64,000 nt of DNA from positions 1-64,000 of the forward strand of contig NZ_CYSB01000008.1 of assembly GCF_001458255.1 (NCBI RefSeq), read 5' to 3'. Made by a program: the position numbers and the translations under genes. The number at the start of each line of letters is the position of its first letter. Position 1 is the first letter of the stretch. Positions 1 through 64,000 of this stretch are shown here, piece by piece. This DNA is from Thalassovita autumnalis (GTDB lineage: Bacteria; Pseudomonadota; Alphaproteobacteria; Rhodobacterales; Rhodobacteraceae). The notes below the pieces were generated by a model. It was given only the letters and a program-made list of their open reading frames with translations. It made no database searches and was not told the origin of the DNA.

Positions 1-48
1 AACAACAGGTTATGAGGAACGGCGCGGCATAATCCGAACCTCGGCATT

Positions 49-82
49 ATGGGCCTTATGCCGACATCGGCATAAGGCCCAT
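49..82. repeat. Perfect 16-bp inverted repeat at the ArdC break
   Basis: The arms are ATGGGCCTTATGCCGA (49-64) and TCGGCATAAGGCCCAT (67-82), separated by CA. The right arm ends exactly on the His codon of the His-Trp pair where recognisable ArdC coding sequence resumes. CGGCAT[AT]A(T) occurs four times, twice inside the palindrome and also at 25-33 and 42-50. This resembles a recombinase or transposon-end site, but the family is not identified. Confidence 0.7.
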
Positions 83-358
83 TGGACCGGCAGCGAAAAG
101 CGGCTGGAGCGGATCAAGAAGTTTGCAAATCGTGAAGCCTATGCCTTTGAAGAACTGGTCGCAGAAATTGGCGCTTGTTTTCTTGGTGCTCAGATTGGCG
201 TCGCGCCGGAATTCGACCAAAGCGCCGCCTACGTTGAAGGGTGGTTGAAAGCGCTCAAAGAGGACAAACGGGCGGTTTTTCGTGCGGCATCTGAAGCGCA
301 GAAAGCCACAGACTTTGCTTTGCAAGCAGCAGGTCAAAGCAAGGAGGTGGCAGCATGA
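80..358 (+). pseudogene. ArdC-type antirestriction protein, 3' fragment
   Basis: The frame ending at the TGA at 356-358 reads HWTGSEKRLER..., then EELVAEIGACFL and WLKALKEDKRAVF. This is the typical C-terminal part of ArdC-family (DUF1738 plus zincin-like) antirestriction proteins carried by conjugative elements. In complete members a HELxHWT zinc motif precedes; here codons before position 80 read as unrelated sequence that includes a perfect palindrome, so the first Zn-binding His and Glu are missing. The frame stays open to the window edge but without family sequence. The stop overlaps the next start (ATGA). The family is recognised by eye, and the truncation rests on the missing HExxH. 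Confidence 0.7.
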
Positions 359-558
359 CTCCCGACTATCACAGCGATGATTTTGCGACGGCGCGTTTGG
401 AAGATACCGTCAGCTTGCGAAGCGCCGCCCGTGAGGCGCGCGCCACGCTTTACGCGGTGTTGAGCCGGCTGGAACTGAACGATCTGGACGGCGAGGAGCA
501 GCCCTATATCGACGATTGTCTTGGGGCTCTCGCAATCCTTGAGGAGGCGTTGCGATGA
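355..558 (+). CDS. Small hypothetical protein, 67 aa
   Basis: It starts inside the ArdC stop (ATGA at 355-358), preceded by AAGGAGG, so it is translationally coupled to that gene. The protein is acidic and helical-looking (RLEDTVSLRSAAREARATLYAVLSRL), with no membrane segment or known motif. Its stop overlaps the next start by ATGA at 555. It is probably an accessory gene of the element; no function is offered. Confidence 0.6.
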   Translation: MTPDYHSDDFATARLEDTVSLRSAAREARATLYAVLSRLELNDLDGEEQPYIDDCLGALAILEEALR

Positions 559-758
559 CCTTGGAAGACATCAAAGCAGCAGTGGACGCGGGCAGCCGCG
601 TTCACTGGGTCAGAGTTTGGCTACGTCCAATCCCGCTTGAATTAGGCGAGGGGCAATCTTTTTCATCTTGGCAAACTCTGTGCCGAAGGACGTTCCGATC
701 CCCAGTCCTTCGCAGAACTCTTTCCCTGTCACGTTCTGAAGAACATTGTGGTGCTTGA
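555..758 (+). pseudogene. 5' fragment of a small element gene
   Basis: The first 16 or so codons (MTLEDIKAAVDAGSRVHW) resemble the start of short conserved proteins common on alphaproteobacterial mobile elements. After the Trp the frame runs antisense through the HTH-like gene on the minus strand and reads as low-complexity shadow sequence. I infer that the gene was cut near position 605 by insertion of the 610-900 module or by deletion. It could still be expressed as a 67-residue product, but this is unlikely to be functional. Confidence 0.4.
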
Positions 759-849
759 TAACTTGAAGATGCAGCTCGGCCACGTACCCGTTGCGCGGTG
801 ATTTTTCGAGTGCCTCGCTGATTGAAGCCAATGTTGTGTTGACAGCCAT
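610..849 (-). CDS. HTH-like small regulatory protein, 79 aa
   Basis: The sequence MAVNTTLASISEALEKSPRNG...GKEFCEGLGIGTSFGTEFAKMKKIAPRLIQAG matches the pattern of short HTH-like proteins found in alphaproteobacteria, with the second half forming the putative helix-turn-helix. An upstream in-frame ATG at 897 lies inside a palindrome. The ATG at 849 is chosen because AGGAAAG sits 6 bases upstream. The gene lies between two broken plus-strand genes and carries its own palindromic promoter, so it may be an inserted autoregulated unit. It could be a transcriptional repressor; the target is unknown. Confidence 0.65.
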   Translation of the reverse strand: MAVNTTLASISEALEKSPRNGYVAELHLQVIKHHNVLQNVTGKEFCEGLGIGTSFGTEFAKMKKIAPRLIQAGLDVAKL

Positions 850-860
850 GATATCTTTCC

Positions 861-896
861 TGTGCAATATGCATTTAGCTAAAAGCATATTGCACA
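861..896. promoter_or_regulatory. 36-bp near-perfect palindrome, probable operator
   Basis: The arms TGTGCAATATGC (861-872) and GCATATTGCACA (885-896) flank a second perfect palindrome, TTTAGCTAAA (874-883). Only one base pair of the 36 bp is unmatched. It lies just upstream of the minus-strand HTH-like gene (ATG at 849), and a TTGACT box (minus strand, 902-907) sits on its far side, so it probably overlaps that gene's promoter and binds its dimeric product. The role is inferred; the symmetry is seen directly. Confidence 0.65.
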
Positions 897-940
897 AAGC
901 AAGTCAAACTGAAAGTGCCCGATGGCGGGTAGGAGTATTG

Positions 941-1124
941 TGATGATCCAGCACTGATCGATGGCTGGGCGATCTATGTCCGAGTTGAGGCATCGGACGA
1001 CCCGCAACAGCCCTTTGATCTACACGAGCTGCCCGACCATCAAACCTATACCAGCGCCGAAGGCGCGGCCCGCGCAATAGCGCTGCAATTGCTTGGCGAT
1101 GCTGAGGCGTGGAACCACGACTAG
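941..1124 (+). pseudogene. 3' fragment of an unidentified small gene
   Basis: An open frame after an in-frame TAG reads ALIDGWAIYVRVEASDDPQ... and ends with TAG at 1122-1124 (AEAWNHD). Codon choice is like the neighbouring genes, but there is no ATG, GTG or TTG start with a ribosome-binding site. It is most likely the tail of a gene whose front was lost in the rearrangement that placed the HTH-like gene here. The family is not recognised. Confidence 0.4.
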
Positions 1125-1148
1125 TGGTGCCATGCCTTGCGCATGTGG

Positions 1149-1265
1149 CCGGGCTTTGCCCGGCGGTCGCAGCTTATGGCTGCTCCAAACGGAATACAGG
1201 CAGTTGATACAATATTATAATATTGAATCAATTATGGCGAAATGCCATAACAGAGCTGCCTGTAT
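1149..1265. other. Candidate oriT and control region
   Basis: The 174-bp gap before mobC contains several inverted repeats: CCGGGC/GCCCGG (1149-1163), GCAGC/GCTGC (1169-1183), an outer pair ATACAGGCAG (1194-1203) and CTGCCTGTAT (1256-1265), a 16-bp AT-rich palindrome (1210-1225), and TTATGGC/GCCATAA (1232-1250). Such nested dyads directly upstream of mobC-relaxase genes are typical of transfer origins. No nick-site consensus was recognised, so the oriT call is an inference. Confidence 0.5.
1206..1225 (+). promoter_or_regulatory. Shared AT-rich control element, copy 1
   Basis: GATACAATATTATAAT at 1206-1221 is identical to 23696-23711. Both copies are followed by TTG and then AATCAAT. The core of this copy (1210-1225) is a perfect 16-bp palindrome. 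It lies 75-95 bp upstream of the mobC start and probably acts as promoter or operator for the mobilisation operon. Confidence 0.55.
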
Positions 1266-1298
1266 GATGCTGGCAAGAAATAGGGGTGATTACTTCAC

Positions 1299-1889
1299 AT
1301 GGGCCGACCGCGCACACCACGGCACAAGCGACTGACGCAGAAACAGCGTTTTGCCATCGTGCGCAAGCGTGCCGAAGGGGTGCCGATCGAGGATCTGGCC
1401 CGCGAATTCGGCGTCACGACCCGCAGCATCTTCTACACGTTGAAGGCCGATCAAAGCCGCAAACTCGACGCGCGCGTGCGCTCCGAACTGGTGAATGTCC
1501 GGCTGACGCCAAAGGAGCTTGCGGGCTTCGATGCGGTGCTGACACGGCATGATATCACCAGCCGGGCGGAGGGGCTGCGGCGGTTGATCCATGCCTCAAA
1601 CGATCTCTTTGTCCCCGACGATGAACTGGCCAATCAGATGCAGGGGCTATCGGCCTCGCTCAATCGCACCGGCAACAACATCAACCAAATTGCGCAGCGC
1701 CTGAACGAGGCAAAGCGCCAGGGTAAGACGCCGCCTTATGGCAATTCTGCCCATGGCCAAGTGCGCGCCTTGGCCGGGCTGATCTTCGACATCGCAGACC
1801 AGGTTCAGGACATGGCGCAGCGCCGACGCAGCGCGCTGTCCGGCGAGGTTGCGCGCGTTCTGAGGGGTTTTGCCGATGGCCCGGAGTAA
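1299..1889 (+). CDS. mobC: MobC-like mobilisation accessory protein
   Basis: This 196-residue protein has two parts. Residues 8-55 look like a helix-turn-helix (TQKQRFAIVRKRAEGVPIED...FGVTTRSIFYTL). The C-terminal half has the MobC signature GNNINQIAQRLN near residues 125-136. MobC-type proteins bind oriT and help the relaxase open the strands at nic. AGGGGTG lies about 10 bases before the ATG. The end overlaps the relaxase start, so the two are co-translated, with virD4 next. The N-terminal HTH is unusual for a short MobC and suggests that it may also regulate its own operon. Confidence 0.8.
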   Translation: MGRPRTPRHKRLTQKQRFAIVRKRAEGVPIEDLAREFGVTTRSIFYTLKADQSRKLDARVRSELVNVRLTPKELAGFDAVLTRHDITSRAEGLRRLIHASNDLFVPDDELANQMQGLSASLNRTGNNINQIAQRLNEAKRQGKTPPYGNSAHGQVRALAGLIFDIADQVQDMAQRRRSALSGEVARVLRGFADGPE

Positions 1890-3684
1890 CGCCGTTGCGG
1901 CCGCACAGGAGGCCTTCTTTGATCGAGACTGGAGCCGCATTCGCGGCAGCGTTCCGCGTGCCCGTGCAAAGCAGATGGCGCGCGCCGCCATGGGGCATTC
2001 CCCCGCGATCTTCAAAGCCATTCGCGACGGCGGAACGCACAACAAAACTCAGCTGCGTAACCAGCTGGAGTATCTAACCACCAAGTCGAGCTTCATCATC
2101 GACAGCCGTGGCACCTATGACGGCCAAAGCGTCTTGTCCGTGAAAGAGATCGAGCAGGTCACGCGCCGGTTTTCCGCACAGTGGAATGAGGGGTTCCATC
2201 CCAAACTGGGGCAGACCTCGCACCTCTTGATGGCCTTCCCAATTGGCACGCGCGGCGAGGATGTTGCCGAGATCACGCGCGAGATCTGTGAGCGGTTCTT
2301 TCAGGGCGAAGGCAGCCACTTTGACTATATCGCCGCCGTGCATGAGGACCGGGATCACCCGCATGCCCATATCGTACTGAACCGGCGCAGCAAGGACGGT
2401 GAATTCTTCTTTTTGAAAGAAGGGCACCACTTCAACTACGACAGTTTTCGCGAGGCGATGGTTGAGGTGTCGGACCGCTATGGGCTGAGGCTCGAGGCGA
2501 CCCGAAAGCTTGAGCGAGGCATCACGACGAAGATGCCAAGCGACGTGGACCAACGTCGTGCAGAAGCTACGGGGCAGAAGCCGACCGAGCGAGAGCGCGT
2601 GGGGGCAGAGCTTGACCGTGCATTGGCTGAAGTCGCCCAGAACGCGCGGCTTTATCGCGGCCTGGCTGCCGAGGCCTCGCGCGAGAACCAGCATGACATC
2701 GCAGCAGCCTTGGACAAGGCTGCGACGCTTTTGGCGCAGGGCAAACCGATTGAAGCAGATGGAAAGGTATATGGCATGGCCGAAGAACAGCATTCCTTTG
2801 ACGAGGTCGTGGATGCCTTTCACGACAAGATCAACCAGGCCGAACGCATTGTGGCGGACGCCCCAGTAGAGCGGCGCGCGGCGTTCGAGCATGAGCTGAA
2901 CGACATCTATCGCTCTTTGTCACATCTCAGCCCAATGGGAGCGCAGTCCCACACCTTGCTCGAAGATGCCTCCAAGAGCGGGATCTATTCGGCCGCGAAC
3001 ATTCAGGCCGACGCCCAAAGTGCATTGCGGGATACAGCTCTTACCGAACGTCTTGAACAGGCTTTGAAAGGCACCGGCATTGACGCGCAGGATGTAGCGC
3101 GTCGGGTCGAAATCGGCGCGGGCAATGCCGCGCTCGAGCGGCAATGGCTTGGACAGGATTTGAAGGCAATTGCCGAGAAGGATGGCTTTGACCTGTCACG
3201 CGCCGATGAGCTTGAGAAAGCGATCGACCGCCTTGACCAGGTGCACAGTGATCTGGGCCGGATGTTGGCCAATGCTGAAGTTCTCAAGGACAGTGGAGCG
3301 GTGGAGGCCGACCGGGAGGAAGCCATAGTCGACGGGTTGCCGCCGACCACCTCTGACATCCTGAGCCGTTTGAGAGATGATCCGACCGCAGATCCATTCC
3401 GAAACGATCTGGAGCGCGAGACTTTGAGGGCCGAACTGGAGGATCTGGCCGGTGAAGAAAATACCCCGGACTTGGCAATTGGCGATGAGACCGCGCTGGA
3501 GGAACATATCGAAGACCGTTTGGACCGGCTCTATGCGGCTAAGGCCTATCTGCAGAGCGATGCCGCTCTGGCGAACAGTGTGGCGATGGAGCATGTCCTA
3601 GACGAGATCGCCAATGAAGAAATTGATGTTCAACGCGAGCGGCATGTCGATGCCGACGGCGAAAAGGGCGTGACGCATGGGTAA
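1876..3684 (+). CDS. Conjugative relaxase (VirD2/MobA type)
   Basis: This 602-residue nickase-helper would cut at oriT and lead the strand into the recipient. The relaxase domain is in about the first 250 residues. The three-His metal motif reads HEDRDHPHAHIVLNR near residues 156-170, and the best candidate catalytic Tyr is in QLEYLTTK near residue 66. The rest is long, acidic and helical (EL/ERA-rich) with no helicase motifs. A TTG at 1870 is possible, but the ATG at 1876 has GAGGGG 8 bases upstream. It overlaps mobC by 14 bases and virD4 by 8. The motif order fits MOBP/MOBQ-like relaxases; the exact class is not settled. Confidence 0.88.
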   Translation: MARSNAVAAAQEAFFDRDWSRIRGSVPRARAKQMARAAMGHSPAIFKAIRDGGTHNKTQLRNQLEYLTTKSSFIIDSRGTYDGQSVLSVKEIEQVTRRFSAQWNEGFHPKLGQTSHLLMAFPIGTRGEDVAEITREICERFFQGEGSHFDYIAAVHEDRDHPHAHIVLNRRSKDGEFFFLKEGHHFNYDSFREAMVEVSDRYGLRLEATRKLERGITTKMPSDVDQRRAEATGQKPTERERVGAELDRALAEVAQNARLYRGLAAEASRENQHDIAAALDKAATLLAQGKPIEADGKVYGMAEEQHSFDEVVDAFHDKINQAERIVADAPVERRAAFEHELNDIYRSLSHLSPMGAQSHTLLEDASKSGIYSAANIQADAQSALRDTALTERLEQALKGTGIDAQDVARRVEIGAGNAALERQWLGQDLKAIAEKDGFDLSRADELEKAIDRLDQVHSDLGRMLANAEVLKDSGAVEADREEAIVDGLPPTTSDILSRLRDDPTADPFRNDLERETLRAELEDLAGEENTPDLAIGDETALEEHIEDRLDRLYAAKAYLQSDAALANSVAMEHVLDEIANEEIDVQRERHVDADGEKGVTHG

Positions 3685-5566
3685 GGCGCGGATCGCACTC
3701 GGCGTCATGAGCTTTGCTCTTCTCGGCGCGGTGCTGGGGTATGTTCTGGCGTCGGCCTTTCTGACATTCCGCTGGTTCGGGGGCGGGGCGGATATCGATT
3801 TCCTGATGTTGGCGCGCAGCTATGGGGTTCTCCGAATGACCCATCCGGCCGATATGCAGATTGTTCACTTGATCGTGGGGATCAGCACTAGTGCCGGTGT
3901 TTTGCTCAGTGCGGTGTTGATGAACGATGCGCTGACCAAATTTGGGGAAACCCACTGGCAGCAGATGTCCGAGATGAAGCGGAACGGCTTTTTCGGAAAG
4001 CCCGGCCACGGCTTTGTCCTCGGCAAAATGGGTAAGCCTAAGAGTCGCAAACCCTTCGTGATGTCCAAGGTATTCCCCCATGCTTTGATCGTGGCCCCGA
4101 CCGGACGCGGCAAGACGACGGGTTTCGTCATCCCAAACCTTCTGACCTATCGGGGCAGCGCGGTTGTGCTGGACGTGAAGGGTGAAAACTTCGAGGCAAC
4201 CGCCCGCCACAGGGCTGCGCAGGGTTACAAGGTGTTCCGGTTCGCGCCAACAGATTGGAAGGATGGCCGCTCGCACCGCTACAATCCTTTGTTGCGCATA
4301 TCGGCGCTCGAAAATGTCGACCGTCAGCAGATGGAGCTGCAACTCCTGGCCTCTTTGTTCCTGCAAGCAGATAACGACCGGGTTCAGGGACTCCTTGATG
4401 GCGGTGTCGATCTATTCGTGGCGGCGGGGCTTTTGGCGTTCGAGCGCAAGCGGCCGACCTTGGGCGAGATCTATCGCATCACCGCATCTGGCGGGGACAA
4501 GCAGAAGGAATATCGCCGCCGCGCCGACGAAGTGGTCAATCCCGCTGCCAAGCTAATCTTCATGCGCATGGCCTCGACCAACAACGACACGCTCACCTCT
4601 TATCTGTCGCTCTTGATGACGTCCGGCCTGAAGCAGTGGTCAAACCCCGCCATCGACCGTGCGACCGCAACGTCAGACTTCGATTTCCGCGACATCCGAA
4701 AGTCGCCGTTTTCGGTTTATCTTGTGGTCGAACCGCTGATGGTAAAACCGCTCGCGCCGTTGATCCGCTTGTTCTTCTCGGATTTACTGGCATCGCTTCA
4801 GGATCATGAACCCGGCAAGGACGAACCCTGGCCGGTGATGATCATGCTCGATGAGTTCAACCGCCTGGGCAAAATGCCGATCGTTCTGGACAGCATTGAA
4901 ACCCTGCGATCGTACCGAGCCAATCTTGCGATCGTCACACAGACAATCCCGGCACTTGACGAGATCTATGGTGAAAACGCCCGCCGCGCCTTGCAGGGTA
5001 ACGCGGGCATCAAGCTCTATCTGACGCCCTCGGATGAGAAGACCATCGAAGAGCTTAGCAAAGCCGTCGGCAAAACCACCAAGCGCGTTGTGACCCGCTC
5101 GCGCTCGGTCGGTCGCAACCCCTTCGCCGGTCGCAGTATGTCTGAACGGACCGAAGAGACCGCGCTGCTACCTGAGGATGAGGCGCGGCGCATGGATCTT
5201 GATGACATCGTTCTGGTGGTCGACGCGCAAATGCCCGTGCGAGCCAAACGGATCAAATACTATGAAGACCGGTTCTTTAAGCAGATCTTCGACAAGCAGA
5301 CAGGCGATCTGCCATTTCCCTCAGCGGGTGACCAGATGCGCGGCCTACAAGGGCAGATCAAGGCGCTGGAGGCTAAGATTGGCGCGCTTGAGATGCCTAA
5401 GGTGGTTGCTGCTGAGGTATCAAAAGTTGGTGGGGAACGGCGCGAAGAGATCGAAAAACTGGCGTCTTACGGGCAGGGCGTGCAGTCCAGCGATGAACCT
5501 AGTCTGGATGATTATCGGTCTGGAACAGAAAGGGTGGATCGTTTTTTGGAAGATGCGTTCCGGTAG
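3677..5566 (+). CDS. virD4: Type IV coupling protein VirD4/TraG
   Basis: This 629-residue inner-membrane ATPase would hand the relaxase-DNA complex to the secretion channel. Two hydrophobic segments occur in the first 85 residues (starting MGKARIALGVMSFALLGAVL), followed by Walker A APTGRGKTTG near residues 139-148 and Walker B MIMLDEFNRLGK near 388-399. The C-terminal tail (after about residue 560) is charged. It starts inside the relaxase gene, so mobC, relaxase and virD4 form one operon. It is separated from the virB genes by the nuclease cargo, unlike many elements where the two are adjacent. Confidence 0.93.
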   Translation: MGKARIALGVMSFALLGAVLGYVLASAFLTFRWFGGGADIDFLMLARSYGVLRMTHPADMQIVHLIVGISTSAGVLLSAVLMNDALTKFGETHWQQMSEMKRNGFFGKPGHGFVLGKMGKPKSRKPFVMSKVFPHALIVAPTGRGKTTGFVIPNLLTYRGSAVVLDVKGENFEATARHRAAQGYKVFRFAPTDWKDGRSHRYNPLLRISALENVDRQQMELQLLASLFLQADNDRVQGLLDGGVDLFVAAGLLAFERKRPTLGEIYRITASGGDKQKEYRRRADEVVNPAAKLIFMRMASTNNDTLTSYLSLLMTSGLKQWSNPAIDRATATSDFDFRDIRKSPFSVYLVVEPLMVKPLAPLIRLFFSDLLASLQDHEPGKDEPWPVMIMLDEFNRLGKMPIVLDSIETLRSYRANLAIVTQTIPALDEIYGENARRALQGNAGIKLYLTPSDEKTIEELSKAVGKTTKRVVTRSRSVGRNPFAGRSMSERTEETALLPEDEARRMDLDDIVLVVDAQMPVRAKRIKYYEDRFFKQIFDKQTGDLPFPSAGDQMRGLQGQIKALEAKIGALEMPKVVAAEVSKVGGERREEIEKLASYGQGVQSSDEPSLDDYRSGTERVDRFLEDAFR

Positions 5567-5750
5567 TTTGACAGGGAGGTTTTTTGCACAGAAACTCTCA
5601 GGCTCGATGTACAGTCAGTTTGGTGAGCTATGGCGTCTTAAGTCATCGAAGACACTCTCTCGGGGTTGCGGTTGATGGATGGGGGTACAATTTTGGCGCG
5701 AGTTTTCGGTTGCCAGTTCACTGGCCTCTGACACATAGTGAGAGGTGGCA

Positions 5751-8030
5751 ATGAACTTCATTGTAAAATTTGAGTATTTGGAAATTTACATGATCCAACA
5801 CTTCTTAAAGATTGAAAATCTTGGCGTTTTTTCAAACTACAAAAAGCCTGCGGGGATGGAACCCTTTAAGCGATTTAACTTGATCTACGGGCTCAACGGC
5901 TCGGGAAAGACGACACTGTCCCGTTTTTTTGCAGACTTGAACACGGGACAAGCGGAAGGTTTCCCCAACCTCAAGTACAAGATCAAGACCGAAGATGGAG
6001 ATTTTCAACAGGGAGCCCCCTATTCGCGCAAGATAAGAGTATTCAATGCGGAGTATGTGGATGCCAACATTGGCAAACTCGAAGGCACGCTGAATCCAAT
6101 ATATGTCATAGGTGAAGAAAATAAGGCGCTTGCTGAGACTGTGAAGTCTGACGAAGCTCAGCTTGCCTTGCTGAAACAGCAGCTTGAGGAAAAGTCGTCT
6201 GAAAGAGATAAGTTGGTAAAAAAGAAGGGGAAGCTCTTCACCGATGTGGCCCCAAAAATTACCGAAGCCTCCAAAGGGGCCGTCACTAGGACTTATAACA
6301 AACGAAACGCCGAAAAAGCCTATGGTGAAATGTCCAGTGCCAAGCAGCTTTCCATCGATGAGTTGGCCGTCACGTCTGCGGAAATGAAACAGACTGCTCT
6401 AGACCGTTTGGATGAATTTCCAACTGTTAAAATGGAAACTCATAAAGGTGAGCAAACTCTCTTTGAGGCGCTAAAACTGCTGAGAGACGTAATCTTAAAC
6501 CTCGGGCGAAAAAGTGCAACATCTGCTGCAATAGAGCGCATAAAAACCAATCCCGAATTGGCGGATTGGGTCGAGCGTGGGAGAGATCTTCACGATAGGA
6601 AAGATGACCAGATTTGCGAGTACTGCCTGCAAAAAATCCCCGAGGACCGTGAAGCGGAGTTAGCTGCACACTTCAACGAATCTGATAGTAAACTAAAGTT
6701 AGAGATCGAGAGTGCGATTTCCTCAGTTCGTACAGCCAGAGACAAAATTGAACGTATTAAAGGCTTGAGTGAAAAAAATCTTTACCCTGAACTTCAGGAA
6801 GAATTCTCAAAGAATTCAAAGGTCCTTTCCGAAGAACAAGCCCAGATACTGTCAAACCTGAAAGAAATGGATGAAGCGCTTAAGGACAAGCTCACTAGGC
6901 GTACAGAGAGCTATGAGGTGATGATTTCCGCACTCAGCAGTTCAACCTGGGATGCGGCAGTAGAAGCACTCAACACACTTATCAGACGCCACAATGCAGA
7001 AACTGATGATTACCAGAATCGGCTCGACAGTAATTTTTCGAAGATCGAAACACATTTCTTGTCGGCGATCCAACAAGATGTTCAAGATGTTTCAGATGAA
7101 ATCAGTGTCTTGGATGGCGAGATTAAGGCGTGCATTGACGGTGATGCGAAGCACAGCACTCTGGGTACTAAAGATCTAGAGACACGCATTAAAGACAACC
7201 GAGCTAGAATATCTAACTCCCATCAAGCTGCCGCTGACTTGTCTCAGAAACTGGCCTCTTTTTTGGGCCGTGATGATCTAAGATTTGAACCTGAAGGAGA
7301 GGGTTATCGAGTAATGCGTTTTGGCCGAGCGGCAAAGAGGCTAAGTGAAGGCGAGAAAACAGCCATCACCTTCCTGTATTTCGTTGTCGGCTTGAATGAC
7401 CAAGATTTTGACCTTGAAGATGGGATTGTTGTGATCGACGATCCGATCTCCAGCCTAGACTCCAGTTCAGTTTATCAGGCCTTTTCCTATTTGAAGAGTG
7501 CAGTGAAAGATGCGCGGCAAGTCTTTCTTTTGACACACAATTTTGAGTTCCTAAAGCTTCTTCTAGGATGGTTTACCTATGGAAATCAGAAAGATAAGTC
7601 GTATTGGATGCTGCACTGCACCAATACCAGTCCTGGTGCCAGAGAGACCGACCTTAAGCCGTTGGATAAAGTTCTCATAGAAAACCGAAACGAATATATA
7701 TATCTGTTTAGAACTCTTGCGGAATTTGTTTCAGATGGGACGATTGCTCAGTCTTATCCAATCCCAAACATAGCAAGAAAAGTGCTCGAGACCTTTCTAG
7801 ACCAGCATTCTACCGGAAAATCTTTTTTCAAGAAGCTGGAGAATCTTGACTATGATGAGCAGATCAAGTCATCTTTGTATAAGTATACCAATGACTTATC
7901 ACACCCGACGATGTCGGGCCTTGACCCAGCATTGGTTGGAGAAACTCAGACAAATATTAAGCACCTCTTAGAGATGATCCAAACCGTTGCACCAGTGCAC
8001 TACAAGGCTCTTACGGGTGCGGAAAGTTGA
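5751..8030 (+). CDS. RloC/PrrC-like anticodon nuclease, AAA_13 ATPase
   Basis: This 759-residue protein starts at the ATG at 5751 (GAGG 5 bases upstream; the ATG at 5790 is possible). It shows an AAA_13 layout: Walker A GLNGSGKTT (47-55), a long coiled coil broken by a CxxC zinc-hook-like CEYC (289-292), the ABC signature RLSEGEK (near 530), Walker B VVIDDPISSLD (near 561) and an H-loop LLTHNFEF. The C-terminal domain has R676-x3-E680 and H718, the order of the Arg-Glu-His triad of PrrC and RloC, which cut tRNA anticodons in response to phage or DNA damage. Its sequence is visibly richer in A+T than virD4. The nuclease assignment is by pattern; other AAA_13 proteins share parts of it. Confidence 0.72.
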   Translation: MNFIVKFEYLEIYMIQHFLKIENLGVFSNYKKPAGMEPFKRFNLIYGLNGSGKTTLSRFFADLNTGQAEGFPNLKYKIKTEDGDFQQGAPYSRKIRVFNAEYVDANIGKLEGTLNPIYVIGEENKALAETVKSDEAQLALLKQQLEEKSSERDKLVKKKGKLFTDVAPKITEASKGAVTRTYNKRNAEKAYGEMSSAKQLSIDELAVTSAEMKQTALDRLDEFPTVKMETHKGEQTLFEALKLLRDVILNLGRKSATSAAIERIKTNPELADWVERGRDLHDRKDDQICEYCLQKIPEDREAELAAHFNESDSKLKLEIESAISSVRTARDKIERIKGLSEKNLYPELQEEFSKNSKVLSEEQAQILSNLKEMDEALKDKLTRRTESYEVMISALSSSTWDAAVEALNTLIRRHNAETDDYQNRLDSNFSKIETHFLSAIQQDVQDVSDEISVLDGEIKACIDGDAKHSTLGTKDLETRIKDNRARISNSHQAAADLSQKLASFLGRDDLRFEPEGEGYRVMRFGRAAKRLSEGEKTAITFLYFVVGLNDQDFDLEDGIVVIDDPISSLDSSSVYQAFSYLKSAVKDARQVFLLTHNFEFLKLLLGWFTYGNQKDKSYWMLHCTNTSPGARETDLKPLDKVLIENRNEYIYLFRTLAEFVSDGTIAQSYPIPNIARKVLETFLDQHSTGKSFFKKLENLDYDEQIKSSLYKYTNDLSHPTMSGLDPALVGETQTNIKHLLEMIQTVAPVHYKALTGAES

Positions 8031-8058
8031 TTTGGATCGATCTCGAAAAGTTGGATGG

Positions 8059-8128
8059 TCTTACCCCTATTTGCGAGGGAGGCACTACGATTTCAGGCCA
8101 ACTGCGAAACTGTTGCATCGGGGTAAGA
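8059..8128. repeat. 9-bp inverted repeat in the gap before the Mre11-like gene
   Basis: TCTTACCCC (8059-8067) and GGGGTAAGA (8120-8128) flank 52 bases in the 132-bp gap between the RloC-like gene and the Mre11-like gene. It could be an operator pair or the base of an mRNA fold. No clear -10/-35 pair was found, so its role is open. Confidence 0.35.
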
Positions 8129-8162
8129 GCCGCACCATTCGCGGAATACGGACAGAACAATT

Positions 8163-9341
8163 ATGCGCCTACTAGTTTCAGCTGACACTCACCTCGGATC
8201 ACCCATAAGATCTGTAGCACTGCGCAATCCCGACCTCGGAGATCGCTTGAAGCAGGCCAGCCGTGATGCCTTTGTCGAGATCGTTGATCTGGCGGTATCG
8301 GAACAGGTCGATGCGTTTGTGCTTGCGGGTGACATTTTTGACAATGGTTACCCGGATCTTAAGTCCCGTGCTTTCCTGATAACTCAGCTGGCGCGCGCCG
8401 CAGAAGCTGGGGTGCCTACGGTACTGATCCGGGGCAACCACGACGCGCTTTTGGATCACAATGCTCATGGAGACTTGGGGCCAAACATCCATCTTTTGCA
8501 CAAAGACGCTCCTACCGTCGAAATCGGTAATGCTGCGTTCCATGGCCTGTCTTTCGATACGGCGCATGTGGCAAAGAGCTTCCTACCGGACTACCCAGTT
8601 CCAGTTCCGGGAAAACGAAATATTGGTCTTATGCACACCTCGCTAGATGGTGCCCCAGGTCATGATCCCTATGCGCCTTGCGCTGAACAGGACCTGATGG
8701 GGCACGGTTTCGATCTTTGGTGTCTCGGGCACATTCACGCACCGTTTGAGCGAGTTGATGGATCGGTTCTGGCGGTTATGCCTGGTATCCCGCAACCGCG
8801 TCATTTTGGCGAGCGTCACGGGGGAACTGTGACCTTGGTTTCGATGGGGGATGGGGTCCCGGAATTTGAACGCCGAACGGTTGGGCGACTTGGCTTTTCT
8901 GAATGCTCTCTAGACCTAAGCGCATGTTCTGACCAACAAGAGGTACTTAGAAAATTGCGCGACGGCTTGATGACCGCGCAATCGCTAGGGCGCGATATAG
9001 CTGTGCGACTTAGCACTACTTCGGATCGATACGGTACTGAGCTTGTTACAGAACTGGCGTCAGAAGTCCTAGACAGTATTAATGGCGTATTCCTCGACAA
9101 GGTTAAATCGGCACCGCCGGTCAGCCAATCCAGTGCCGAGACTGATGATTTGGTTCGCTTGATGCAGGAGGAATTGACCGAAGATGGTTTTCGACAGGCC
9201 GCTCTCCAACAGCTCGAAGAACTGCGTCTAGCTATGCCGTCAGAAATCACAGACGAGTTTGCTGAGGACAGATTGGACGCACTTCTCGAAGAAGCGATTG
9301 CGGAAGTCTCTCTAAATCTGCATGCGGATATTTCCCAATGA
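8163..9341 (+). CDS. Mre11/SbcD-like (YhaO-type) DNA nuclease
   Basis: This 392-residue metallophosphoesterase has all the metal-binding motifs of SbcD/Mre11 nucleases: SADTHLGS (residues 6-13), AGDIFDNG (about 55-62), RGNHDA (about 95-101), GLMHTS (about 157) and GHIHAP (about 190). A helical, acidic tail follows. It should be a Mn-dependent exo/endonuclease working with the ATPase encoded next, whose ATG overlaps its TGA (ATGA, 9338-9341). The length fits the YhaO-type relatives. The ribosome-binding site is weak, so the start is less certain. The position on a mobile element beside an RloC-like gene suggests a defence or DNA-processing role rather than housekeeping repair. Confidence 0.85.
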   Translation: MRLLVSADTHLGSPIRSVALRNPDLGDRLKQASRDAFVEIVDLAVSEQVDAFVLAGDIFDNGYPDLKSRAFLITQLARAAEAGVPTVLIRGNHDALLDHNAHGDLGPNIHLLHKDAPTVEIGNAAFHGLSFDTAHVAKSFLPDYPVPVPGKRNIGLMHTSLDGAPGHDPYAPCAEQDLMGHGFDLWCLGHIHAPFERVDGSVLAVMPGIPQPRHFGERHGGTVTLVSMGDGVPEFERRTVGRLGFSECSLDLSACSDQQEVLRKLRDGLMTAQSLGRDIAVRLSTTSDRYGTELVTELASEVLDSINGVFLDKVKSAPPVSQSSAETDDLVRLMQEELTEDGFRQAALQQLEELRLAMPSEITDEFAEDRLDALLEEAIAEVSLNLHADISQ

Positions 9342-12300
9342 GATTGAACCGGTTGGATCTTATCCGTTATGGGCGCTTTAAAGATGCCGATATTTGTTTT
9401 CCAAAACCGGCCGATGGGAAGCCTGATGTAACGGTGGTTTTCGGACAGAACGAGGCAGGCAAGTCTACCGCTTTCAATGGTTTTCTGGAATTGCTTTTCG
9501 GTTTCAAAGGCGGGGCCCATCCCTACGCTTTCCGGTTCGATCGAAGTGATCTTGTGGTGGGTGCTGAACTTGATCTGCCTGAACGTGGAACCACCGTATT
9601 GCGTCGCAACAGCAAGAGAACCCAATCACTGCTGGACTCGAACGAACGCCCTATCAACGAGGCGATTTTGTCTGGAGCTCTGCACGGCCTGACTCGAGAC
9701 ACCTATGAGGAACGGTTTTCACTCAATGAGAAAGGTCTGCGAGAGGGCGGCGAGCGAATTGCCGGAGCGCAGGGTGACCTTGGCCAACTCCTGCATGCAG
9801 GTCTCTCCGGTCTGACAGGGATGGCTCAAACTCTGGATTCCTTGGCCGAGCGAGCAGACAAATTCTACAAGAAACGTGGTCGGGGTACGGTATTGAAGAC
9901 CGGCAGTGATCGCGTCAAAGAGATTGGTCGCGAATTGCGTGCTGATCACTTGACGACTGAGCGAGAGTGCAAACTTCGCCAAGATCGTGACCGGACAGTA
10001 GCCGATTTCGAAACTGCCGATGCTGAGCTTCGACAAGTTTATCAACGACAAGCAGCGTCGAAGGCTGCGGAGTTATGGTATGTTCGGACCGAGAAGATGG
10101 GGCAACTGACTGAAGCCTTGGCCGATTTTCCCGGCGGTCCCGACCTTGCCCCCGATGCGGCAGAGCGTGTCGCTGGCCTGGTCGAGAAAATCGCGGCTCA
10201 GTCGATCCGAGTCACTGAAGCGGAAGAAGAAATCGTCAAACTAGATCAGATCATCGATGACCACCCAATCGACAACTTGGCTCAGCCTTTGAAGGCAGAG
10301 TTGGAACGGCTTGATCAACTAACTTTTGATGGTGCACCGCTTTTGGGGCGCGCGAGCACCGCGAAGGCTGACCTCGACCGTCGCCGCGAAGACTTGGACA
10401 ACCTCGGAGAGCAAATAGACAAAGTATTGGTTCTCCTCGAGGTGCCGGATGCGCCGCCGTCCACAATCACCTTAGAGGCAAATGATTTGGAAGACATCGC
10501 CACCGCAGTGCAGGAGTGCTTGACGGCCAGTCTTTCAGCCAGTGCTGCAAAGGAGGCCGCTGAAGTCGCTCTCGTCCAACATGGCAAAGCGCCCTGTGAG
10601 CCGCAAGATTTGACGGCTCTGAGACTCGCCTTCGAAAAATGGAAAACCGTAGCGGATGTGTCCGCTTTCGAAGTTGCTCATGGCCAAACTTTGGCGCGCC
10701 TGACCAAGGTCGCAGCTGGTCTGCCGCAGTCTTGGATGGACCTTGTTGCAGCAGGCTTACCTGCGCGAGAAACGCTCGAAGAAGTCAGTCAGGATTGGGC
10801 AACCCTAACTGCCGATCTTGCGTCGGCCCGGAAAGACCTCGAGGCCCGTGTAGCCGAGTTGGTGGAGGCGCGGGCAGATCTAACGACGCAAGAGGCCGCA
10901 CCTGACGCCGTTGACATCGTCAAGACCGAAGAGACGCGGCGTCAGCGTGATATCGAATGGCAGCAGCATCGGGGCGATCTGACAAGTGAGACGGCTGACC
11001 AGTTCGAGGAGGCGATGTACGCTGATGACAGCGCCCGAGCTCATTACCTTACGGGGGCTGAGGCTCGGCAGCGGCTGTTGGCCGCACAGGGGAAGGTGCG
11101 GAGCGCTGAAGCCCGGCATGAAACTGCAAAGAACCGTCAAGACGACTTGATTGCGAGACATGACCGCTTGTCAGAAAGCTGTTCAAGATTGGCGCTGGCA
11201 CTGGGGTTTGAAGCAGGCACGCCCCCTTCGGCCTTCAACGCTCGCCAACAAGCTCTGACGACGGCGGCCGAAGCCGCGGCCGATGTTTCCAATGCTGAAA
11301 GAGCGTTGAAAGACCGTCTTTTGCAACAAGCGGAGGCTTACGATGCATTGACTGGAGCGGCGCGTCCCCTTGGGTATGATCCCGCGCAAGGTGATCTGCC
11401 CACTCAAATTCAGAGAGCGCTCACGTTGGAAAAAAGCGATCGCGAGGCTTGGGCCAAATGGCAGGATGGCAAGAAGACCATTGCTGAGTTGGAAAAAAAG
11501 GCTGAGCAAGCGAGCGACGATCTCGACTTCGCTTTGAATAAGCTTGAACAGTTAACTGTTGCGTTGCCGTTGCCGGATTGTTCGCTTGATGGTATTCGAG
11601 CCGCTTTGCCGCACCTTCGGAGCCTGCAGCAGCTTTATGGAGAGCATAGAAAGCTCTCAATGCGGATTGGGGCCTTGGAGCAAGCGATCGCTGCGCTGGC
11701 AGATAGCGCAGAGCGCTTGATCCGAATTCTGGGGGATCCTGAAAACGATGCAGATCCTGTCCAGATCATCGACCGCGCTCGCTCGCGTCAAGCTTTGGCC
11801 GTGCGGGCAGACGAAAAACGGGAAGAGGCGGTTCTGCGACGGGATGAACTTGACCGTTTCAAACGTAGCGAAGAGACGGAGCTTCAGGACGCGAACGCCC
11901 ACCTAGAATCTTGTTTCGAAGGGCAAGGACGTCAGGACTTGATGCCTCGCGATCGTGTTGCAAAGTTGGTTGAACGTGATCGTCTTCGAGCGGAAAAGGC
12001 AATTGCGGCACGTGAACGCCAAAAAGCCCGAGAAGGAGTCGATGCCGATCTTTTCGCCGAGGAACTAGATCGGATGCCTGACGCCACGCGCCCGACAGAG
12101 CTGGAACAGGCGCAGCAAGACGCACAGCTCACCCGGGACGCCGCCCGCGATGCTCAGCGAGAAGCTGACCGTCTATATCGCGAAGCTTTTCAAGCCGCCG
12201 ACCGCAGCGACCTCGCGACCGAACAAGCGACACTGCTGGAAGAGCTACGGAGCGGCGCGCGTCAGGCGGCTGTGGCTAGACTCGGAGTGCTGGCGGCACG

Positions 12301-12739
12301 AGGGGCGCTGCGTCGCCTTGCGGCAGAGCGGCGCGGCAGCATGCTGCGCGACGTCGAAGAGGCTTTCGTCACCATGACCTCCCCGGCCTGGACCGGTGTT
12401 GATGTCTGGACACAGTCCGAAGGCGAAAAGCTCGTCGGTATTCAGCCAGATGGAAACACGGTTCCTGTGGAGCAGATGTCGACGGGCACAATGGGTCAGC
12501 TGTACTTTGCGTTGCGTCTTGCTGGATATCGCAGCTTTGCGCGTGACCCTGGCCCACTGCCGATGGTCCTGGACGATATCATGGAGACATTTGACGATGT
12601 GCGGGCACGAGCGGCCTTGCAACTCTGTGCCGAGATCGGCGCGAACGGACAAGCAATCCTCTTCACACACCACGCGCATCTGGTCGAGTTGGCAAGAGAC
12701 TGTATCGATGGGGTGGCGATCGTAAACATGCCAGACTGA
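9338..12739 (+). CDS. Rad50/SbcC-like (YhaN-type) SMC ATPase
   Basis: This 1133-residue partner of the Mre11-like nuclease has Walker A GQNEAGKST (36-44), about 900 residues of Glu/Arg/Ala/Leu-rich coiled coil, then the ABC signature MSTGTMGQL (near 1046) and Walker B LPMVLDDIMETF (near 1076), with an H-loop FTHH. The N-terminal MRLNRLDLIRYGRFKD is typical of YhaN-like ATPases (COG4717). I see no CxxC hook in the coiled coil, unlike E. coli SbcC and Rad50. The pair is translationally coupled. It ends 86 bases from the convergent virB6 gene. Confidence 0.82.
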   Translation: MRLNRLDLIRYGRFKDADICFPKPADGKPDVTVVFGQNEAGKSTAFNGFLELLFGFKGGAHPYAFRFDRSDLVVGAELDLPERGTTVLRRNSKRTQSLLDSNERPINEAILSGALHGLTRDTYEERFSLNEKGLREGGERIAGAQGDLGQLLHAGLSGLTGMAQTLDSLAERADKFYKKRGRGTVLKTGSDRVKEIGRELRADHLTTERECKLRQDRDRTVADFETADAELRQVYQRQAASKAAELWYVRTEKMGQLTEALADFPGGPDLAPDAAERVAGLVEKIAAQSIRVTEAEEEIVKLDQIIDDHPIDNLAQPLKAELERLDQLTFDGAPLLGRASTAKADLDRRREDLDNLGEQIDKVLVLLEVPDAPPSTITLEANDLEDIATAVQECLTASLSASAAKEAAEVALVQHGKAPCEPQDLTALRLAFEKWKTVADVSAFEVAHGQTLARLTKVAAGLPQSWMDLVAAGLPARETLEEVSQDWATLTADLASARKDLEARVAELVEARADLTTQEAAPDAVDIVKTEETRRQRDIEWQQHRGDLTSETADQFEEAMYADDSARAHYLTGAEARQRLLAAQGKVRSAEARHETAKNRQDDLIARHDRLSESCSRLALALGFEAGTPPSAFNARQQALTTAAEAAADVSNAERALKDRLLQQAEAYDALTGAARPLGYDPAQGDLPTQIQRALTLEKSDREAWAKWQDGKKTIAELEKKAEQASDDLDFALNKLEQLTVALPLPDCSLDGIRAALPHLRSLQQLYGEHRKLSMRIGALEQAIAALADSAERLIRILGDPENDADPVQIIDRARSRQALAVRADEKREEAVLRRDELDRFKRSEETELQDANAHLESCFEGQGRQDLMPRDRVAKLVERDRLRAEKAIAARERQKAREGVDADLFAEELDRMPDATRPTELEQAQQDAQLTRDAARDAQREADRLYREAFQAADRSDLATEQATLLEELRSGARQAAVARLGVLAARGALRRLAAERRGSMLRDVEEAFVTMTSPAWTGVDVWTQSEGEKLVGIQPDGNTVPVEQMSTGTMGQLYFALRLAGYRSFARDPGPLPMVLDDIMETFDDVRARAALQLCAEIGANGQAILFTHHAHLVELARDCIDGVAIVNMPD

Positions 12740-12825
12740 ACTTTAGTCTGAACTAATGACGAGACTGCCGCGCAAAACCCTGGAATCTGGCTGTAGCGTT
12801 CTAAGGCCAACTTGCCCCATGACCA

Positions 12826-13824
12826 TTATTCCAACCGCTTCGCCCGTTCAGCAACTCTCTGAACCATCGAAACGGTCGCGCCACCTGCCTGCCGTATCCC
12901 AGCCCCCGCGATCTCAGCATTCGATCTGGTCCCAAACCTTGCCCGCGCCCGTGACCCCTTGGTTCCAATCAACCCTTTTGCGAAGCCGCCAGGACCCGGA
13001 ATGCTTGGCGGTCCGGCCATCATGAAATTGCCTGAGATGGAGCGCACGATCAGCGGGGTGGCGATGATCATGCCGCCTGCGAGGAACATCATCATAAAGA
13101 AGGGCACAAGTGCACCGATGTTGCTCGCGCCAGAGGGATCTCCGAGTTCGGTCATCAGCGAGCGCGACATCCCGACGACGGTGGAAAACACGCCTGCGAT
13201 CACGAGGGGGTAGAGCGCGTAGGATACTGTGCTGGACAGCCAGCGGTGGAAATAGTCCTTGCTGACATCAAAAAGCGAAAGCGCGATCATGATGGGGGCG
13301 ATGCCGATCATGAAGGCCAGCATGATCTTGGCGAAGATCAGGACCAGGCCGCAGAGCGCGCCGATGACGCCTAGTAGGAATGCGCCGATCGCTCCGATCA
13401 GGGCTCCGGCCATCCAATGCATGTTGTCTCCGGCGGCATTCAGGTAGTCGCCAAATTCCTCGATGAGATCGTCGAAGGCCTCGGCAAAGTAGGTTGCACC
13501 CGCGCCGCCTCCGCCAAGGCCTGCCACCATGCCGCCCGCGAGCTGGTCGAGCCCGTTGATAAGGGCGCTGGCTACCGCGTTGAATTGGACCCAGTTCATT
13601 GCGAATAAAGAGATCAGCATGAGCTTGAGGGCGAACCAAAAGGCGGTTCGCCCATCCATCGATTTGTACTGAAACACCATGTTGAGGAAGACGCCGATCA
13701 CGGCGAGCGTGGAGGCGACCGCAATGACGCCGCCAAGCTGTCCGGCGACGTTGCCAAAGGTGGTTTGGGCTGCGTCTTCCAGAAAATTGTCGGTGGTCTC
13801 TACCATCCAGGTGACGACGCCCAT
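12826..13824 (-). CDS. virB6: Type IV secretion protein VirB6
   Basis: This 332-residue polytopic inner-membrane protein has at least six hydrophobic segments, including VIAVASTLAVIGVFLNMVF and GALIGAIGAFLLGVIGALCG. It has the VirB6/TrbL pattern of a central block of helices followed by a polar C-tail. VirB6 forms part of the inner-membrane platform. GAGGAAG lies 6 bases before the ATG. It is the last gene of the minus-strand virB operon, after the DUF4177-like gene. Confidence 0.88.
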   Translation of the reverse strand: MGVVTWMVETTDNFLEDAAQTTFGNVAGQLGGVIAVASTLAVIGVFLNMVFQYKSMDGRTAFWFALKLMLISLFAMNWVQFNAVASALINGLDQLAGGMVAGLGGGGAGATYFAEAFDDLIEEFGDYLNAAGDNMHWMAGALIGAIGAFLLGVIGALCGLVLIFAKIMLAFMIGIAPIMIALSLFDVSKDYFHRWLSSTVSYALYPLVIAGVFSTVVGMSRSLMTELGDPSGASNIGALVPFFMMMFLAGGMIIATPLIVRSISGNFMMAGPPSIPGPGGFAKGLIGTKGSRARARFGTRSNAEIAGAGIRQAGGATVSMVQRVAERAKRLE

Positions 13825-13844
13825 CGGATCTTCCTCGGTCTGCT

Positions 13845-14021
13845 TTAGGCGCTCGCGCCGGTGCGTCGTTTCATGAAGGCCTTCAGGATATGCTCGCCGT
13901 CAAAATCCGGCACGACCGAGACCAGCTCCCAGCCGTCTTGGCCAAGAGCCGTCAGCTGCGCTTCGATCTTCGGTGGCTTTGTCTTGGCGGTGTTGATCTG
14001 TTCAATCTTGTATTCAAACAT
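13845..14021 (-). CDS. DUF4177-like small protein, 58 aa
   Basis: The sequence MFEYKIEQINTAK...LTALGQDGWELVSVVPDF matches the DUF4177 pattern (an N-terminal YK strand, then GWELVSV). The function of the family is unknown. The ATG at 14021 is chosen over the one at 14090 because AAAGGAAA precedes it and because it overlaps the virB11 stop by 8 bases, as expected for coupling. It sits between virB11 and virB6, an accessory slot in this operon. Confidence 0.7.
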   Translation of the reverse strand: MFEYKIEQINTAKTKPPKIEAQLTALGQDGWELVSVVPDFDGEHILKAFMKRRTGASA

Positions 14022-15009
14022 GAGCTGTTTCCTTTGAATGGGCCGGATCAATCGGCAGGTAGAATTCGGTGATGCCACGTGTGCCTTCATAGCGACCGGC
14101 CTGGATGATCACATCGATCGAGCGGGTGATGTAGTCGTTCATGTCCTGGTAGGTCATGGGCACGTCAGTTTTCAGGGCGGCGATGGCGAGGCGCTGCACG
14201 GCCAGCTGAGGGGTTTCAGCATGCAGCGTGGTGAGTGAGCCACCATGGCCCGTGTTTATGGCCTCCAGGAAGGTCATGGCCTCTTTGCCGCGCACTTCGC
14301 CTAAAACAATCCGGTCCGGCCGCATTCGCAGGGTGGAGGTCAGCAGGACATCAGCGCTGCGTGTGGCTTCGTCGCGATCAGACATCAGCGTGACGACATT
14401 GGGCTGCGTCGGACGCAGTTCAGCGGCCTCTTCGATCGTGACGATACGCTCGTCGGCGGGCACGAAGGAGAGGATTTTACGTGCCGTGACGGTCTTGCCG
14501 GTCGAGGTGCCACCAGAGACGATCATGTTGAGCTTGTGCGTGACGCAGAACTTGATCGCCGCATCGATGTCGCCGGTGGCCACGACATCGCGCAGCTCGG
14601 CGTTGCGCTTGCGCCGCGCACCTTCATTGTTGCGTTCTTTGCCGAAGAGATAAGACAGTTTGATCTGGTCCAATGGTAGGTCCGCAAAGAACCGCAAAGA
14701 AATCGCATAGCCGCCATCGACAGCGGGGGGCTGAATGACTTGCGCGCGGATTGGGCGGTCACGGTAGGTGATGCTGACCGACACGATGGGCTTGGTCCGG
14801 CTGAGCGTGGTGTTTGCGGCCGAAGCAATCTGATTGCCCAGGTCTTTGATTTCGTTGGGCGAGAGCGGTCGATTGACGGACCGCATAAAGTGATCCCCCT
14901 GAAACTCCGCCCACAGCGTGCCGTCGGGGTTGATGCAAAGCTCGATCAGCTTTGGATCACGCGCTTCGGGGATCTTGTCCATCGAGCTTTGCAGATAGCT
15001 GGCCGCCAT
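14014..15009 (-). CDS. virB11: Type IV secretion ATPase VirB11
   Basis: This 331-residue hexameric traffic ATPase lies at the base of the channel. The Walker A motif SGGTSTGKTVTARKIL lies near residues 163-178, followed by Asp/Glu boxes (IVTIEEAAELR) and the His box (GHGGSLTTLHAETP). Length and motif order are standard for VirB11. It starts 2 bases after the virB10 stop. Confidence 0.95.
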   Translation of the reverse strand: MAASYLQSSMDKIPEARDPKLIELCINPDGTLWAEFQGDHFMRSVNRPLSPNEIKDLGNQIASAANTTLSRTKPIVSVSITYRDRPIRAQVIQPPAVDGGYAISLRFFADLPLDQIKLSYLFGKERNNEGARRKRNAELRDVVATGDIDAAIKFCVTHKLNMIVSGGTSTGKTVTARKILSFVPADERIVTIEEAAELRPTQPNVVTLMSDRDEATRSADVLLTSTLRMRPDRIVLGEVRGKEAMTFLEAINTGHGGSLTTLHAETPQLAVQRLAIAALKTDVPMTYQDMNDYITRSIDVIIQAGRYEGTRGITEFYLPIDPAHSKETAHV

Positions 15010-15011
15010 GA

Positions 15012-16319
15012 TCAGGAAATCTCCAGATCGCGATCAACCATCACGGTGACACGGGCACCTTGATCGACATAGATCACGGGCGATACAGAGAGATATTCGC
15101 CAATCACGCTTTGCGCGCTGTCCTGAAGGTCTTCGCCAATGCCCTCGAGCACGTCCGACGCAATCTCATCTTCGGTGTTCTGGGCTGCCACGGCGGGCAA
15201 GGCTCCTATCAGCGATATCAGGGCGGCTGAACCGAACCGCGTGCCAAAACGGCTATCGACAAAACCGGTAGTGCCGGACCGCCCCAGTTCATCGCCCCCG
15301 AAGGCGCTGATTTCGACGGTCTGGTTGCTGGGCAGAATGATCCGGTCCCAGGCGATCGTCACGCGTTGCTGTGCGATGTCGAGGCCGGATTGATACCTCC
15401 CGATCAGACGCGCGCCGCGCGGTATCAGAACTCGTGATCCGTCATAGGCGTGGACGTCTTCAGACACCATCGCACGGACCTGACCGGCGAGCGAGCTGTC
15501 GATTGCGGTCTCCAGGACTGCCTGGATCATCGTGCCCTGAACAACCGTGTTTGACGGGTTCACAATCAACTGGGCCTGCGTTACCTCAGCGGGTTCAGCG
15601 CCATTGCGGACGAAGTCTGTTTCGCCATCAAGCCTTCGCTGCTGCGCGGGGGTTTCATTGTTGCCGTTACCCGATCCGCCAAAGGCGATGATTGGGCTGG
15701 CGATGCGGGCTTGGAGTTCGTCAAGTTCGGCTTGCCGCCGTCGTTCCAGCTCCTGAAGGCGCAGTTCCTCGGCCGTGGGGCCGGTTGGTGCGGGCGTGCG
15801 CGGGGCTTCCAGGCGTGCAAGCTCCAGATCGTTCTGCAGACGCTGGATTTGCCGCGCGCGTTCTTCCAACTCCTCGCGCAAAGCGGCTTGCGTTGCTGTC
15901 GCCTCGCTGCGCAGGGCATCGATCTCTGCGCCCAAGGTATCCAGCGCGTCTGTATTGACGGTCGGAGCCTCAGGTGCTGGCGCGTTGCGCAGTGCTTCAA
16001 GTTCGGCCCGCATAGCTTCCATTTGCGCGCGTAGCTCTTCTGTTTCGCTGTCTGGTTCCGGCGGCGGGGTAGTGTCAATCGGTGCAGGCGTGGACTCGAG
16101 CGCACCAAAGCCCGGTCCCGCCGCTTGGAATTCATCCGGTGAGGCGGTTTCCAGGCTTTCGGGTTCAGAGCCGCCAGAGAACAACAGCAAGAGACCACCA
16201 AGGGCTGCGATTGCTCCGATGCCTAGGGCAATCGTGACAACAGATGGCGGTGCATTTCGGTTTTGTGGTTTTCCTTCAAGCGCTTCGAGCCGCTTCTTAA
16301 GCTCAGCTGTTTCACTCAT
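15012..16319 (-). CDS. virB10: Type IV secretion protein VirB10
   Basis: This 435-residue protein spans both membranes. A cytoplasmic N-tail is followed by one transmembrane helix (IALGIGAIAALGGLLLLFSG, about 31-50), a Pro/Glu-rich and coiled-coil region (about 55-200), and the C-terminal TrbI/VirB10 beta-barrel domain (QGTMIQAVLETAIDSSLAG..., ...RVLIPRGARLIGRYQSG). It forms the core complex with VirB9 and the VirB7-like lipoprotein. It overlaps virB9 by 8 bases. Confidence 0.95.
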   Translation of the reverse strand: MSETAELKKRLEALEGKPQNRNAPPSVVTIALGIGAIAALGGLLLLFSGGSEPESLETASPDEFQAAGPGFGALESTPAPIDTTPPPEPDSETEELRAQMEAMRAELEALRNAPAPEAPTVNTDALDTLGAEIDALRSEATATQAALREELEERARQIQRLQNDLELARLEAPRTPAPTGPTAEELRLQELERRRQAELDELQARIASPIIAFGGSGNGNNETPAQQRRLDGETDFVRNGAEPAEVTQAQLIVNPSNTVVQGTMIQAVLETAIDSSLAGQVRAMVSEDVHAYDGSRVLIPRGARLIGRYQSGLDIAQQRVTIAWDRIILPSNQTVEISAFGGDELGRSGTTGFVDSRFGTRFGSAALISLIGALPAVAAQNTEDEIASDVLEGIGEDLQDSAQSVIGEYLSVSPVIYVDQGARVTVMVDRDLEIS

Positions 16320-17007
16320 CGGGGTTTGCCTCGCTCATCTCTTGGACGCAGATCTCATCCTCACCGAGCCTGAGAACCCATCGATCGCTGACACCTGACA
16401 CACGGATCACGCCGTCTGGCCTTGCGAGAGCATTCACGCTGCGCTCATTGCCAGCCGACCAGCGAAAGATTGCGGGCAACGGCGCGTTTGCGGCGAAGCG
16501 GAAATAGGTGAAGGTGCCGTCATCCCAAATCTCGCGTGGGGTAATCTCGGATCGGGCGCTGACGCCATAGGCGTGGTTTGCAGGTTGGCTTGCGGCCCCT
16601 CGAGATTGCTGGGGAGCCGCCTCAGGATAGGTGAAACGGATGACGTAGAAGGTCGGCGAACTCGCTTCGGTCACGTTGAAATAATAGCTGCGCCGGTTGG
16701 TGTAGACGGTGATGTTGGTATGCGCGCCGCGTGTGACGGGCTTGATCGCAAAAGCCTGACCACCGGGCACGCCGTCCAAAAGGAAGCCCTCGGTATCGCC
16801 TGCAATGATCGAGCGGATGGTTTCGCCCTGGCCAAACTCAATGCTGGTCACATGGGTCAGGCTGGTGCGGATGCGATAGACCTGCCCATCCTGATAGGTG
16901 GCCAGCCGGACGCGGGCATCATAGGGGCCTTGGCGCGGCTGGGTTTCTGCATAGGCGGTGCCAGCAAGCGGAACAAAGAGGGCGAGGATCAGGAACAGGC
17001 GGCGCAT
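16312..17007 (-). CDS. virB9: Type IV secretion protein VirB9
   Basis: This 231-residue periplasmic and outer-membrane core-complex protein has a signal peptide (MRRLFLILALFVPLAGTAYA). VirB9 features follow: YDARVRLATYQDGQVYRI near the N-terminus, then NITVYTNRRSYYFNV, and the C-terminal domain with VSDRWVLRLGEDEICV. It starts 3 bases after the virB8 stop. Confidence 0.93.
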   Translation of the reverse strand: MRRLFLILALFVPLAGTAYAETQPRQGPYDARVRLATYQDGQVYRIRTSLTHVTSIEFGQGETIRSIIAGDTEGFLLDGVPGGQAFAIKPVTRGAHTNITVYTNRRSYYFNVTEASSPTFYVIRFTYPEAAPQQSRGAASQPANHAYGVSARSEITPREIWDDGTFTYFRFAANAPLPAIFRWSAGNERSVNALARPDGVIRVSGVSDRWVLRLGEDEICVQEMSEANPDE

Positions 17008-17010
17008 GGG

Positions 17011-17661
17011 TTACTCCAAACGATCCGAGCGGATCGCGTATTCTGTGACAGTGAAGCCGAAAGGGTTCTGCCAGACGTCGTCGATCGACCGGCTGTTCTC
17101 GGGCCGAAACTCAAACATCAGAGTTGCGGTGAAGAGCCCGTTTTGACTGCCGCGCGGCGAGCTCAGCCGCTTGCGCAGACGCACCTGGGCACGGTTGGCG
17201 CTGATATGGGTGATCGAAAGCACCTCGACATCAAGCCGGGCATCTGTGCCATAGCTGTCCGGCGGATAGGCCTCATGGCCGCTGGTCCAAAGCGCGCGCA
17301 GCCCGGCGGCGGCTGCGCTGTCCGACTGATCCAGGACCCGCCGCACGCGCACATCATTGTCGAGCTGATTGTATGTCTCTCGATCAATGACGTAGCGGTA
17401 GACCTGTGCCTCGATGATAGCGGGGCGTTCCGTGAGTGAGACGGCTTCAACCATTGCATTGGGGAGGGCCATGCCGGTTTCGCTATCAAAGGGCACGATC
17501 ATGGGCGGCGGGTCCACGTCGAACAGGGCAACGAGGGCAGCGGCGAGGCAACCTGCCATGCCAAACGCCATGCCTGTCAGCCCCAGCTTCTGCCACATGA
17601 GCTCGCGTCGTCGTGCGCCGTAGACGAGCTCCTCTTCGATGATTTCTGCCTCGCTGTTCAT
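17011..17661 (-). CDS. virB8: Type IV secretion protein VirB8
   Basis: This 216-residue bitopic inner-membrane scaffold protein has an acidic N-tail (MNSEAEIIEEELVYGARRR), one transmembrane helix (LGLTGMAFGMAGCLAAALVAL) and a periplasmic NTF2-like domain. The longer frame to 17736 overlaps virB5. The ATG at 17661 is preferred because it just touches the virB5 end and gives the usual VirB8 length. Confidence 0.9.
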   Translation of the reverse strand: MNSEAEIIEEELVYGARRRELMWQKLGLTGMAFGMAGCLAAALVALFDVDPPPMIVPFDSETGMALPNAMVEAVSLTERPAIIEAQVYRYVIDRETYNQLDNDVRVRRVLDQSDSAAAAGLRALWTSGHEAYPPDSYGTDARLDVEVLSITHISANRAQVRLRKRLSSPRGSQNGLFTATLMFEFRPENSRSIDDVWQNPFGFTVTEYAIRSDRLE

Positions 17662-17665
17662 GGCA

Positions 17666-18445
17666 TCAGTCCGCGCGAAGCTCTGGCAAGGTGAACTCCA
17701 TATAGCGGCGCTCTTCGGCCAGCGTGGCGGCATCAACGACGCCAGATTGGCCCGCGCCGACGGTTTGAATGGCTTCGAGCTCCCACATGCGTGTCATGGC
17801 AATGGCCAGCTCGGCCGTGACGCGGGTATTGTGATCAACCGCTTCCTTGAGCGTTTCCATGTCCGGGATCAATGAGACCAGCTGTTCGACCCGTTCGAGG
17901 GATTGCGCGGCCTCTTCATAGCTGTTCTCAGCGGCAGCTGACATCACGGCCCCAGTGCCCGCCTGGCTGGCAATGCGCTCCGCCCCCGGATTGCCGCTGC
18001 TGGCCATGTCAGAGAGGGTTTCTTGGTCAAACCCTGCATCCTCCAAGGCTTGCGTCATGCGCCCTTCCATTTGTGGGGCCGCATTGCCGATCAGGCCACT
18101 GAAGTCACCGCTTTGGATTTGCCGGATGGTGCCAAGGAGATCACCGAATTCCTGATCGAGAAGCCCGTCGAGATCACCGCCCATGGCCATTTCAATGATA
18201 TCCGTCGCGCCGGTCAGCGCGGCGTAGGTCTCGTTGAGCGTGTCGAGTTGCTGTTGTACCAGGTCTAGCTGCTCGAGAAGCGTGTCGAGCTGGTCGGTCT
18301 GGATCCCGAAATCCTCCAGCATCTGCTGCAGTTGACGAATTTCCTGGGCGATGTTGCGCGTGTCGACCGTGGGGACACCTTGAGCAGCTACGGGTGAGGC
18401 AACCAGCAACGCGCAGGTGGCAACAGTAGAAAGAAAACGGATCAT
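17666..18445 (-). CDS. virB5: VirB5-like minor pilus protein
   Basis: This 259-residue exported protein has a signal peptide (MIRFLSTVATCALLVASPVAAQG), then Gln/Leu-rich coiled helices (QEIRQLQQMLEDFGIQTDQL), as in VirB5/TrbJ adhesins at the pilus tip. The mature protein begins GVPTVDTRNI, the usual VirB5 start. It overlaps the preceding transglycosylase gene by 4 bases. Confidence 0.85.
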   Translation of the reverse strand: MIRFLSTVATCALLVASPVAAQGVPTVDTRNIAQEIRQLQQMLEDFGIQTDQLDTLLEQLDLVQQQLDTLNETYAALTGATDIIEMAMGGDLDGLLDQEFGDLLGTIRQIQSGDFSGLIGNAAPQMEGRMTQALEDAGFDQETLSDMASSGNPGAERIASQAGTGAVMSAAAENSYEEAAQSLERVEQLVSLIPDMETLKEAVDHNTRVTAELAIAMTRMWELEAIQTVGAGQSGVVDAATLAEERRYMEFTLPELRAD

Positions 18446-19590
18446 TGAAGTGCCTCCAGATCGAATTGCATGAAGTCTTGTTCGCGTGCCTGTGCGGCCG
18501 CCATGGCCAGCTCGGCCGCGCCAAGCGGACGGGTATGGGCGGCCTTGAGGCGCGTGCGAATTGCGATCAGGCGAGCGAGTTCGGCCCGCGCATAGGTGTT
18601 GAGCGACATGGCCGCGTGAATGTCGTCGGTTTCGCCGATGCGGGTGATGATGTTCTGCACCCGAAGCGCAGCCGCTTGCACCGAGACCATGGAATAATCG
18701 CCATAGACCCCTGCGCCGAAGGAGGTGAGGCTCATGGTCGAGTTGGCGAGCAGAACAGGATCAATGGTGCCGAGCGCGTCAACGCCGCCCACGCGGGCAA
18801 GGTAGAGATTGTAGCGCTCGGGGATCACCTGAACGTAGTGCTGGGTCTCAGCGAAAGGGGGCACGCCGCCGTAGCGTTGCACATTGCCCGGACCGGCATT
18901 GTAGGCCGCCAGCCCGTGAATGATGTTGCCGTCAAACATGGCCAGCATCTGCGCCAGATAGCGCGCGCCGCCAGTGACCTGGATGTAGGGGTTTTCATAG
19001 TAGGCCGGATAAATCCCGAGATCCTGGGCCGTGCCGGGCATGATCTGGGTCAGGCCGAACGCACCGACAGGCGAGCGCGCGCCGATGGTGAAGCGGCTTT
19101 CTTGCCAGATCAGCGCCTGCAACAGACACCGCCACTGCTTGGGCGATAGACCCGCTGCGCGCACGCCAGACATGTGGTGCGTTTCCTGAGCCGCGCGAAT
19201 GATCAGCTCTTCAATCGAACCTGAGGCATCGCCGAACATCTGGGCTGCGCCTGGGTTTGGGTCGACCGAACCATAGAGCGTGTCTGCGGCGCTTTTAGGT
19301 GATGAACCAGCTTCCAGGCTTGCGACCAGTGCGCCTGAGTTCCCGCTGGCAAGCGTCGAGGCATCGAGAATGTCTTCTAGCGCCTGGAGTTGTTCTTGCT
19401 CGAGCGCCTTAAGCTCTTCTTCTTTGGTCAACCGATCCCGCTGCAGCGCCAGATCTTGTTCGCCTTGCTGCAGCACGCGCTCGCGCTGCAAGAACATACC
19501 CGCATCAAACGTGGGAACGCCTTGGGCAAAGGCCATTGGTGCTGCGAGCGACACCAGACCTGCAAAGATATGCGGACGGAAGCTATTCAT
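18442..19590 (-). CDS. Lytic transglycosylase with VirB5-like N-terminus
   Basis: This 382-residue exported protein has a signal peptide (to about AFAQG). A stretch GVPTFDAGMFLQRERVLQQ then resembles the mature start of VirB5 and continues as a Gln/Glu/Leu coiled coil to about residue 80. A C-terminal SLT domain follows: IWQESRFTIGARSPVGAFGL, TQIMPGTA and AAYNAGPGNVQRYGG, with the catalytic Glu in the first. It would open peptidoglycan for the channel. The ATG at 19590 overlaps the stop of the preceding lipoprotein gene; the frame extends upstream but without a better start. It is a second transglycosylase besides the VirB1 at 22667. Confidence 0.85.
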   Translation of the reverse strand: MNSFRPHIFAGLVSLAAPMAFAQGVPTFDAGMFLQRERVLQQGEQDLALQRDRLTKEEELKALEQEQLQALEDILDASTLASGNSGALVASLEAGSSPKSAADTLYGSVDPNPGAAQMFGDASGSIEELIIRAAQETHHMSGVRAAGLSPKQWRCLLQALIWQESRFTIGARSPVGAFGLTQIMPGTAQDLGIYPAYYENPYIQVTGGARYLAQMLAMFDGNIIHGLAAYNAGPGNVQRYGGVPPFAETQHYVQVIPERYNLYLARVGGVDALGTIDPVLLANSTMSLTSFGAGVYGDYSMVSVQAAALRVQNIITRIGETDDIHAAMSLNTYARAELARLIAIRTRLKAAHTRPLGAAELAMAAAQAREQDFMQFDLEALQ

Positions 19591-19741
19591 GCAGCGAACC
19601 AATCGGCCCGAGCAGCTCGAAATTGCAATTGCTGCGGCTGACCTCGGCAAACGAGTTGAAGCATTCAGCTTCGGATGGCCGGTATTCCGTGCAGGCTGTC
19701 AGGGTCAAAAGGGTGAGGGTCAGCACGCAAAGTCTAGGCAT
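19583..19741 (-). CDS. virB7: VirB7-like small lipoprotein, 52 aa
   Basis: This short frame reads MPRLCVLTLTLLTLTAC..., a lipoprotein signal with lipobox LTAC at residue 17, then a 35-residue polar mature part with two Cys. Its ATG overlaps the virB4 stop (TAATG at 19741), and its end overlaps the transglycosylase start, so it is translated within the operon. Size, lipobox and location fit VirB7, the outer-membrane anchor of VirB9. Homology was not tested; an entry-exclusion lipoprotein is the main alternative. Confidence 0.7.
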   Translation of the reverse strand: MPRLCVLTLTLLTLTACTEYRPSEAECFNSFAEVSRSNCNFELLGPIGSLHE

Positions 19742-22101
19742 TAAATCTGTCTCCAAAAATCGGGGTTTTGGCGGTAATCCGCGCCAACCAGCGCTTCGCC
19801 TTTTTCCATGCCGCCAAGGATCGTGAGATAAGGGCCGAGCGCGCTGAGATCGGCATCGATCACGACCGAGCCTTGATCATCGCGCACCAGTGCCAGACGG
19901 GAGTTGCTGCCGGTGCCGAGCAAAACACTGAGCTCTTTCTCAGAAAGGCCCAGCATGGTGTAATCACTGGCCGAGGCCCGAATGTTAGGAAGCAAAAGCT
20001 GCGTCGGCACAGCCTCGACAATTGTTTTGCCAGTTCGAGTTTTCTCAAGCTGGCTTGCGTATTGGGTCATCATCACGACGACGGCGTTCTGTTTGCGCGC
20101 CGTGACCAGCCAATTGCTGAGCCGATCTGCGAAATACGGGTTGTCGAGCGCCTTCCAGGCTTCATCAATGATGATTAATGTCGGCTTGCGGTCCTCGATT
20201 ACACGCTCCACCCGCCGAAACAGGTAGGACAGGACCGCCATGCGTTCTTTTTCGCTTTCGCTGTCGAGAATCCCGGTCAGGTCGAATCCCACCACATCAC
20301 CATCGAGCGAGAAGGTGTCCTCAGAGCTTTGACCGAAGATCCAGCCATATCGGCCGTCTGCGGTCCATTCCTGTATCCGCTCAAACAGATCCCCTTCATC
20401 CGCCCCGGCGACAAAGAGCGAGGCCAGATCCTGCCAGTTGCGTAGCGCGGCATCGCTGGCTCCGGCGTTCTGGCGCACCACTTCCTGAATGCGGTTGATC
20501 TGGACCGGGCTCAGGGGCTTGTCGGAGCGATGCAGCAGCGTGGCTAACCAATCAGAAAGCCAGGCTTGCCCGCGCCCGTCAATTTCTGTGCGGAGCGGGT
20601 TCAGTCCGGTGGCTTCACCTGCCTTGATGGCGCTGTAGCGCCCGCCATTGGCGCGTACGGCCATTTCCATGCCAGCGCGATAGTCGAAGACAAACACGCG
20701 TGCGTCGCAGCGCCGGGCTTGGGTCATGAGGAAGGCTGACAACACCGACTTGCCGGAGCCAGGACGACCGAGGATCAATGTGTGTCCACCGGTCGGCTCT
20801 TTGTCCGGCTGACCTGTCTCATGGTAGTTGAACAGGAAGCCCGAACGCTCCGGCGTCGGGAAGAGAGTGATCGGCTTGCCCCAAGGCACTTTGTGTCCGG
20901 GTTTGCCCAGTTGACCGCGATGCAGCGCTGCGAGATCGGCAAAATTCGTGTTGGTGATGGCGGCCTTGCGGCTGCGCATCTGCCCATTGCCCGGATGCTG
21001 CGCGAAATAATGCGTCCGAGCTGCAAAGCTCTCATTGACAAGATTGACGCCTTCACTGGCCGCGATGTTGCGTACCTCGGAAGCGATGGCTTCCAGCTTT
21101 TCCTCGGTCTCGGCGAAAACCGTCACCGTCATGTGATGGTCGCCAAAACTGAGGCGCTTGGATTCCAGATCGTCCAGCGCGTCTACCAGTTCTTCGGCGA
21201 GTGAAATCGCGCCGTCATCGCTGGCCTTCATTAGGCGCTGTTGGCGCTTGATCCGGCTGGCCATGATGTTGCTGTTGATCGGCGTGAAGGAGTGTGTGAC
21301 CACCATGTCGACGGGCAGGTTCAGCTCATCGAACATGGTGCAGTTGGTTTTGGCCGGATAGGTCTTGATCGCAAAGCTGGTGCCAAACCGCTTTCCCGCT
21401 GTCCCGTCGTCGAGCGCAAAGCCGCGCCCCTGAAACGTGACACGCGTATTGGCCACATCATCGGCAATGACGCCAAAGCGGGATTTCGCGAAGAGCGGTC
21501 GCTCTTGGCCAATATTGAGTGCCCCGAGGAACCCGAGTAATTCGCCGCTTTCAGCTCCAAGAAGGCGCGGGCTCATCTCTGCGAAAGACGAGAGCAGAAA
21601 ACCGACGACCTCCTCGAGCTTGCGCAGCTGCTTGGCTGTCTGGTCTTTCAACTGTGCGATCGAGTCTGAACGCTTCAGGCGCAGCCGCGCGCCCATGGGA
21701 GGGCGTTTCAGCACCGTGAGCGTGAGTGTCTTGTCCCGCAGACCCGCCTGCGCCATGGCCACCTGCCAGCGGGTGTCCAGCGCTTGCGCAAACCCTTCCT
21801 CGCGAACCGGTGGCAAAGCAGTCTCGATCGCTTTTGAAACCTTGTGCACGTAGAAACTGTACTCCGGCCCGATCTGCGCAATGATCGCTGCAAAGAGCGC
21901 GCGGATCTTCTCCAAGTGCGCGTCATCGCTGGTCATGCTGTTGACGCCATCAAGGCGGATGCACTGGAACAGGGCATTGCCGCGCGTGCGGATCGTCACG
22001 TCATTCACGAGGCTGACATAGGGCAGCATGCTGGCCATAGGGCGCTCTTTGCGCGCCCAGTCCGGTAGCGTCGCAAGATCATCCGAGGGGTTATGGAGCA
22101 T
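19741..22101 (-). CDS. virB4: Type IV secretion ATPase VirB4
   Basis: This 786-residue ATPase powers pilus assembly and substrate transfer. An N-terminal CagE/TrbE/VirB domain is followed by Walker A GRPGSGKSVLSAF (about 448-460) and Walker B TLIIIDEAWKAL (about 640-650), then the MTQYASQLEKTRTGK box. The length is standard. It overlaps virB3 by 11 bases. Confidence 0.95.
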   Translation of the reverse strand: MLHNPSDDLATLPDWARKERPMASMLPYVSLVNDVTIRTRGNALFQCIRLDGVNSMTSDDAHLEKIRALFAAIIAQIGPEYSFYVHKVSKAIETALPPVREEGFAQALDTRWQVAMAQAGLRDKTLTLTVLKRPPMGARLRLKRSDSIAQLKDQTAKQLRKLEEVVGFLLSSFAEMSPRLLGAESGELLGFLGALNIGQERPLFAKSRFGVIADDVANTRVTFQGRGFALDDGTAGKRFGTSFAIKTYPAKTNCTMFDELNLPVDMVVTHSFTPINSNIMASRIKRQQRLMKASDDGAISLAEELVDALDDLESKRLSFGDHHMTVTVFAETEEKLEAIASEVRNIAASEGVNLVNESFAARTHYFAQHPGNGQMRSRKAAITNTNFADLAALHRGQLGKPGHKVPWGKPITLFPTPERSGFLFNYHETGQPDKEPTGGHTLILGRPGSGKSVLSAFLMTQARRCDARVFVFDYRAGMEMAVRANGGRYSAIKAGEATGLNPLRTEIDGRGQAWLSDWLATLLHRSDKPLSPVQINRIQEVVRQNAGASDAALRNWQDLASLFVAGADEGDLFERIQEWTADGRYGWIFGQSSEDTFSLDGDVVGFDLTGILDSESEKERMAVLSYLFRRVERVIEDRKPTLIIIDEAWKALDNPYFADRLSNWLVTARKQNAVVVMMTQYASQLEKTRTGKTIVEAVPTQLLLPNIRASASDYTMLGLSEKELSVLLGTGSNSRLALVRDDQGSVVIDADLSALGPYLTILGGMEKGEALVGADYRQNPDFWRQI

Positions 22102-22369
22102 AGCTGTCCCCCGAATGGATCTTGCGGTTCGGGGTGGGCGGCGTTTCCTGCAGGGTGGTGACCATCACCTCAAGAAAGGCAGGATCCCAATCGGCCGCTT
22201 TCCAAAGTGCGGGATAGGCCAGAGCGGCGATGATGATCACCGGCCAGCTTTGGACCCAAAGAAACAGCAACACAAACCCGAAGAGCCAAACCATTGCATA
22301 CATGATTGGTAAGCCGATGAGCTTTGGCGGCCGGATCAGGCCCAGGAAGAGGCGGGTTTGCGTTGCCAT
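22091..22369 (-). CDS. virB3: Type IV secretion protein VirB3
   Basis: This 92-residue inner-membrane protein starts MATQTRLFLGLIRPPKLIGLP, the usual VirB3 opening, followed by one long or two short hydrophobic helices (AMVWLFGFVLLFLWVQSWPV) and a polar C-tail. It starts 7 bases after the virB2 stop. Confidence 0.9.
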   Translation of the reverse strand: MATQTRLFLGLIRPPKLIGLPIMYAMVWLFGFVLLFLWVQSWPVIIIAALAYPALWKAADWDPAFLEVMVTTLQETPPTPNRKIHSGDSYAP

Positions 22370-22376
22370 GCCGGAT

Positions 22377-22667
22377 TTATGCGCCCCAGATGGCGGTCAC
22401 GATGGTCGGCGCAGCTGCGATGCCTGCGATAGCGACCAGCACCCAAAGAGCCTGGCGGAAATCCAGAATGCCAAAGAGCCAGGAGAGGAACACGCCAATC
22501 AGGGCCAGGGTGCCGATCACAATGCCCAAGGGGCCGGTGATCGTGTCGACAATGCCTTGAAGAAGGTTCTGCACCGGGGAGAGATCGATGCTCTGTGCAA
22601 GGGCCGGGTTGGCAATCATCAAACTGGCCAGAGCCAGCGACAGGATCGTGCGGAGTTGTGTGTGCAT
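22377..22667 (-). CDS. virB2: Major pilin VirB2
   Basis: This 96-residue pilin precursor has a signal peptide ending ANPALAQS, then two hydrophobic helices (GPLGIVIGTLALIGVFLSWL and ALWVLVAIAGIAAAPTIVTA) joined by a short polar turn, the standard VirB2 form. Its ATG overlaps the virB1 stop (TGATG). Confidence 0.9.
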   Translation of the reverse strand: MHTQLRTILSLALASLMIANPALAQSIDLSPVQNLLQGIVDTITGPLGIVIGTLALIGVFLSWLFGILDFRQALWVLVAIAGIAAAPTIVTAIWGA

Positions 22668-23380
22668 CAGGAGGCTCCAGTCAGTCGGTCACGCACGGCC
22701 ATGACCCGGCGCACGTGATTTTGGGTTTCTCGGTAGGGAGGGATGCCGCCATAGCGCGTGACCGCGTCTGGTCCCGCGTTATAGGCAGCGAGCGCGAGTT
22801 CGGGCGTGCCGAACTGCGCCAGCATCATCAGAAGGTAGCGGGCTGAGCCGTCGAGGTTGGCCTGCCAGTCATGCGGATCCACGCCGAGCTGCGCGGCCGT
22901 CGCGGGCATCAGCTGTCCAAGGCCAATCGCGCCTGCGGAACTGCGCGCATTTGGGCGATAGGCGCTTTCGATCTCGATATTGGCTTGGAACAGCGCCTGC
23001 CATTCGGAAACGGAGAGGCCAGCACGGCGCAGCGCGGGGTGCCCGCCATAACGATGCGCCGTGCTTTCAATGGCTGACAGGACTTCGGGGCGGGGAAAGG
23101 CGCGGGCGGGTGCAGGAGGCGGAGCTTCAGGCTCAGGCGCTGCAAAAACGATCAGCTCTGGCGGGTTTTCACCAATCCCGTCGACATAGCTTTGCGCAAA
23201 ACCTGATTGGGGGGATTTGGTCTCCAGCTGGCCATCGGCTCGCATGGAAAGCACGAAGCCTTCGGAATAGGCCGGGGCAGCTAGGAATGCTGCGAAGACG
23301 GCAAGTGGCTTAGCCCGCGTCGTCCAACTTGTGAGAGGCGATCTTGCCTTCGAACATGGGGATCGAGACGATCGAAACAC
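22667..23380 (-). CDS. virB1: VirB1-like lytic transglycosylase
   Basis: The SLT fold occupies the C-terminal half: [20 protein letters not shown] with the catalytic Glu, then [14 protein letters not shown] and [18 protein letters not shown] hydrophobic [14 protein letters not shown] near the N-terminus is the signal peptide. No ATG precedes it. GTG at 23380 is the nearest upstream start, giving 237 residues and a 71-base overlap with the previous gene. The frame stays open to 23611, so the start is uncertain. Confidence 0.82.
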
Positions 23381-23636
23381 CAAGCCCGGCGAGGAAGCTG
23401 GATAAGCCGTTGATTGTCTTAAACTCTCGGGCCGCCATGTTGTTACGCGCGGTGACGAGCAGGCGACGCGTCTCGCCATCTGGCGAGACGCAATGCACGG
23501 TCCAAACTCCGGACCACTGAGCACCTGTACGTTTGGGCGTAACCCGGCACACAACATCCGCCGAATGACCCTCGGCAAGTAGTGTGCGCAGCCCGTCTTC
23601 ACTGACAACATTAGGGGCGTCTTGCATCAAATTCAT
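23310..23636 (-). CDS. Hypothetical first gene of the virB operon
   Basis: This 108-residue protein starts [20 protein letters not shown], with no signal peptide or membrane helix. Its mixed alpha/beta sequence contains [25 protein letters not shown]. It is the promoter-proximal gene of the secretion operon, so it may regulate it. An ATG at 23663 is also possible. The family is not recognised. Confidence 0.65.
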
Positions 23637-23695
23637 AGGATCGAGCCTTGCAGAATTGTGCATTGGCCCGGCAGTCCCTCATGGACTACCGAACC

Positions 23696-23725
23696 GATAC
23701 AATATTATAATCTTGCAATCAATAG
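23696..23725. promoter_or_regulatory. Shared AT-rich control element, copy 2
   Basis: GATACAATATTATAAT (23696-23711) is identical to 1206-1221, and both copies continue TTG then AATCAAT. It lies 60 bp upstream of the first virB-operon gene (minus) and about 75-105 bp upstream of a plus-strand gene. It probably drives or represses one or both. Confidence 0.55.
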
Positions 23726-23799
23726 GTGCAATTTGAGTTGTTGCGCCCTTCATGCGTTGAAACAAATTTACTGCAACGGAGTGGCTGAGCCAAGATAAT

Positions 23800-24087
23800 A
23801 TGGGGCTTTTGAAACAAACATGCGTGGCTATGGTCGTTCTGAGCTGGGGATCTGCCGCGATCGCGGGCAGTTGTTTGCCGCCTGCGCCGCCGTGGATGCC
23901 GACCGATGCCGATGACGTGCAGGCCTATGCGGATCTGTTGAAGCGCGATGCGGAGGCTTATTTTGCGGATGTCGAGAATTATTTCCGTTGCCTAGATCAG
24001 CAGAGGCGAGAGGTCTTCGAGCAAGCGCGCGTGGTCAGTGGAGACTATGCGCGCGTTCTGGAATTCCTGAACGACATGAGGAAATGA
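23800..24087 (+). CDS. Small exported hypothetical protein
   Basis: This 95-residue protein has a signal peptide (MGLLKQTCVAMVVLSWGSAAIAG), then CLPPAPPWMPTDADDVQAYA and an acidic helix with a second Cys in YFRCLDQQRREVF. It is divergent from the virB operon and shares the control element between them, so a conjugation-linked envelope role is likely. The 274 bases after it show no gene. Confidence 0.65.
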   Translation: MGLLKQTCVAMVVLSWGSAAIAGSCLPPAPPWMPTDADDVQAYADLLKRDAEAYFADVENYFRCLDQQRREVFEQARVVSGDYARVLEFLNDMRK

Positions 24088-24361
24088 TACCCGTCCTCAA
24101 GTCGAGAAAACTGCCGTTCAACAAAGCTGCCGCGAAGGTCGCCAACGCGGGACCTAGCCGACCTTGCGTAATTTTGAATCGACGGCCGGTTTCGGTGCAT
24201 CGCGACACCCGCCGATGAAGTCGGTTTGAGATTGATCCGGTGTATGCATCGCGTCAAACTAGCAAGAGCAGCCGTTCGAGCAAATTTTAGCGAAATTCAC
24301 CTTCAGATGATTGAGTTGCAGGACAGAGTTGCGGTTTGCGAAGCAAAAACTTACGGCTGCA

Positions 24362-24775
24362 TTACTCGCGTAGCCCGTCGCCAAAACCATCCTTCATCAG
24401 AGCGTCCAGCATTGGACAGGCTGCGGTTCCATCGTCGCAATTCTTGGAAAGGCTCAAGAGCGCTTCTCTGAGGCGAGTGAGGTTCTCTATCTTCGCGTTT
24501 ATTTCACCCAAATGGTCCTCAGCCATGGTCTTCGCTTCACCACAGGATCGGCCCTTTTGTGCAGTGAGCGATAGAAAAGTCTGTATGATTGAGATCGGGA
24601 AGCCCAAATCGCGACAGCGGCGCACGAACCTGAGTTTGGCAATCTCAGCGGACGAGTACAGCCGACGTCCACCTGCTGATCGCCCCGGCTTCGGAACAAT
24701 CCCCTCTCGTTCATAGTAGCGGATCGTTTCGATGTTCACGCCGCTTTGTTCCGACGCTTTGCCGATGGTGAACAT
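24362..24775 (-). CDS. merR: MerR-family metal-responsive regulator
   Basis: This 137-residue protein has the MerR HTH (FTIGKASEQSGVNIETIRYYE) and a dimer helix. Three Cys are in the metal-binding positions, in RSCGEA, SKNC and AACPML. Their spacing (35, then 7) is closer to CadR/PbrR-type sensors than to classical MerR (35, then 9). The ATG at 24775 is the standard start; the frame runs upstream through the operator. It is divergent from merT across a 19-bp dyad. The neighbours suggest Hg(II), while the Cys spacing leaves Cd/Pb open. Confidence 0.88.
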   Translation of the reverse strand: MFTIGKASEQSGVNIETIRYYEREGIVPKPGRSAGGRRLYSSAEIAKLRFVRRCRDLGFPISIIQTFLSLTAQKGRSCGEAKTMAEDHLGEINAKIENLTRLREALLSLSKNCDDGTAACPMLDALMKDGFGDGLRE

Positions 24776-24780
24776 TTTGC

Positions 24781-24811
24781 TTGCTCCTGTAGTCACTACA
24801 GGAAGTAGAAA
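24781..24811 (+). promoter_or_regulatory. MerR-type promoter/operator for merT
   Basis: A -35-like TTGCTC (24781-24786) and a -10-like TAGAAA (24806-24811) are 19 bp apart. A perfect dyad, TCCTGTAGT-C-ACTACAGGA (24785-24803), sits over the spacer. Overlong spacers around a dyad are the hallmark of promoters that MerR proteins untwist. It would serve merT and repress merR. Confidence 0.75.
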
Positions 24812-24817
24812 AGCAAA

Positions 24818-25204
24818 ATGGATTTGAATGCAAATCAACAACCGGTGGCGAACTCTGGCGTTGCTTCCAGGCTTGTGATGCCCTTCGCAGCACTTCTGGC
24901 GCTGTTTTCGGCGTCGTGCTGTGTTTTGCCTATCGGCCTTTCGATACTGGGCCTAGGTGGTTCATGGCTCACCATGCTTGGGCCATTCGTCGCTTACCGG
25001 GACTTCATTCTTGTCGGAGTCGCGATTGCCCTCGTTTGGGCATGGTATCGGGTGCTTCGGCGCAGGCCATGTGCAACGCGCAGGCGGTCCACAATCGTCT
25101 GGACTACAGTCGCGTCCATCGCCTTTCTGGTCGCGCTATCTTCGCCCATGTGGGAAGCATCCGCACAGCGTTTTATGTGGGATTTGTGGAGATCGACACA
25201 ATGA
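24818..25204 (+). CDS. merT: MerT-like mercuric ion transporter
   Basis: This 128-residue inner-membrane protein has three hydrophobic helices. The first carries the Cys pair of MerT (SASCCVLPIGLSILGLGGSW, residues about 32-51) that takes Hg(II) across the membrane. Only one Cys (RRRPCATRR) is found in the cytoplasmic loop, where many MerT proteins have two. It overlaps merF (ATGA). No periplasmic MerP is encoded nearby. Confidence 0.82.
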   Translation: MDLNANQQPVANSGVASRLVMPFAALLALFSASCCVLPIGLSILGLGGSWLTMLGPFVAYRDFILVGVAIALVWAWYRVLRRRPCATRRRSTIVWTTVASIAFLVALSSPMWEASAQRFMWDLWRSTQ

Positions 25205-25410
25205 AGAACAAACTATTGGCCCTAGGAGTGGGTGGCACGATCTTGGCCGCGCTCTGTTGCTTCACACCGTTACTGCCGGTCGTACTGACAGCGCTTGGCC
25301 TGACGGGCTTACTTGGCGTTGTTTACAACGATGCCGTTTTGCTGCCGATATTGGCAGGATTTCTAATTCTGACGGGGTACGCGCTATGGCGACAGAAGAA
25401 ACAAAAGTAG
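25201..25410 (+). CDS. merF: MerF-like mercuric transporter
   Basis: This 69-residue protein has two transmembrane helices. The first contains the vicinal Cys pair of MerF (LAALCCFTPLLPVVLTALGL), and the second is VLLPILAGFLILTGYALW with a Lys-rich end. The ATG overlaps the merT stop, and the end overlaps the next gene by 25 bases. Confidence 0.87.
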   Translation: MKNKLLALGVGGTILAALCCFTPLLPVVLTALGLTGLLGVVYNDAVLLPILAGFLILTGYALWRQKKQK

Positions 25411-25610
25411 TGCTGCAATCTACTCTCACCTGTCCAAATTGCGGACACGTCGAAACTGAGACTATGCCGACAGATGCTTGCCAATGGTTCTATGAATGCA
25501 AGTCATGTCAGTCAGTCTTGAAACCGCTCGAGGGGGATTGCTGCGTCTATTGTTCTTACGCAACTGTTCCATGTCCGCCGATTCAAGAAGGTAAGTCCTG
25601 CTGCGCCTAG
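25386..25610 (+). CDS. GDCC-type Cys-rich small protein
   Basis: This 74-residue protein has 10 Cys: CPNCG, ECKSCQ, GDCCVYCSY and the end KSCCA. The GDCCVYCSYATVPCPPIQ block identifies a small family found with mercury and metal transporters. It is presumably a cytoplasmic thiol metal-binding protein. The start at 25386 is inside merF. No merA reductase follows. Confidence 0.78.
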   Translation: MATEETKVVLQSTLTCPNCGHVETETMPTDACQWFYECKSCQSVLKPLEGDCCVYCSYATVPCPPIQEGKSCCA

Positions 25611-25676
25611 GGGCGATTCAGGCCTCGCGCAGCTGAAGGGTCAACGAACCTTCGAAAAGCCTCTTAGCGAGGCGGC

Positions 25677-26228
25677 TCAGATAAAACGACGGGTTGACGC
25701 CATATACTCTTCAAAATCAGACCCGTATTGCTTCTTGAGCCACGGTTCTTCCGCGAATGGCGCAGCTACCAAAACCAAGATCGAAGCCGTTCCAATAATG
25801 AGCGTTGATGGTGCTGCAGAAAGTATCATCCATCCACCAACAATCGCGATATCGGCCAAGTACTGAGGATTGCGAGAGTAACGATACATGCCAGCGGTCC
25901 TCAGCGTACCTTTCGCGCCGCCCGTTTGCGGAACCCCGAAATGAGCGACTTCAGACCAGACGACAACATTGCCGAACACAATGAGCGGTATCCCGACCCC
26001 GAAACGCAGCCAGGTGGGAAACGCCAGATCACCCCAGCCCAAGATGCCAAGCATGATCAGAATGCCAAACAACGAAAACGTTGGCACCCAGACCAGAATT
26101 GGTGTGATCGACGTGTAGCGCTTGGGCGGCCAGATACGACGCTCGGGGAAAGCGATTGACCAAAGGATCGAAGCAAGTGTCAGCGCAGCAATTCCCAGAC
26201 CTAAGTAAATCAAGATGACTTCTATCAT
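25677..26228 (-). CDS. ICMT/PEMT-like membrane methyltransferase
   Basis: This 183-residue integral membrane protein has about five helices. The C-terminal half holds the isoprenylcysteine carboxyl methyltransferase-like signature TAGMYRYSRNPQYLAD, followed by a membrane segment and EEPWLKKQYGSDFEEYMAST. In bacteria such proteins often lie beside cation diffusion facilitators. The substrate is unknown. Its ATG overlaps the CDF stop (TAATG), making it last in a three-gene operon. Confidence 0.82.
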   Translation of the reverse strand: MIEVILIYLGLGIAALTLASILWSIAFPERRIWPPKRYTSITPILVWVPTFSLFGILIMLGILGWGDLAFPTWLRFGVGIPLIVFGNVVVWSEVAHFGVPQTGGAKGTLRTAGMYRYSRNPQYLADIAIVGGWMILSAAPSTLIIGTASILVLVAAPFAEEPWLKKQYGSDFEEYMASTRRFI

Positions 26229-27145
26229 TATCTGGTCTCCTCATGCCCATAGAGCTGCGCTCCATCGTGTGCATTCCCCAGATCCTCCAATTCGAGAGTG
26301 GAGTGCCGGATGCCGAACTCTTCGGCGAGGCGCGCTTTCACTGCCGCTTTGATCCCTTCGCCGAATGCGCCATCAGCGGTCACGACATGGCAATCTAGCG
26401 CCGCCTCATTCTCTTGCATCTGCCACAGATGAACATGGTGGACATCATGCACACCATCGACGTCGCTGATTGCAGCAACAACGGCATCATTGTCGATGTT
26501 GGGTGGGCTTCCGAGCATCAGGATACGAATAGGGCCACCGATTTCGGTAACTGCAAGGTAGAGGATGTAGAGCGCGATGCCGATCGTGATCGCCGGATCG
26601 ACCCACCACATGTTATAGAGCAGGATGAGCGAGCCGCCGATAATTACGGCAACAGAAGCCAGTGCGTCAGACAGGTTATGCAGGAAGAGCGCCCGAATGT
26701 TGACGCTGCCCTTTTGCATCGAATAGGTCAGCAGCGCTGTCAACGTGTCCACGACCAGCGCCACCGAACCAAGGATCACTACTGTCCAACCGGCCACTTC
26801 GGTCGGTTCGATCAAACGCATTCCGCCTTCGTAGATGAGATAGAAGCCAACGAGGATGAGGGTGGTGTAGTTGATCAAGGCAGCCACAACTTCGATCCGG
26901 CCATAGCCGAATGTCATGCGCTCGTCCGCAGGGCGTCTTGCGATTTTCCGAGCTGCAAAAGCGATCACCAAGGATGCCATGTCCGAGAAATTGTGGAGCG
27001 CATCTGCAATAAGCGCGAGGCTGCCCGACAAGATCCCGCCGACGATCTGCGCGACCGTCAGAAGCGCGTTGGCCCAGATCGCGATAGAGACACGGCGGTC
27101 GCCAGAAGCGGGATCAATATGCGCGTGACCGTGATCATGAGGCAT
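26228..27145 (-). CDS. Cation diffusion facilitator (Zn/Cd efflux)
   Basis: This 305-residue CDF antiporter has a His-rich N-tail (MPHDHGHAHID). Six membrane segments carry the metal site ALIADALHNFSDMAS (D48, H51-D55 region) and HNLSDALASV, and the C-terminal cytoplasmic domain has GVHDVHHVHLWQM. It exports Zn2+, Cd2+ or Co2+ from the cytoplasm. It overlaps the upstream transglutaminase gene by 11 bases. The specificity cannot be fixed from sequence alone. Confidence 0.92.
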   Translation of the reverse strand: MPHDHGHAHIDPASGDRRVSIAIWANALLTVAQIVGGILSGSLALIADALHNFSDMASLVIAFAARKIARRPADERMTFGYGRIEVVAALINYTTLILVGFYLIYEGGMRLIEPTEVAGWTVVILGSVALVVDTLTALLTYSMQKGSVNIRALFLHNLSDALASVAVIIGGSLILLYNMWWVDPAITIGIALYILYLAVTEIGGPIRILMLGSPPNIDNDAVVAAISDVDGVHDVHHVHLWQMQENEAALDCHVVTADGAFGEGIKAAVKARLAEEFGIRHSTLELEDLGNAHDGAQLYGHEETR

Positions 27146-27905
27146 GACGGGACTCCTCGTGCTTATGATTGGGCAACGCCAAGCCAGGTATTTGCGGCAC
27201 GTTACCGGACCTGATCCGCCGCACGCGGGTATTCATCCAATGGCGTATGATATGGCGATACAATATGCCCTTTACGAAGCTAAACGACTGCTGATGAGCG
27301 GCGTAGAACTCGTCGGGTGCGTCGAAAGTGCCAAAGTCCTGAGCGATGCCTGTCTCCTGGATGTAGGTATCGCCCCCTGTCCATTCTACCGGCGGAGCCT
27401 GCAGACAATCGGTTCCCGCCCCATAACCGCAGAGGCTGGGTGAATCGGTAAATGCGGATTGGAGCGCCAATAGAAACTCTGCATCCAGAATGAACCCTTC
27501 GAGGTTCGCCCAACCCATCTCGGTCTCCACCTCAACCCATGAGTGGACGATCTCATTGGGGGCAAGAGGATAAACGAGCTCTGGTACAACGCCCCGTTGC
27601 AGTTCTTTGTGGATCGTGAACCCGTGAAGGCGACACCGCACACCTACCGCGCGCAACAAGGCCATAAGTAACGTGCCCTTGGTATTGCACTGACCAAAAC
27701 CGTCATCGAGGACGTCGGCCGCCGGGATATCGTCTGCGCGGTTGTACCCAAAGGCAATTTCATTGCGGACAAAATCGTAGACGGCGCCGATCCGATCATG
27801 TTGGGAAAGGGCTTTCCACCCTCGGTCCTCGATCAGTTGTGTAATCGACGGGTGGTTGAAGTTTAGGATTGGGGTTGCTGCCAACAGCCGATCACCAGCG
27901 CTCAT
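27135..27905 (-). CDS. Transglutaminase-like domain protein
   Basis: This 256-residue protein has a papain-like transglutaminase core. The probable triad is C73 (DGFGQCNTKGT), H121 (NEIVHSWVEVE) and D141 (GFILDAEFL). No signal peptide is seen, so it is probably cytoplasmic, acting as a peptidase or amidase. GAGGAGAT lies before the ATG. It is the first gene of the CDF operon behind a MerR-type promoter, so it is metal-induced by inference. Its role in metal resistance is not known to me. Confidence 0.8.
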   Translation of the reverse strand: MSAGDRLLAATPILNFNHPSITQLIEDRGWKALSQHDRIGAVYDFVRNEIAFGYNRADDIPAADVLDDGFGQCNTKGTLLMALLRAVGVRCRLHGFTIHKELQRGVVPELVYPLAPNEIVHSWVEVETEMGWANLEGFILDAEFLLALQSAFTDSPSLCGYGAGTDCLQAPPVEWTGGDTYIQETGIAQDFGTFDAPDEFYAAHQQSFSFVKGILYRHIIRHWMNTRVRRIRSGNVPQIPGLALPNHKHEESRHAS

Positions 27906-27934
27906 TTTTATCTCCTCGAATCGCCTTTGAGATA

Positions 27935-27965
27935 GATGTAATTGCTACAGTGACTTTAGGTTCAA
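27935..27965 (-). promoter_or_regulatory. MerR-type promoter for the CDF operon
   Basis: On the minus strand TTGAAC (27960-27965) and TACATC (27935-27940) are 19 bp apart, with a near-dyad CTAAAGTCACTGTAG in the spacer. It lies 30 bases upstream of the transglutaminase ATG. Confidence 0.7.
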
Positions 27966-28006
27966 GTGTTCTCTTCGTTTTAGTAGCTTGAGAGCCGTGG
28001 AAACGG

Positions 28007-28435
28007 TTAAGCCCCTATTTCATTGTGATCGGTCAGGCACTCAGAATGATCGCGCAAAACCTCGAGAACCTTGCAGTCCGCTGTATTGCCTCCGCTGCAT
28101 TCGTGGATCATGCGCTTTAATTCTGTGCGCAGCGCTTTCAGCCGATCCATTTTTAGTTCTACCTGCTTGAGTTGCCGCCGGGCGATGGAATCCGCCTCAT
28201 GGCAAGAGCGGTCGGGATTATCACTGAGATCGAGAAGCTCGCGGATCGCTTCAAGGGGAAACCCCAACTGGCGTGCGTGCCGGATAAAGGACAAGCGGTC
28301 AACTTCCGCATCCCCGTAGCGCCGCTGCCCGCCTTCGGTGCGACCTGGTTCGGGCATCAGGCCGATCTGTTCGTAATACCGGACAGTCTGAACTTTTGTT
28401 CCGGTCTTCTTTCCCAAACTTCCAATTGTCAGCAT
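28007..28435 (-). CDS. MerR-family regulator (CadR/ZntR-like)
   Basis: This 142-residue protein has an N-terminal MerR HTH (LTIGSLGKKTGTKVQTVRYYEQ), then the dimer helix. Metal-site Cys are in DRSCHEAD, IHECSGG and TADCKV (spacings 35 and 8). The His after the first Cys and the overall form suggest Zn, Cd or Pb sensing. Downstream on the same strand is the CDF operon with its own MerR-type promoter. The regulator may also control the SCO operon and the P-type ATPase, whose promoters have the same layout. Confidence 0.87.
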   Translation of the reverse strand: MLTIGSLGKKTGTKVQTVRYYEQIGLMPEPGRTEGGQRRYGDAEVDRLSFIRHARQLGFPLEAIRELLDLSDNPDRSCHEADSIARRQLKQVELKMDRLKALRTELKRMIHECSGGNTADCKVLEVLRDHSECLTDHNEIGA

Positions 28436-28448
28436 GTGACCTCCATAT

Positions 28449-28469
28449 CTATAGCGTTGGTAGCTATAG
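28449..28469. promoter_or_regulatory. Dyad upstream of the second MerR gene
   Basis: CTATAGC (28449-28455) and GCTATAG (28463-28469) are separated by 7 bases, starting 14 bases before the regulator's ATG. It is probably an autoregulatory operator, and GGAGG for the gene overlaps its edge. Confidence 0.55.
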
Positions 28470-28539
28470 CTATTGGCATCCGCAAGCCAGCACCCTAATC
28501 ACAGATCCGTGACACGCCGCCGCAATGCCGAAAAACAAC

Positions 28540-28570
28540 TTGAACCTCTAGCAACTAGAACATTTAGACC
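28540..28570 (+). promoter_or_regulatory. MerR-type promoter for the SCO operon
   Basis: TTGAAC (28540-28545) and TAGACC (28565-28570) are 19 bp apart, with a dyad CTAG-CAA-CTAG in the spacer. The weak -10 and long spacer fit an activator-dependent MerR-type promoter. It ends 37 bases before the first SCO gene. Confidence 0.62.
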
Positions 28571-28607
28571 GCTTTAAAAATGGGCGGAATCGGGCGCAAT
28601 ACAACCA

Positions 28608-29198
28608 ATGAAATTTTCTACGTTACAAAAAATGCTTTGGGGACTTACCGCGATCGTGGTTGTTGGGTCCATTTTTTTGCAGTTTTCTATCAGAGAAGAA
28701 CAGCGCGCTGATGCGCCCGCGTTCCAAGCTGACTTCGAACTGACCGATCACCGAGGCATAGTGCAGACGGACGAAGACTTCGCAGGGCGCTGGTTGCTCG
28801 TCTTCTTCGGCTTTGCGAATTGCCCCGATGTGTGCCCCACGACCTTGGCAGAGGTTGCCGCTGTCATGGATGCGCTCGGCTCCGATGCCGCCAAAGTCCA
28901 GCCGCTCTTTATCTCGATTGACCCCGAACGTGATACGCCCGAAAAACTGGCAGAGTTCGTTCCGGCTTTCGAGGCAGATATAGTAGGCCTCACCGGCACG
29001 GCCGATCAGATCAAGCGAACATCGGAAACCTTCCGCGTGTACTTTGAGAAGATCGAGGAAGCCGCTTCGCCCAATGGATACACGATGGGACATTCCTCCC
29101 AGCTGTTCCTATTTGATCCCCAAGGCGGATATGTCGGGGCTTGGACATATGGCACATCAGCTGAAGAGATTGTTTCCGATCTAAGGGCGAGGATGTAG
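28608..29198 (+). CDS. SCO1/SenC-family copper chaperone (first copy)
   Basis: This 196-residue membrane-anchored thioredoxin-fold protein has an N-terminal anchor helix (LWGLTAIVVVGSIFLQF), the Cu-binding C72-x3-C76 (NCPDVCPTTL) and a distal His162 (TMGHSSQLF). SCO proteins deliver copper to cytochrome oxidase CuA or handle thiols in the periplasm. It heads a long plus-strand operon with dsbB, a DsbA-like gene, PCuAC and a second SCO gene. Confidence 0.9.
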   Translation: MKFSTLQKMLWGLTAIVVVGSIFLQFSIREEQRADAPAFQADFELTDHRGIVQTDEDFAGRWLLVFFGFANCPDVCPTTLAEVAAVMDALGSDAAKVQPLFISIDPERDTPEKLAEFVPAFEADIVGLTGTADQIKRTSETFRVYFEKIEEAASPNGYTMGHSSQLFLFDPQGGYVGAWTYGTSAEEIVSDLRARM

Positions 29199-29200
29199 AT

Positions 29201-29626
29201 ATGAGCCGAGTGATGGCAAAAGATTCGGCTCTTGCCGCCGCCTGGATCGTGGCTTTGGGGAGTTCCTTAGCAGTGCTCTATATTGGTGAGGTTCTGGGTC
29301 AGGCACCTTGCAATCTGTGCTGGTTTCAGCGCGCTTTCATGTTCCCCTTAGTAATCGTTCTTGGCCTCGGTCTCTGGTGGGAGGATCATCGGGTCGGCCG
29401 CTACGGCGTTGCGCTCGCCATTGGCGGGGCCGCCATCGCGCTTTGGCATCTTGGACTTTACACAGGCATCCTTCCGGAACCCATCAAACCCTGCACCGAG
29501 ACTGGCCCGTCTTGTACCGGCGATAACCAGTTATTCCTTGGCGTCCCAATTCCGCTCTTGGCGCTCATAGCCTTCGCTCTGATCGCACTCTTTTCGTTAA
29601 TCTCCCTGAAGGAGCCCCGCACGTGA
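29201..29626 (+). CDS. dsbB: Disulfide bond formation protein DsbB-like
   Basis: This 141-residue protein has four membrane helices. It has the first DsbB Cys pair C37-x2-C40 (APCNLCWFQRAFM) and a second pair C98...C105 (KPCTETGPSC) in the periplasmic loop. It should reoxidise the DsbA-like protein encoded next, whose GTG start overlaps its stop. Confidence 0.9.
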   Translation: MSRVMAKDSALAAAWIVALGSSLAVLYIGEVLGQAPCNLCWFQRAFMFPLVIVLGLGLWWEDHRVGRYGVALAIGGAAIALWHLGLYTGILPEPIKPCTETGPSCTGDNQLFLGVPIPLLALIAFALIALFSLISLKEPRT

Positions 29627-30282
29627 AAAGTAAATCAATCGTTCTAGTCGCATTAGCTGCAGGTCTCGCAATATTTGCGGCCGCTGCCTGGAATCAATCC
29701 CGCACTGCACCAGTTGCCGTGGTCGAACCGCTTCAATCCGAGCAAACAGAGGCGCTGATGCGTCCCTATTCTCCCATCATGGGACCCGAGGACGCCCCCG
29801 TCACAATCGTGGAATTTTTCGATCCCGCCTGCGAAGCCTGCCGTGCTTTCTATCCGATCATAAAGGACATCATGGCTGAGCACGGCGATCAGGTTCGCGT
29901 CGTTCTTCGATACACCCCGTTTCATGGCCCGGCGTCAGAAGAGGCGATCAGGGTAATGGAAGCGGCACGCATGCAGGGTGTCTTTATCCCGGTCAAAGAA
30001 GCGATCCTAGAACAACAGCCACGCTGGGCGTCGCACGGTGAACCTGCGCCGGGTTTGCTCCTTAGTATTGCGGAACAGGCTGGCCTTGACGTTGAAGCGG
30101 CCCAAGACCAAATGAGGGCGCCGCAAACTGTTGCAATCCTTAATCAGGACCGCGCAGACGTTGAAACGATGGAGATCCGTGGCACCCCCACTTTCTTTGT
30201 AAACGGCAAACCTCTTGATCCCTTCGGCGCCGACGAGTTGCGCGCCCTCGTTGCTGCGGAAGTCGCTGCGCATGAATCCTGA
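29623..30282 (+). CDS. DsbA-like thiol oxidoreductase
   Basis: This 219-residue periplasmic protein has an N-terminal hydrophobic signal or anchor (IVLVALAAGLAIFAAAAW), active site C70-E-A-C73 (FFDPACEACRAFYP) and the cis-Pro loop GTPTFFVNGK. The start is GTG at 29623, overlapping the dsbB stop (GTGA). It may oxidise Cys of the copper chaperones in the same operon. Confidence 0.9.
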   Translation: MKSKSIVLVALAAGLAIFAAAAWNQSRTAPVAVVEPLQSEQTEALMRPYSPIMGPEDAPVTIVEFFDPACEACRAFYPIIKDIMAEHGDQVRVVLRYTPFHGPASEEAIRVMEAARMQGVFIPVKEAILEQQPRWASHGEPAPGLLLSIAEQAGLDVEAAQDQMRAPQTVAILNQDRADVETMEIRGTPTFFVNGKPLDPFGADELRALVAAEVAAHES

Positions 30283-30307
30283 ACAATTGGCTATTAGGAA
30301 CAAACCC

Positions 30308-30769
30308 ATGAAATCAACTGCCTACATCGCCATCGCATTCAGCCTCTTAATTGGGTTGCCCGCCTCTGCTGTGGCGGATTCCGGCGACATTGTAGTCGAA
30401 GACGCATGGGCCCGCGCTTCTATCGGCACCAACCGCCCAGGCGCAGCTTACATGATCCTGCGCAACACGGGTTCTGACCCGGTGACATTGGTCGGGCTGG
30501 AAACCCCATTGGCCATGATGCCGGACATCCACGAAACCACGACTGATTTAAATGGTGTCAGTTCCATGGGCCCTGTCGGTGAAATCACCATTCTTCCGGG
30601 CGAAAGTGTTTCGCTGGAACCGGGCGGCATGCATGCCATGTTGATGCGCTTGCAAACCAAGATGGTCGAAGGGGAGACCTTTCCGCTGACACTGAACTTT
30701 GCTGATGGCGGGACGCTGAACGTTGATGTGCCTATTCTTGGCATTGCCGCCCGCGGGCCGGAGGGCTGA
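30308..30769 (+). CDS. PCuAC periplasmic copper chaperone
   Basis: This 153-residue protein has a signal peptide (to about SAVAD), then the DUF461/PCuAC domain (WARASIGTNRPGAAYMILRN). Met/His ligands are in ALMMPDIHETT and the C-terminal PGGMHAMLM. AGGAA precedes the ATG at 30308. PCuAC and SCO work together in Cu(I) delivery to oxidases. Its stop overlaps the second SCO start. Confidence 0.92.
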   Translation: MKSTAYIAIAFSLLIGLPASAVADSGDIVVEDAWARASIGTNRPGAAYMILRNTGSDPVTLVGLETPLAMMPDIHETTTDLNGVSSMGPVGEITILPGESVSLEPGGMHAMLMRLQTKMVEGETFPLTLNFADGGTLNVDVPILGIAARGPEG

Positions 30770-31392
30770 TGAACCGGCGCACGCTCCTTACTTTTGGCGC
30801 AGCCGTGAGCGGCGTTGTTGCGCTAACGCTGTTCATCGGCTGGTGGCAGGTTGATGGGCCGGGTGCGCCTGAGCCGGTGGCTCAGCGACCTTTGCCGCTT
30901 ACCCAAATGGAATTCCAGATGACCAACCAGGACGGGGCAACCGTTGGACCTGCGTCACTTATCGGTAATCCATCAATGGTGTTTTTCGGCTTCACATATT
31001 GCCCTGATGTGTGCCCCACCACATTGTCGGACATCTCTGGTTGGCTCGACGATCTTGGCGATGAGGTTGCGGACCTGAATGTCGTATTCATCACGGTAGA
31101 CCCAGAACGCGATACCGTGGACGCCATGGCCGACTATATCAGCTATTTTCACCCTGCCATCCAAGGCTGGAGCGGAACGCTGGATACGACGGCACGGGCA
31201 GCGGCGGGCTTCCGCGCACGATATGAAAAAGTCGCCACGGAGGGCGGCGACTATGCAATGAACCATACGGCAAGCGTCTTTCTCTTTGATGCTGAGGGGC
31301 AGTTTTCCGGCACGATAGATTACCATGAACAACGGGAATTCGCGGTGCCAAAAATCCGCCGCGTCCTGACAATGGAAGAAGAAACATCATGA
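30769..31392 (+). CDS. SCO1/SenC-family copper chaperone (second copy)
   Basis: This 207-residue protein has an N-terminal anchor (TFGAAVSGVVALTLFIGWW), C78-x3-C82 (YCPDVCPTTL) and the distal His in AMNHTASVFLFD. It is clearly different in sequence from the first SCO in the operon, so it is an old paralogue rather than a fresh duplication. The stop overlaps the M23 gene start by 4 bases. Confidence 0.9.
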   Translation: MNRRTLLTFGAAVSGVVALTLFIGWWQVDGPGAPEPVAQRPLPLTQMEFQMTNQDGATVGPASLIGNPSMVFFGFTYCPDVCPTTLSDISGWLDDLGDEVADLNVVFITVDPERDTVDAMADYISYFHPAIQGWSGTLDTTARAAAGFRARYEKVATEGGDYAMNHTASVFLFDAEGQFSGTIDYHEQREFAVPKIRRVLTMEEETS

Positions 31393-32762
31393 AGTTGAGG
31401 TATCCTGCCTTTGGTGTCTTAGGCGCTACTTTAGTCCTAACGCTAATCTTGGCATCCCAGACCAACTGGGGAACGTCCCGGGCACCCGATGCAATTGCTG
31501 TGGCGTCGAATTGGCAGCCCGTTCCCTTGCGACAGCCATCTATGTCGCTGCAAACGGAGGCACCCTCCTGGAGCACGATTGCGGCAGCTGACAAAGTCAT
31601 TTGGTCCTCAGAACCGCCGGAGCCCCTAGCTTACGACAGAGCATTTTTGGAAACGGCCTCGCCAGTGGTATCCTGGTCGGGCACCTTGTCCTCGGGTGAA
31701 ACCTTAGATGCATTGCTGTCTGCGGCGGGCCTTTCTGCTGGTGATCGCGCCGAAGTAGCTCTGGCCATGGCGGCAGAATATGACCTGCGCAAGCTTAGAC
31801 CCGGATATGGCATCGAGATTGAAACTTCCGTTTCCGGATCGCTGAGACGAGCCGTATTGTCTGTTGACGAAGGCGTCCAAATCGAAGCGGTTTTCACAGA
31901 TGAGACTGCCACTCGGAGAATACTGCCTGAGCCTGATTTGGTGCTGCGGGCGGCAGATACGACGGTGCAAAACTCGATTTCGGCAACTCTTGCATCGGCA
32001 GATGTTCCCGCTCGGTTTGCCGTAGACTTGGCTGAGATGTTGGGGGGGACTGTAGACTTCCGGCGTGATTTGAAAGGCGACGAACCGTTGCAATTGATGT
32101 GGCGTGAAGCCAGGCTCAGCGACCAAATTATCGGACAACCTCACCTGTCCTTCGCTGCGCTGACCATCGACGAAACCCGTTATGAGATCGTGTGGCCGGA
32201 CGACAACTCTGGAAACGCGACAATTTTTGTCGATGGAGAAGTGTTGCGCGTGTTCGCGCAGCCTGTGAAGGGAGCGCGGTTGAGTTCGGTGTATGGCAAC
32301 CGCAGACATCCGGTGTATGGAGATGTGCGCATGCATACAGGGGTCGATTTTGCAGCTCCGCATGGGACGCCCGTTTATGCCACCGCACCTGGAACTATCT
32401 CCTTTGTTGGCCGACGCGGCGGCTATGGACGCGTGGTCGAGATCGCGCATGGCTCGGACACTATGACCCGCTATGCCCATCTGAGTTTCGTGCCCGACGG
32501 TCTTTCGGTCGGAGATAGGGTTACAGCGGGTGAGGCTATCGGTCGCGTTGGCGCGACAGGAACTGCGACGGGTCCAAATCTGCATTATGAAGTGCGGGTG
32601 GATGGCCGACCCACAGATCCAATGTCGGAAGAACGGCTTGCCGAAGCGGCAAACGCAGAAGGAACCAATCCAGACATTGTAGCACGTCTTCATGAGAGCC
32701 GGGCCCAGTTTACTGGATTACTTGATTCGGATGTCGCTCAAACGATGTCGGAAAGGCTTTAG
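31389..32762 (+). CDS. M23-family peptidoglycan endopeptidase
   Basis: This 457-residue protein has an N-terminal signal or anchor (LGATLVLTLILASQ), an OapA/LysM-like middle region and a C-terminal LytM Zn-peptidase domain. Ligands are H316 and D320 (RMHTGVDFAAPHGTP), a His in RYAHLSF and H399 (LHYEVRV). It would cut peptide cross-links in the periplasm. All metal ligands are present, so it should be active. Its place in a metal operon is unexpected. Confidence 0.88.
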   Translation: MKLRYPAFGVLGATLVLTLILASQTNWGTSRAPDAIAVASNWQPVPLRQPSMSLQTEAPSWSTIAAADKVIWSSEPPEPLAYDRAFLETASPVVSWSGTLSSGETLDALLSAAGLSAGDRAEVALAMAAEYDLRKLRPGYGIEIETSVSGSLRRAVLSVDEGVQIEAVFTDETATRRILPEPDLVLRAADTTVQNSISATLASADVPARFAVDLAEMLGGTVDFRRDLKGDEPLQLMWREARLSDQIIGQPHLSFAALTIDETRYEIVWPDDNSGNATIFVDGEVLRVFAQPVKGARLSSVYGNRRHPVYGDVRMHTGVDFAAPHGTPVYATAPGTISFVGRRGGYGRVVEIAHGSDTMTRYAHLSFVPDGLSVGDRVTAGEAIGRVGATGTATGPNLHYEVRVDGRPTDPMSEERLAEAANAEGTNPDIVARLHESRAQFTGLLDSDVAQTMSERL

Positions 32763-32765
32763 ATA

Positions 32766-33215
32766 ATGAAAAAACTCTCACTCTCCGCCTTGCTCACGCT
32801 CGCATTGGCTGGGCAATCGATTGCCCAAACGACCCCAATTGAAGTCGTTAAGACGAATGGTTGCGGTTGCTGCCTAGCGTGGATGAAACACCTCGAAGAA
32901 AACGGCTTCGAACCCACAGGTGAAGATATGTTTGCGGGCCTTTTTGTACGCTTCAAACTCGATAATGGCGTTCCGCAAAGAATGGTGTCCTGTCACACGG
33001 GTCTGGTAGAGGGCTACGTGATCGAGGGCCACGTGCCAGCAGATGATATTCGCAGGTTACTCAGCGAAAGGCCGGACGCAATAGGCCTCGCGGTGCCGGA
33101 CATGCCACTTGGCTCACCTGGTATGGATCAGAGCCGCTGGCGTGAGGCCTACGACGTGTTTCTCATCAACAACGACGGGTCGACAGAAGTCTTCTCAAGC
33201 TATTCTGGCGATTGA
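32766..33215 (+). CDS. DUF411 metal-binding protein
   Basis: This 149-residue exported protein has a signal peptide (MKKLSLSALLTLALAGQSIAQ), then the DUF411 signature KTNGCGCCLAWMKHL (C33, C35, C36) and MVSCHTG. Proteins of this family occur in copper-resistance clusters and probably bind Cu(I) in the periplasm. It overlaps the ZIP gene start. Confidence 0.88.
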   Translation: MKKLSLSALLTLALAGQSIAQTTPIEVVKTNGCGCCLAWMKHLEENGFEPTGEDMFAGLFVRFKLDNGVPQRMVSCHTGLVEGYVIEGHVPADDIRRLLSERPDAIGLAVPDMPLGSPGMDQSRWREAYDVFLINNDGSTEVFSSYSGD

Positions 33216-34024
33216 AGCCATTTGAAACGAAAGATCTGAATTTGGACACTCTCTCCCCTATTATGCTCGGATTTCTGGGTAGTCTTGCCGCAGGCTCAAT
33301 GACGGCCATTGGCGCAATACCCGTGCTTTTTGGTCGCGTGCCGTCTCGCGCTACCCGAGACCTGTCACTTGGTTTCGCGGCGGGCGTGATGCTTGCTGCA
33401 TCCTTCTTTTCGCTGATTATTCCTGCTCTTGATGCGGCTGAATTGCGATATGTGAACGAGGCAGCACCGGCCGCAATTGTGTGTATTGCGATCCTTCTTG
33501 GGATGGGTGCCGTGGCACTCATGAACGAGAAACTACCGCATGAGCATTTCAGCACAGGTCGCGAAGGGCCTGAGGCAGCATCGCTCCGCAGGGTGTGGTT
33601 GTTCATCATCGCCATCACGATCCACAACTTTCCCGAAGGGCTGGCGGTGGGCGTCGGCTTTGGCGCAGACGGTGTGTCAGGCGGTATGCCGCTTGCCATC
33701 GGGATCGGGCTGCAGAATGCGCCCGAAGGTCTGGCCGTCGCGGTGTCACTGCTCGGCGAAGGGTATTCGAAAGTCCGGGCTTGGGGGATCGCCGCATTAA
33801 CTGGCATGGTTGAACCCATTGGCGGACTTTTGGGTGCGGGGATCATCACGATCTCGGAACCGCTTCTCCCTTGGGGTTTGGCGTTTGCGGCAGGCGCGAT
33901 GCTCTACGTTATCAGTCACGAGATCATTCCTGAAACCCACCGAAGCGGTCATCAGAACAAGGCCACGCTCGGCCTTGCGATCGGCTTGGTCATCATGCTG
34001 TTTTTGGACGTCTGGCTCGGGTAA
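33212..34024 (+). CDS. ZIP-family metal transporter
   Basis: This 270-residue protein has about eight membrane helices. The ZIP metal-site helices read ITIHNFPEGLAVGVGF and IGLQNAPEGLAVAVSL, and a late helix has MLYVISHEIIPETH. ZIP proteins usually bring Zn2+ or other divalent ions into the cytoplasm. TTG at 33212 overlaps the DUF411 stop. An internal ATG at 33263 would drop only a polar leader, so the start is uncertain. An importer in an efflux-rich cluster is notable; PbrT-like uptake genes in lead operons are a parallel. Confidence 0.87.
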   Translation: MKPFETKDLNLDTLSPIMLGFLGSLAAGSMTAIGAIPVLFGRVPSRATRDLSLGFAAGVMLAASFFSLIIPALDAAELRYVNEAAPAAIVCIAILLGMGAVALMNEKLPHEHFSTGREGPEAASLRRVWLFIIAITIHNFPEGLAVGVGFGADGVSGGMPLAIGIGLQNAPEGLAVAVSLLGEGYSKVRAWGIAALTGMVEPIGGLLGAGIITISEPLLPWGLAFAAGAMLYVISHEIIPETHRSGHQNKATLGLAIGLVIMLFLDVWLG

Positions 34025-34030
34025 AAAACG

Positions 34031-34498
34031 ATGAAGATATTCATCCTTCCCGGCCTGACTACAGTGTTGATCGCTCTTTTCGTGGATCAAGTCACGAAGT
34101 TCTTTGTCATGGACAACGCATCCTCGTTTGCCACCGGCATTCAAATCTTACCCATTTTCGACCTTGTGTATGTTCAAAATGATGGGGTTAGCTTCGGGAT
34201 GTTCGGGGGCATGCCTTGGTGGGGACTGTCGGCATTGGCGCTCGTGATATGCACTGTTCTCGGCGTGATGCTTTTTCGCAGCGACAATCACATCGAAGCT
34301 GTCGCGCTTGGTGCTATCATTGGCGGCGCACTCGGTAACGTCGTAGATCGCTTCCGATTTCAAGCCGTTACCGACTTTCTGAGCTTCCACATCGCTGGCC
34401 TGTATTGGCCGGCCTTCAACCTTGCCGATGTATTTGTCGTGTGTGGCGTGGGGGTACTTTTGTTGTATCCGCTGCGGAGGGCACGTTTTCAGGCATAA
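34031..34498 (+). CDS. LspA-like signal peptidase II
   Basis: This 155-residue protein has four helices and the conserved boxes of the lipoprotein signal peptidase: VQNDGVSFGMF, GGALGNVVDR with the first Asp, and AFNLADVF with the second Asp. The housekeeping lspA is presumably elsewhere on the chromosome. A metal-cluster LspA is known as PbrC in lead-resistance operons. It is last in the SCO operon and convergent with an L,D-transpeptidase gene. Confidence 0.88.
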   Translation: MKIFILPGLTTVLIALFVDQVTKFFVMDNASSFATGIQILPIFDLVYVQNDGVSFGMFGGMPWWGLSALALVICTVLGVMLFRSDNHIEAVALGAIIGGALGNVVDRFRFQAVTDFLSFHIAGLYWPAFNLADVFVVCGVGVLLLYPLRRARFQA

Positions 34499-34998
34499 AT
34501 GTCGATGGGCGTTCCATCGCGCACCATGGCATAAATCTCTTCAATCTGCCGATCGGTGACCGCAATACATCCTGCGGTCCAGTCCTGCTTATTTGTCGGA
34601 TCAATGCCCCGCCTCGGGCCACCGTGGATAAAGATATCACCCCCTGGAGACCGGCTCTGAGCAGCCGCGAAAGCACGGTCTTCGGCATTGGGGTAAGAAA
34701 TGCCTATTGAGAGATGAAACAGGCTCTCGGGATTTCGGCGATCGATGGTGTAGGTTCCTTCGGGCGTGCGTCCGTCGCCCTCGAATTGCTTGTGTCCTTC
34801 GGGGGCAAAACCAAGCCCGACCGGGAAAGTGCGCAACACACCCTGCGCGCCATCGAGAACGAGCAGTCGTTGAGATTTGTAGAGGCGCAGGCGTGTCACA
34901 TCAGGGCCAGTGTACGACCTGAATTTGTTGGCGCATCCGGCCAAGAATGTAGCCACCGCACCAGATAGGAAAAGCCGTCTCGGTAATCTTGTTATCAT
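34489..34998 (-). CDS. L,D-transpeptidase-family lipoprotein
   Basis: This 169-residue protein starts MITRLPRRLFLSGAVATFLAGC, a twin-Arg lipoprotein signal with Cys at the lipobox. The YkuD-type catalytic region follows: DIFIHGGPRRG and TAGCIAVTD with the nucleophile Cys. The Arg that usually follows GC[IV] is Ala, as in YafK/ErfK-like relatives. The ATG at 34998 is preferred to the one at 35061 because it begins at the signal peptide. It overlaps lspA tail to tail by 10 bases. Confidence 0.85.
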   Translation of the reverse strand: MITRLPRRLFLSGAVATFLAGCANKFRSYTGPDVTRLRLYKSQRLLVLDGAQGVLRTFPVGLGFAPEGHKQFEGDGRTPEGTYTIDRRNPESLFHLSIGISYPNAEDRAFAAAQSRSPGGDIFIHGGPRRGIDPTNKQDWTAGCIAVTDRQIEEIYAMVRDGTPIDIYA

Positions 34999-35064
34999 CA
35001 CTGCCCTATGCCTCTTCTTTGGAGGTTCGTTGTGCCTATCGGATACAGCGTTGCCTTTCACCGA

Positions 35065-37407
35065 TCAATGGCCGTGTGCCAGCGCGCCTTTTGCCATTTC
35101 CTCGCCAACTTGCTCTCCGCTGCGCGGTCCTTGGTCGCCGTCGCGTGCTCCTATCAATCGCAAGGCGTTGGCGACAACGAGAAGCGAGACCCCGACGTCT
35201 GCCGCAATCGCGCCCCACATGGATGCCATACCGAAGGCAGTCGCCACGACGAAGACGGCCTTGGTTGCAAGGGACAGCCCGATGTTCTGTTTGATGATCG
35301 ACATGGTCCTGCGCGAATGCCCGATCAGCCATGGAAGTTTGCCAATATCGTCCGTCATCAAAGCAATGTCTGCCGTTTCAATCGCAGCATCCGACCCAAC
35401 TGCGCCCATTGCTATGCCGTAATGCGCACGCGCCATTGCCGGTGCGTCGTTCACTCCGTCCCCGATCATCGCGACGGTCGTATATTGCGCCACCAGTTCT
35501 TCGATGGCCGTGACCTTATCCTCGGGAAGGAGTTCGGCCCGCACCTCATCTATGCCCACCTCGGCAGCCACTGCTCTTGCCGTGGCCGCGTTGTCGCCGG
35601 TCAGCATCACGATCTTTTTGACACCTTGTGCGTGCAAACGCGCGACAATGCCCTTGGCATCTGGCCGGATCCGGTCGCGCAGTTCGAGAACGCCGTTGAC
35701 GCCGTTTGCATCACCGATCGCCACAAGCGTGCTTCCAGCGCCTTCGATCTGATTGCGCAGATCAGCCGGAATATTCCCGCCAAGACCCTTTTCCTCGGCA
35801 AACCGGTCTGAGCCGAGCCAGATGGACTGACCGCCCATTTGACCCTCAAGGCCGCGCCCAGGGACGGTTCGGGTATCCTCGGCGGCGACGATTTTTATTC
35901 CGTCCCGCTCTGCACGGCCAAGGATAGCCCGTGCTAGAGGATGTGAGGAACGCGCTTCGAGGGCCACGGCCCGTGCCATCAATTCGGCTTCGGTTGTGCC
36001 ACCAAGCGGATAAATGGCCGCAACCTCGGGCTCACCCATGGTGATCGTACCGGTCTTGTCCATTGCCAACGCAGTGGTGCGCCCGGGGGCTTCGACATAG
36101 GCCCCGCCTTTGATCAGCACACCATTTCGGGCGGATGCCGCAAGCGATGCAACAATGGACACTGGGGTCGAGATCACCAAGGCACATGGACAGGCGATGA
36201 CCAGCAAAACCAGCGCGTTATAGAACCAAAAGCCCCAGTCGCCGCCCGCGACAAGTGGCGGGATTAAGGCAATGAAAATGGCAAACACCATCACAACTGG
36301 AGTGTAAATGCGGGCGAACTTTGTCACCCATTGTTCGACCTCAGCGCGACGCGAATGTGCATCGCCAACCATGCGAATGATCTTGGACAGAACCGTGTCA
36401 GACGCGGCCATCGTTGCCCGTACGGTCAACGTGCCCTCACCATTGATGGTGCCCGCGTAAACATCGTCGCCCGCCTCTTTTGGCACCAAAGCGCTTTCAC
36501 CCGTAATGGGCGCCTGATCGACAGCTCCCGCCCCGCCGACAACTTCTCCGTCCAGGGGAATGCGGTCCCCACCGCGCACGATGAACTTGGTTCCGACAGC
36601 GACGGCCGCGGCGGGAATATCCGTCTCAGACCCATCCTCGTTTATTACCCGCGCCGTCGCAGGCGCGAGGTCGAGAAGCGCCGAGACAGCGTTGCGTGCC
36701 CGCCCGACGCTCCAGCTTTCAAGATAGAGCGAGAGTGAGAAGAAAAACGCAACAGTTGCGGCCTCAAAGAATTCTCCAAGCCCAATGGCACCGGCAACGG
36801 CAACCACCATCAACAGGTTCATATCAGGAGAGATCCGGCGCGCAGACGACCATGCTTTAGGTGCCACCAGCCACACACCGAATAGAATTGCGCCAGCGAA
36901 CAAGGCAACCTCCGCCATTGGCATCGCGGATTCCCCATGGCCGGCAAAGATGCCGATGGCCCCGCCAATCCCGGTTTCAACGAGGTGGTAAATGAACCCC
37001 GCCGCCCAAAAGCCTCCGCTCAACATCGTAAACTGCTTTTGTTTCTTCAAATGTGCAGCCTGATCGGCGCTGGCGTCCTCGGCATCCCACGGCTTAGCCG
37101 TCATGCCTGTTGAAGCAACCAAATCAATAATCTGTTTCGACGACGGGTTCGTCCCACCATCCAGAACCGTCATGCGCGCGTTGATAACATCAAAGGCGAG
37201 GTACTCCGCTCCACCGACCTTTGGTCCGACGACGCGGTTGAGGATCGAGACCTCTTCCGCGCAGTCCAAACCGCTGACGTGGAAACTACGCCCGTCGGAG
37301 GCGCTGACTTGCGTTGGCGGAACAGCATCACCACCGCAGCAACTTGTGCCTGTATCAGGCGAAGAAGCGGCATGATCGTGATCATGATGAGCAGCATCGT
37401 GTGGCAT
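35065..37407 (-). CDS. zntA: Zn/Cd/Pb-exporting P-type ATPase
   Basis: This 780-residue P1B-type ATPase has a His/Cys-rich N-tail (AAHHDHDHAASS, then CCGG). One HMA-like domain (SGLDCAEEVSILNRVV) has a single Cys where CxxC is usual. Membrane helices carry the CPC motif (IACPCALVIS, about 404), phosphorylation site DKTGTIT (about 449), SSHPLARAI and GDGVNDAPAMA (about 649), and the C-tail is His-ended. The pattern fits the Zn/Cd/Pb subgroup (ZntA/CadA/PbrA). It has its own MerR-type promoter. Confidence 0.92.
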   Translation of the reverse strand: MPHDAAHHDHDHAASSPDTGTSCCGGDAVPPTQVSASDGRSFHVSGLDCAEEVSILNRVVGPKVGGAEYLAFDVINARMTVLDGGTNPSSKQIIDLVASTGMTAKPWDAEDASADQAAHLKKQKQFTMLSGGFWAAGFIYHLVETGIGGAIGIFAGHGESAMPMAEVALFAGAILFGVWLVAPKAWSSARRISPDMNLLMVVAVAGAIGLGEFFEAATVAFFFSLSLYLESWSVGRARNAVSALLDLAPATARVINEDGSETDIPAAAVAVGTKFIVRGGDRIPLDGEVVGGAGAVDQAPITGESALVPKEAGDDVYAGTINGEGTLTVRATMAASDTVLSKIIRMVGDAHSRRAEVEQWVTKFARIYTPVVMVFAIFIALIPPLVAGGDWGFWFYNALVLLVIACPCALVISTPVSIVASLAASARNGVLIKGGAYVEAPGRTTALAMDKTGTITMGEPEVAAIYPLGGTTEAELMARAVALEARSSHPLARAILGRAERDGIKIVAAEDTRTVPGRGLEGQMGGQSIWLGSDRFAEEKGLGGNIPADLRNQIEGAGSTLVAIGDANGVNGVLELRDRIRPDAKGIVARLHAQGVKKIVMLTGDNAATARAVAAEVGIDEVRAELLPEDKVTAIEELVAQYTTVAMIGDGVNDAPAMARAHYGIAMGAVGSDAAIETADIALMTDDIGKLPWLIGHSRRTMSIIKQNIGLSLATKAVFVVATAFGMASMWGAIAADVGVSLLVVANALRLIGARDGDQGPRSGEQVGEEMAKGALAHGH

Positions 37408-37439
37408 GAGTTATCCTCAGATTCGCGACTATTTTGATT

Positions 37440-37470
37440 AGGATACGAGCTACAGCAACTAGAGCTTCAA
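37440..37470 (-). promoter_or_regulatory. MerR-type promoter for the P-type ATPase
   Basis: On the minus strand TTGAAG (37465-37470) and TATCCT (37440-37445) are 19 bp apart, with CTCTAG-N5-CTGTAG-like half-sites in the spacer. It lies 33 bases upstream of the ATPase ATG. The layout is the same as at 27935-27965. Confidence 0.7.
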
Positions 37471-37646
37471 GAAGAAAAATGACAACGCGTCCGATTTTCG
37501 TTTGAACCGCGAAAACCTGCCTCAAATAGTCACCTTCGAACATCGCGCCGGAGCAAGTTTTGAGGCCGACGGCGGGAAAGCTTGAATATCGTATGGCTTT
37601 CATCATATCAGCGAAGCAACAATATTCAGGTAAATGGAGCCAAAAG

Positions 37647-37922
37647 ATGATCAAGCGAAGTGCAGCCGTATTCACACTTATACCGCTCGTGAGCGCTTGC
37701 GCGGTCACCATGACCGAGCCTGAAGCCGCAAGCCCGACACGTTCTATACCTGAGGAAGTGATTGCAATTGCAGGGCCCAATCAGGACATTATGTCGGCCT
37801 TCCTGCGCCCCGACGACAATTGCTTTTGGTACATGCACAATGGCCCGGTTGAAAGAACACCTCTGCCACTCAGGACCTCTGATAGCCGTCACATTTGCAT
37901 TCAACAGCCCGCTGAGACGTAA
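37647..37922 (+). CDS. Small lipoprotein, 91 aa
   Basis: The protein starts MIKRSAAVFTLIPLVSACAV, a lipoprotein signal with lipobox VSAC, and the mature part has two Cys (DDNCFWYMHNGP and HICIQQP). The ATG at 37647 has GGAGC upstream; the frame extends further but without signal-like sequence. It is divergent from the ATPase gene. The function is unknown. Confidence 0.68.
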   Translation: MIKRSAAVFTLIPLVSACAVTMTEPEAASPTRSIPEEVIAIAGPNQDIMSAFLRPDDNCFWYMHNGPVERTPLPLRTSDSRHICIQQPAET

Positions 37923-37992
37923 CAACGAAAACGGCCCTAAATTCATCAGAGCCATTTTCATTCGTTTGCTGTGATCGACGATGCTTTGACTG

Positions 37993-38655
37993 TCAGCTAG
38001 TTGAGAGCACGCTATCCGAAGCGGAGTAAAGATATACAGTCGAACCCATTTCGACATTTGGATAAAGCGCATTGATATGCGCCATCACCATCCGAACACA
38101 GCCTGAACTCGCGCGGCCCCCAATCGATCTGGGGTGAGGCGTGCCATGAATACGTAGATACGTATCACGCTGGCCCACGTAGAGGTAAATCGCACGGGAG
38201 CCGAGGGCATTTGTCGGACCTGGCTCCATGCCGTCAGCCCACTGGGCGTTCACAGGGTCACGCTCGATCATTGATTGGGTGGGTGTCCAATGCGGCCACT
38301 CAACCAGACGGCGCACCGTATAGGTGCCCGGTTCATAAAGATTGCCGCGCGCAATCGCGACGCCGTATCGCATCGCCGTGCCACCTTCTTCGATGTGGTA
38401 GAGGTATCTTGCGACAGCATCGACGTGGATATCGCCAGGCACCAGCCCATCCCGCGCCTCGACCCGTTGCGGCAGGAAACGCGGTGCAAGATCCCATGGG
38501 TTAGATGTCTCAAGAACGAAGTTTTCTGGAGTAACTTGCGCGTCCCAGGTAGCCTTTTGCGACGCAGATGGCCATGTGTTGGCGAAAGCGGGCGACGCCA
38601 GCGGGGCTGAAAAAAGAGCAGTCGTGGTTGCGATGAAATGGCGTCTTGTCAACAT
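37993..38655 (-). CDS. L,D-transpeptidase, Tat-exported
   Basis: This 220-residue protein has a twin-Arg signal (MLTRRHFIATTTALFSAPLASPAFA) and a YkuD domain with LYVGQRDTYLRIHGTP and the catalytic GRASSGCVRM. It forms 3-3 peptidoglycan cross-links or attaches proteins. All active-site residues are present, unlike the variant at 34489. It is a single gene, convergent with the lipoprotein at 37647. Confidence 0.9.
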   Translation of the reverse strand: MLTRRHFIATTTALFSAPLASPAFANTWPSASQKATWDAQVTPENFVLETSNPWDLAPRFLPQRVEARDGLVPGDIHVDAVARYLYHIEEGGTAMRYGVAIARGNLYEPGTYTVRRLVEWPHWTPTQSMIERDPVNAQWADGMEPGPTNALGSRAIYLYVGQRDTYLRIHGTPHPRSIGGRASSGCVRMVMAHINALYPNVEMGSTVYLYSASDSVLSTS

Positions 38656-38973
38656 GTTGAACTTGTCTCCGTCCTAATAGTCAATTTGCGTATTATGTGC
38701 CGCATGCTCCATAAGACAGGTACAACCTACACCAACTGGAGGTTCAATAAGAATCTTCGCTTCACACAAATTCGTGTATTTGCATTTGCGTACTGACAAC
38801 ATTTTGTCACGCGACGGAGGCCAGCAAGCAGTGGCCGCTTTCGGGAAAACTCGGCGGCGGCGTGAGCTTCCCCTTAAATCGGGGCTGAAAAAGGTCGAAC
38901 GACAGCTTTGTGCAGCGGATTCAGGTCATTTGCGTGGCGTGCAGAATCTAGGACTCTGGGCTCTTTCCGGCCG
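38656..38973. other. 318-bp intergenic region, no clear gene
   Basis: The left part should hold the promoter of the L,D-transpeptidase gene (minus). A plus-strand frame at 38774-38977 has Arg-rich composition and no ribosome-binding site, so it is not called. The right half (about 38850-38970) looks like noncoding debris. No strong repeat was seen. Confidence 0.5.
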
Positions 38974-39174
38974 TTAGCTGCGTTTTCCACCAATGTCTGG
39001 TTCAGTGGTAAGCTCTGAGTTGTGTTGCGCTATAGGCTCGCCGTCATTGTGCAACGCAGCCTGCGTCTCGCCGTTGTCCCAGCGATACAGAAGGCCGATT
39101 TCTTCACCTGTTTTGATGCATGAAATACGGCCGATGGCTTCGGCCGTTGTGCGAACACTCGTAATTTCGGGCAA
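38974..39174 (-). CDS. Small hypothetical partner of the XRE regulator
   Basis: A 66-residue frame begins with TTG at 39174 (MPEITSVRTTAEAIGRISCIK...GLLYRWDNGETQ), with GAGGGGC 6 bases upstream overlapping the end of the XRE gene. The tight spacing shows co-translation with the XRE regulator. The protein is small, soluble and mixed alpha/beta; the family is not recognised. Confidence 0.6.
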   Translation of the reverse strand: MPEITSVRTTAEAIGRISCIKTGEEIGLLYRWDNGETQAALHNDGEPIAQHNSELTTEPDIGGKRS

Positions 39175-39176
39175 TA

Positions 39177-39389
39177 TCAGCCCCTCTTGTTTAATAACTC
39201 TTGTGGGTCGATTTCGAGAGCAAGTGCGATCCGCTCCAGAACATCGATTGATGCTGAATTTTTGGCGAGTTCGATCTCGCTGATATAGCTGCGATCTACA
39301 TCCGCAGCCAAAGCTAGCTGTTCTTGGCTCAATCCTCTGGAATTTCTTAGATTCCGGACATTTAACCCTACTCGTTCCCGTAATTTCAT
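39177..39389 (-). CDS. XRE-family transcriptional regulator
   Basis: This 70-residue single-domain Cro/CI-type HTH protein has VGLNVRNLRNSRGLSQEQLA, then DRSYISEIELAKNSASIDVL and the end LEIDPQELLNKRG. It forms a two-gene operon with the small protein downstream. It may control the element's switch or its own operon; no operator was recognised. Confidence 0.85.
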   Translation of the reverse strand: MKLRERVGLNVRNLRNSRGLSQEQLALAADVDRSYISEIELAKNSASIDVLERIALALEIDPQELLNKRG

Positions 39390-39547
39390 GGCCTCTATTC
39401 GGCCAGATCACAAGAACCGCTCTACGGAATATATTCCACAAAACGCGCGCGAGCATCACAAACACTATGCTCGCATATGGTGTAAAGGTCGGGATTTCAG
39501 GTAGCTTAACAATAATGCGGTAATGTAGTCGAAAGGCATTTATTGAT

Positions 39548-40189
39548 ATGTGGTCCAGACTTATCAGAAATTGGAGCGCTGGAGCTGTCGTGGCTCTGCT
39601 CTCAGCTGTGGCTCCGCAGGCGGCTAAGGCCTATCAGGTTGACTGCGCCATTCTGCTTTGCCTGGCTGGTGGGTGGCCCGCGTCAGCAGAATGTGCCCAT
39701 GCCCGTGCCGTGTTTATCCGTCGGATCACGCCCTGGCCGATTGAGCCGCCGTTGCAAATCTGGCGTTGTCCGATGGGTGTTTCTGAGCGTGTGCCTTTGC
39801 AAAGCACGGCCCCGAAAATCTGGGAGGCCAGCAACCAATCAGGTCAGCAGCTCGCACAAGTCATTCTGGCACAGGTAGTCGAAGGTGGTGCCGATATCGA
39901 CATCAGTGGTCTGGAATTCGATTTCGTACGCTCGATTCGTGTCTGGGATGTTCGGCACTACAGCCATCGCGAACGCGGTCGCGACGATGATTGTTCTGAG
40001 AGTTACAACATGCGCCTCGGGACCTATGGCACGCAGGGCGAATTCGGCTGGCAAAGCACGACACCAGCGGCCGCCCCGCAATGGGTTCTGCCGTCACGGC
40101 GCTGTTCATCATCGAATTGGCGACGAGGAGTTGGCGTGGAATGGGAAGATCACGAAGGTAACCACGGATATGAGTGGGTGGCCTACTAG
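39548..40189 (+). CDS. Exported protein of the conjugative element
   Basis: This 213-residue protein has a signal peptide (AGAVVALLSAVAPQAAKAYQ). A Cys-bearing block YQVDCAILLCLAGGWPAS then ECAHARAVFIRRITPWPIEPP is known to me from proteins found with rhodobacterial type IV secretion elements. The C-terminal half has no recognised motif. It is probably periplasmic and linked to transfer. Its end is 2 bases from the convergent RHH gene. Confidence 0.65.
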   Translation: MWSRLIRNWSAGAVVALLSAVAPQAAKAYQVDCAILLCLAGGWPASAECAHARAVFIRRITPWPIEPPLQIWRCPMGVSERVPLQSTAPKIWEASNQSGQQLAQVILAQVVEGGADIDISGLEFDFVRSIRVWDVRHYSHRERGRDDDCSESYNMRLGTYGTQGEFGWQSTTPAAAPQWVLPSRRCSSSNWRRGVGVEWEDHEGNHGYEWVAY

Positions 40190-40191
40190 GG

Positions 40192-40497
40192 CTATTCCCC
40201 GATGTCTTTCATGCGTTCCGCGATATCGCCCGCAATGCGCTCATACAGGGCGGCTTGCTTGTCCCTTGGCGTCCCAGGCTTTGGGTTTCTTCGACGGATG
40301 CGTTTGGCGAGCCAGAACAGCAGCCGCGCGGCTGGATCCGACGTCGCATCCGGTTCTGCAGCCGGGTACTTCTCCTCAAGAGCGACGACGATTTCCTGCG
40401 ACAGGCTGCGCCGGTTCAGTGTGGCATGCGTTTCCAGACGCTTCTTCAGCGCGGCAGGAAGCAAGAGTTTGAATTGGACCAAGGCTTCTTCTTTCAT
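40192..40497 (-). CDS. Arc-type ribbon-helix-helix regulator
   Basis: This 101-residue protein starts MKEEALVQFKLLLPAALKKRLETHATLNRRSLSQEIV, an Arc/MetJ-type RHH DNA-binding fold (strand VQFKLLLP, then two helices), with a basic C-tail. The ATG at 40497 is chosen because the longer frame to 40539 runs through the operators. It is divergent from a second RHH gene, with two palindromes between them. Confidence 0.78.
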   Translation of the reverse strand: MKEEALVQFKLLLPAALKKRLETHATLNRRSLSQEIVVALEEKYPAAEPDATSDPAARLLFWLAKRIRRRNPKPGTPRDKQAALYERIAGDIAERMKDIGE

Positions 40498-40508
40498 GAT
40501 TGCATGAT

Positions 40509-40548
40509 GGACAATATTTGTCCTCAATGATATGGACATTTTATGTCC
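40509..40548. promoter_or_regulatory. Two GGACA-N-TGTCC palindromes between RHH genes
   Basis: GGACAA-TAT-TTGTCC (40509-40523) and GGACAT-TTT-ATGTCC (40534-40548) have 6-bp arms and starts 25 bp apart. They fill the 69-bp gap between the divergent RHH genes. Tandem short palindromes are typical RHH operators. Confidence 0.75.
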
Positions 40549-40566
40549 TTTTGTTGAGGTGTAAAT

Positions 40567-40728
40567 ATGAAGACAACCCAGTTCAAACTTAACCTTCCAG
40601 CGGACGTGAAAGCCTGGCTCGAAGAGGAGGCTGTGCGGAACTTACGCTCACAGGGCGCTCAGGTGGTGTCTTGTTTGCGGGCAGCCATGTCGCGGCAAGA
40701 AGCCGTGGGTGAGAGGGCTGAAAAATGA
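40567..40728 (+). CDS. Short RHH protein, 53 aa
   Basis: The frame MKTTQFKLNLPADVKAWLEEEA...GAQVVSCLRAAMSRQ has an RHH/Arc pattern with strand TQFKLNLP and two helices. It is in tandem with the excisionase-like gene (ATGA overlap at 40725). It is the first gene of the operon ending in the integrase, so it may repress or activate that operon together with the divergent RHH protein. Confidence 0.7.
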   Translation: MKTTQFKLNLPADVKAWLEEEAVRNLRSQGAQVVSCLRAAMSRQEAVGERAEK

Positions 40729-40982
40729 GCCCAAGCCATATTCAGCTGATTCCGACCCCAGAGCTTGCGCTTCTCTTCGGCTACAGTGAGCCGAGCGCGT
40801 CCTTCTATGACTTCTGCCGTAGGACGGGTATCGCTCCGGTGCCCGGTCGGCGCGGGTGGTATGATCCGAAACTCATCCGCGCGCGATTGGATGCTGTTCA
40901 GGGTATCAGCGCGGCAGAACGCGAGGCCGCTTCGCAACCGAGCCTCGTTGCACAGCGGAGAGCGCGTCGTGCCCAGAAGTAA
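40725..40982 (+). CDS. Excisionase-like DNA-binding protein
   Basis: This 85-residue protein has LIPTPELALLFGYSEPSASFYDFCRRTGIAPVPGRRGWYDPKLIRARLD, a winged-helix MerR/Xis-like helix-turn-helix pattern, and a basic tail (RRARRAQK). It lies directly before the integrase gene and overlaps its start by 14 bases, which is the usual place for an excision factor. The role is inferred from fold pattern and position. Confidence 0.65.
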   Translation: MSPSHIQLIPTPELALLFGYSEPSASFYDFCRRTGIAPVPGRRGWYDPKLIRARLDAVQGISAAEREAASQPSLVAQRRARRAQK

Positions 40983-42045
40983 CTTCCCCAAGGGCGTCCA
41001 CCGTGTCCGGCGCAAGGTCGTGTCCGGTGTTCGCTACCATTTCTATGCTTGGCGGGGTGGCCCCAAATTTTGGGAAGGGACGGACCCAAACCCAAAGGAA
41101 CCCGAATTCTTCCATGCGTTTTCGCAGTGCGGTTCGCCCGTGAGCCCGGACGAATACCTGACGACTCACTTAGTCGACGATTTTCTGTCCAGTGCGTCCC
41201 TGCCTAAAGCTGAGCGTTCAAAGGCGGATATCCGCAAGTGGCTGGAGCTGTTTCGCGAGGAGTTCGGTGCCGATCCTGTCGCGATGTTCGAAGAGCGCGC
41301 CTCGCGGGGCGAGGTTAACAATTGGCGCAAGAAGTGGCTTCATTCCCCCAAGCAGCACGACATGGCGGGTACCCATGCGACACGCGTTCTGAATTGGGCG
41401 GTGGAGGAGGGGAAGCTGAAAGAGCACCACTGTCACAAGCTCAAGAAGCTCTACCAATCGAACCGGACTGAGATCATTTGGACGAGTGGCGACATAGCGC
41501 AGTTCAATAAGCACGCGCCGAAATGGGTGCAGAGGATCCTTACCGCAGGATGCGAAACCGGTTTGCGGGCAGCTGATCTGGTTCAGGTCAAAATGGACCA
41601 ATTCGAAGACACGCCGCACGGCAAGCGCCTTCGTTTCAGGACCAGTAAGCGCGGCCAGATCGCATATATCCCGGCCACTTCAGCCCTTGAGAAACTGATC
41701 GCAGAGACGCCGGAGGGCCAAGATGTGCTGCTGGTGTCAGAGCTTGGCAGGCCTTTGACGGCCCGTTGGGCATCGAACCAGATCACCAAGTGGCGGCGCG
41801 AAGCGGAGATCCCACCGTGGATCGATGGGCGCGAGAAGACTTTGTCCGATACGCGCGGGACAGCGGCGACAAGATTGCTGAATGCCGATCTGTCTTTGCG
41901 CCAAATCGCAGTTCTGATGGGGTGGTCGGTTCGCTACGCGGCGCAGGTAATCGAGCATTATGCGCAGGTTAGCCCGGACGAAAGCGATGCGGTTCTGCGC
42001 AAGCTCAATCGAGCGAAATCACTGTCTCAAGACACAAAAATGTAA
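40969..42045 (+). CDS. int: Tyrosine integrase of the element
   Basis: This 358-residue recombinase has an N-terminal arm and SAM-like part with WRGGPKFWEG and a catalytic domain with R200 (CETGLRAADLV), R296 (SDTRGTAATR), W319 (MGWS) and the nucleophile Y331 (IEHYAQV). The His of the H-x-x-R box is Ser293. GTG at 40969 has GGAGAG 6 bases upstream; the frame extends to 40765 but through another gene. The tRNA-Cys 3' end is 62 bases downstream, so the gene sits at the attachment site, as expected. Confidence 0.92.
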   Translation: MPRSNFPKGVHRVRRKVVSGVRYHFYAWRGGPKFWEGTDPNPKEPEFFHAFSQCGSPVSPDEYLTTHLVDDFLSSASLPKAERSKADIRKWLELFREEFGADPVAMFEERASRGEVNNWRKKWLHSPKQHDMAGTHATRVLNWAVEEGKLKEHHCHKLKKLYQSNRTEIIWTSGDIAQFNKHAPKWVQRILTAGCETGLRAADLVQVKMDQFEDTPHGKRLRFRTSKRGQIAYIPATSALEKLIAETPEGQDVLLVSELGRPLTARWASNQITKWRREAEIPPWIDGREKTLSDTRGTAATRLLNADLSLRQIAVLMGWSVRYAAQVIEHYAQVSPDESDAVLRKLNRAKSLSQDTKM

Positions 42046-42107
42046 ACGCCCCTGTAAACGTAGGGCCTCAAGCACGGCAAGGAGTGATGTAAGTGATTGT
42101 TTTTAAA

Positions 42108-42181
42108 TGGAGGCGAGTACCGGAATCGAACCGGTGTACACGGATTTGCAATCCGCTGCGTCACCACTCCGCCAACTCGCC
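42108..42181 (-). tRNA. tRNA-Cys (GCA), integration site of the element
   Basis: The minus strand folds as a cloverleaf: acceptor GGCGAG..., D-arm, anticodon stem GCGGA/TCCGT with loop TTGCAAA (anticodon GCA), T-arm GGTTCGATTCC, and an encoded CCA at 42108-42110. Its 3' end faces the integrase gene. I did not see a second copy of the 3' part within the element, so the other attachment site must lie left of the window. The gene is complete, so the element has not broken it. Confidence 0.93.
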
Positions 42182-42290
42182 TCATGTGGTGTGTCACCCA
42201 AGTGCGGCTGTGCCGCGACTTGTTGGGGTGATTTAGAGGTTTCCCAAAGGAGTGTCCAGAGGGTTTTCGATATTCTTCTCGCTGCTTGGT

Positions 42291-43238
42291 TCAGTTCAGG
42301 GTCACGGCGGGTGGGGCGGGCGCGGGCTGCGGGTCGGCAGGGATCTCTTGGGGCAGATCATTCAGGCGCGACTGGATGGTGTTCAGCACAACAGGCAGGC
42401 GGCGGCCGCTGGCATGGCGCGACGGGTAGACGGCAAAAATCTCTTTCGGGGCAGGGGGGTAGTCCGGCAGGATCACCTCCAGTGCGCCGCTTTGTAGCTC
42501 ATCCGCAATCAGGATTTTAGGCACCCGCGTGTAGCCTGATCCGTTGAGCACCGCGCGCAGGATCAGGTCGGGATCATCCGCAGTAAAGCCGACCCGGATC
42601 GGCGCCTGATGCTCGGCACCATTGCGAAACAGCGCCATATAAGGAGCCTCATGTTCCTCATTGCGCAGGATCAGTTTCAGCCGATGCATATCTGCCGGTT
42701 TTTGGGGCCTGCCGACCTGATCCAGATAGCCCGGCGTGGCGACCAGAACCGCCTCCAACTCAGCGATTTTGCGGGCGTAGCCGTCGGTATCACCCAGGCG
42801 GCCACTGCGGATCGCCAGATCGTAGTTTTCCCGGATCACATCAACAAAACGGTCTTCCGTCCGCATCACAAAGGTCAGGTCAGGGTGGGCCTTGTCCAGA
42901 TCCAGCAGCGCGGGGCCCACCACCATGCGCCCCAGAAAGGTGCTGACGCTGATGCGAAACGTGCCGCTCAAAGATTGATCCAACCCGGCCAGATCGGCGC
43001 GCAGGTGGTCATAGCCTGACAGCAGGCGCCGGGCGTGGCTGGCAACCAGATCCCCGGCGCGGGTGGCCTTGACCCCACGTGGTGTGCGTAGCAGCAATTG
43101 CTGGCCCAGCAGCGCCTCAAGCTGTGCGATCTGCTGGCTGACGGCGGATTGTGTCATTTCACGCCGTTTGGCAGCGCGGTTGAGGCTGCCCTCATCCAGG
43201 GCGGTCACAAGGGTGTCAAGCAGGCTGAGGCGGTCCAA
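42291..43238 (-). CDS. LysR-family transcriptional regulator
   Basis: This 315-residue protein has an N-terminal winged HTH (ALDEGSLNRAAKRREMTQSAVSQQI) and a C-terminal substrate-binding domain. It is divergent from the hydrolase gene at 43352, which it probably regulates; the 113-bp gap is AT-rich and would hold the LysR box. It is the first chromosomal gene after the element. Confidence 0.9.
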   Translation of the reverse strand: MDRLSLLDTLVTALDEGSLNRAAKRREMTQSAVSQQIAQLEALLGQQLLLRTPRGVKATRAGDLVASHARRLLSGYDHLRADLAGLDQSLSGTFRISVSTFLGRMVVGPALLDLDKAHPDLTFVMRTEDRFVDVIRENYDLAIRSGRLGDTDGYARKIAELEAVLVATPGYLDQVGRPQKPADMHRLKLILRNEEHEAPYMALFRNGAEHQAPIRVGFTADDPDLILRAVLNGSGYTRVPKILIADELQSGALEVILPDYPPAPKEIFAVYPSRHASGRRLPVVLNTIQSRLNDLPQEIPADPQPAPAPPAVTLN

Positions 43239-43351
43239 GGTATCGTGATCTCTTATATGTGCTATCGTATTTGCGCGGCTTATCTGCCGCGTTTCATTGA
43301 AATACGTTCATTTGGCACAGGAAATCCAGAGAGATATTGCAGGAGTTGCTT

Positions 43352-44326
43352 ATGACTTTTTCACGCAGAACAGTGATGCAGATGTTGGTGGGGGCGACGG
43401 CTGGGGCCGCGTCCCTTGGGATGCCGCGCGCGGCTTTGGCCACCTCAGGGGCTGCGGGGCAGCCTGCGGGGGTTTACCGGTTCCGGTTGGGGGAGGCCAC
43501 GGTGACGGCGCTGCTGGATGGCCATATCGCGATTGCACCGGAGTTGGTGGTTGGCTTGGATCCAGCGCAGGCTGATCAAGCCCTGATGGCGGCTGGCTAT
43601 CCCAAAGGGTTCCAGGGGCTGCAGATCCCGGTCAACGGCTATCTGGTTGAGATGAACGGTCGCAAAACCCTGATTGATGCCGGTGCGGCGGCCACGATGG
43701 GGCCGGGCGGGGGCGGGTTGTTGCCGGCGCTGGCAGCTTTGGGTGTGACACCGGCCGATATTGATGAGGTTCTGCTGACCCACCTGCATTTGGATCATGT
43801 CGCGGGCGTCGTGGATGGCAGTGGCGCGGCCATGTTCCCCAATGCGGAACTGGTTGTGGCGCAGTCCGAATGGGACTTCTGGCATGATGAGGCTGTTTTT
43901 GCCTCGGTGCCTGAGGAAAATCGCGGCTTCTTCCATATTGCGCGGACCTCTGTTGCGTCCTACGCGGATCGCATGCGGTTCTTCACCGGGGAGGAAGAGG
44001 TTTCAAGCGGGATCCTGTCGGTGCCGATGCCGGGCCACACGCCGGGCCATGCCGGGTTCCAGCTAAACTCAGGCGATGACAGCCTGTTGATCTGGGGCGA
44101 TCTGATCCACATGACTACGTTGCAGATGGCACATCCGGAATGGACGGTGGTGTTTGACGGCGACCCGGCGCTAACGGTTGAGAGTCGCAAGCGGTTCCTG
44201 GATCGGGCTGCGGCGGACAATCTGCTGGTGGCGGGTATGCATCTGGACTTCCCCGGATTGGGCCGGGTGCAGCGCGCAGGCGAGGCCTATCATTTCCAGC
44301 AGGCCCCTTGGCAGGCCCTGTTGTGA
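43352..44326 (+). CDS. Tat-exported MBL-fold hydrolase
   Basis: This 324-residue protein has a twin-Arg signal (MTFSRRTVMQMLVGATAGAASLG), then a metallo-beta-lactamase fold with LLTHLHLDHVAGVVD, the metal ligands in PGHTPGHAGF and LIWGDLIHMT. It is a periplasmic Zn hydrolase; lactonase-type relatives share these motifs. CAGGAG lies before the ATG at 43352. The substrate is unknown. Confidence 0.87.
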   Translation: MTFSRRTVMQMLVGATAGAASLGMPRAALATSGAAGQPAGVYRFRLGEATVTALLDGHIAIAPELVVGLDPAQADQALMAAGYPKGFQGLQIPVNGYLVEMNGRKTLIDAGAAATMGPGGGGLLPALAALGVTPADIDEVLLTHLHLDHVAGVVDGSGAAMFPNAELVVAQSEWDFWHDEAVFASVPEENRGFFHIARTSVASYADRMRFFTGEEEVSSGILSVPMPGHTPGHAGFQLNSGDDSLLIWGDLIHMTTLQMAHPEWTVVFDGDPALTVESRKRFLDRAAADNLLVAGMHLDFPGLGRVQRAGEAYHFQQAPWQALL

Positions 44327-44357
44327 TGTCACCCCAAGGCAACACCTGAAAAATAAG

Positions 44358-44387
44358 GGGCGGCCCATGCGGGTCGCCCTTCTTCTT
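44358..44387 (+). terminator. Terminator after the MBL hydrolase gene
   Basis: Stem GGGCG-G-CCC / GGG-T-CGCCC (44358-44379, loop ATGC) is followed by TTCTTCTT, 32 bases after the stop codon. Confidence 0.75.
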
Positions 44388-44500
44388 CAAGGGCCTCATT
44401 TTTAAGTGCTTAGCTGGTTTTCGCCGATTGTTATGCGTTGCCGCTTGAATGGTGATGTGACACACTATAGATCACCAATCTGAACGAAAGAGTTTAGTAA

Positions 44501-45154
44501 ATGACAGACTTTACCGCGCGCCGCACCATGATGGTGGACACACAGATCCGCCCGTCAGATGTGACCAAATTCCCGATCATCGAGGCGATGCTTTCCGTGC
44601 CGCGCGAAGAGTTCGTGCCGGCCGACAAAATTGACTCTGCCTATGTTGAAGAAAACGTCGATCTGGGCGGCTCTCGAGTGGTGCTGGAACCGCGCACCCT
44701 AGCCAAGATGCTCGACGCGCTAGACATTCAGGCAGATGAGCTGGTGCTCGATCTGGGCTGTGGGCTGGGCTATTCCTCTGCTGTGATGGCGCGCATGGCC
44801 GAAGCGGTTGTGGCCGTCGAAGATGACGAAGCCCGCGCTGATGAGGCGCAGGCTGCCCTGTCACGTGCAGGTGCTGACAATGTTGCGGTGCATGTTGGTG
44901 CGCTGGCAGAAGGGGCCGCGAAACACGGGCCCTATGATGTGGTTGTGCTGCAGGGCGCAGCCGAACATCTGCCTGAAGCCATCATTGATCAGGTGAAAGA
45001 GGGTGGCCGGATTGCCGCGCTGATGGTCGAAGGTGCGCTGGGCACAGTTAAAATCGGATATAAGATCGACGGTGTGATGTCATGGCGGTTTGCTTTCAAT
45101 GCTGGGGCGCCCGTACTGCCCGGCTTTGAGCGCCACCAGGCCTTCACATTGTGA
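44501..45154 (+). CDS. pcm: Protein-L-isoaspartate O-methyltransferase
   Basis: This 217-residue SAM methyltransferase has motif [21 protein letters not shown]. The PCMT N-terminal pattern is [20 protein letters not shown]...VPREEFVP. It repairs isoaspartyl residues in damaged proteins. In this clade it commonly stands before the tolC-like gene, as here (86-bp gap). Confidence 0.87.
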
Positions 45155-45240
45155 GGATATCAGGCAAACGTCCCGACGGATAACACATCGGCGGGCGTAT
45201 CATAATTTCAGGCCGGACGGGGCCTTTGAGGGAGCAGGAC

Positions 45241-46674
45241 ATGAAACGCGCGTGGATTAAATCCAAACAGGCGGCCCAGGTCGCGGTATTGACCGTGACA
45301 ACTGCCCTTGGCGGCACGGTGGCCGGGGTAGCTACGGCGGATACTTTGGCCGGTGCCCTGTCAGATGCCTACAAGAACTCAGGCCTTTTGGAACAGAACC
45401 GTGCGGTGCTGCGTGCTGCAGACGAAGATGTGGCACAGGCCGTCGCCGCGTTGCGTCCGGTGCTTAGCTGGGCGTGGGATGTGACCCGCCAGTTCGGCAC
45501 GCAGCAATCGGCACAGACCGGCAATGTGGCGGCTGGATTTAACGGCACCTCCACTACGCTTGGTCTGTCGGCCTCACTGACGCTGTATGATTTCGGGTCC
45601 AGCAAAGGGCAGGTCGATATCGCCAAGGAATCAGTTCTGGCAACCCGTCAGGCGTTGGTGTCAGTGGAACAGAACGTGCTGCTGCAGGCTGTTGATGCCT
45701 ACACCCGTGTGCGCACCGGGGCGGAAACGCTGGCGCTGCGTCAAAACAACGTCCGTGTGATCACCGAAGAGCTGCGCGCTGCCAAGGACCGGTTTGATGT
45801 GGGTGAAGTGACCCGCACCGACGTCGCCCAAGCTGAGGCCCGGTTGGCACAGGCCCGTGCCTCGCTGGCGCAGGCACAGGGTGATCTGGTTGCCGCACAG
45901 GAGTATTTCTTGGCAGCCGTAGGCCGCAAAGCTGGCAACCTGGCCAGCCCCACACGCGCCCCGATTTCAGCCAAAAACGCCGGTGAAGCCAAAGCGATTG
46001 CGCAGCGCAATCACCCCGATGTTCTGCGCGCTAAACATGAGGTGGCTGCTGCCGATCTGGGCGTTGCGGTTGCTGAGGCTTCGATGAAGCCCACCGTAAA
46101 CCTGACCGGTCGTTACGGTTTGACCGAAAACTTCGATTCCAGCGACTACAGCCGCGCAGGCTCCATTGGTGTTCAGGCTTCCGGTCCGATCTACGCGGGT
46201 GGCCGTCTGGCCTCGGTTGTGCGTCAGGCCATTCAGCGCCGGGATGCGGCCCGTTCGGCATTGCACCTGACCACCATTTCGGTGGCGCAGGATGCTGGCA
46301 CCGCTTTTGCCAACCTGCAGGTGGCCCGCGCCGCGCGTGAGGCAGGCGATCGTCAGGTCCGTTTCGCGCAGGTCGCCTTTGACGGTGTGCGTGAAGAGGC
46401 CTCGCTGGGCGCGCGCACCACGCTGGACGTGCTGAACGCGGAACAGGAGCTCTTGAACGCCAAGGCCAACCTGATCACCTCAGTGGCAAATGAATACCTA
46501 GCCTCCTATTCGCTGCTTGCGAACATGGGGCTGCTGACGGCTGACAACCTGCGCCTGAACGTGCCGCGCTATGATCCGGCTGAGTACTACAAGCAGGTGA
46601 ACAAAGCCCCCGCCGCGGTCAGCGCTCAGGGGCGTCAGCTGGACAAAATGCTGCGCCGGATCGGTAAAGAGTAA
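45241..46674 (+). CDS. tolC: TolC-family outer-membrane channel protein
   Basis: This 477-residue protein has a signal peptide ending in VATADTLA, then the repeated OEP pattern: long helices with GEVTRTDVAQAEARLAQARA and, in the second repeat, GARTTLDVLNAEQELLNAKANL. It forms the outer-membrane exit duct for type I secretion and efflux pumps. The ATG at 45241 has GGGAGCAGG upstream. No pump gene is adjacent. Confidence 0.92.
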   Translation: MKRAWIKSKQAAQVAVLTVTTALGGTVAGVATADTLAGALSDAYKNSGLLEQNRAVLRAADEDVAQAVAALRPVLSWAWDVTRQFGTQQSAQTGNVAAGFNGTSTTLGLSASLTLYDFGSSKGQVDIAKESVLATRQALVSVEQNVLLQAVDAYTRVRTGAETLALRQNNVRVITEELRAAKDRFDVGEVTRTDVAQAEARLAQARASLAQAQGDLVAAQEYFLAAVGRKAGNLASPTRAPISAKNAGEAKAIAQRNHPDVLRAKHEVAAADLGVAVAEASMKPTVNLTGRYGLTENFDSSDYSRAGSIGVQASGPIYAGGRLASVVRQAIQRRDAARSALHLTTISVAQDAGTAFANLQVARAAREAGDRQVRFAQVAFDGVREEASLGARTTLDVLNAEQELLNAKANLITSVANEYLASYSLLANMGLLTADNLRLNVPRYDPAEYYKQVNKAPAAVSAQGRQLDKMLRRIGKE

Positions 46675-46745
46675 AAATTGACCGGTCGGTTGTGAGAATC
46701 TCTGCCTTTGGCTACACTTAGCCAGAGGCAAGAGTGGAAGTGTAA

Positions 46746-47807
46746 ATGTCAGATCCCGTAACCAATGTTGAAATTGAGGACGTTTTGGCCTCAATCCGTC
46801 GCCTTGTGTCCGATGAACATGGCGACGAATCGCGCCGTGATGCAACGGCCGAGGCTAAGGCGGACAAACTGGTTCTGACCCCGGCGTTGCGTGTCGCAAC
46901 GACCGAAGACGCCCCACAGCGTTTCCCCGAAGAAGAGCCTGCGTGTACCAGTTTTGGCCGCAAACAGCCCGGTGAAGCCAAGCCCGTTGAACCCGTTACG
47001 GACGACGCGCCAGAGCAGGTGGTTGAAGCAGAGCCAACGCCGCTGCCGACCATGCAGCTGGGTGCGGAATATGCGGTGTCGGACCCCGATGAGCCGCAGG
47101 AAGATCTGGCCGAGGTTGCAGAGGTTGCTGAGGTGGATGAGCCTGCCGCGCCGGAAGTGCGCCTTGAGGATCGTTTTGCCGATCTGGAGGCCGCGGTTTC
47201 TGTTTCCGACGATCAGTGGGAACCAGACGGCAATGATGAGGATGCCTTTGGTGCCGCCCCGATGAGCATGGAGTGGCTGGACCACACGCCGCAGGAATCT
47301 GTAGGGGGTGTCGAAGCCGAAGAGGCCCCGTTCTGGGAAGGTGTGGAGCCGCTGGAAACCTCAGCTGAGATCACCGCACTGCACCATGATGTGGTTGAGG
47401 CGGATGAAGTTGAAGAAGTGATTGACGAGGCCGAAGAAGAACTCGACGCTGCTGATGATGTCGCAGATGAGGGTTTTGAGGCGGCTGAACATGTGGATGA
47501 GGCCGCTGCACTTGATGAGCCAGCTGTGGCCGTTGAGACCCCTGTGGAAGAGAGCTACGACGCAGTCGACCCTTACACCACGCAGGCCTACGACAGCGTA
47601 GAAGAGGATGCCTCCGCCGCGCTTGAGGATCTGGCTGGCCTTGGCCTGCAGGATGGCATTCTGGATGAGGAAATGCTGCGCGAATTGGTGGCAGATATCG
47701 TCCGTCAGGAATTGCAGGGCTCACTAGGGGAACGGATCACTCGCAACGTGCGCAAGCTGGTGCGCCGGGAAATCCAGCGCGCCCTCACCGCGCGTGACCT
47801 CAGCTGA
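46746..47807 (+). CDS. PopZ/DUF2497-like polar-organising protein
   Basis: This 353-residue acidic protein has a short conserved N-terminus (NVEIEDVLASIRRLVSDE), a long Glu/Asp/Ala/Val-rich disordered middle and a conserved helical C-terminus (EEMLRELVADIVRQEL then TRNVRKLVRREIQRAL). This is the domain plan of PopZ, which self-assembles at the cell pole through its C-terminal helices. It lies 2 bases from the convergent cobQ gene. Confidence 0.75.
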   Translation: MSDPVTNVEIEDVLASIRRLVSDEHGDESRRDATAEAKADKLVLTPALRVATTEDAPQRFPEEEPACTSFGRKQPGEAKPVEPVTDDAPEQVVEAEPTPLPTMQLGAEYAVSDPDEPQEDLAEVAEVAEVDEPAAPEVRLEDRFADLEAAVSVSDDQWEPDGNDEDAFGAAPMSMEWLDHTPQESVGGVEAEEAPFWEGVEPLETSAEITALHHDVVEADEVEEVIDEAEEELDAADDVADEGFEAAEHVDEAAALDEPAVAVETPVEESYDAVDPYTTQAYDSVEEDASAALEDLAGLGLQDGILDEEMLRELVADIVRQELQGSLGERITRNVRKLVRREIQRALTARDLS

Positions 47808-47809
47808 AC

Positions 47810-49270
47810 TTAGCGCTGCGCTTTCGGCTCTGCCGCAATCTCCAACAGGGTGGTGAGGTCCATATGGGCCTCAATATGCGCAGCCAGTTGATCCAGCACC
47901 TGTTCCAGCCCTTCATCATAGGCGATCTGGGCTGTGGCCCCCAATTCCCCTAGGTACTGCGCGCGGAAGTCATCCGCGCTGAACAGCCCGTGCAGGTAAC
48001 AGCCGCGGATCTTGTCATCGGCTGAGGCAGCCCCTTCGGGCCGGCCATCCAGGTCCAGCCAGGCCCGTGCGCAATCCGGACCATCTGTAACGCCAAGGTG
48101 GATCTCATAGCCCGACACCACATCGCCCGTCACACGGTAACTGGCATGGCTCAGCGCGACACGTTTTTGCGGTTTCATCACGGTAGTCACATCCAGCAGA
48201 CCCAGACCGGGAACTGTGCTCGGTGCGCCTTCGATGCCATCAGGGTCCGAGATTTCTCGGCCCAGCATCTGATAGCCGCCGCAGATCCCCAGCACGTGCC
48301 CGCCACGGCGCACATGGGCCAGCAGATCAATGTCCCAGCCTTGGGCGCGGAAATGGGCCAGATCGGCGATGGTGGATTTTGATCCGGGGATCAGCACCAG
48401 ATCGGCATCGCCGGGCAGCGGGCGACCGGCCTCGATAATCTCAACACTCACATCCGGTTCTGCCGACAGCGGATCCAGATCATCAAAGTTGGCGATCCGC
48501 CCCAGACGCGGCACCGCAATCTTCAAGCTGCCACCGGATTTGGAGGAGATGTCCATCACATCCTCAGCCGGCAGGCGCCAGGCATCGGCAAACCAGGGCA
48601 GGGTGCCCAGATCGGTCCAGCCGGTCTGATCCACAATCGCCTGCGCCCCATCGGCAAACAGGCTGACATCACCGCGAAACTTGTTCACGGCAAAGGCTTT
48701 GATCCGCTCTGCGTCCTCCTTGGGCAGGATCACCTGCGTGCCGACCAGCTGGGCGATGACGCCGCCCCGGTCGATATCACCCAGCAGAACCACCGGAACG
48801 CCCGCAGCCTCGGCAAAGCCCATATTGGCGATGTCCCCTTTGCGCAGGTTCACCTCGGCAGGGCTGCCGGCGCCTTCGATCACCACAATATCGGCCTCAG
48901 CACACAGCCGGTCGAAGCTTTCAAGGGCCGGGCCCAACAGTTCGGGCTTGGCTTTGGCATAGTCTCGCGCCCGCAGGGTGGCAAAACGTTTGCCCTGCAC
49001 GATCACCTGCGCGCCAGTATCAGTTTCCGGCTTCAGCAGGATGGGGTTCATATCGGTATGGGCCGGAACCTTGGCGGCCAGTGCCTGCAGCGCCTGGGCC
49101 CGGCCGATTTCACCGCCATCTTCGGTGACGGCGGCATTGTTGGACATGTTCTGAGGTTTGAAGGGTCGCACGGTCAACCCACGATTGACCAGCGCGCGCG
49201 TGATCCCGGCAACCACCATGGATTTCCCCACGTTGGACCCTGCGCCCTGGATCATGATTGCCCGTGCCAT
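47810..49270 (-). CDS. cobQ: Cobyric acid synthase CobQ
   Basis: This 486-residue glutamine amidotransferase amidates cobyrinic acid a,c-diamide in vitamin B12 synthesis. The N-terminal synthetase domain starts [19 protein letters not shown] (P-loop). The class I amidotransferase domain has the catalytic Cys in [13 protein letters not shown] and the late His in CYLHGLF. The length is standard. It stands alone rather than in a cob cluster within this window. Confidence 0.95.
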
Positions 49271-49396
49271 CTGCCGTCCTCCTGCCTTTTCTTTGCTATA
49301 GCAACTGCCTCGCAGCGGGGGGAGGGCAAATGCGGCGCGCCTGTTGCATTCTGCGTCTCAGGCTCAGCTCACCCCAGATCCGGCACCCAGAAATGA

Positions 49397-49430
49397 GAAA
49401 ACCTGCCTTCCCCCAGGAAGACAGGTTTTT
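49397..49430 (-). terminator. Terminator after the DUF6280-like gene
   Basis: The arms AAAACCTG-C-CTTCC and GGAAG-A-CAGGTTTT flank CCCCA. On the minus strand the stem ends in TTTTC, 44 bases after the stop codon. The plus strand also ends in T6, so it may act both ways. Confidence 0.65.
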
Positions 49431-49473
49431 TCTGACAGACGTGAGTGTGTCTGCAACTGCGGCAGCAGTTGGA

Positions 49474-49794
49474 TCAGGCGGCTTCGGCCTGCTGTGCGGC
49501 GTTGCGACGCTCGCTTTCCTCGCGCGACAGCGCGACGGAGGTACGTACACCTTTGCCTACAAACTCCATCAGCCCCTGAACAACACGTTCGTTGGGGTCG
49601 ATGCCGGCGCAGGACAGAACTTCGCGGCCGTCGCGCGAACGCGCCCAGCGAGCGATCTGTTCAGGGCCGTTGCCATATTTCTTGTCATCAGAAATGGCAT
49701 CGTCGAGCGCAGCCAAAACAACGGCTGCAAACAGTTTGCGTGCACGGTTGCCTTGCTCGTTGTTAAAGGCGGTGCCGTCAACGAATTCTTGCAT
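49474..49794 (-). CDS. DUF6280-like small protein
   Basis: This 106-residue protein starts MQEFVDGTAFNNEQGNRARKLFAAVVLAALDDAISDD and is charged at its C-terminus. It matches my memory of a conserved roseobacter family of unknown function. AAAGGACG lies 6 bases before the ATG at 49794. It is divergent from efp. Confidence 0.72.
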   Translation of the reverse strand: MQEFVDGTAFNNEQGNRARKLFAAVVLAALDDAISDDKKYGNGPEQIARWARSRDGREVLSCAGIDPNERVVQGLMEFVGKGVRTSVALSREESERRNAAQQAEAA

Positions 49795-50009
49795 AGATTC
49801 GTCCTTTATTATTGCTCTTGTGTTTCTGGCGTGAGGGGCCTTATGACCGATTTGTGACGATTCGGGTAGGCCTGTATTGCATGGCTTCCATGCGCTCAGT
49901 GCATGGCTTCCGATTTTGCCACCCCGTGGTCGGTCTTCTTGCTTTGGGGCTGCCCGCAAGATATAGGTGCTGTCAAATTCCGATCAACCTTACGACGTGG
50001 TTTTGTTAC

Positions 50010-50573
50010 ATGCCTAAAATCAACGGGAACGAGATCCGCCCCGGCAACGTGCTGGAACATGATGGTGGCCTGTGGGTCGCTGTGAAACTGGAACATGTAA
50101 AGCCCGGTAAAGGCGGCGCTTTTGCTCAGGTGGAAATGAAAAACCTGCGCAATGGCTCCAAGCTGAACGAGCGCTTCCGCTCGGCCGACAAGGTAGAGCG
50201 TGTCCGCCTGGAGCAGAAAGATCAGCAGTTCCTGTACGAAAGCGACGGCATGCTGGTGTTCATGGACACCGAAACTTTCGAACAGATCGAATTGCCTGCC
50301 GACCTGCTGGGTGAACGCCGCCCCTTCCTGCAGGACGGTATGACCGTTGTGATCGAATATTATGACGTTGAGGCATTGAACGTGACCCTGCCGCAGAAAG
50401 TCACCTGCCAGATCGTTGAGACGGAGCCGGTTGTCAAAGGCCAGACCGCTGCGAACTCGTTCAAACCTGCCGTGCTGGACAACGGTGTGCGCGTCATGGT
50501 GCCGCCGTTTGTCGCCCAGGATGAGATGATCGTGGTCAACACCGAAACCATGGAATACTCCGAGCGCGCCTAA
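50010..50573 (+). CDS. efp: Elongation factor P
   Basis: This 187-residue three-domain beta-barrel protein relieves ribosome stalling at proline runs. The tip Lys34 lies in [12 protein letters not shown]. The C-terminal half has [25 protein letters not shown]. The ATG at 50010 is the standard start; the frame runs further upstream by chance. Whether Lys34 is modified by EpmA cannot be told here. Confidence 0.96.
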
Positions 50574-50592
50574 GCCGCTGCTTGGTGATTTC

Positions 50593-50625
50593 GAAAGGCC
50601 GCCCGGATCAGGGCGGCCTTTCTTG
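50593..50625. terminator. Strong bidirectional terminator after efp
   Basis: A perfect 12-bp stem GAAAGGCCGCCC / GGGCGGCCTTTC (50593-50622, loop GGATCA) is followed by TTG. It lies between convergent efp and the ABC-F gene; the A- and T-runs inside the stem allow action on both strands. Confidence 0.85.
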
Positions 50626-50652
50626 TGTCTGGCAATCCTTGCGATACGTGCC

Positions 50653-52239
50653 TCAGATAGCGATCCGGCGTTCGATCCCGATCCTTTGCAAAAACGCTGG
50701 ATCGTGACTGACCACCAGCAGCGCACCGTCATAGCCGTTCAGCGCCGCCTCAAGGGTTTCCACCGCCTCAATATCCAAGTGATTGCTTGGCTCATCCAGC
50801 AGGAGCAGCTGGCGTGGTTGGCTATGACCCAAGGTGCAGGCCAGCGCGGCCCGCATGCGTTGCCCGCCGCTGAGCGTCCCGATGCGGCGCTCCGCAGCGT
50901 TGCCGCGAAACAGAAACCGGGCCAGCATCGCACGTCGGTGGTTATCCGTTGCGTCCGGGTCCAACCGGGCAATGGCCTCAACCACGGTTTCGTCTGGGTG
51001 CAACAGGCTGAGATCCTGATCGATCAGGGCATGCGGCACGGACAGATTTACCAAGCCTTTTTGGGGCTTTAGCTGTCCCTCAATGCAGGCCAATAGCGTG
51101 GACTTCCCCGCGCCATTTGCCCCCTCAATCGCCGCCCGCGCGGGGCCATGCAGGGCAAAGGACAGGTTTGAAAACAGCGGTTGGCTGGTTTGATAGCCAA
51201 ACTGCAGGTCCTCGATGCGCAAAACCTCACGGGTGGGCGGCAGATCACAGGTGGGGATCTCCATCCGCAGCGGCTCCAGCACCTCAATCGCCTCTTTCGC
51301 GGCCTGCAGGTCTGCAGTGGCCGCTGCAGCTTGACGCGCGTGCAGCCGGGCCGCTGAGGAGGCGGAGCCTTCGCTGCGTTCCTTGGCGGCATCCAGCAGC
51401 AGCTTTGATTGGCTGCCGGACACACGTAGCTGCTTGCCCTGGCGGTCGGTCCGCGCCTTACGTTCAGTGGCGCGCTGCGCCTGTGTCTGCACCTCCCGCA
51501 CGCGGTGTGCGGCCTGCTGTAGATTCTGTCGGGCGGCCCGCAAAACGGCGTCCTTGGTACTGCGATAAAAACTGTAGTTGCCGCCGTAGCTCTCCGCGCC
51601 AAGGCTAGTGAGTTCGACGATGGCGTCCATCTCCCCCAGAAGGGTCCGGTCATGGCTGGCCACCACTGCGCAGCCCTGCCAATCGCGCAGGGCCTGCACC
51701 ACATGTTGGCGGCCCTCCTGGTCAAGGTGGTTGGTTGGCTCATCCAGCAGCAGCGCATCGTGATCTGCAAACATCAGCGCGGCGAGATTGGCCCGGGTGC
51801 GCTGCCCGCCGGACAGTGTGGCCAGCAGCGTTTCGGGCGCATGGTGCAGGCCCAGCCGATGCAGCGCGGCGTGCAAACGCGCCTCCAACGTCCAGTCTGC
51901 AATCGCGAGGTCTTCCGCAGTCGCCACGCCGCGCTCTGCGCGTTCAAGCAGGGCCAATTGGTCTGTGACCCCAAACAGATCGGCAATGGTGGCCGCTGGA
52001 TCCAATTCCGGGATCATCTCCGGGTTTTGGTGCAAAACCCCGATTGAGGGCGGCCGCTGAATGGCGCCGGCATCCGGCGTCAGCGTGCCTGCCAGAAGGC
52101 GCAGCAGCGTCGTCTTGCCCGTGCCATTTCGCCCGACAAGCCCGGTGCGTTGTCGGCCAAATGAAAGGGTCAGATTGGTGAAAAGGGGATCGCCACCAGG
52201 CGTGTGCCAGCTGAGGCCGGCGACGGAGAATGTAGACAT
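50653..52239 (-). CDS. ABC-F family ATPase
   Basis: This 528-residue soluble protein has two ABC domains and no membrane part. Walker A motifs are GLVGRNGTGKTTLL and IEGANGAGKSTLL; signatures are LSGGQRTRANLA and LSGGQRMRAALA; Walker B motifs are ALLLDEPTNHLD and LLLLDEPSNHLD. The linker is Arg/Gln/Ala-rich coiled coil. ABC-F proteins act on ribosomes, some in antibiotic resistance. A seven-codon leader ORF with a good ribosome-binding site precedes it. Confidence 0.9.
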   Translation of the reverse strand: MSTFSVAGLSWHTPGGDPLFTNLTLSFGRQRTGLVGRNGTGKTTLLRLLAGTLTPDAGAIQRPPSIGVLHQNPEMIPELDPAATIADLFGVTDQLALLERAERGVATAEDLAIADWTLEARLHAALHRLGLHHAPETLLATLSGGQRTRANLAALMFADHDALLLDEPTNHLDQEGRQHVVQALRDWQGCAVVASHDRTLLGEMDAIVELTSLGAESYGGNYSFYRSTKDAVLRAARQNLQQAAHRVREVQTQAQRATERKARTDRQGKQLRVSGSQSKLLLDAAKERSEGSASSAARLHARQAAAATADLQAAKEAIEVLEPLRMEIPTCDLPPTREVLRIEDLQFGYQTSQPLFSNLSFALHGPARAAIEGANGAGKSTLLACIEGQLKPQKGLVNLSVPHALIDQDLSLLHPDETVVEAIARLDPDATDNHRRAMLARFLFRGNAAERRIGTLSGGQRMRAALACTLGHSQPRQLLLLDEPSNHLDIEAVETLEAALNGYDGALLVVSHDPAFLQRIGIERRIAI

Positions 52240-52271
52240 GGTGCAGCTCGCAAGAAAAACCGGAAAAGGGT

Positions 52272-52295
52272 TTAGTCGGCGCGTGCGTGATCCAT
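52272..52295 (-). CDS. Seven-residue leader ORF before the ABC-F gene
   Basis: ATG at 52295 (GGAG 9 bases upstream) encodes MDHARAD and a TAA, ending 32 bases before the ABC-F start. The ABC-F gene itself has only a weak ribosome-binding site. Short leaders upstream of ABC-F genes can sense stalled ribosomes. The attenuation role is inference. Confidence 0.45.
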   Translation of the reverse strand: MDHARAD

Positions 52296-52451
52296 GGTCT
52301 TAATCTCCAAATAAGTCTGACGGCTCAGCGTCTGATCTGCAACATGGCCATGCGGGGATGGGATTTCAAGCCCGGTGTTTAGAAAAGGGGGCCGTAGTCC
52401 TCGGCTGATGCCCCGAGCGGCCCCGGTGGGACCGCCCAAGTGTGTCTTTGC

Positions 52452-53183
52452 TTACAGACGCCGAACCACAGCGTCGCCCGCCTGCATATCGTCTTTAGCC
52501 CGGTCAAACCGCAGGTAGGCGATCGCCTCATCCCCAGCGCGGCTCAGCAACTCACCTGCCTCTTTAACGCCGTTCAGGATCTTGTCGCCCGTGGCGGCGT
52601 CACCTTCCACCGAGACCCGTGCCAGACCTTTGCGTAGCTCGGTTTTATGCTTCATCCGCGCAGTGACTTCCTGACCGACATAGCAGCCTTTGCGGAAATC
52701 CACCCCATTCAGCCGTTCAAATCCCGCTTCCAGAATGAAAGAGTCTGGCGTTAGCTCAACCCCGGTTTCCGGCACCAGATGGGTCACCCGCAGCGCCGTC
52801 CAGTCGCTGCCGTCATCGCCGCCCTCAGCTCCGTACAGCCGCCACCCCATCTCCGGGTGGCGGGGATCCGCAAAAGCGCCGTCAGGCAGATCGCCGGTGC
52901 CGCGTTTCACGGTGAGGTCGGTTTCTTCCAAGGTCACTTGTGCGCGCAGTTTGTACATGGATAGGCGTTGAAACAGCATCGCGGCCAGATCGCTGGACAC
53001 ATCGATCAGAATGTTTTCACCTTCGGGCACCAGAAAGAAATCGGCCATGTATTTGCCCTGCGGCGTCAAAAGCGCGGCATATACAAGCCCTTGATCCAGC
53101 TTCTTCACATCATTGGTCACCAGCCCTTGCAGAAAGTCCCGGGCGTCATCGCCTGTCAGGCGGAAAATGGTGCGGTCTGTCAC
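52452..53183 (-). CDS. ygfZ: YgfZ-family folate-binding protein
   Basis: This 243-residue GcvT-like protein has the YgfZ signature KGCYVGQEVTARMKHK near residues 160-175. It takes part in iron-sulfur cluster repair and the activity of MiaB-type tRNA enzymes, with folate. The N-terminus is FLQGLVTNDVKKL. The 212-bp gap to the ABC-F gene downstream carries a GC-rich inverted region and the leader ORF. Confidence 0.9.
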   Translation of the reverse strand: MTDRTIFRLTGDDARDFLQGLVTNDVKKLDQGLVYAALLTPQGKYMADFFLVPEGENILIDVSSDLAAMLFQRLSMYKLRAQVTLEETDLTVKRGTGDLPDGAFADPRHPEMGWRLYGAEGGDDGSDWTALRVTHLVPETGVELTPDSFILEAGFERLNGVDFRKGCYVGQEVTARMKHKTELRKGLARVSVEGDAATGDKILNGVKEAGELLSRAGDEAIAYLRFDRAKDDMQAGDAVVRRL

Positions 53184-53277
53184 GTCTATGCTCCCGTTGC
53201 GCGTGGTTATGTAATATAGGCTTTGCCAGCACAGGCAACAGGGGCAGATGCCACAGAGGCATCAGAATGAGGTGAAG

Positions 53278-53976
53278 ATGCGCGCAGCTCTCTCGGTGGT
53301 GATTCCGACACTGAATGCCGGCGGGGCTCTGGCGGTCAGTCTGCCCCCGCTGATGGAGGGGCTGCAGGCTGGCGTGATCCGTGAATTGATCATTTCTGAC
53401 GCAGGATCAAACGATGAGACGGTTCAGATCGCCGAAGAGGTTGGTGCGACGGTTGTGACTGGCGCGCCCTCCCGCGGAGGGCAGTTGCGCCGTGGCGCTG
53501 CTGCGGCCGCGGGGGACTGGGTGCTGTTTCTACATGCGGATACCGAACTGCCTGCGGGCTGGGCGGATGCGGTTTTGGACCATATCGAGGCCCATCCAGA
53601 GGCCGCCGCCTATTTCCGCCTGAAGTTCCTTGAGACGGGGCTGGGCGCGCGTTGGGTCGCGGGTTGGGCCAATCTGAGGGCAAAGTGGTTTGATCTGCCC
53701 TATGGCGATCAGGCCCTGCTGCTCCCCCGCGCCTTGTATGATCTGGTGGGCGGGTTTGCCGATCAGCCTTTGATGGAAGATGTGGCGATGGCCCGCGCCC
53801 TCAAGGGGAAGTTGCGGGCCATTCCTCTTAGCGTCCGAACAAGCGGCGCGAAATACGTCCAAGAAGGTTGGTTGCGCCGGGGGCGTCGGAACCTGTGGTG
53901 CCTGCTGCGCTATCTTTGCGGCGCCGACCCGCACGCTCTAGCGCAATCGTATCGGCGGTCGGGCCGTCGGTCTTGA
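53278..53976 (+). CDS. TIGR04283-like family 2 glycosyltransferase
   Basis: This 232-residue GT-A enzyme has LSVVIPTLNAGGAL at the N-terminus, then ISDAGSNDETV and the DxD-type VLFLHADTELP; later FDLPYGDQALLLPR and GGFADQPLMEDV. GAGGTGAAG precedes the ATG at 53278. Its last 149 bases overlap the end of the convergent ABC exporter gene. The substrate is unknown. Confidence 0.85.
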   Translation: MRAALSVVIPTLNAGGALAVSLPPLMEGLQAGVIRELIISDAGSNDETVQIAEEVGATVVTGAPSRGGQLRRGAAAAAGDWVLFLHADTELPAGWADAVLDHIEAHPEAAAYFRLKFLETGLGARWVAGWANLRAKWFDLPYGDQALLLPRALYDLVGGFADQPLMEDVAMARALKGKLRAIPLSVRTSGAKYVQEGWLRRGRRNLWCLLRYLCGADPHALAQSYRRSGRRS

Positions 53977-55753
53977 ACTGCAGCTGATGCAGCTGGGCAT
54001 AGATGCCACCGCGTGCCAGCAATTCATCATGGGTGCCCTGATCCACCACCTGGCCCCGGTCCATCACAACGATCTTGTCCGCATTGCGCACGGTCGACAG
54101 CCGGTGCGCAATGACCAGCGTGGTCCGGCTGGCGGCCAGCTTGTCCAGCGCTTCCTGAACAACCTTTTCCGAATGGGCGTCCAGCGCGCTGGTGGCCTCA
54201 TCCAGCAGCAGAACAGGGCTGTTGCGCAGCAGTGCGCGTGCGATGGCCACACGTTGACGTTGCCCACCTGAGAGCGCTGAGCCACGTGGCCCCACCGGCG
54301 TGTCCAAGCCTTGCGGCAATTTCTGCAGGAAGTCGCTGACATGTGCGGCGTCCAATGCGGCCTTCAACTGAGCGTCACTGACATCGGTCCGACCCAGCAG
54401 TATGTTTTCGCGCAGTGTTTCATCAAACAGCGCCGCGTCCTGGGTGACCACACTGAAGAGGTTGCGCAGCGCGGGCAGGGCCATCTGATCCGCCTTGACA
54501 CCACCAATCAGCACGTCACCGGAACTTGGATCAACCAACCGGGTCAGCAGGTTGAAGATGGTCGATTTTCCAGCGCCTGAGGCACCAACCAAAGCGGTGG
54601 TTTTGCCGGCAGGTGCCGTCAACGTGGTGCCGCGCAGAACCTCGGTTTCGCCATAAGATAGGCGCACATCACGCAGCTGCACGTCAGGCATGCCGCTTGG
54701 TGCCTGCACCGGCTTGGCCGGGGAGGTCAGCTTCGGTTCCGTGTCCATCAGCTCTTTGATACGTTCAATCGCGGCGGCGGCGTTTTGCCATGTGGCGGTG
54801 ATCCCGCCGAGGCGGCGCAGTGGTTCAAAGGCAAAGCCGATTGCGGTGAAGAAAGTCATAAACTGACCAATGGTTTTTTCACCCGCAATGATTTCGGATC
54901 CGCCGAAGACCAGCACTCCAAGGAAGCCAATACCGGCCATGATATCGATCAGCCCGGGGATTGCCGCTTCGCCAATACGGGCCCGCACCTGAGCGGTGAC
55001 CAGATCATCGGTCAGGGTGCTGTAGCGGTCGGATTGATAGCTTTCCAGGCGGTTCAGTTTCACGGGGACCATACCGTGGAAAACTTCATCCAATCGGGTG
55101 GCCAGTTTGGCCGAAAGGTCACGCGCCTGACGCGAGCGGCGGCGCACAAAGGTCTGCACCATTTGGCTGGGCAGAACCAGAAGGGGAATGCCCACACAGG
55201 CGATCAGGGTCCATTGCCAATCGGTAGTCAGCGCCACCATCATGAGAATGAACAGTGAAATCACGTCGCGCCCGGCACCCGTGATGACCACGCCCCAAAC
55301 CTGGTTGATGGCTTCCACGTCGCCTTGCACACGCTGGATCAGAAAGCCAGGCGGATGGGTCTGGTGAAAACTACCGTCCTGACGCATCAGGTGGTTCAGC
55401 ATATCAACCCGCAGTTTGGCTGCAGAACGCTGTGAAATATAGGCCAGCAAGGCTTTCTGGCCGATAGAGGTCAAAGCGCGCAGCAGGAAAATGGTCAGAA
55501 AAGCGCCGCCAACCCACCAGATTGCGCCAGACCCCCCGTCGACAAACACGTCGTCGAACATGGGGCGCATCATCCAACTCATCGCGCCCAGCATTGAGCC
55601 TTCGATCGACATCAAGACGATCGCGCCGAACATCCAGCCAGTGTACTGGTGCAGGTATCGGCTCCAGAGCCACTTCAGCAATACGCTGCTTTTGACGTCT
55701 TTGACTGGCGGCTTGGTGGCGCCGGTCTGGGGCAGGTCGGTCCTATCGGTCAT
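53828..55753 (-). CDS. ABC exporter, MsbA-like half-transporter
   Basis: This 641-residue protein has an N-terminal six-helix exporter domain (about 30-320) and a C-terminal ATPase domain with Walker A LVGASGAGKSTIF, signature [12 protein letters not shown] and Walker B VLLLDEATSALD. A basic 40-residue tail follows. It forms a homodimer; lipid or drug export is typical. Its ATG overlaps the phosphatase stop (4 bases), and its end overlaps the glycosyltransferase gene. Confidence 0.9.
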   Translation of the reverse strand: MTDRTDLPQTGATKPPVKDVKSSVLLKWLWSRYLHQYTGWMFGAIVLMSIEGSMLGAMSWMMRPMFDDVFVDGGSGAIWWVGGAFLTIFLLRALTSIGQKALLAYISQRSAAKLRVDMLNHLMRQDGSFHQTHPPGFLIQRVQGDVEAINQVWGVVITGAGRDVISLFILMMVALTTDWQWTLIACVGIPLLVLPSQMVQTFVRRRSRQARDLSAKLATRLDEVFHGMVPVKLNRLESYQSDRYSTLTDDLVTAQVRARIGEAAIPGLIDIMAGIGFLGVLVFGGSEIIAGEKTIGQFMTFFTAIGFAFEPLRRLGGITATWQNAAAAIERIKELMDTEPKLTSPAKPVQAPSGMPDVQLRDVRLSYGETEVLRGTTLTAPAGKTTALVGASGAGKSTIFNLLTRLVDPSSGDVLIGGVKADQMALPALRNLFSVVTQDAALFDETLRENILLGRTDVSDAQLKAALDAAHVSDFLQKLPQGLDTPVGPRGSALSGGQRQRVAIARALLRNSPVLLLDEATSALDAHSEKVVQEALDKLAASRTTLVIAHRLSTVRNADKIVVMDRGQVVDQGTHDELLARGGIYAQLHQLQFKTDGPTADTIALERAGRRRKDSAAGTTGSDAPGATNLLGRISRRLFGR

Positions 55754-56433
55754 TTTGCGGACTTCGATCCGGAAAAATAGGCACGGTTCAGAGCATCCGC
55801 GTCATATTCGCTGCGCACCCAGTCCTCGAACGAAATTCCAGTCTCCTTCTGGCGCGCTTCATAGACGTCCAGAAAATAGTCCAGCACGCCTGTGCTCGAC
55901 CATTTGATATGCAGGAACCGCAGCGACAGCATTTTGCGGGCTTCAGCGATCGGTGCCTTTTCGATGAGCAACAGATACAAAGCACTCGCCAGCCCAGCCC
56001 GATCCGCACCGGATTTGCAATGTAAGATGAAGGGCTGCTCGATTTCGTTGAAGGTGTCTAAGAGCTCCAGAATGCTCTTCTTCGGTGGCGCCGCGCGCGC
56101 GTGAAGGGCGATATCGTAGCGTGCCAGGCCCAATTCGTCGGTGATCTTTTTTTCCAGATGGAAATGCGGCCGCTTTGAAACGCCGCGCAGGTTGATCACC
56201 GATTTGATCCCCATCTCGGCGTATTTCTTGAACTGCTCTTCATTGGGGTGGTTGGAGCGATAGGCGCCGGGGGCGATTTCATAGAAATTCGTCCACACCC
56301 GGCGCAGAATACCGTGGTCAGCCCAATCGAAGTGGCGTAGCGCCTGTTTGCGGTGTTCTGGGTTGGACAGGTCCAAAGGATCGGGCATCGTATTGCCCTT
56401 TTCATAGTCTTTGAACTTCTTGAAGATATTCAT
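55750..56433 (-). CDS. Tyrosine/dual-specificity phosphatase-like protein
   Basis: This 227-residue protein has the Cys-based phosphatase loop FILHCKSGADRAGLASA near residues 134-150, with the general acid candidate upstream in RYDIALHARAAP. NLRGVSKRPHF resembles the first motif of bacterial DSPs. It is translated together with the ABC exporter, which suggests a role in envelope lipid or polysaccharide processing. Confidence 0.85.
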   Translation of the reverse strand: MNIFKKFKDYEKGNTMPDPLDLSNPEHRKQALRHFDWADHGILRRVWTNFYEIAPGAYRSNHPNEEQFKKYAEMGIKSVINLRGVSKRPHFHLEKKITDELGLARYDIALHARAAPPKKSILELLDTFNEIEQPFILHCKSGADRAGLASALYLLLIEKAPIAEARKMLSLRFLHIKWSSTGVLDYFLDVYEARQKETGISFEDWVRSEYDADALNRAYFSGSKSAK

Positions 56434-56638
56434 ATTGTCCTGTCCTTGCAGTTCGAGCGGGACTCTTAGTGTACCGCCTGACTTGTGGCAAGCGCGCCCG
56501 GCGGAGCAGCGCCCATAGTAGGGGCAAAGCCGCGCATATCACAAAGCAAAAACACCCCCATCAAGAGAATTGATGTTAGCGCAATTGACCCCGCGTTTTG
56601 CGGAGTTAGGGTCACTCGCAGCAAGACAGGAGACCAGA

Positions 56639-57835
56639 ATGACACTGAAGAACGGACAGCAATACCTCGCCATCCCCGGCCCCTCGGTAATGCCAGAGGC
56701 GGTGTTGCGTGCAATGCACCGTTCCGCGCCCAATATCTATGAGGGTGAGCTGGTTGAAGTCACCGAAAGCCTGATCCCCGATCTGCGTTTGGTGGCTGGT
56801 ACTGAACATAACGTTGCGATCTACATCGCCAATGGTCACGGCGCTTGGGAGGCTGCGCTGGCCAATGTGCTGAATGAAGGCGACACCGTTTTGGTGGCGG
56901 CCACGGGGCGGTTTGGCCACGGCTGGGCTGAAATGGCCCGTGATCTGGGCATCAAGACCAAGGTGGTCGATTTTGGCCGCAAATCCCCGTTTGATCCCGA
57001 TCGTCTGGAAAAGGTGCTGCGCGAAGACACCGACCATAAGATCAAAGCGGTACTGGCCACCCATGTTGATACCTCCAGCGGTGTGCTGAATGATATCCCC
57101 GCCCTGCGCGCTGCGATGAACGCGGCGGGCCACCCGGCATTGTTGATGGCGGATTGTATTGCTTCGCTGGGGTGTGACCGGTTTGAGATGGACGCCTGGG
57201 GCGTCGATGTCATGGTGGCTGCCAGCCAGAAAGGGCTGATGACGCCGCCAGGGCTGGGTTTTGTCTATTTTAGTGACAAGGCTGCAGAGGCGCGCAAAGC
57301 AATGGCGCGGGTTTCGCGCTACTGGGACTGGGAGCCGCGGGCCAACCCCGATTACCTTTATCAGTACTTTGGCGGCACTGCCCCGACGCATCATCTCTAC
57401 GGTCTGCGTGTCGCGCTGGATATGCTAAAGGAAGAGGGTATGGAAAACGTCTGGCGCCGCCATGATGTTCTGGCCCGCGCCATCTGGGCCGCCTGTGACA
57501 CCTGGGGACAGGACGGGCCGCTGACGATCAATGTTGCAGATCCCTCCCATCGGTCACGTGCTGTGACCTCGTTGCGGATCGGGCTGCCTTACGGGCCGAA
57601 ACTGCGGACTTGGACGGAACAGAACGCCGGTGTGACCCTTGGCATTGGTCTGGGCATGTTTGAAAAAGATGACCCCAAAGGCGAAGGCTTCTTCCGTATC
57701 GGCCATATGGGGCATGTGAACCCGCAGATGGTGATGGGGGCGCTTGGCGCGATTGATATGGCGTTTAAGGCCGAGGGAATCCCGCATGGTGCTGGCGCGC
57801 TGGAGGCCGCGGCGCAAGTAATCGCCGCCGGCTGA
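56639..57835 (+). CDS. Class V aminotransferase (alanine/serine-glyoxylate type)
   Basis: This 398-residue PLP enzyme starts TLKNGQQYLAIPGPSVMPEAVL and has K198 for the Schiff base (VAASQKGLMTPPGLGFV), with the PLP-holding D in LLMADCIASLG. It resembles alanine- or serine-glyoxylate aminotransferases. AGGAGA lies 5 bases before the ATG at 56639. The exact amino donor cannot be fixed from sequence alone. Confidence 0.87.
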   Translation: MTLKNGQQYLAIPGPSVMPEAVLRAMHRSAPNIYEGELVEVTESLIPDLRLVAGTEHNVAIYIANGHGAWEAALANVLNEGDTVLVAATGRFGHGWAEMARDLGIKTKVVDFGRKSPFDPDRLEKVLREDTDHKIKAVLATHVDTSSGVLNDIPALRAAMNAAGHPALLMADCIASLGCDRFEMDAWGVDVMVAASQKGLMTPPGLGFVYFSDKAAEARKAMARVSRYWDWEPRANPDYLYQYFGGTAPTHHLYGLRVALDMLKEEGMENVWRRHDVLARAIWAACDTWGQDGPLTINVADPSHRSRAVTSLRIGLPYGPKLRTWTEQNAGVTLGIGLGMFEKDDPKGEGFFRIGHMGHVNPQMVMGALGAIDMAFKAEGIPHGAGALEAAAQVIAAG

Positions 57836-57873
57836 TCGGCAATTCTGCGACCTCGCGGCCAAGACTTGCATTT

Positions 57874-57888
57874 GTTCACGATATGTTC
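57874..57888 (+). promoter_or_regulatory. LexA (SOS) box of mmcB
   Basis: GTTC-ACGATAT-GTTC matches the alphaproteobacterial SOS box GTTC-N7-GTTC exactly. It ends 12 bases before the mmcB ATG, where LexA would block transcription. Confidence 0.88.
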
Positions 57889-57899
57889 ATGATTGTGCC

Positions 57900-58361
57900 A
57901 TGCATGATGATGACGCGATTCCATCTGAACAGCTGTTGCAAATGCAGCCGGGCCAGCTGCTGGCGCGCGGCGTAAGCCGGGCGCTGATAAGCTATGGTTT
58001 TGTTTCAGTCGAGGAGTTCGTACCGGCCCGGGGCCTGCGTGTGGACGTGATGGGGCTGGGGCCCAAAGGTGAGATCTGGGTCTTTGAATGCAAATCCAGC
58101 CGCGCCGATTTTCAGTCTGACAATAAATGGCAGGGCTATCTGGATTATTGTGACCGCTATTTCTGGGCGGTCGATGCGGAGTTTCCCACCGATTTATTGC
58201 CGGAAGGCACCGGTCTGATGATCGCAGATGCCTATGGCGGGGAAATCATTCGCATGGGGCCTGAGGACAAGCTGGCCGCAGCCCGGCGCAAGAAGCTGAC
58301 ACATAAATTCGCCAGCGACGCGGCGCGGCGGCTGCAAAGCTACCGCGATCCGCGTGTATAA
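57900..58361 (+). CDS. mmcB: MmcB-family DNA repair nuclease
   Basis: This 153-residue protein has a PD-(D/E)xK core: LRVDVMGLGPKGEIWVFECKSSRADFQSD, with Asp, Glu and Lys in order, and GYLDYCDRYFWAV. MmcB proteins are SOS-induced in Caulobacter and take part in resistance to mitomycin C. The SOS box just upstream agrees with this. Confidence 0.88.
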   Translation: MHDDDAIPSEQLLQMQPGQLLARGVSRALISYGFVSVEEFVPARGLRVDVMGLGPKGEIWVFECKSSRADFQSDNKWQGYLDYCDRYFWAVDAEFPTDLLPEGTGLMIADAYGGEIIRMGPEDKLAAARRKKLTHKFASDAARRLQSYRDPRV

Positions 58362-58370
58362 GGCCGCTGC

Positions 58371-58556
58371 TTACTTGACCGCGCGTGCAGCTTGGGCGGC
58401 GGCGCGGATTTCTTCGGCGATTTCTTCAGCTTCTTCGGGATCGAAATCCATCGGGATCTCCAGTTCACCGGCGTCGATGAACAGGCGCACCATACCGTGG
58501 TCGGTCGGTCCAATTTGCAGGTTGGCTTCGATGTCGCGTTCGGTGTTGATGCCCAT
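58371..58556 (-). CDS. DUF6324-like small protein, 61 aa
   Basis: The protein starts MGINTERDIEANLQIGPTDHGMVRLFIDAG and ends with an acidic Glu/Ala helix. It matches a short family seen in roseobacters, function unknown. AAGGAGAG is before the ATG at 58556. It is convergent with mmcB. Confidence 0.72.
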   Translation of the reverse strand: MGINTERDIEANLQIGPTDHGMVRLFIDAGELEIPMDFDPEEAEEIAEEIRAAAQAARAVK

Positions 58557-58816
58557 GATCGGCTCTCCTTTTCCGTTAAGTTCAGCTAGCGGTTTGCGTT
58601 GACTTTGGCAAGATTGCCCCGCGCCCTGACATCGATCCCGCGATGCGTTTGGGCTGAAACCAGGGAAGAATGGGAACCGGGCAGGGGGGCACATAGGCGG
58701 GCCCCTTGTTTTTAAGCGCTTCCATTGCGTCGGTAAAAAAGCCGCCAAGAAAGCGTAGAAATATCGCTTGAACGGGCTTGCAATCCCCCGTGGGTGTCTG
58801 TAAATCGCCCCTCAGT

Positions 58817-58893
58817 GCCGCCTTAGCTCAGTTGGTTAGAGCGCTGGATTGTGGATCCAGAGGTCCCCCGTTCGAGCCGGGGAGGCGGTACCA
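58817..58893 (+). tRNA. tRNA-His (GTG), lacking G-1
   Basis: It has a cloverleaf with acceptor GCCGCCT/AGGCGGT, D-loop AGTTGGTTA, anticodon stem CTGGA/TCCAG with loop TTGTGGA (GTG), T-arm CCCCGTTCGAGCCGGGG and encoded ACCA. Base -1 is T and the discriminator is A73, the known alphaproteobacterial type without G-1. Confidence 0.95.
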
Positions 58894-58920
58894 TATTTCC
58901 CAAAATATCTAACAATCTAT

Positions 58921-58956
58921 ACGCCCGACAATGCAGTGCGTTTGGGGCGTTTTTTG
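58921..58956 (+). terminator. Terminator after tRNA-His
   Basis: ACGCCC (58921-58926) pairs with GGGCGT (58945-58950) and is followed by a T6 run, 28 bases after the tRNA end. Confidence 0.75.
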
Positions 58957-58979
58957 TGTTTTAAAACAACGGGATACAG

Positions 58980-59972
58980 TCAGCCCGTACCCCGCTGGAC
59001 CAGCTGCGGATCGATATAGACCTGTTCATTTGGTTTTCCGGGATCCGTCAGACGTTCCTGCAGAAGGCGCAGAATCTCTTCGATGGTTTGATCTAACGGG
59101 TTGCGTAGGGTGGTCAGGTCATATTCCGGCCAGCTGGCCTGGGCGATGTCATCAAACCCAACGATGGATAGATCCTGTGGCACCTGCCGATGCAGCCCGT
59201 AGCGCGCGACCGAAAGCGCCCCAAGGGCAGTGGCATCATTTGCACAAAGCAGCGCGTCAATGTGGTGATCGCTTAGCAGCTTCCCAGCAACATCGCGGCC
59301 ACCTTCGTAGGTGTAATCTGACTGCGCCAGCGCGGTCAGCTCCAGCCCGGCCTCAGACAGGGCCTGGCGAATGCCCGTCAGACGGTCGTTTGATGATGAT
59401 AGCCCCTCGGGCCCGCCGATAAAGCCGAAATGCCGCCGGCCTTTGGCGATCAGCTGGCGGGTGGCCTGCGCGGTGCCATCGGCATTGCGGCAGGAGACAC
59501 AGTCGGCAAAGGTTGCTTCGATGATACGGCCCGAGAAGATCAGCGGGATGTTCAGCTTGGCACAATCTTCAAAAACCTGTTTCGATAGCGAGGAGCCGCG
59601 GACAATCAGCGCATCCAGCGGATAACTCAGCACTGGCAGAATCGCCTCTTCCAAAACCGCTTCGGAGCCGCCGATCACAATCGGCCACTTTCCTGCAGCG
59701 TTCAGACGGGCCACCAGCATCGCGGTGAATTCCGCATTATAGAGGTTGTTCATGCCGCCGGCTGCGACAGCCACCAGATTGCTGCGCTTGCCCTGCAGGC
59801 TGGCCGCCAGGGCATTGGGCCGGTAGCCGAGCCGCAGCGCGGTCGACATGATGTGGCTGCGTTTTTCCGCATCCAGATAGGCATTGGGCGTAAAGGCCCG
59901 TGAGACGGCCGACCGGGAGACGCCCGCGGCTTCAGCCACATCGGTGGCGGTCACACGTTTGTTCCGTTTCAC
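58980..59972 (-). CDS. LacI-family transcriptional regulator
   Basis: This 330-residue protein has an N-terminal LacI HTH (VTATDVAEAAGVSRSAVSRAF) and hinge (RPNALAASLQGKRSN), then a periplasmic-binding-type sensor domain. GTG at 59972 is chosen; the frame stays open far upstream through the ugpB antisense strand, which is a shadow. It is divergent from the ugp operon, which it probably represses. Confidence 0.88.
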   Translation of the reverse strand: MKRNKRVTATDVAEAAGVSRSAVSRAFTPNAYLDAEKRSHIMSTALRLGYRPNALAASLQGKRSNLVAVAAGGMNNLYNAEFTAMLVARLNAAGKWPIVIGGSEAVLEEAILPVLSYPLDALIVRGSSLSKQVFEDCAKLNIPLIFSGRIIEATFADCVSCRNADGTAQATRQLIAKGRRHFGFIGGPEGLSSSNDRLTGIRQALSEAGLELTALAQSDYTYEGGRDVAGKLLSDHHIDALLCANDATALGALSVARYGLHRQVPQDLSIVGFDDIAQASWPEYDLTTLRNPLDQTIEEILRLLQERLTDPGKPNEQVYIDPQLVQRGTG

Positions 59973-60347
59973 TGTTGTACCGATTGTTCGTTCCCTCAGG
60001 TTGAGTTTAACGCCCTCGTCACAAGTAAAGAAACCCAAAAGAAATCCGATTTGGTGAAATTGTCTGTCAGTTGTCACATTGCAGTTATGTTTTGACAGTA
60101 GATGAACACGTGTGCAGTTATAGTGCGACTCGTTTGGGAGTTCTCGGATTCGCAAAAGGCGGATAGGACCGGTAGGTTTCTGTTTTTTATGTCTTTTGCA
60201 GTTCGGATGTTTCGGGAGGAACGACCTTGGGTCGTGTGCAACCCGTCCTATGGAGCGCCGCGTAACTGAAATCATTCCACGCGGTGTGGGGTGCGCACAG
60301 GGAAACAAGACCGGGGTCCGCAAGGGCCCCACACTGGGAGAAAACAA
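59973..60347. promoter_or_regulatory. Divergent promoter region, lacI-like / ugpB
   Basis: The 375-bp gap has a TTGACA (60092-60097) and, just downstream, a short palindrome ACACGTGT (60106-60113) with a central CpG as in LacI-family operators. A -10 candidate GTTATA (60117-60122) is 19 bases from the TTGACA. The leader to ugpB is about 220 bases and GC-rich, and no ORF was seen in it. Confidence 0.45.
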
Positions 60348-61652
60348 ATGACTTTCAACAAAACCGCGTCGCTGAGCGTCGTGCTGAGCATGACCGCAGG
60401 TGTGGCCTTTGCTGAGACCGAAATCACCTGGTGGCACGCCATGGGCGGCCAGCTGGGCGAAACCGTTAACCAGATTGCAGCTGACTTTAACGCCAGCCAG
60501 TCCGACTATAAGATCACCCCGGTTTACAAAGGCTCTTACGAAGAGACCCTGACCGCAGGTATCGCCGCCTTCCGTGCCGGCGAGCAGCCCAACATCATGC
60601 AGGTGTTTGACGCTGGCGCCGCCACCGTGATCGGTGCCAAAGGCGCAACTATCCCGGTTCAGGATCTGCTGGCCGACAATGGCATCGCCTTTGACATTAA
60701 CGACTACATCGCCGGTGTGCGTTACTTCTACGCCGACAGCGATGGCAAGATGATCGGCATGCCGTTCAACTCGTCCACCCCGATCATGTATTACAACATG
60801 GACGCGCTGGAAAAAGCCGGTGTAAGCGCACCGAAAACCTGGGAAGAGTTCCAGTCGGTCACCGCACCGGCCCTGAAAGGCGCAGGCTACACCCCGCTGT
60901 CGCAGTCGCACCTGCCGTGGATTTTCACCGAAAACTTCATGTCGCGCCACAACCTGCCGTTTGCCACCAACAACAACGGCTATGACGGTGTAGACACCAA
61001 GATCCTGGTCAACAACGACGCCATCAAAGCGCACTTCTCGGCTGTGACCGAGTGGCAGAAAGACGGCATGTTTGAGTGGTTCGGCACCGGTTGGGGTGAC
61101 AACGCCAAGCCGTTCGAAGAAGGCAAAGTGGCTATGTGGCTGGGTTCCTCGGGCTCCTTCGGTGGTCTGCTGAACAAAGACCTGGGCTTTGACTTCTCGG
61201 CAACCATGCTGCCCTATTGGGAAGGTGTAACCAAAGAGCCGACCCAGACCTTCATCGGTGGCGCTGCTCTGTTCGCGATGGCAGGCAAATCGGCCGAAGA
61301 AAACAAGGCAACCGCCGAATTCTTCCGCTTCCTGACCTCGGCTGAGACCCAGTACTTCTGGCACAAAGAAACCGGTTATGTTCCGATCACCAACGCCGCC
61401 TACGACATGGCTGGCAAAGATGGTCACTATGAGCGTTTCCCTGCCGCCGAAGTTGGCATTCAGCAGCTGACCCTGCCGGCCGGTGACAACACCAAAGGCT
61501 ACCGCATGGGCTTCTACGTTCAGATCCGTGACGTGATGAACCGTGAATACGGCCGCATCCTGACCGGTGAAACCGACGTGGACAGCGCGTTCAAGGCGAT
61601 TGAAGAAGAAGCCAACAAACTGTTGGAACGCTTCGCAAAAACCCAAGGCTAA
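60348..61652 (+). CDS. ugpB: Glycerol-3-phosphate-binding protein UgpB
   Basis: This 434-residue periplasmic protein has a signal peptide (to about GVAFAE) and a solute-binding protein fold. Stretches close to E. coli UgpB include ITWWHAMGGQLGETVNQIA, TAGIAAFRAGEQPNIMQV and PFNSSTPIMYYN. It captures sn-glycerol 3-phosphate or its diesters for the UgpAEC transporter. GGGAG precedes the ATG at 60348. Confidence 0.92.
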   Translation: MTFNKTASLSVVLSMTAGVAFAETEITWWHAMGGQLGETVNQIAADFNASQSDYKITPVYKGSYEETLTAGIAAFRAGEQPNIMQVFDAGAATVIGAKGATIPVQDLLADNGIAFDINDYIAGVRYFYADSDGKMIGMPFNSSTPIMYYNMDALEKAGVSAPKTWEEFQSVTAPALKGAGYTPLSQSHLPWIFTENFMSRHNLPFATNNNGYDGVDTKILVNNDAIKAHFSAVTEWQKDGMFEWFGTGWGDNAKPFEEGKVAMWLGSSGSFGGLLNKDLGFDFSATMLPYWEGVTKEPTQTFIGGAALFAMAGKSAEENKATAEFFRFLTSAETQYFWHKETGYVPITNAAYDMAGKDGHYERFPAAEVGIQQLTLPAGDNTKGYRMGFYVQIRDVMNREYGRILTGETDVDSAFKAIEEEANKLLERFAKTQG

Positions 61653-61674
61653 TCGCCGCTAAACAGCAATAAAG

Positions 61675-61700
61675 GGGCGGCTGCCATCTGGCGGCCGCCC
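61675..61700 (+). terminator. Stem-loop between ugpB and ugpA
   Basis: An 11-bp stem GGGCGGCTGCC / GGCGGCCGCCC with loop ATCT lies 22 bases after the ugpB stop, without a T-run. It likely stabilises ugpB mRNA or partly ends transcription, giving more binding protein than permease. Confidence 0.65.
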
Positions 61701-61725
61701 AACCCTATTCAAGATCGAGAACGCG

Positions 61726-62607
61726 ATGAAACGTGCAGGATTTACCAATCGATGGTTGCCGGTCCTACTTCTGGTGCCGCAGCTCATCATCATTGCCGTG
61801 TTTTTCTACTGGCCCGCGGGCTATGCGATCCAATCTTCCTTCTATTTGCAGGACCCGTTCGGTTTCGGCTCTACCTTTGTGGGGCTGGAAAACTACACCG
61901 ATCTGCTGAGTGCCTCTGAATATCGCAAGGTTGCCTGGTTCACGGTTATCTTCACCCTACTGGTGACTTTCTTTTCGCTGGCCTTATCGCTGCTGCTGGC
62001 AGTCAAAGCCGACAACATCCTGCGCGGGGCCAAGACCTATCGCACGCTGCTGATGTGGGTCTATGCGGTGGCGCCGCCGGTTGCGGGTTTCATCGGCATC
62101 ATGATGTTTGACCAATCCACAGGGCCAATCAGCAACTTCTTCAAGTCGCTGGGCTGGGATTTCACACTGGGTGTGAACTACTTTGATACCGCCTCGGCGA
62201 TGGTGATTGTCTCGGTCTGGAAACAGGTTCCGGTCAACTTCATCTTCTTCCTGTCCGGCCTGCAATCGATCCCGCGTTCGGTGCGCGAAGCTGCGCTGAT
62301 CGACAACCGTTCCGGCATGGGCCGCTTTTGGGATGTGACCTTCCCGCTGCTGGCACCCACCGGGTTCTTCCTGCTGATCATCAACATCACCTATTCGCTG
62401 TTTGACACCTTCGGTGTGGTCGACACGCTGGTGAAAGGTGAGCCGGGCAATAACCCGATGACCCTTGTTTACAAGGTCTATGTTGACGGGTTCCGCGGCA
62501 ATGACCTTGGCGGCTCGTCGGCGCAATCGGTGATCCTGATGGTGCTGGTTCTGGCGCTGACTATCTTCCAATTCCGGCTGGTAGAACGCCGGATCCACTA
62601 TACTTGA
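61726..62607 (+). CDS. ugpA: Glycerol-3-phosphate permease UgpA
   Basis: This 293-residue inner-membrane protein has six helices and the permease EAA loop (REAALIDNRSGMGRFWDVTFPLL). The N-terminus is TNRWLPVLLLVPQLIIIAVFFYWPA. It pairs with UgpE. Confidence 0.92.
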   Translation: MKRAGFTNRWLPVLLLVPQLIIIAVFFYWPAGYAIQSSFYLQDPFGFGSTFVGLENYTDLLSASEYRKVAWFTVIFTLLVTFFSLALSLLLAVKADNILRGAKTYRTLLMWVYAVAPPVAGFIGIMMFDQSTGPISNFFKSLGWDFTLGVNYFDTASAMVIVSVWKQVPVNFIFFLSGLQSIPRSVREAALIDNRSGMGRFWDVTFPLLAPTGFFLLIINITYSLFDTFGVVDTLVKGEPGNNPMTLVYKVYVDGFRGNDLGGSSAQSVILMVLVLALTIFQFRLVERRIHYT

Positions 62608-62617
62608 GGGGGCTGAC

Positions 62618-63517
62618 ATGATTGATATCACAACAGCCACACCCAATGCGGCCACCATCACACCGAAACGCCGGTTCAAGTGGAATGTTGCGCTGGACCA
62701 TCTGGTGCTGATCGTTGGGTCGCTCTTCATGATCCTGCCGGTTCTTCTGGCCTTCACCACGGCCAGCCATGATGCGGTGACCATTCACCGCGAAGGGCTG
62801 CAGCTGAAAATGGGCGACCAGCTGGGCGTCAACTTCCAAAAGGCGATGTTTGAAAAGGGCGGCTTCACCGACACGGTGGATGGGATGCGGATGCTAACCA
62901 ACTCGTTCATTCTGGGCATCGGCTTTGCGGTGGGCAAAATCATCATCGGGATGATGGCGGCTTACGCGATTGTCTACTTCCGCCTGCGCTTTGCCAGCTT
63001 TGCCTTCTGGATCATTTTCACCACGCTGCTCTTGCCGCTGGAGGTGCGCATTCTGCCTTCCTATGAGGTGATCCAGGGCCTTGGCCTGACCAACACCTAC
63101 ACCGGGTTGATCGTGCCGCTGATTGCCTCGGCAACGGCGACCTTCTTCTTCCGGCAGTTCTTCCGCTCAGTTCCGGAAGAGTTGGTCGAAGCTTCCCGCA
63201 TTGATGGGGCCGGACCGGTGAAGTTCTTCATCGACATTCTGGTGCCGCTGTCGCGCACCATGATTGCGGCGATGTTCATCATCATGTTCGTGTTTGGCTG
63301 GAACCAATATCTGTGGCCAACCCTGATCACCACCGAAGAGAGCTTCTTCACGCTGGTGCGTGGCATCAAACAAATCGTCATCTCTTACACCGATGCGCAG
63401 ATCCCCGAACACGGGCAGGCGCTGGCACTGGCCTTTGTGGCGATCGTGCCGCCGGTCCTCGTGGTGATCTTCTTCCAGAGCTGGTTCGTTAAGGGCCTGA
63501 CGGAATCCGATAAATAA
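62618..63517 (+). CDS. ugpE: Glycerol-3-phosphate permease UgpE
   Basis: This 299-residue inner-membrane protein has six helices and the EAA loop ([22 protein letters not shown]). It has a 25-residue polar N-tail, slightly longer than E. coli UgpE. It starts 10 bases after ugpA. Confidence 0.92.
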
Positions 63518-63531
63518 GGAACAAAAGTACA

Positions 63532-64000
63532 ATGGCAAAAGTAACGCTAGACGGAATCCGGAAGGTCTACCCAAACGGATTTGAGGCCGTCAAACCCAGT
63601 TCCTTCGACATCCCCGATGGGGAGTTTGTGGTGCTGGTTGGCCCTTCGGGCTGTGGCAAATCCACCCTGTTGCGGATGATCGCCGGTCTGGAAGACATCA
63701 GTGAAGGGGCGCTGAGCATTGGCGACCGTGTGGTCAATGACGTTGACCCCGCCGATCGCAACATTGCGATGGTGTTCCAGAACTACGCGCTTTACCCGCA
63801 TATGACTGTGGCCAAGAACATGGGCTACGGGCTGAAAAACCGCGGGGTCTCCAAGGCGGAGATTGAGCGCAAGGTGGCTGAAGCTGCTGAGATGCTGGAC
63901 CTTTCGGCGCTGCTGGACCGCCGGCCCAGTCAGCTGTCCGGTGGTCAGCGTCAGCGGGTGGCAATGGGGCGCGCAATTGTGCGGAACCCGGATCTGTTCC
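63532..64000 (+). CDS. ugpC: Glycerol-3-phosphate ABC ATPase UgpC, partial
   Basis: The first 156 codons are present; the rest lies beyond the window. Walker A is [12 protein letters not shown] (about 36-47), Q-loop NYALYPHMT and signature [19 protein letters not shown] lies 10 bases before the ATG at 63532. Confidence 0.92.

Follow-up and report, generated by a model that had tools for sequence, protein, structure and literature searches.

An RloC-type gene beside an Mre11/Rad50-like gene pair in a defence hotspot of a VirB/D4-type conjugative element

We analysed a 64,000-nucleotide stretch of Thalassovita autumnalis DNA (contig NZ_CYSB01000008.1, positions 1 to 64,000; here called the window), in which three intact cargo genes, all on the + strand, lie at 5790-12739 in a conjugative element, flanked by its virD4 and virB6 genes. 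The features of the element and its cargo are:

1870..3684, + strand: VirD2-like relaxase of the element (Relaxase 3.9e-14)
3677..5566, + strand: virD4 coupling protein, left border of the slot (T4SS-DNA_transf 2.1e-86)
5790..8030, + strand: gene 1, RloC-type AAA_13 ATPase with anticodon-nuclease triad, 746 aa (PDC-S06; HMM matches, motifs)
8103..8162, + strand: leader of about 60 nt, kept with the pair in other contexts (alignment)
8163..9341, + strand: gene 2, Mre11/SbcD/YhaO-like phosphoesterase, 392 aa (Metallophos 1.5e-14; NCBIfam sbcd 1.6e-15)
9338..12739, + strand: gene 3, YhaN/Rad50-like ABC ATPase (AAA_27), 1133 aa, no CXXC (AAA_27 5.9e-53)
12826..13824, - strand: virB6, right border of the slot (TrbL/VirB6 2.5e-33)
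40765..42045, + strand: tyrosine integrase adjoining tRNA-Cys at 42108-42181 (Phage_integrase 1.7e-11)

Gene 1 matches AAA_13 (E 1.7e-131) and, over its full length, the PADLOC model PDC-S06 (E 2.1e-253), the name of which marks a phage-defence candidate and the 'S' presumably a single-gene candidate. Four papers name PDC-S06; in the passages of PMC11514479, one of these, it is a list entry only. The start codon of gene 1 is most likely the ATG at 5790 rather than 5745/5751, because the 98%-identical copy in a second genome, G138, has a TAG immediately upstream of that ATG. RloC, described in 2008, is characterized by a CX2C zinc hook and the nuclease triad Arg-X3-Glu-X36-52-His, often with Ser before the His (PMC2610378), and these features are present both in the window protein (RloC-A) and in a 23%-identical type B (RloC-B). 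RloC-A contains ABC ATPase motifs that RloC has in common with PrrC (GLNGSGKT Walker A, LSEGE and IVVIDDP), with the key residues invariant in an alignment of 11 sequences (A1). The zinc hook is CEYC at residues 276-279, with both cysteines (C276 and C279) invariant in 28 sequences, and the triad is R663-X3-E667-X37-H705, with S704 preceding the histidine. The RloC proteins of Geobacillus kaustophilus and Acinetobacter baylyi have the same AAA_13 ABC motifs, CX2C hook and R-X3-E-X37-SH triad; what sets the window protein apart from them is its neighbour, the Mre11/Rad50-like pair, and its place in the slot of a conjugative element. Types C (L084) and D (L111, L113 and L121) of PDC-S06 were rejected as RloC, the triad not being kept in the alignment. 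A PrrC with a type I restriction-modification partner was also rejected, as phmmer searches of window positions 1-22000 with a single HsdR and a single HsdM query gave no match.

Gene 3 starts within gene 2, the two sharing ATGA. Gene 2 keeps the phosphoesterase residues of Mre11/SbcD (D8, H10, D57, D60, N92, H93, H158, H190 and H192), as judged by invariance across 14 sequences that include two canonical SbcD. Its score against NCBIfam SbcD, 57.6 bits, lies under the curated cut-off of 77.65, outside canonical SbcCD, and the N-terminal AAA_27 domain of gene 3 scores 180 bits against a gathering score of 22, which makes this ATPase YhaN-type. The arrangement is that of YhaO/YhaN and SbcCD/Mre11-Rad50, likewise overlapping operons for a phosphoesterase and a Rad50-like ABC ATPase with the catalytic residues kept. 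Unlike canonical SbcCD, the window pair has an ATPase of AAA_27 type with no CXXC zinc hook across its 1133 residues, and gene 2 has no SbcD_C match at E 0.001. PADLOC-DB 2.0.0 holds no full-length system model for either protein, the matches being partial and weak. Over its last 60 aligned nucleotides the leader shows 62-90% pairwise identity (6 of 10 contexts aligned), compared with 30-60% in the preceding 60 nt, and it is perhaps a promoter/RBS region. A phage origin of the pair was considered and rejected; we found one weak phage match over 8% of the protein, and both genes together on one viral-collection contig (L312).

The preliminary description of this DNA had named RloC-like, SbcD-like and YhaN-like genes on one strand, the last two overlapping by ATGA, as cargo of a conjugative element. 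The HMM matches and coordinates confirm this arrangement, the motifs, triad, phosphoesterase residues and AAA_27 domain bear out the RloC-like and Mre11/Rad50-like identities, and the virD4 and virB6 flanks bear out the placement. Its statement that no described system has exactly this set is in line with PADLOC-DB 2.0.0 and with searches of open-access papers.

The element is self-transmissible and belongs to marine bacteria, and window positions 5567-12825 are best explained as the defence-cargo slot of this integrase-bearing VirB/D4-type conjugative element. The arrangement of integrase and tRNA-Cys is the same in G138; a search for attL found no repeat of at least 14 nt from the integrase/tRNA-Cys region elsewhere in the window. 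Ten relatives have a common backbone, in nine at 90-98% identity for most genes and in the tenth (L089) at 71-87%, and carry differing cargo between virD4 and virB6. The similarity of the backbone stops, as judged by eye, near the stop codons of these two genes. The slot is complete in 34 of 45 loci, and 23 of the 34 contain strong PADLOC matches. Parts of named systems, which include Hachiman, Gabija, CBASS, Druantia, Lamassu, IetAS, Pycsar, Tiamat, SIR2-HerA and others, occur in 13 complete slots (PADLOC), and ten further slots match PADLOC candidate (PDC) models alone, mostly PDC-S06. In seven complete slots none of the proteins scanned has a PADLOC match, which makes the slot a source of more defence candidates; one other slot lay outside the scan. 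The virD4-virB6 position is a swappable defence hotspot, with conserved flanks and differing systems between them. Other hotspots of ICEs and genomic islands, such as the Pseudomonas islands described in PMC12629846, likewise have a fixed backbone position at which defence systems are swapped; compared with those described there, the hotspot here is in a Rhodobacterales VirB/D4 family and lies between convergent virD4 and virB6. The hotspot nature of the slot was absent from the preliminary description.

Linear DNA activates RloC and is also required to sustain its activity, and the discussion of the same 2013 study leaves the benefit to the host and activation by phage infection open (PMC3874168). 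We infer nuclease activity and a defence role for the pair, and our preferred reading, held with moderate confidence, is that the trio represents two loosely coupled, DNA-end-centred defence units side by side in the hotspot. RloC would sense double-strand ends through its Rad50-like head and respond by cleaving tRNA in the anticodon loop, which would halt translation. The predicted role of the pair is to bind and cut foreign DNA, invading or replicating, at its ends or hairpins. DNA ends that exist already, or are made during the attack by the pair, would keep RloC switched on, and cells in which this first layer fails would stop growing via RloC. As a recurring RloC neighbour predicted to handle DNA ends, the pair is a testable candidate for the RloC trigger.

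At 95-96% DNA identity, the pair is found beside RloC-A (in the window), RloC-B or Gabija. The pair nearest to that of the window (L095, support 1.0) lies with RloC-B where the window has RloC-A, and therefore one RloC stands in for another. Elsewhere its neighbours include Gabija, Shango-type/DUF4297-HerA, HipA or AbiE genes, and plasmid copies lie downstream of Shango/DUF4297-HerA, Gabija or toxin-antitoxin genes. By these comparisons, the pair is exchangeable as a unit and carries a leader of its own. Among 17 near loci (window clade, at least 52% identical), ten have a defence match by phmmer and four have RloC alone (14/17), counts that include pairs 100% identical between loci (L059/L153, L148/L152 and L150/L151) and two loci, L150 and L151, whose defence neighbours are GajB-like matches scoring 73 and 182 bits; L055, L058 and L060 have no defence neighbour match by phmmer. 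The 20 far loci, with distant relatives of the pair, gave two matches, both very large helicase-like ORFs, in a comparison that is partly circular, as the queries were drawn partly from near loci. Since it adjoins other anti-phage systems elsewhere, the pair is a good candidate defence module, and one for which PADLOC-DB has no full-length model. The defence role proposed earlier is supported by association, through these neighbours and the other systems in the slot.

Defence genes generally cluster, and adjacency by itself is therefore weak evidence for coupling. It is a real possibility that RloC and the pair are two independent defence systems sharing one slot, brought together only by the slot's collecting of defence genes. 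The Gabija, Shango-type, HipA and AbiE neighbours and the pair's own leader agree with such independence, as does the GC content (1-kb windows), which is about 45% over gene 1 and 52-60% over genes 2-3, so that the trio is not one block of uniform composition. In the pair tree, moreover, neither the RloC-A-partnered nor the RloC-B-partnered pairs are monophyletic. The dS between window and G138 is 0.07 for RloC-A versus 0.13-0.19 for the pair, by which RloC-A spread more recently than the pair. Against independence, and counted for coupling, RloC-B overlaps sbcD in three elements (L095, L108 and L122), with similar dS between L095 and L108 (RloC-B 0.47, sbcD 0.52, yhaN 0.40); the replacement of one RloC by another and the recurrence outside the element, described below, also argue against it. 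The cargo genes are under purifying selection, given NG86 dN/dS values of 0.13-0.23 among the relatives compared (five comparisons each for genes 2 and 3, one for RloC-A and two for RloC-B).

We regard as tentative, and rather doubtful, the idea of a modular anti-phage system in which an Mre11-Rad50-like core makes or holds DNA ends that act as a second messenger, read by an exchangeable, translation-stopping effector; the 23%-identical RloCs would then be interchangeable, and Gabija could substitute for them.

Of 292 genomes of the order, with at most two or three candidates per genome scored, 47 yielded a YhaN-like protein and 19 an RloC-like one; the pair is mostly without RloC, and the two were found together in G000 and G138 alone, whose elements are of the same kind. 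This rarity also speaks for independence. A fixed three-gene system was rejected on the same count and on the differing partners of the pair. RloC/AAA_13 with a pair recurs, with diverged parts, in Sphingobium, Caulobacter and Phaeobacter plasmids and four further genomes (L176, L177 and L180; L084, of PDC-S06 type C and not accepted as RloC; L183, L184, L185 and L221). In a class sample of 385 genomes, three non-seed co-locations were observed against 0.057 expected from a simple chance estimate; strong matches alone give one against 0.014, and the other two rest on weak AAA_27 matches (G331 and G599). At 49 AAA_13 loci, the commonest of the partners looked for was type I restriction-modification (8), followed by the SbcD/C-type pair (4) and GajB-, HerA- and TmtA-like proteins (1 each), with sensitive HMMs used for SbcD/C and single sequences for the other systems. 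The pair is absent from 41 of the 45 AAA_13 loci with a confirmed match (flanks of about 8 kb, less where some contigs end), from all 80 viral-contig AAA_13 loci (flanks up to 6 kb) and from four of seven plasmid RloC loci inspected. The association of RloC/AAA_13 with the pair is thus recurrent and above the simple chance estimate, but not obligate. These AAA_13 and RloC loci, the usual lack of RloC beside the pair, the pair's leader, and the lower GC and more recent spread of RloC-A count against the coupling that our preferred reading includes. The combined module of the preliminary description survives in that a similar trio recurs elsewhere, but not as a fixed set, and the co-occurrence on which it turned holds above the simple chance estimate, but not at most AAA_13 loci.

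We consider it improbable that the pair acts to switch RloC off, or as its safety device, by trimming or clearing ends and so ending the signal, the trio then resembling a toxin with a conditional antidote, although RloC activity lasts only as long as there is linear DNA (PMC3874168) and the type B genes overlap. Most AAA_13 loci have no pair, and most pairs have no RloC, which argues against such a device. It is more improbable still that the pair serves the element itself, in processing transfer DNA, hairpins or replication ends, rather than defence: SbcCD-type enzymes do process hairpins and ends, and 232 plasmid records have a YhaN-like match, 70 of them typed as conjugative, 25 as mobilizable and 137 as non-mobilizable in PLSDB, but among 12 other pair-relative regions (L055-L066) the window's transfer genes have matches only in L059 (relaxase and HTH), and the window-type pair occupies only 5 of the 34 complete slots of the element family (tblastn with the window pair).

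On its left side, the window contains a conjugative element's transfer region, in which the three genes of interest are located between virD4 and virB6:

1299-1889: HTH protein
following it: VirD2-like relaxase, then VirD4
plus strand, probable start at 5790: gene 1, AAA_13 protein by domain search, phage-defence candidate PDC-S06 by PADLOC
plus strand: gene 2, Mre11/SbcD-like phosphoesterase
plus strand: gene 3, YhaN-type ATPase
minus strand: VirB6 and VirB11
virB10, 9, 8 and 4: labels from gene order alone
22667-23611: transglycosylase
tyrosine integrase, ending beside tRNA-Cys (42108-42181)

The order of integrase and tRNA-Cys is the same in G138, a genome with a related element. Further cargo separates the VirB genes from the integrase (25677-38655) and comprises a cation-efflux protein, a transglutaminase-like protein, SCO1/SenC, an M23 peptidase, a P-type ATPase and an L,D-transpeptidase; the proteins from this stretch used as queries had no match in the G138 element, which is smaller.

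By sequence, gene 1 is an RloC. The features published for this family comprise common ABC motifs, a CX2C hook and the pattern Arg-X3-Glu-X36-52-His, often with Ser before the His (PMC2610378), and all are present in the window protein (C276/C279; R663, E667, 37 residues, S704-H705). An alignment of 28 sequences shows no variation at R663 and E667 and at least 90% conservation of S704 and H705. In an alignment of 14 SbcD-like sequences that includes two canonical SbcD, nine residues of the metal-binding or catalytic type known from Mre11 are invariant. The ATPase has the Walker A, signature, Walker B and H-loop motifs, kept in 12 aligned sequences; in contrast to SbcC/Rad50 it has no CXXC and was therefore grouped with YhaN. 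Comparison with relatives indicates purifying selection on the three genes, and no second copy of the RloC-like or YhaN-like protein was found in the window's genome. The preliminary description of an RloC-like protein and a Mre11/Rad50-like pair, carried as cargo between virD4 and virB genes of a conjugative element, thus stands: transfer genes flank the trio, the ABC motifs, hook and triad were all found, and the phosphoesterase residues and ATPase motifs are kept. A complete YhaO-YhaN-like pair is also present on a viral-collection contig (L312, 6727-11549).

The virD4-virB6 interval is a slot for defence genes. Of thirteen fetched regions with a virD4 relative, ten (all with virD4 at least 87% identical) have the whole arrangement; their backbone genes are mostly 90-98% identical in nine cases and 71-87% in L089, and the virD4-virB6 stretch is different in each. 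Similarity of the backbone ends about the virD4 and virB6 stop codons, as judged by eye in 27 loci printed with the window. A VirB6 scan of a species-genome collection gave 45 loci with record titles that name Rhodobacteraceae or genera of the Rhodobacterales, including some that share one strain or contig (L123/L134, L113/L136) and three with partial VirB6 matches (L133, L136, L137). The slot was counted as complete where virD4 was also reached (34/45). Strong PADLOC matches (E <= 1e-50) occur in 23 of these 34 slots: 13 were scanned under their own identifier, five via the same contig (L098 as L087, L104 as L085, L106 as L088, L107 as L081, L130 as L084) and five were counted by homology (L108 and L122 to L095, L121 and L137 to L111, L119 to the window). 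Thirteen slots hold named systems or parts of them, counted whatever the completeness of each system, and 10 hold PADLOC candidates alone.

Table. Occupants of complete slots with a strong PADLOC match
Hachiman: L093, L105
Gabija: L096, L118
CBASS: L098
Lamassu: L106
IetAS: L107
SIR2-HerA: L114
One component only matched: Tiamat TmtA, L102; Druantia DruE, L104; Pycsar PycC, L110; PD-Lambda-2_B, L115; reverse transcriptase RT_VI, L134
PDC-S68: L097
PDC-S06: L113
PDC-S06 and PDC-S73: L111, L121, L137
PDC-S06 and canonical SbcCD: L130
PDC-S06 and the pair: L095, L108, L122, L119

The scan covered part of the slot ORFs, not every ORF of every slot; matches were weak in three slots (L094, L100, L129) and absent among the proteins scanned in seven (L103, L109, L117, L120, L123, L133, L135), and the remaining slot, L136, lay outside the scan. 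Beyond the 45 loci, L080 holds SIR2-HerA, and L082 and L083 hold ATPases without clear assignment. Occupants with weak or no matches (L103, 11072-12739; L082, 4722-8048; L083, 4420-6882; L089, 12647-15335; L109, L117, L120) include a 555-aa protein, an AAA_16+TPR protein of 1108 aa and an SMC-like protein of 820 aa; by position, such occupants are candidates for new defence systems. Next to virB6, an ORF of 161 aa recurs in very similar form in L093 (11108-11593), L105 (11058-11543) and L106 (11068-11553), slots that otherwise differ (Hachiman in the first two versus Lamassu); it may be a remnant of cargo exchange or a regulator of it.

The pair formed by genes 2 and 3 is an exchangeable unit. 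Within the element family it is found, besides the window, in five of the 34 slots, and the pairs of the window, G138, L095 and L118 share 95-96% DNA identity next to different neighbours: the window-type RloC (RloC-A) in the window and G138, RloC-B, which is 23% identical to it, in L095, and Gabija on the other strand in L118. The tree places the window pair as sister of the L095 pair (support 1.0), and neither the A- nor the B-partnered pairs form a clade. On plasmids, same-clade pairs follow SngC and DUF4297-HerA (L148, L149, L152), Gabija (L153, L155), HipA (L150, L151) or AbiE (L154), with neighbours identified by PADLOC in L148 and L153 and by annotation or similarity in the rest. The last 60 aligned nucleotides before sbcD are 62-90% identical across six contexts and the preceding 60 are 30-60% identical, which suggests that the unit brings a leader of its own, although the drop is small in some comparisons (G123 with L118 or SMR1); where RloC-B is the partner, its gene instead overlaps the start of sbcD. 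In L148, L149 and L152, all Rhodobacterales plasmids, the SngC-like and DUF4297-HerA genes form one run directly before the pair. In L060 (10194-15064), a tRNA-Cys gene is immediately followed by a same-clade pair (YhaN 52% identical); none of the window's transfer genes was matched there, and this locus is possibly an element remnant.

Mre11/Rad50-like enzymes bind and cut DNA ends. In the simplest link between the three genes, the pair would work on foreign DNA ends and RloC would read these ends; the pair may feed RloC, quench it or do neither. RloC is reported to become active upon DNA breaks and to remain so only as long as linear DNA is present (PMC3874168).

The proposed co-occurrence of RloC with the pair holds in part: it recurs elsewhere (e.g. 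L176, L177, L180), but no pair is present at 41/45 confirmed AAA_13 loci, some with short flanks. RloC-B and the pair overlap and have similar synonymous divergence in L095, L108 and L122, and RloC-A occupies the place that RloC-B has in the nearest relative. Beyond this family, a YhaON or SbcCD pair adjoins RloC/AAA_13 genes in Sphingobium EP60837 (L177), Caulobacter NIBR2454 (L180), Phaeobacter inhibens P24 (L176; R-M genes fill the roughly 5 kb that separate them), G495, G331 (weak SbcD/C matches of 37 and 32 bits), G599 and G198. Within it, a triad-less AAA_13 protein and canonical SbcCD share the G071 slot (L084). A class sample of 385 genomes gave 3 non-seed co-locations versus 0.057 expected, conditioned on the 7 non-seed genomes holding both families; two depend on weak ATPase matches, and strong matches alone give one versus 0.014. 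In a rough partner control, with the pair sought by HMMs and other partners by single sequences, 49 AAA_13 loci (30, after exclusion of two weak secondary matches, from 29 non-seed class genomes, and 19 of 33 order genomes over the cut-off) had type I R-M in 8 cases, an SbcD/C-type pair in 4 and a GajB-, HerA- or TmtA-like protein in one case each. A pair was also absent at all 80 viral-contig AAA_13 loci listed, near-duplicates included, and at 4/7 plasmid RloC loci opened, which were chosen among the top matches.

ICEs and islands with defence hotspots are already known (e.g. PMC12629846), and the slot is of that kind; among the open-access papers listed, none was found to describe this slot or to present the pair as a defence module.

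A second cassette recurs close to AAA_13 genes on one ICE and two plasmids (L084, 4578-13112; L176, 15536-20208; L180, 828-9244). It consists of canonical SbcC and SbcD and a divergent WYL regulator; that of L180 also has an annotated WGR protein.
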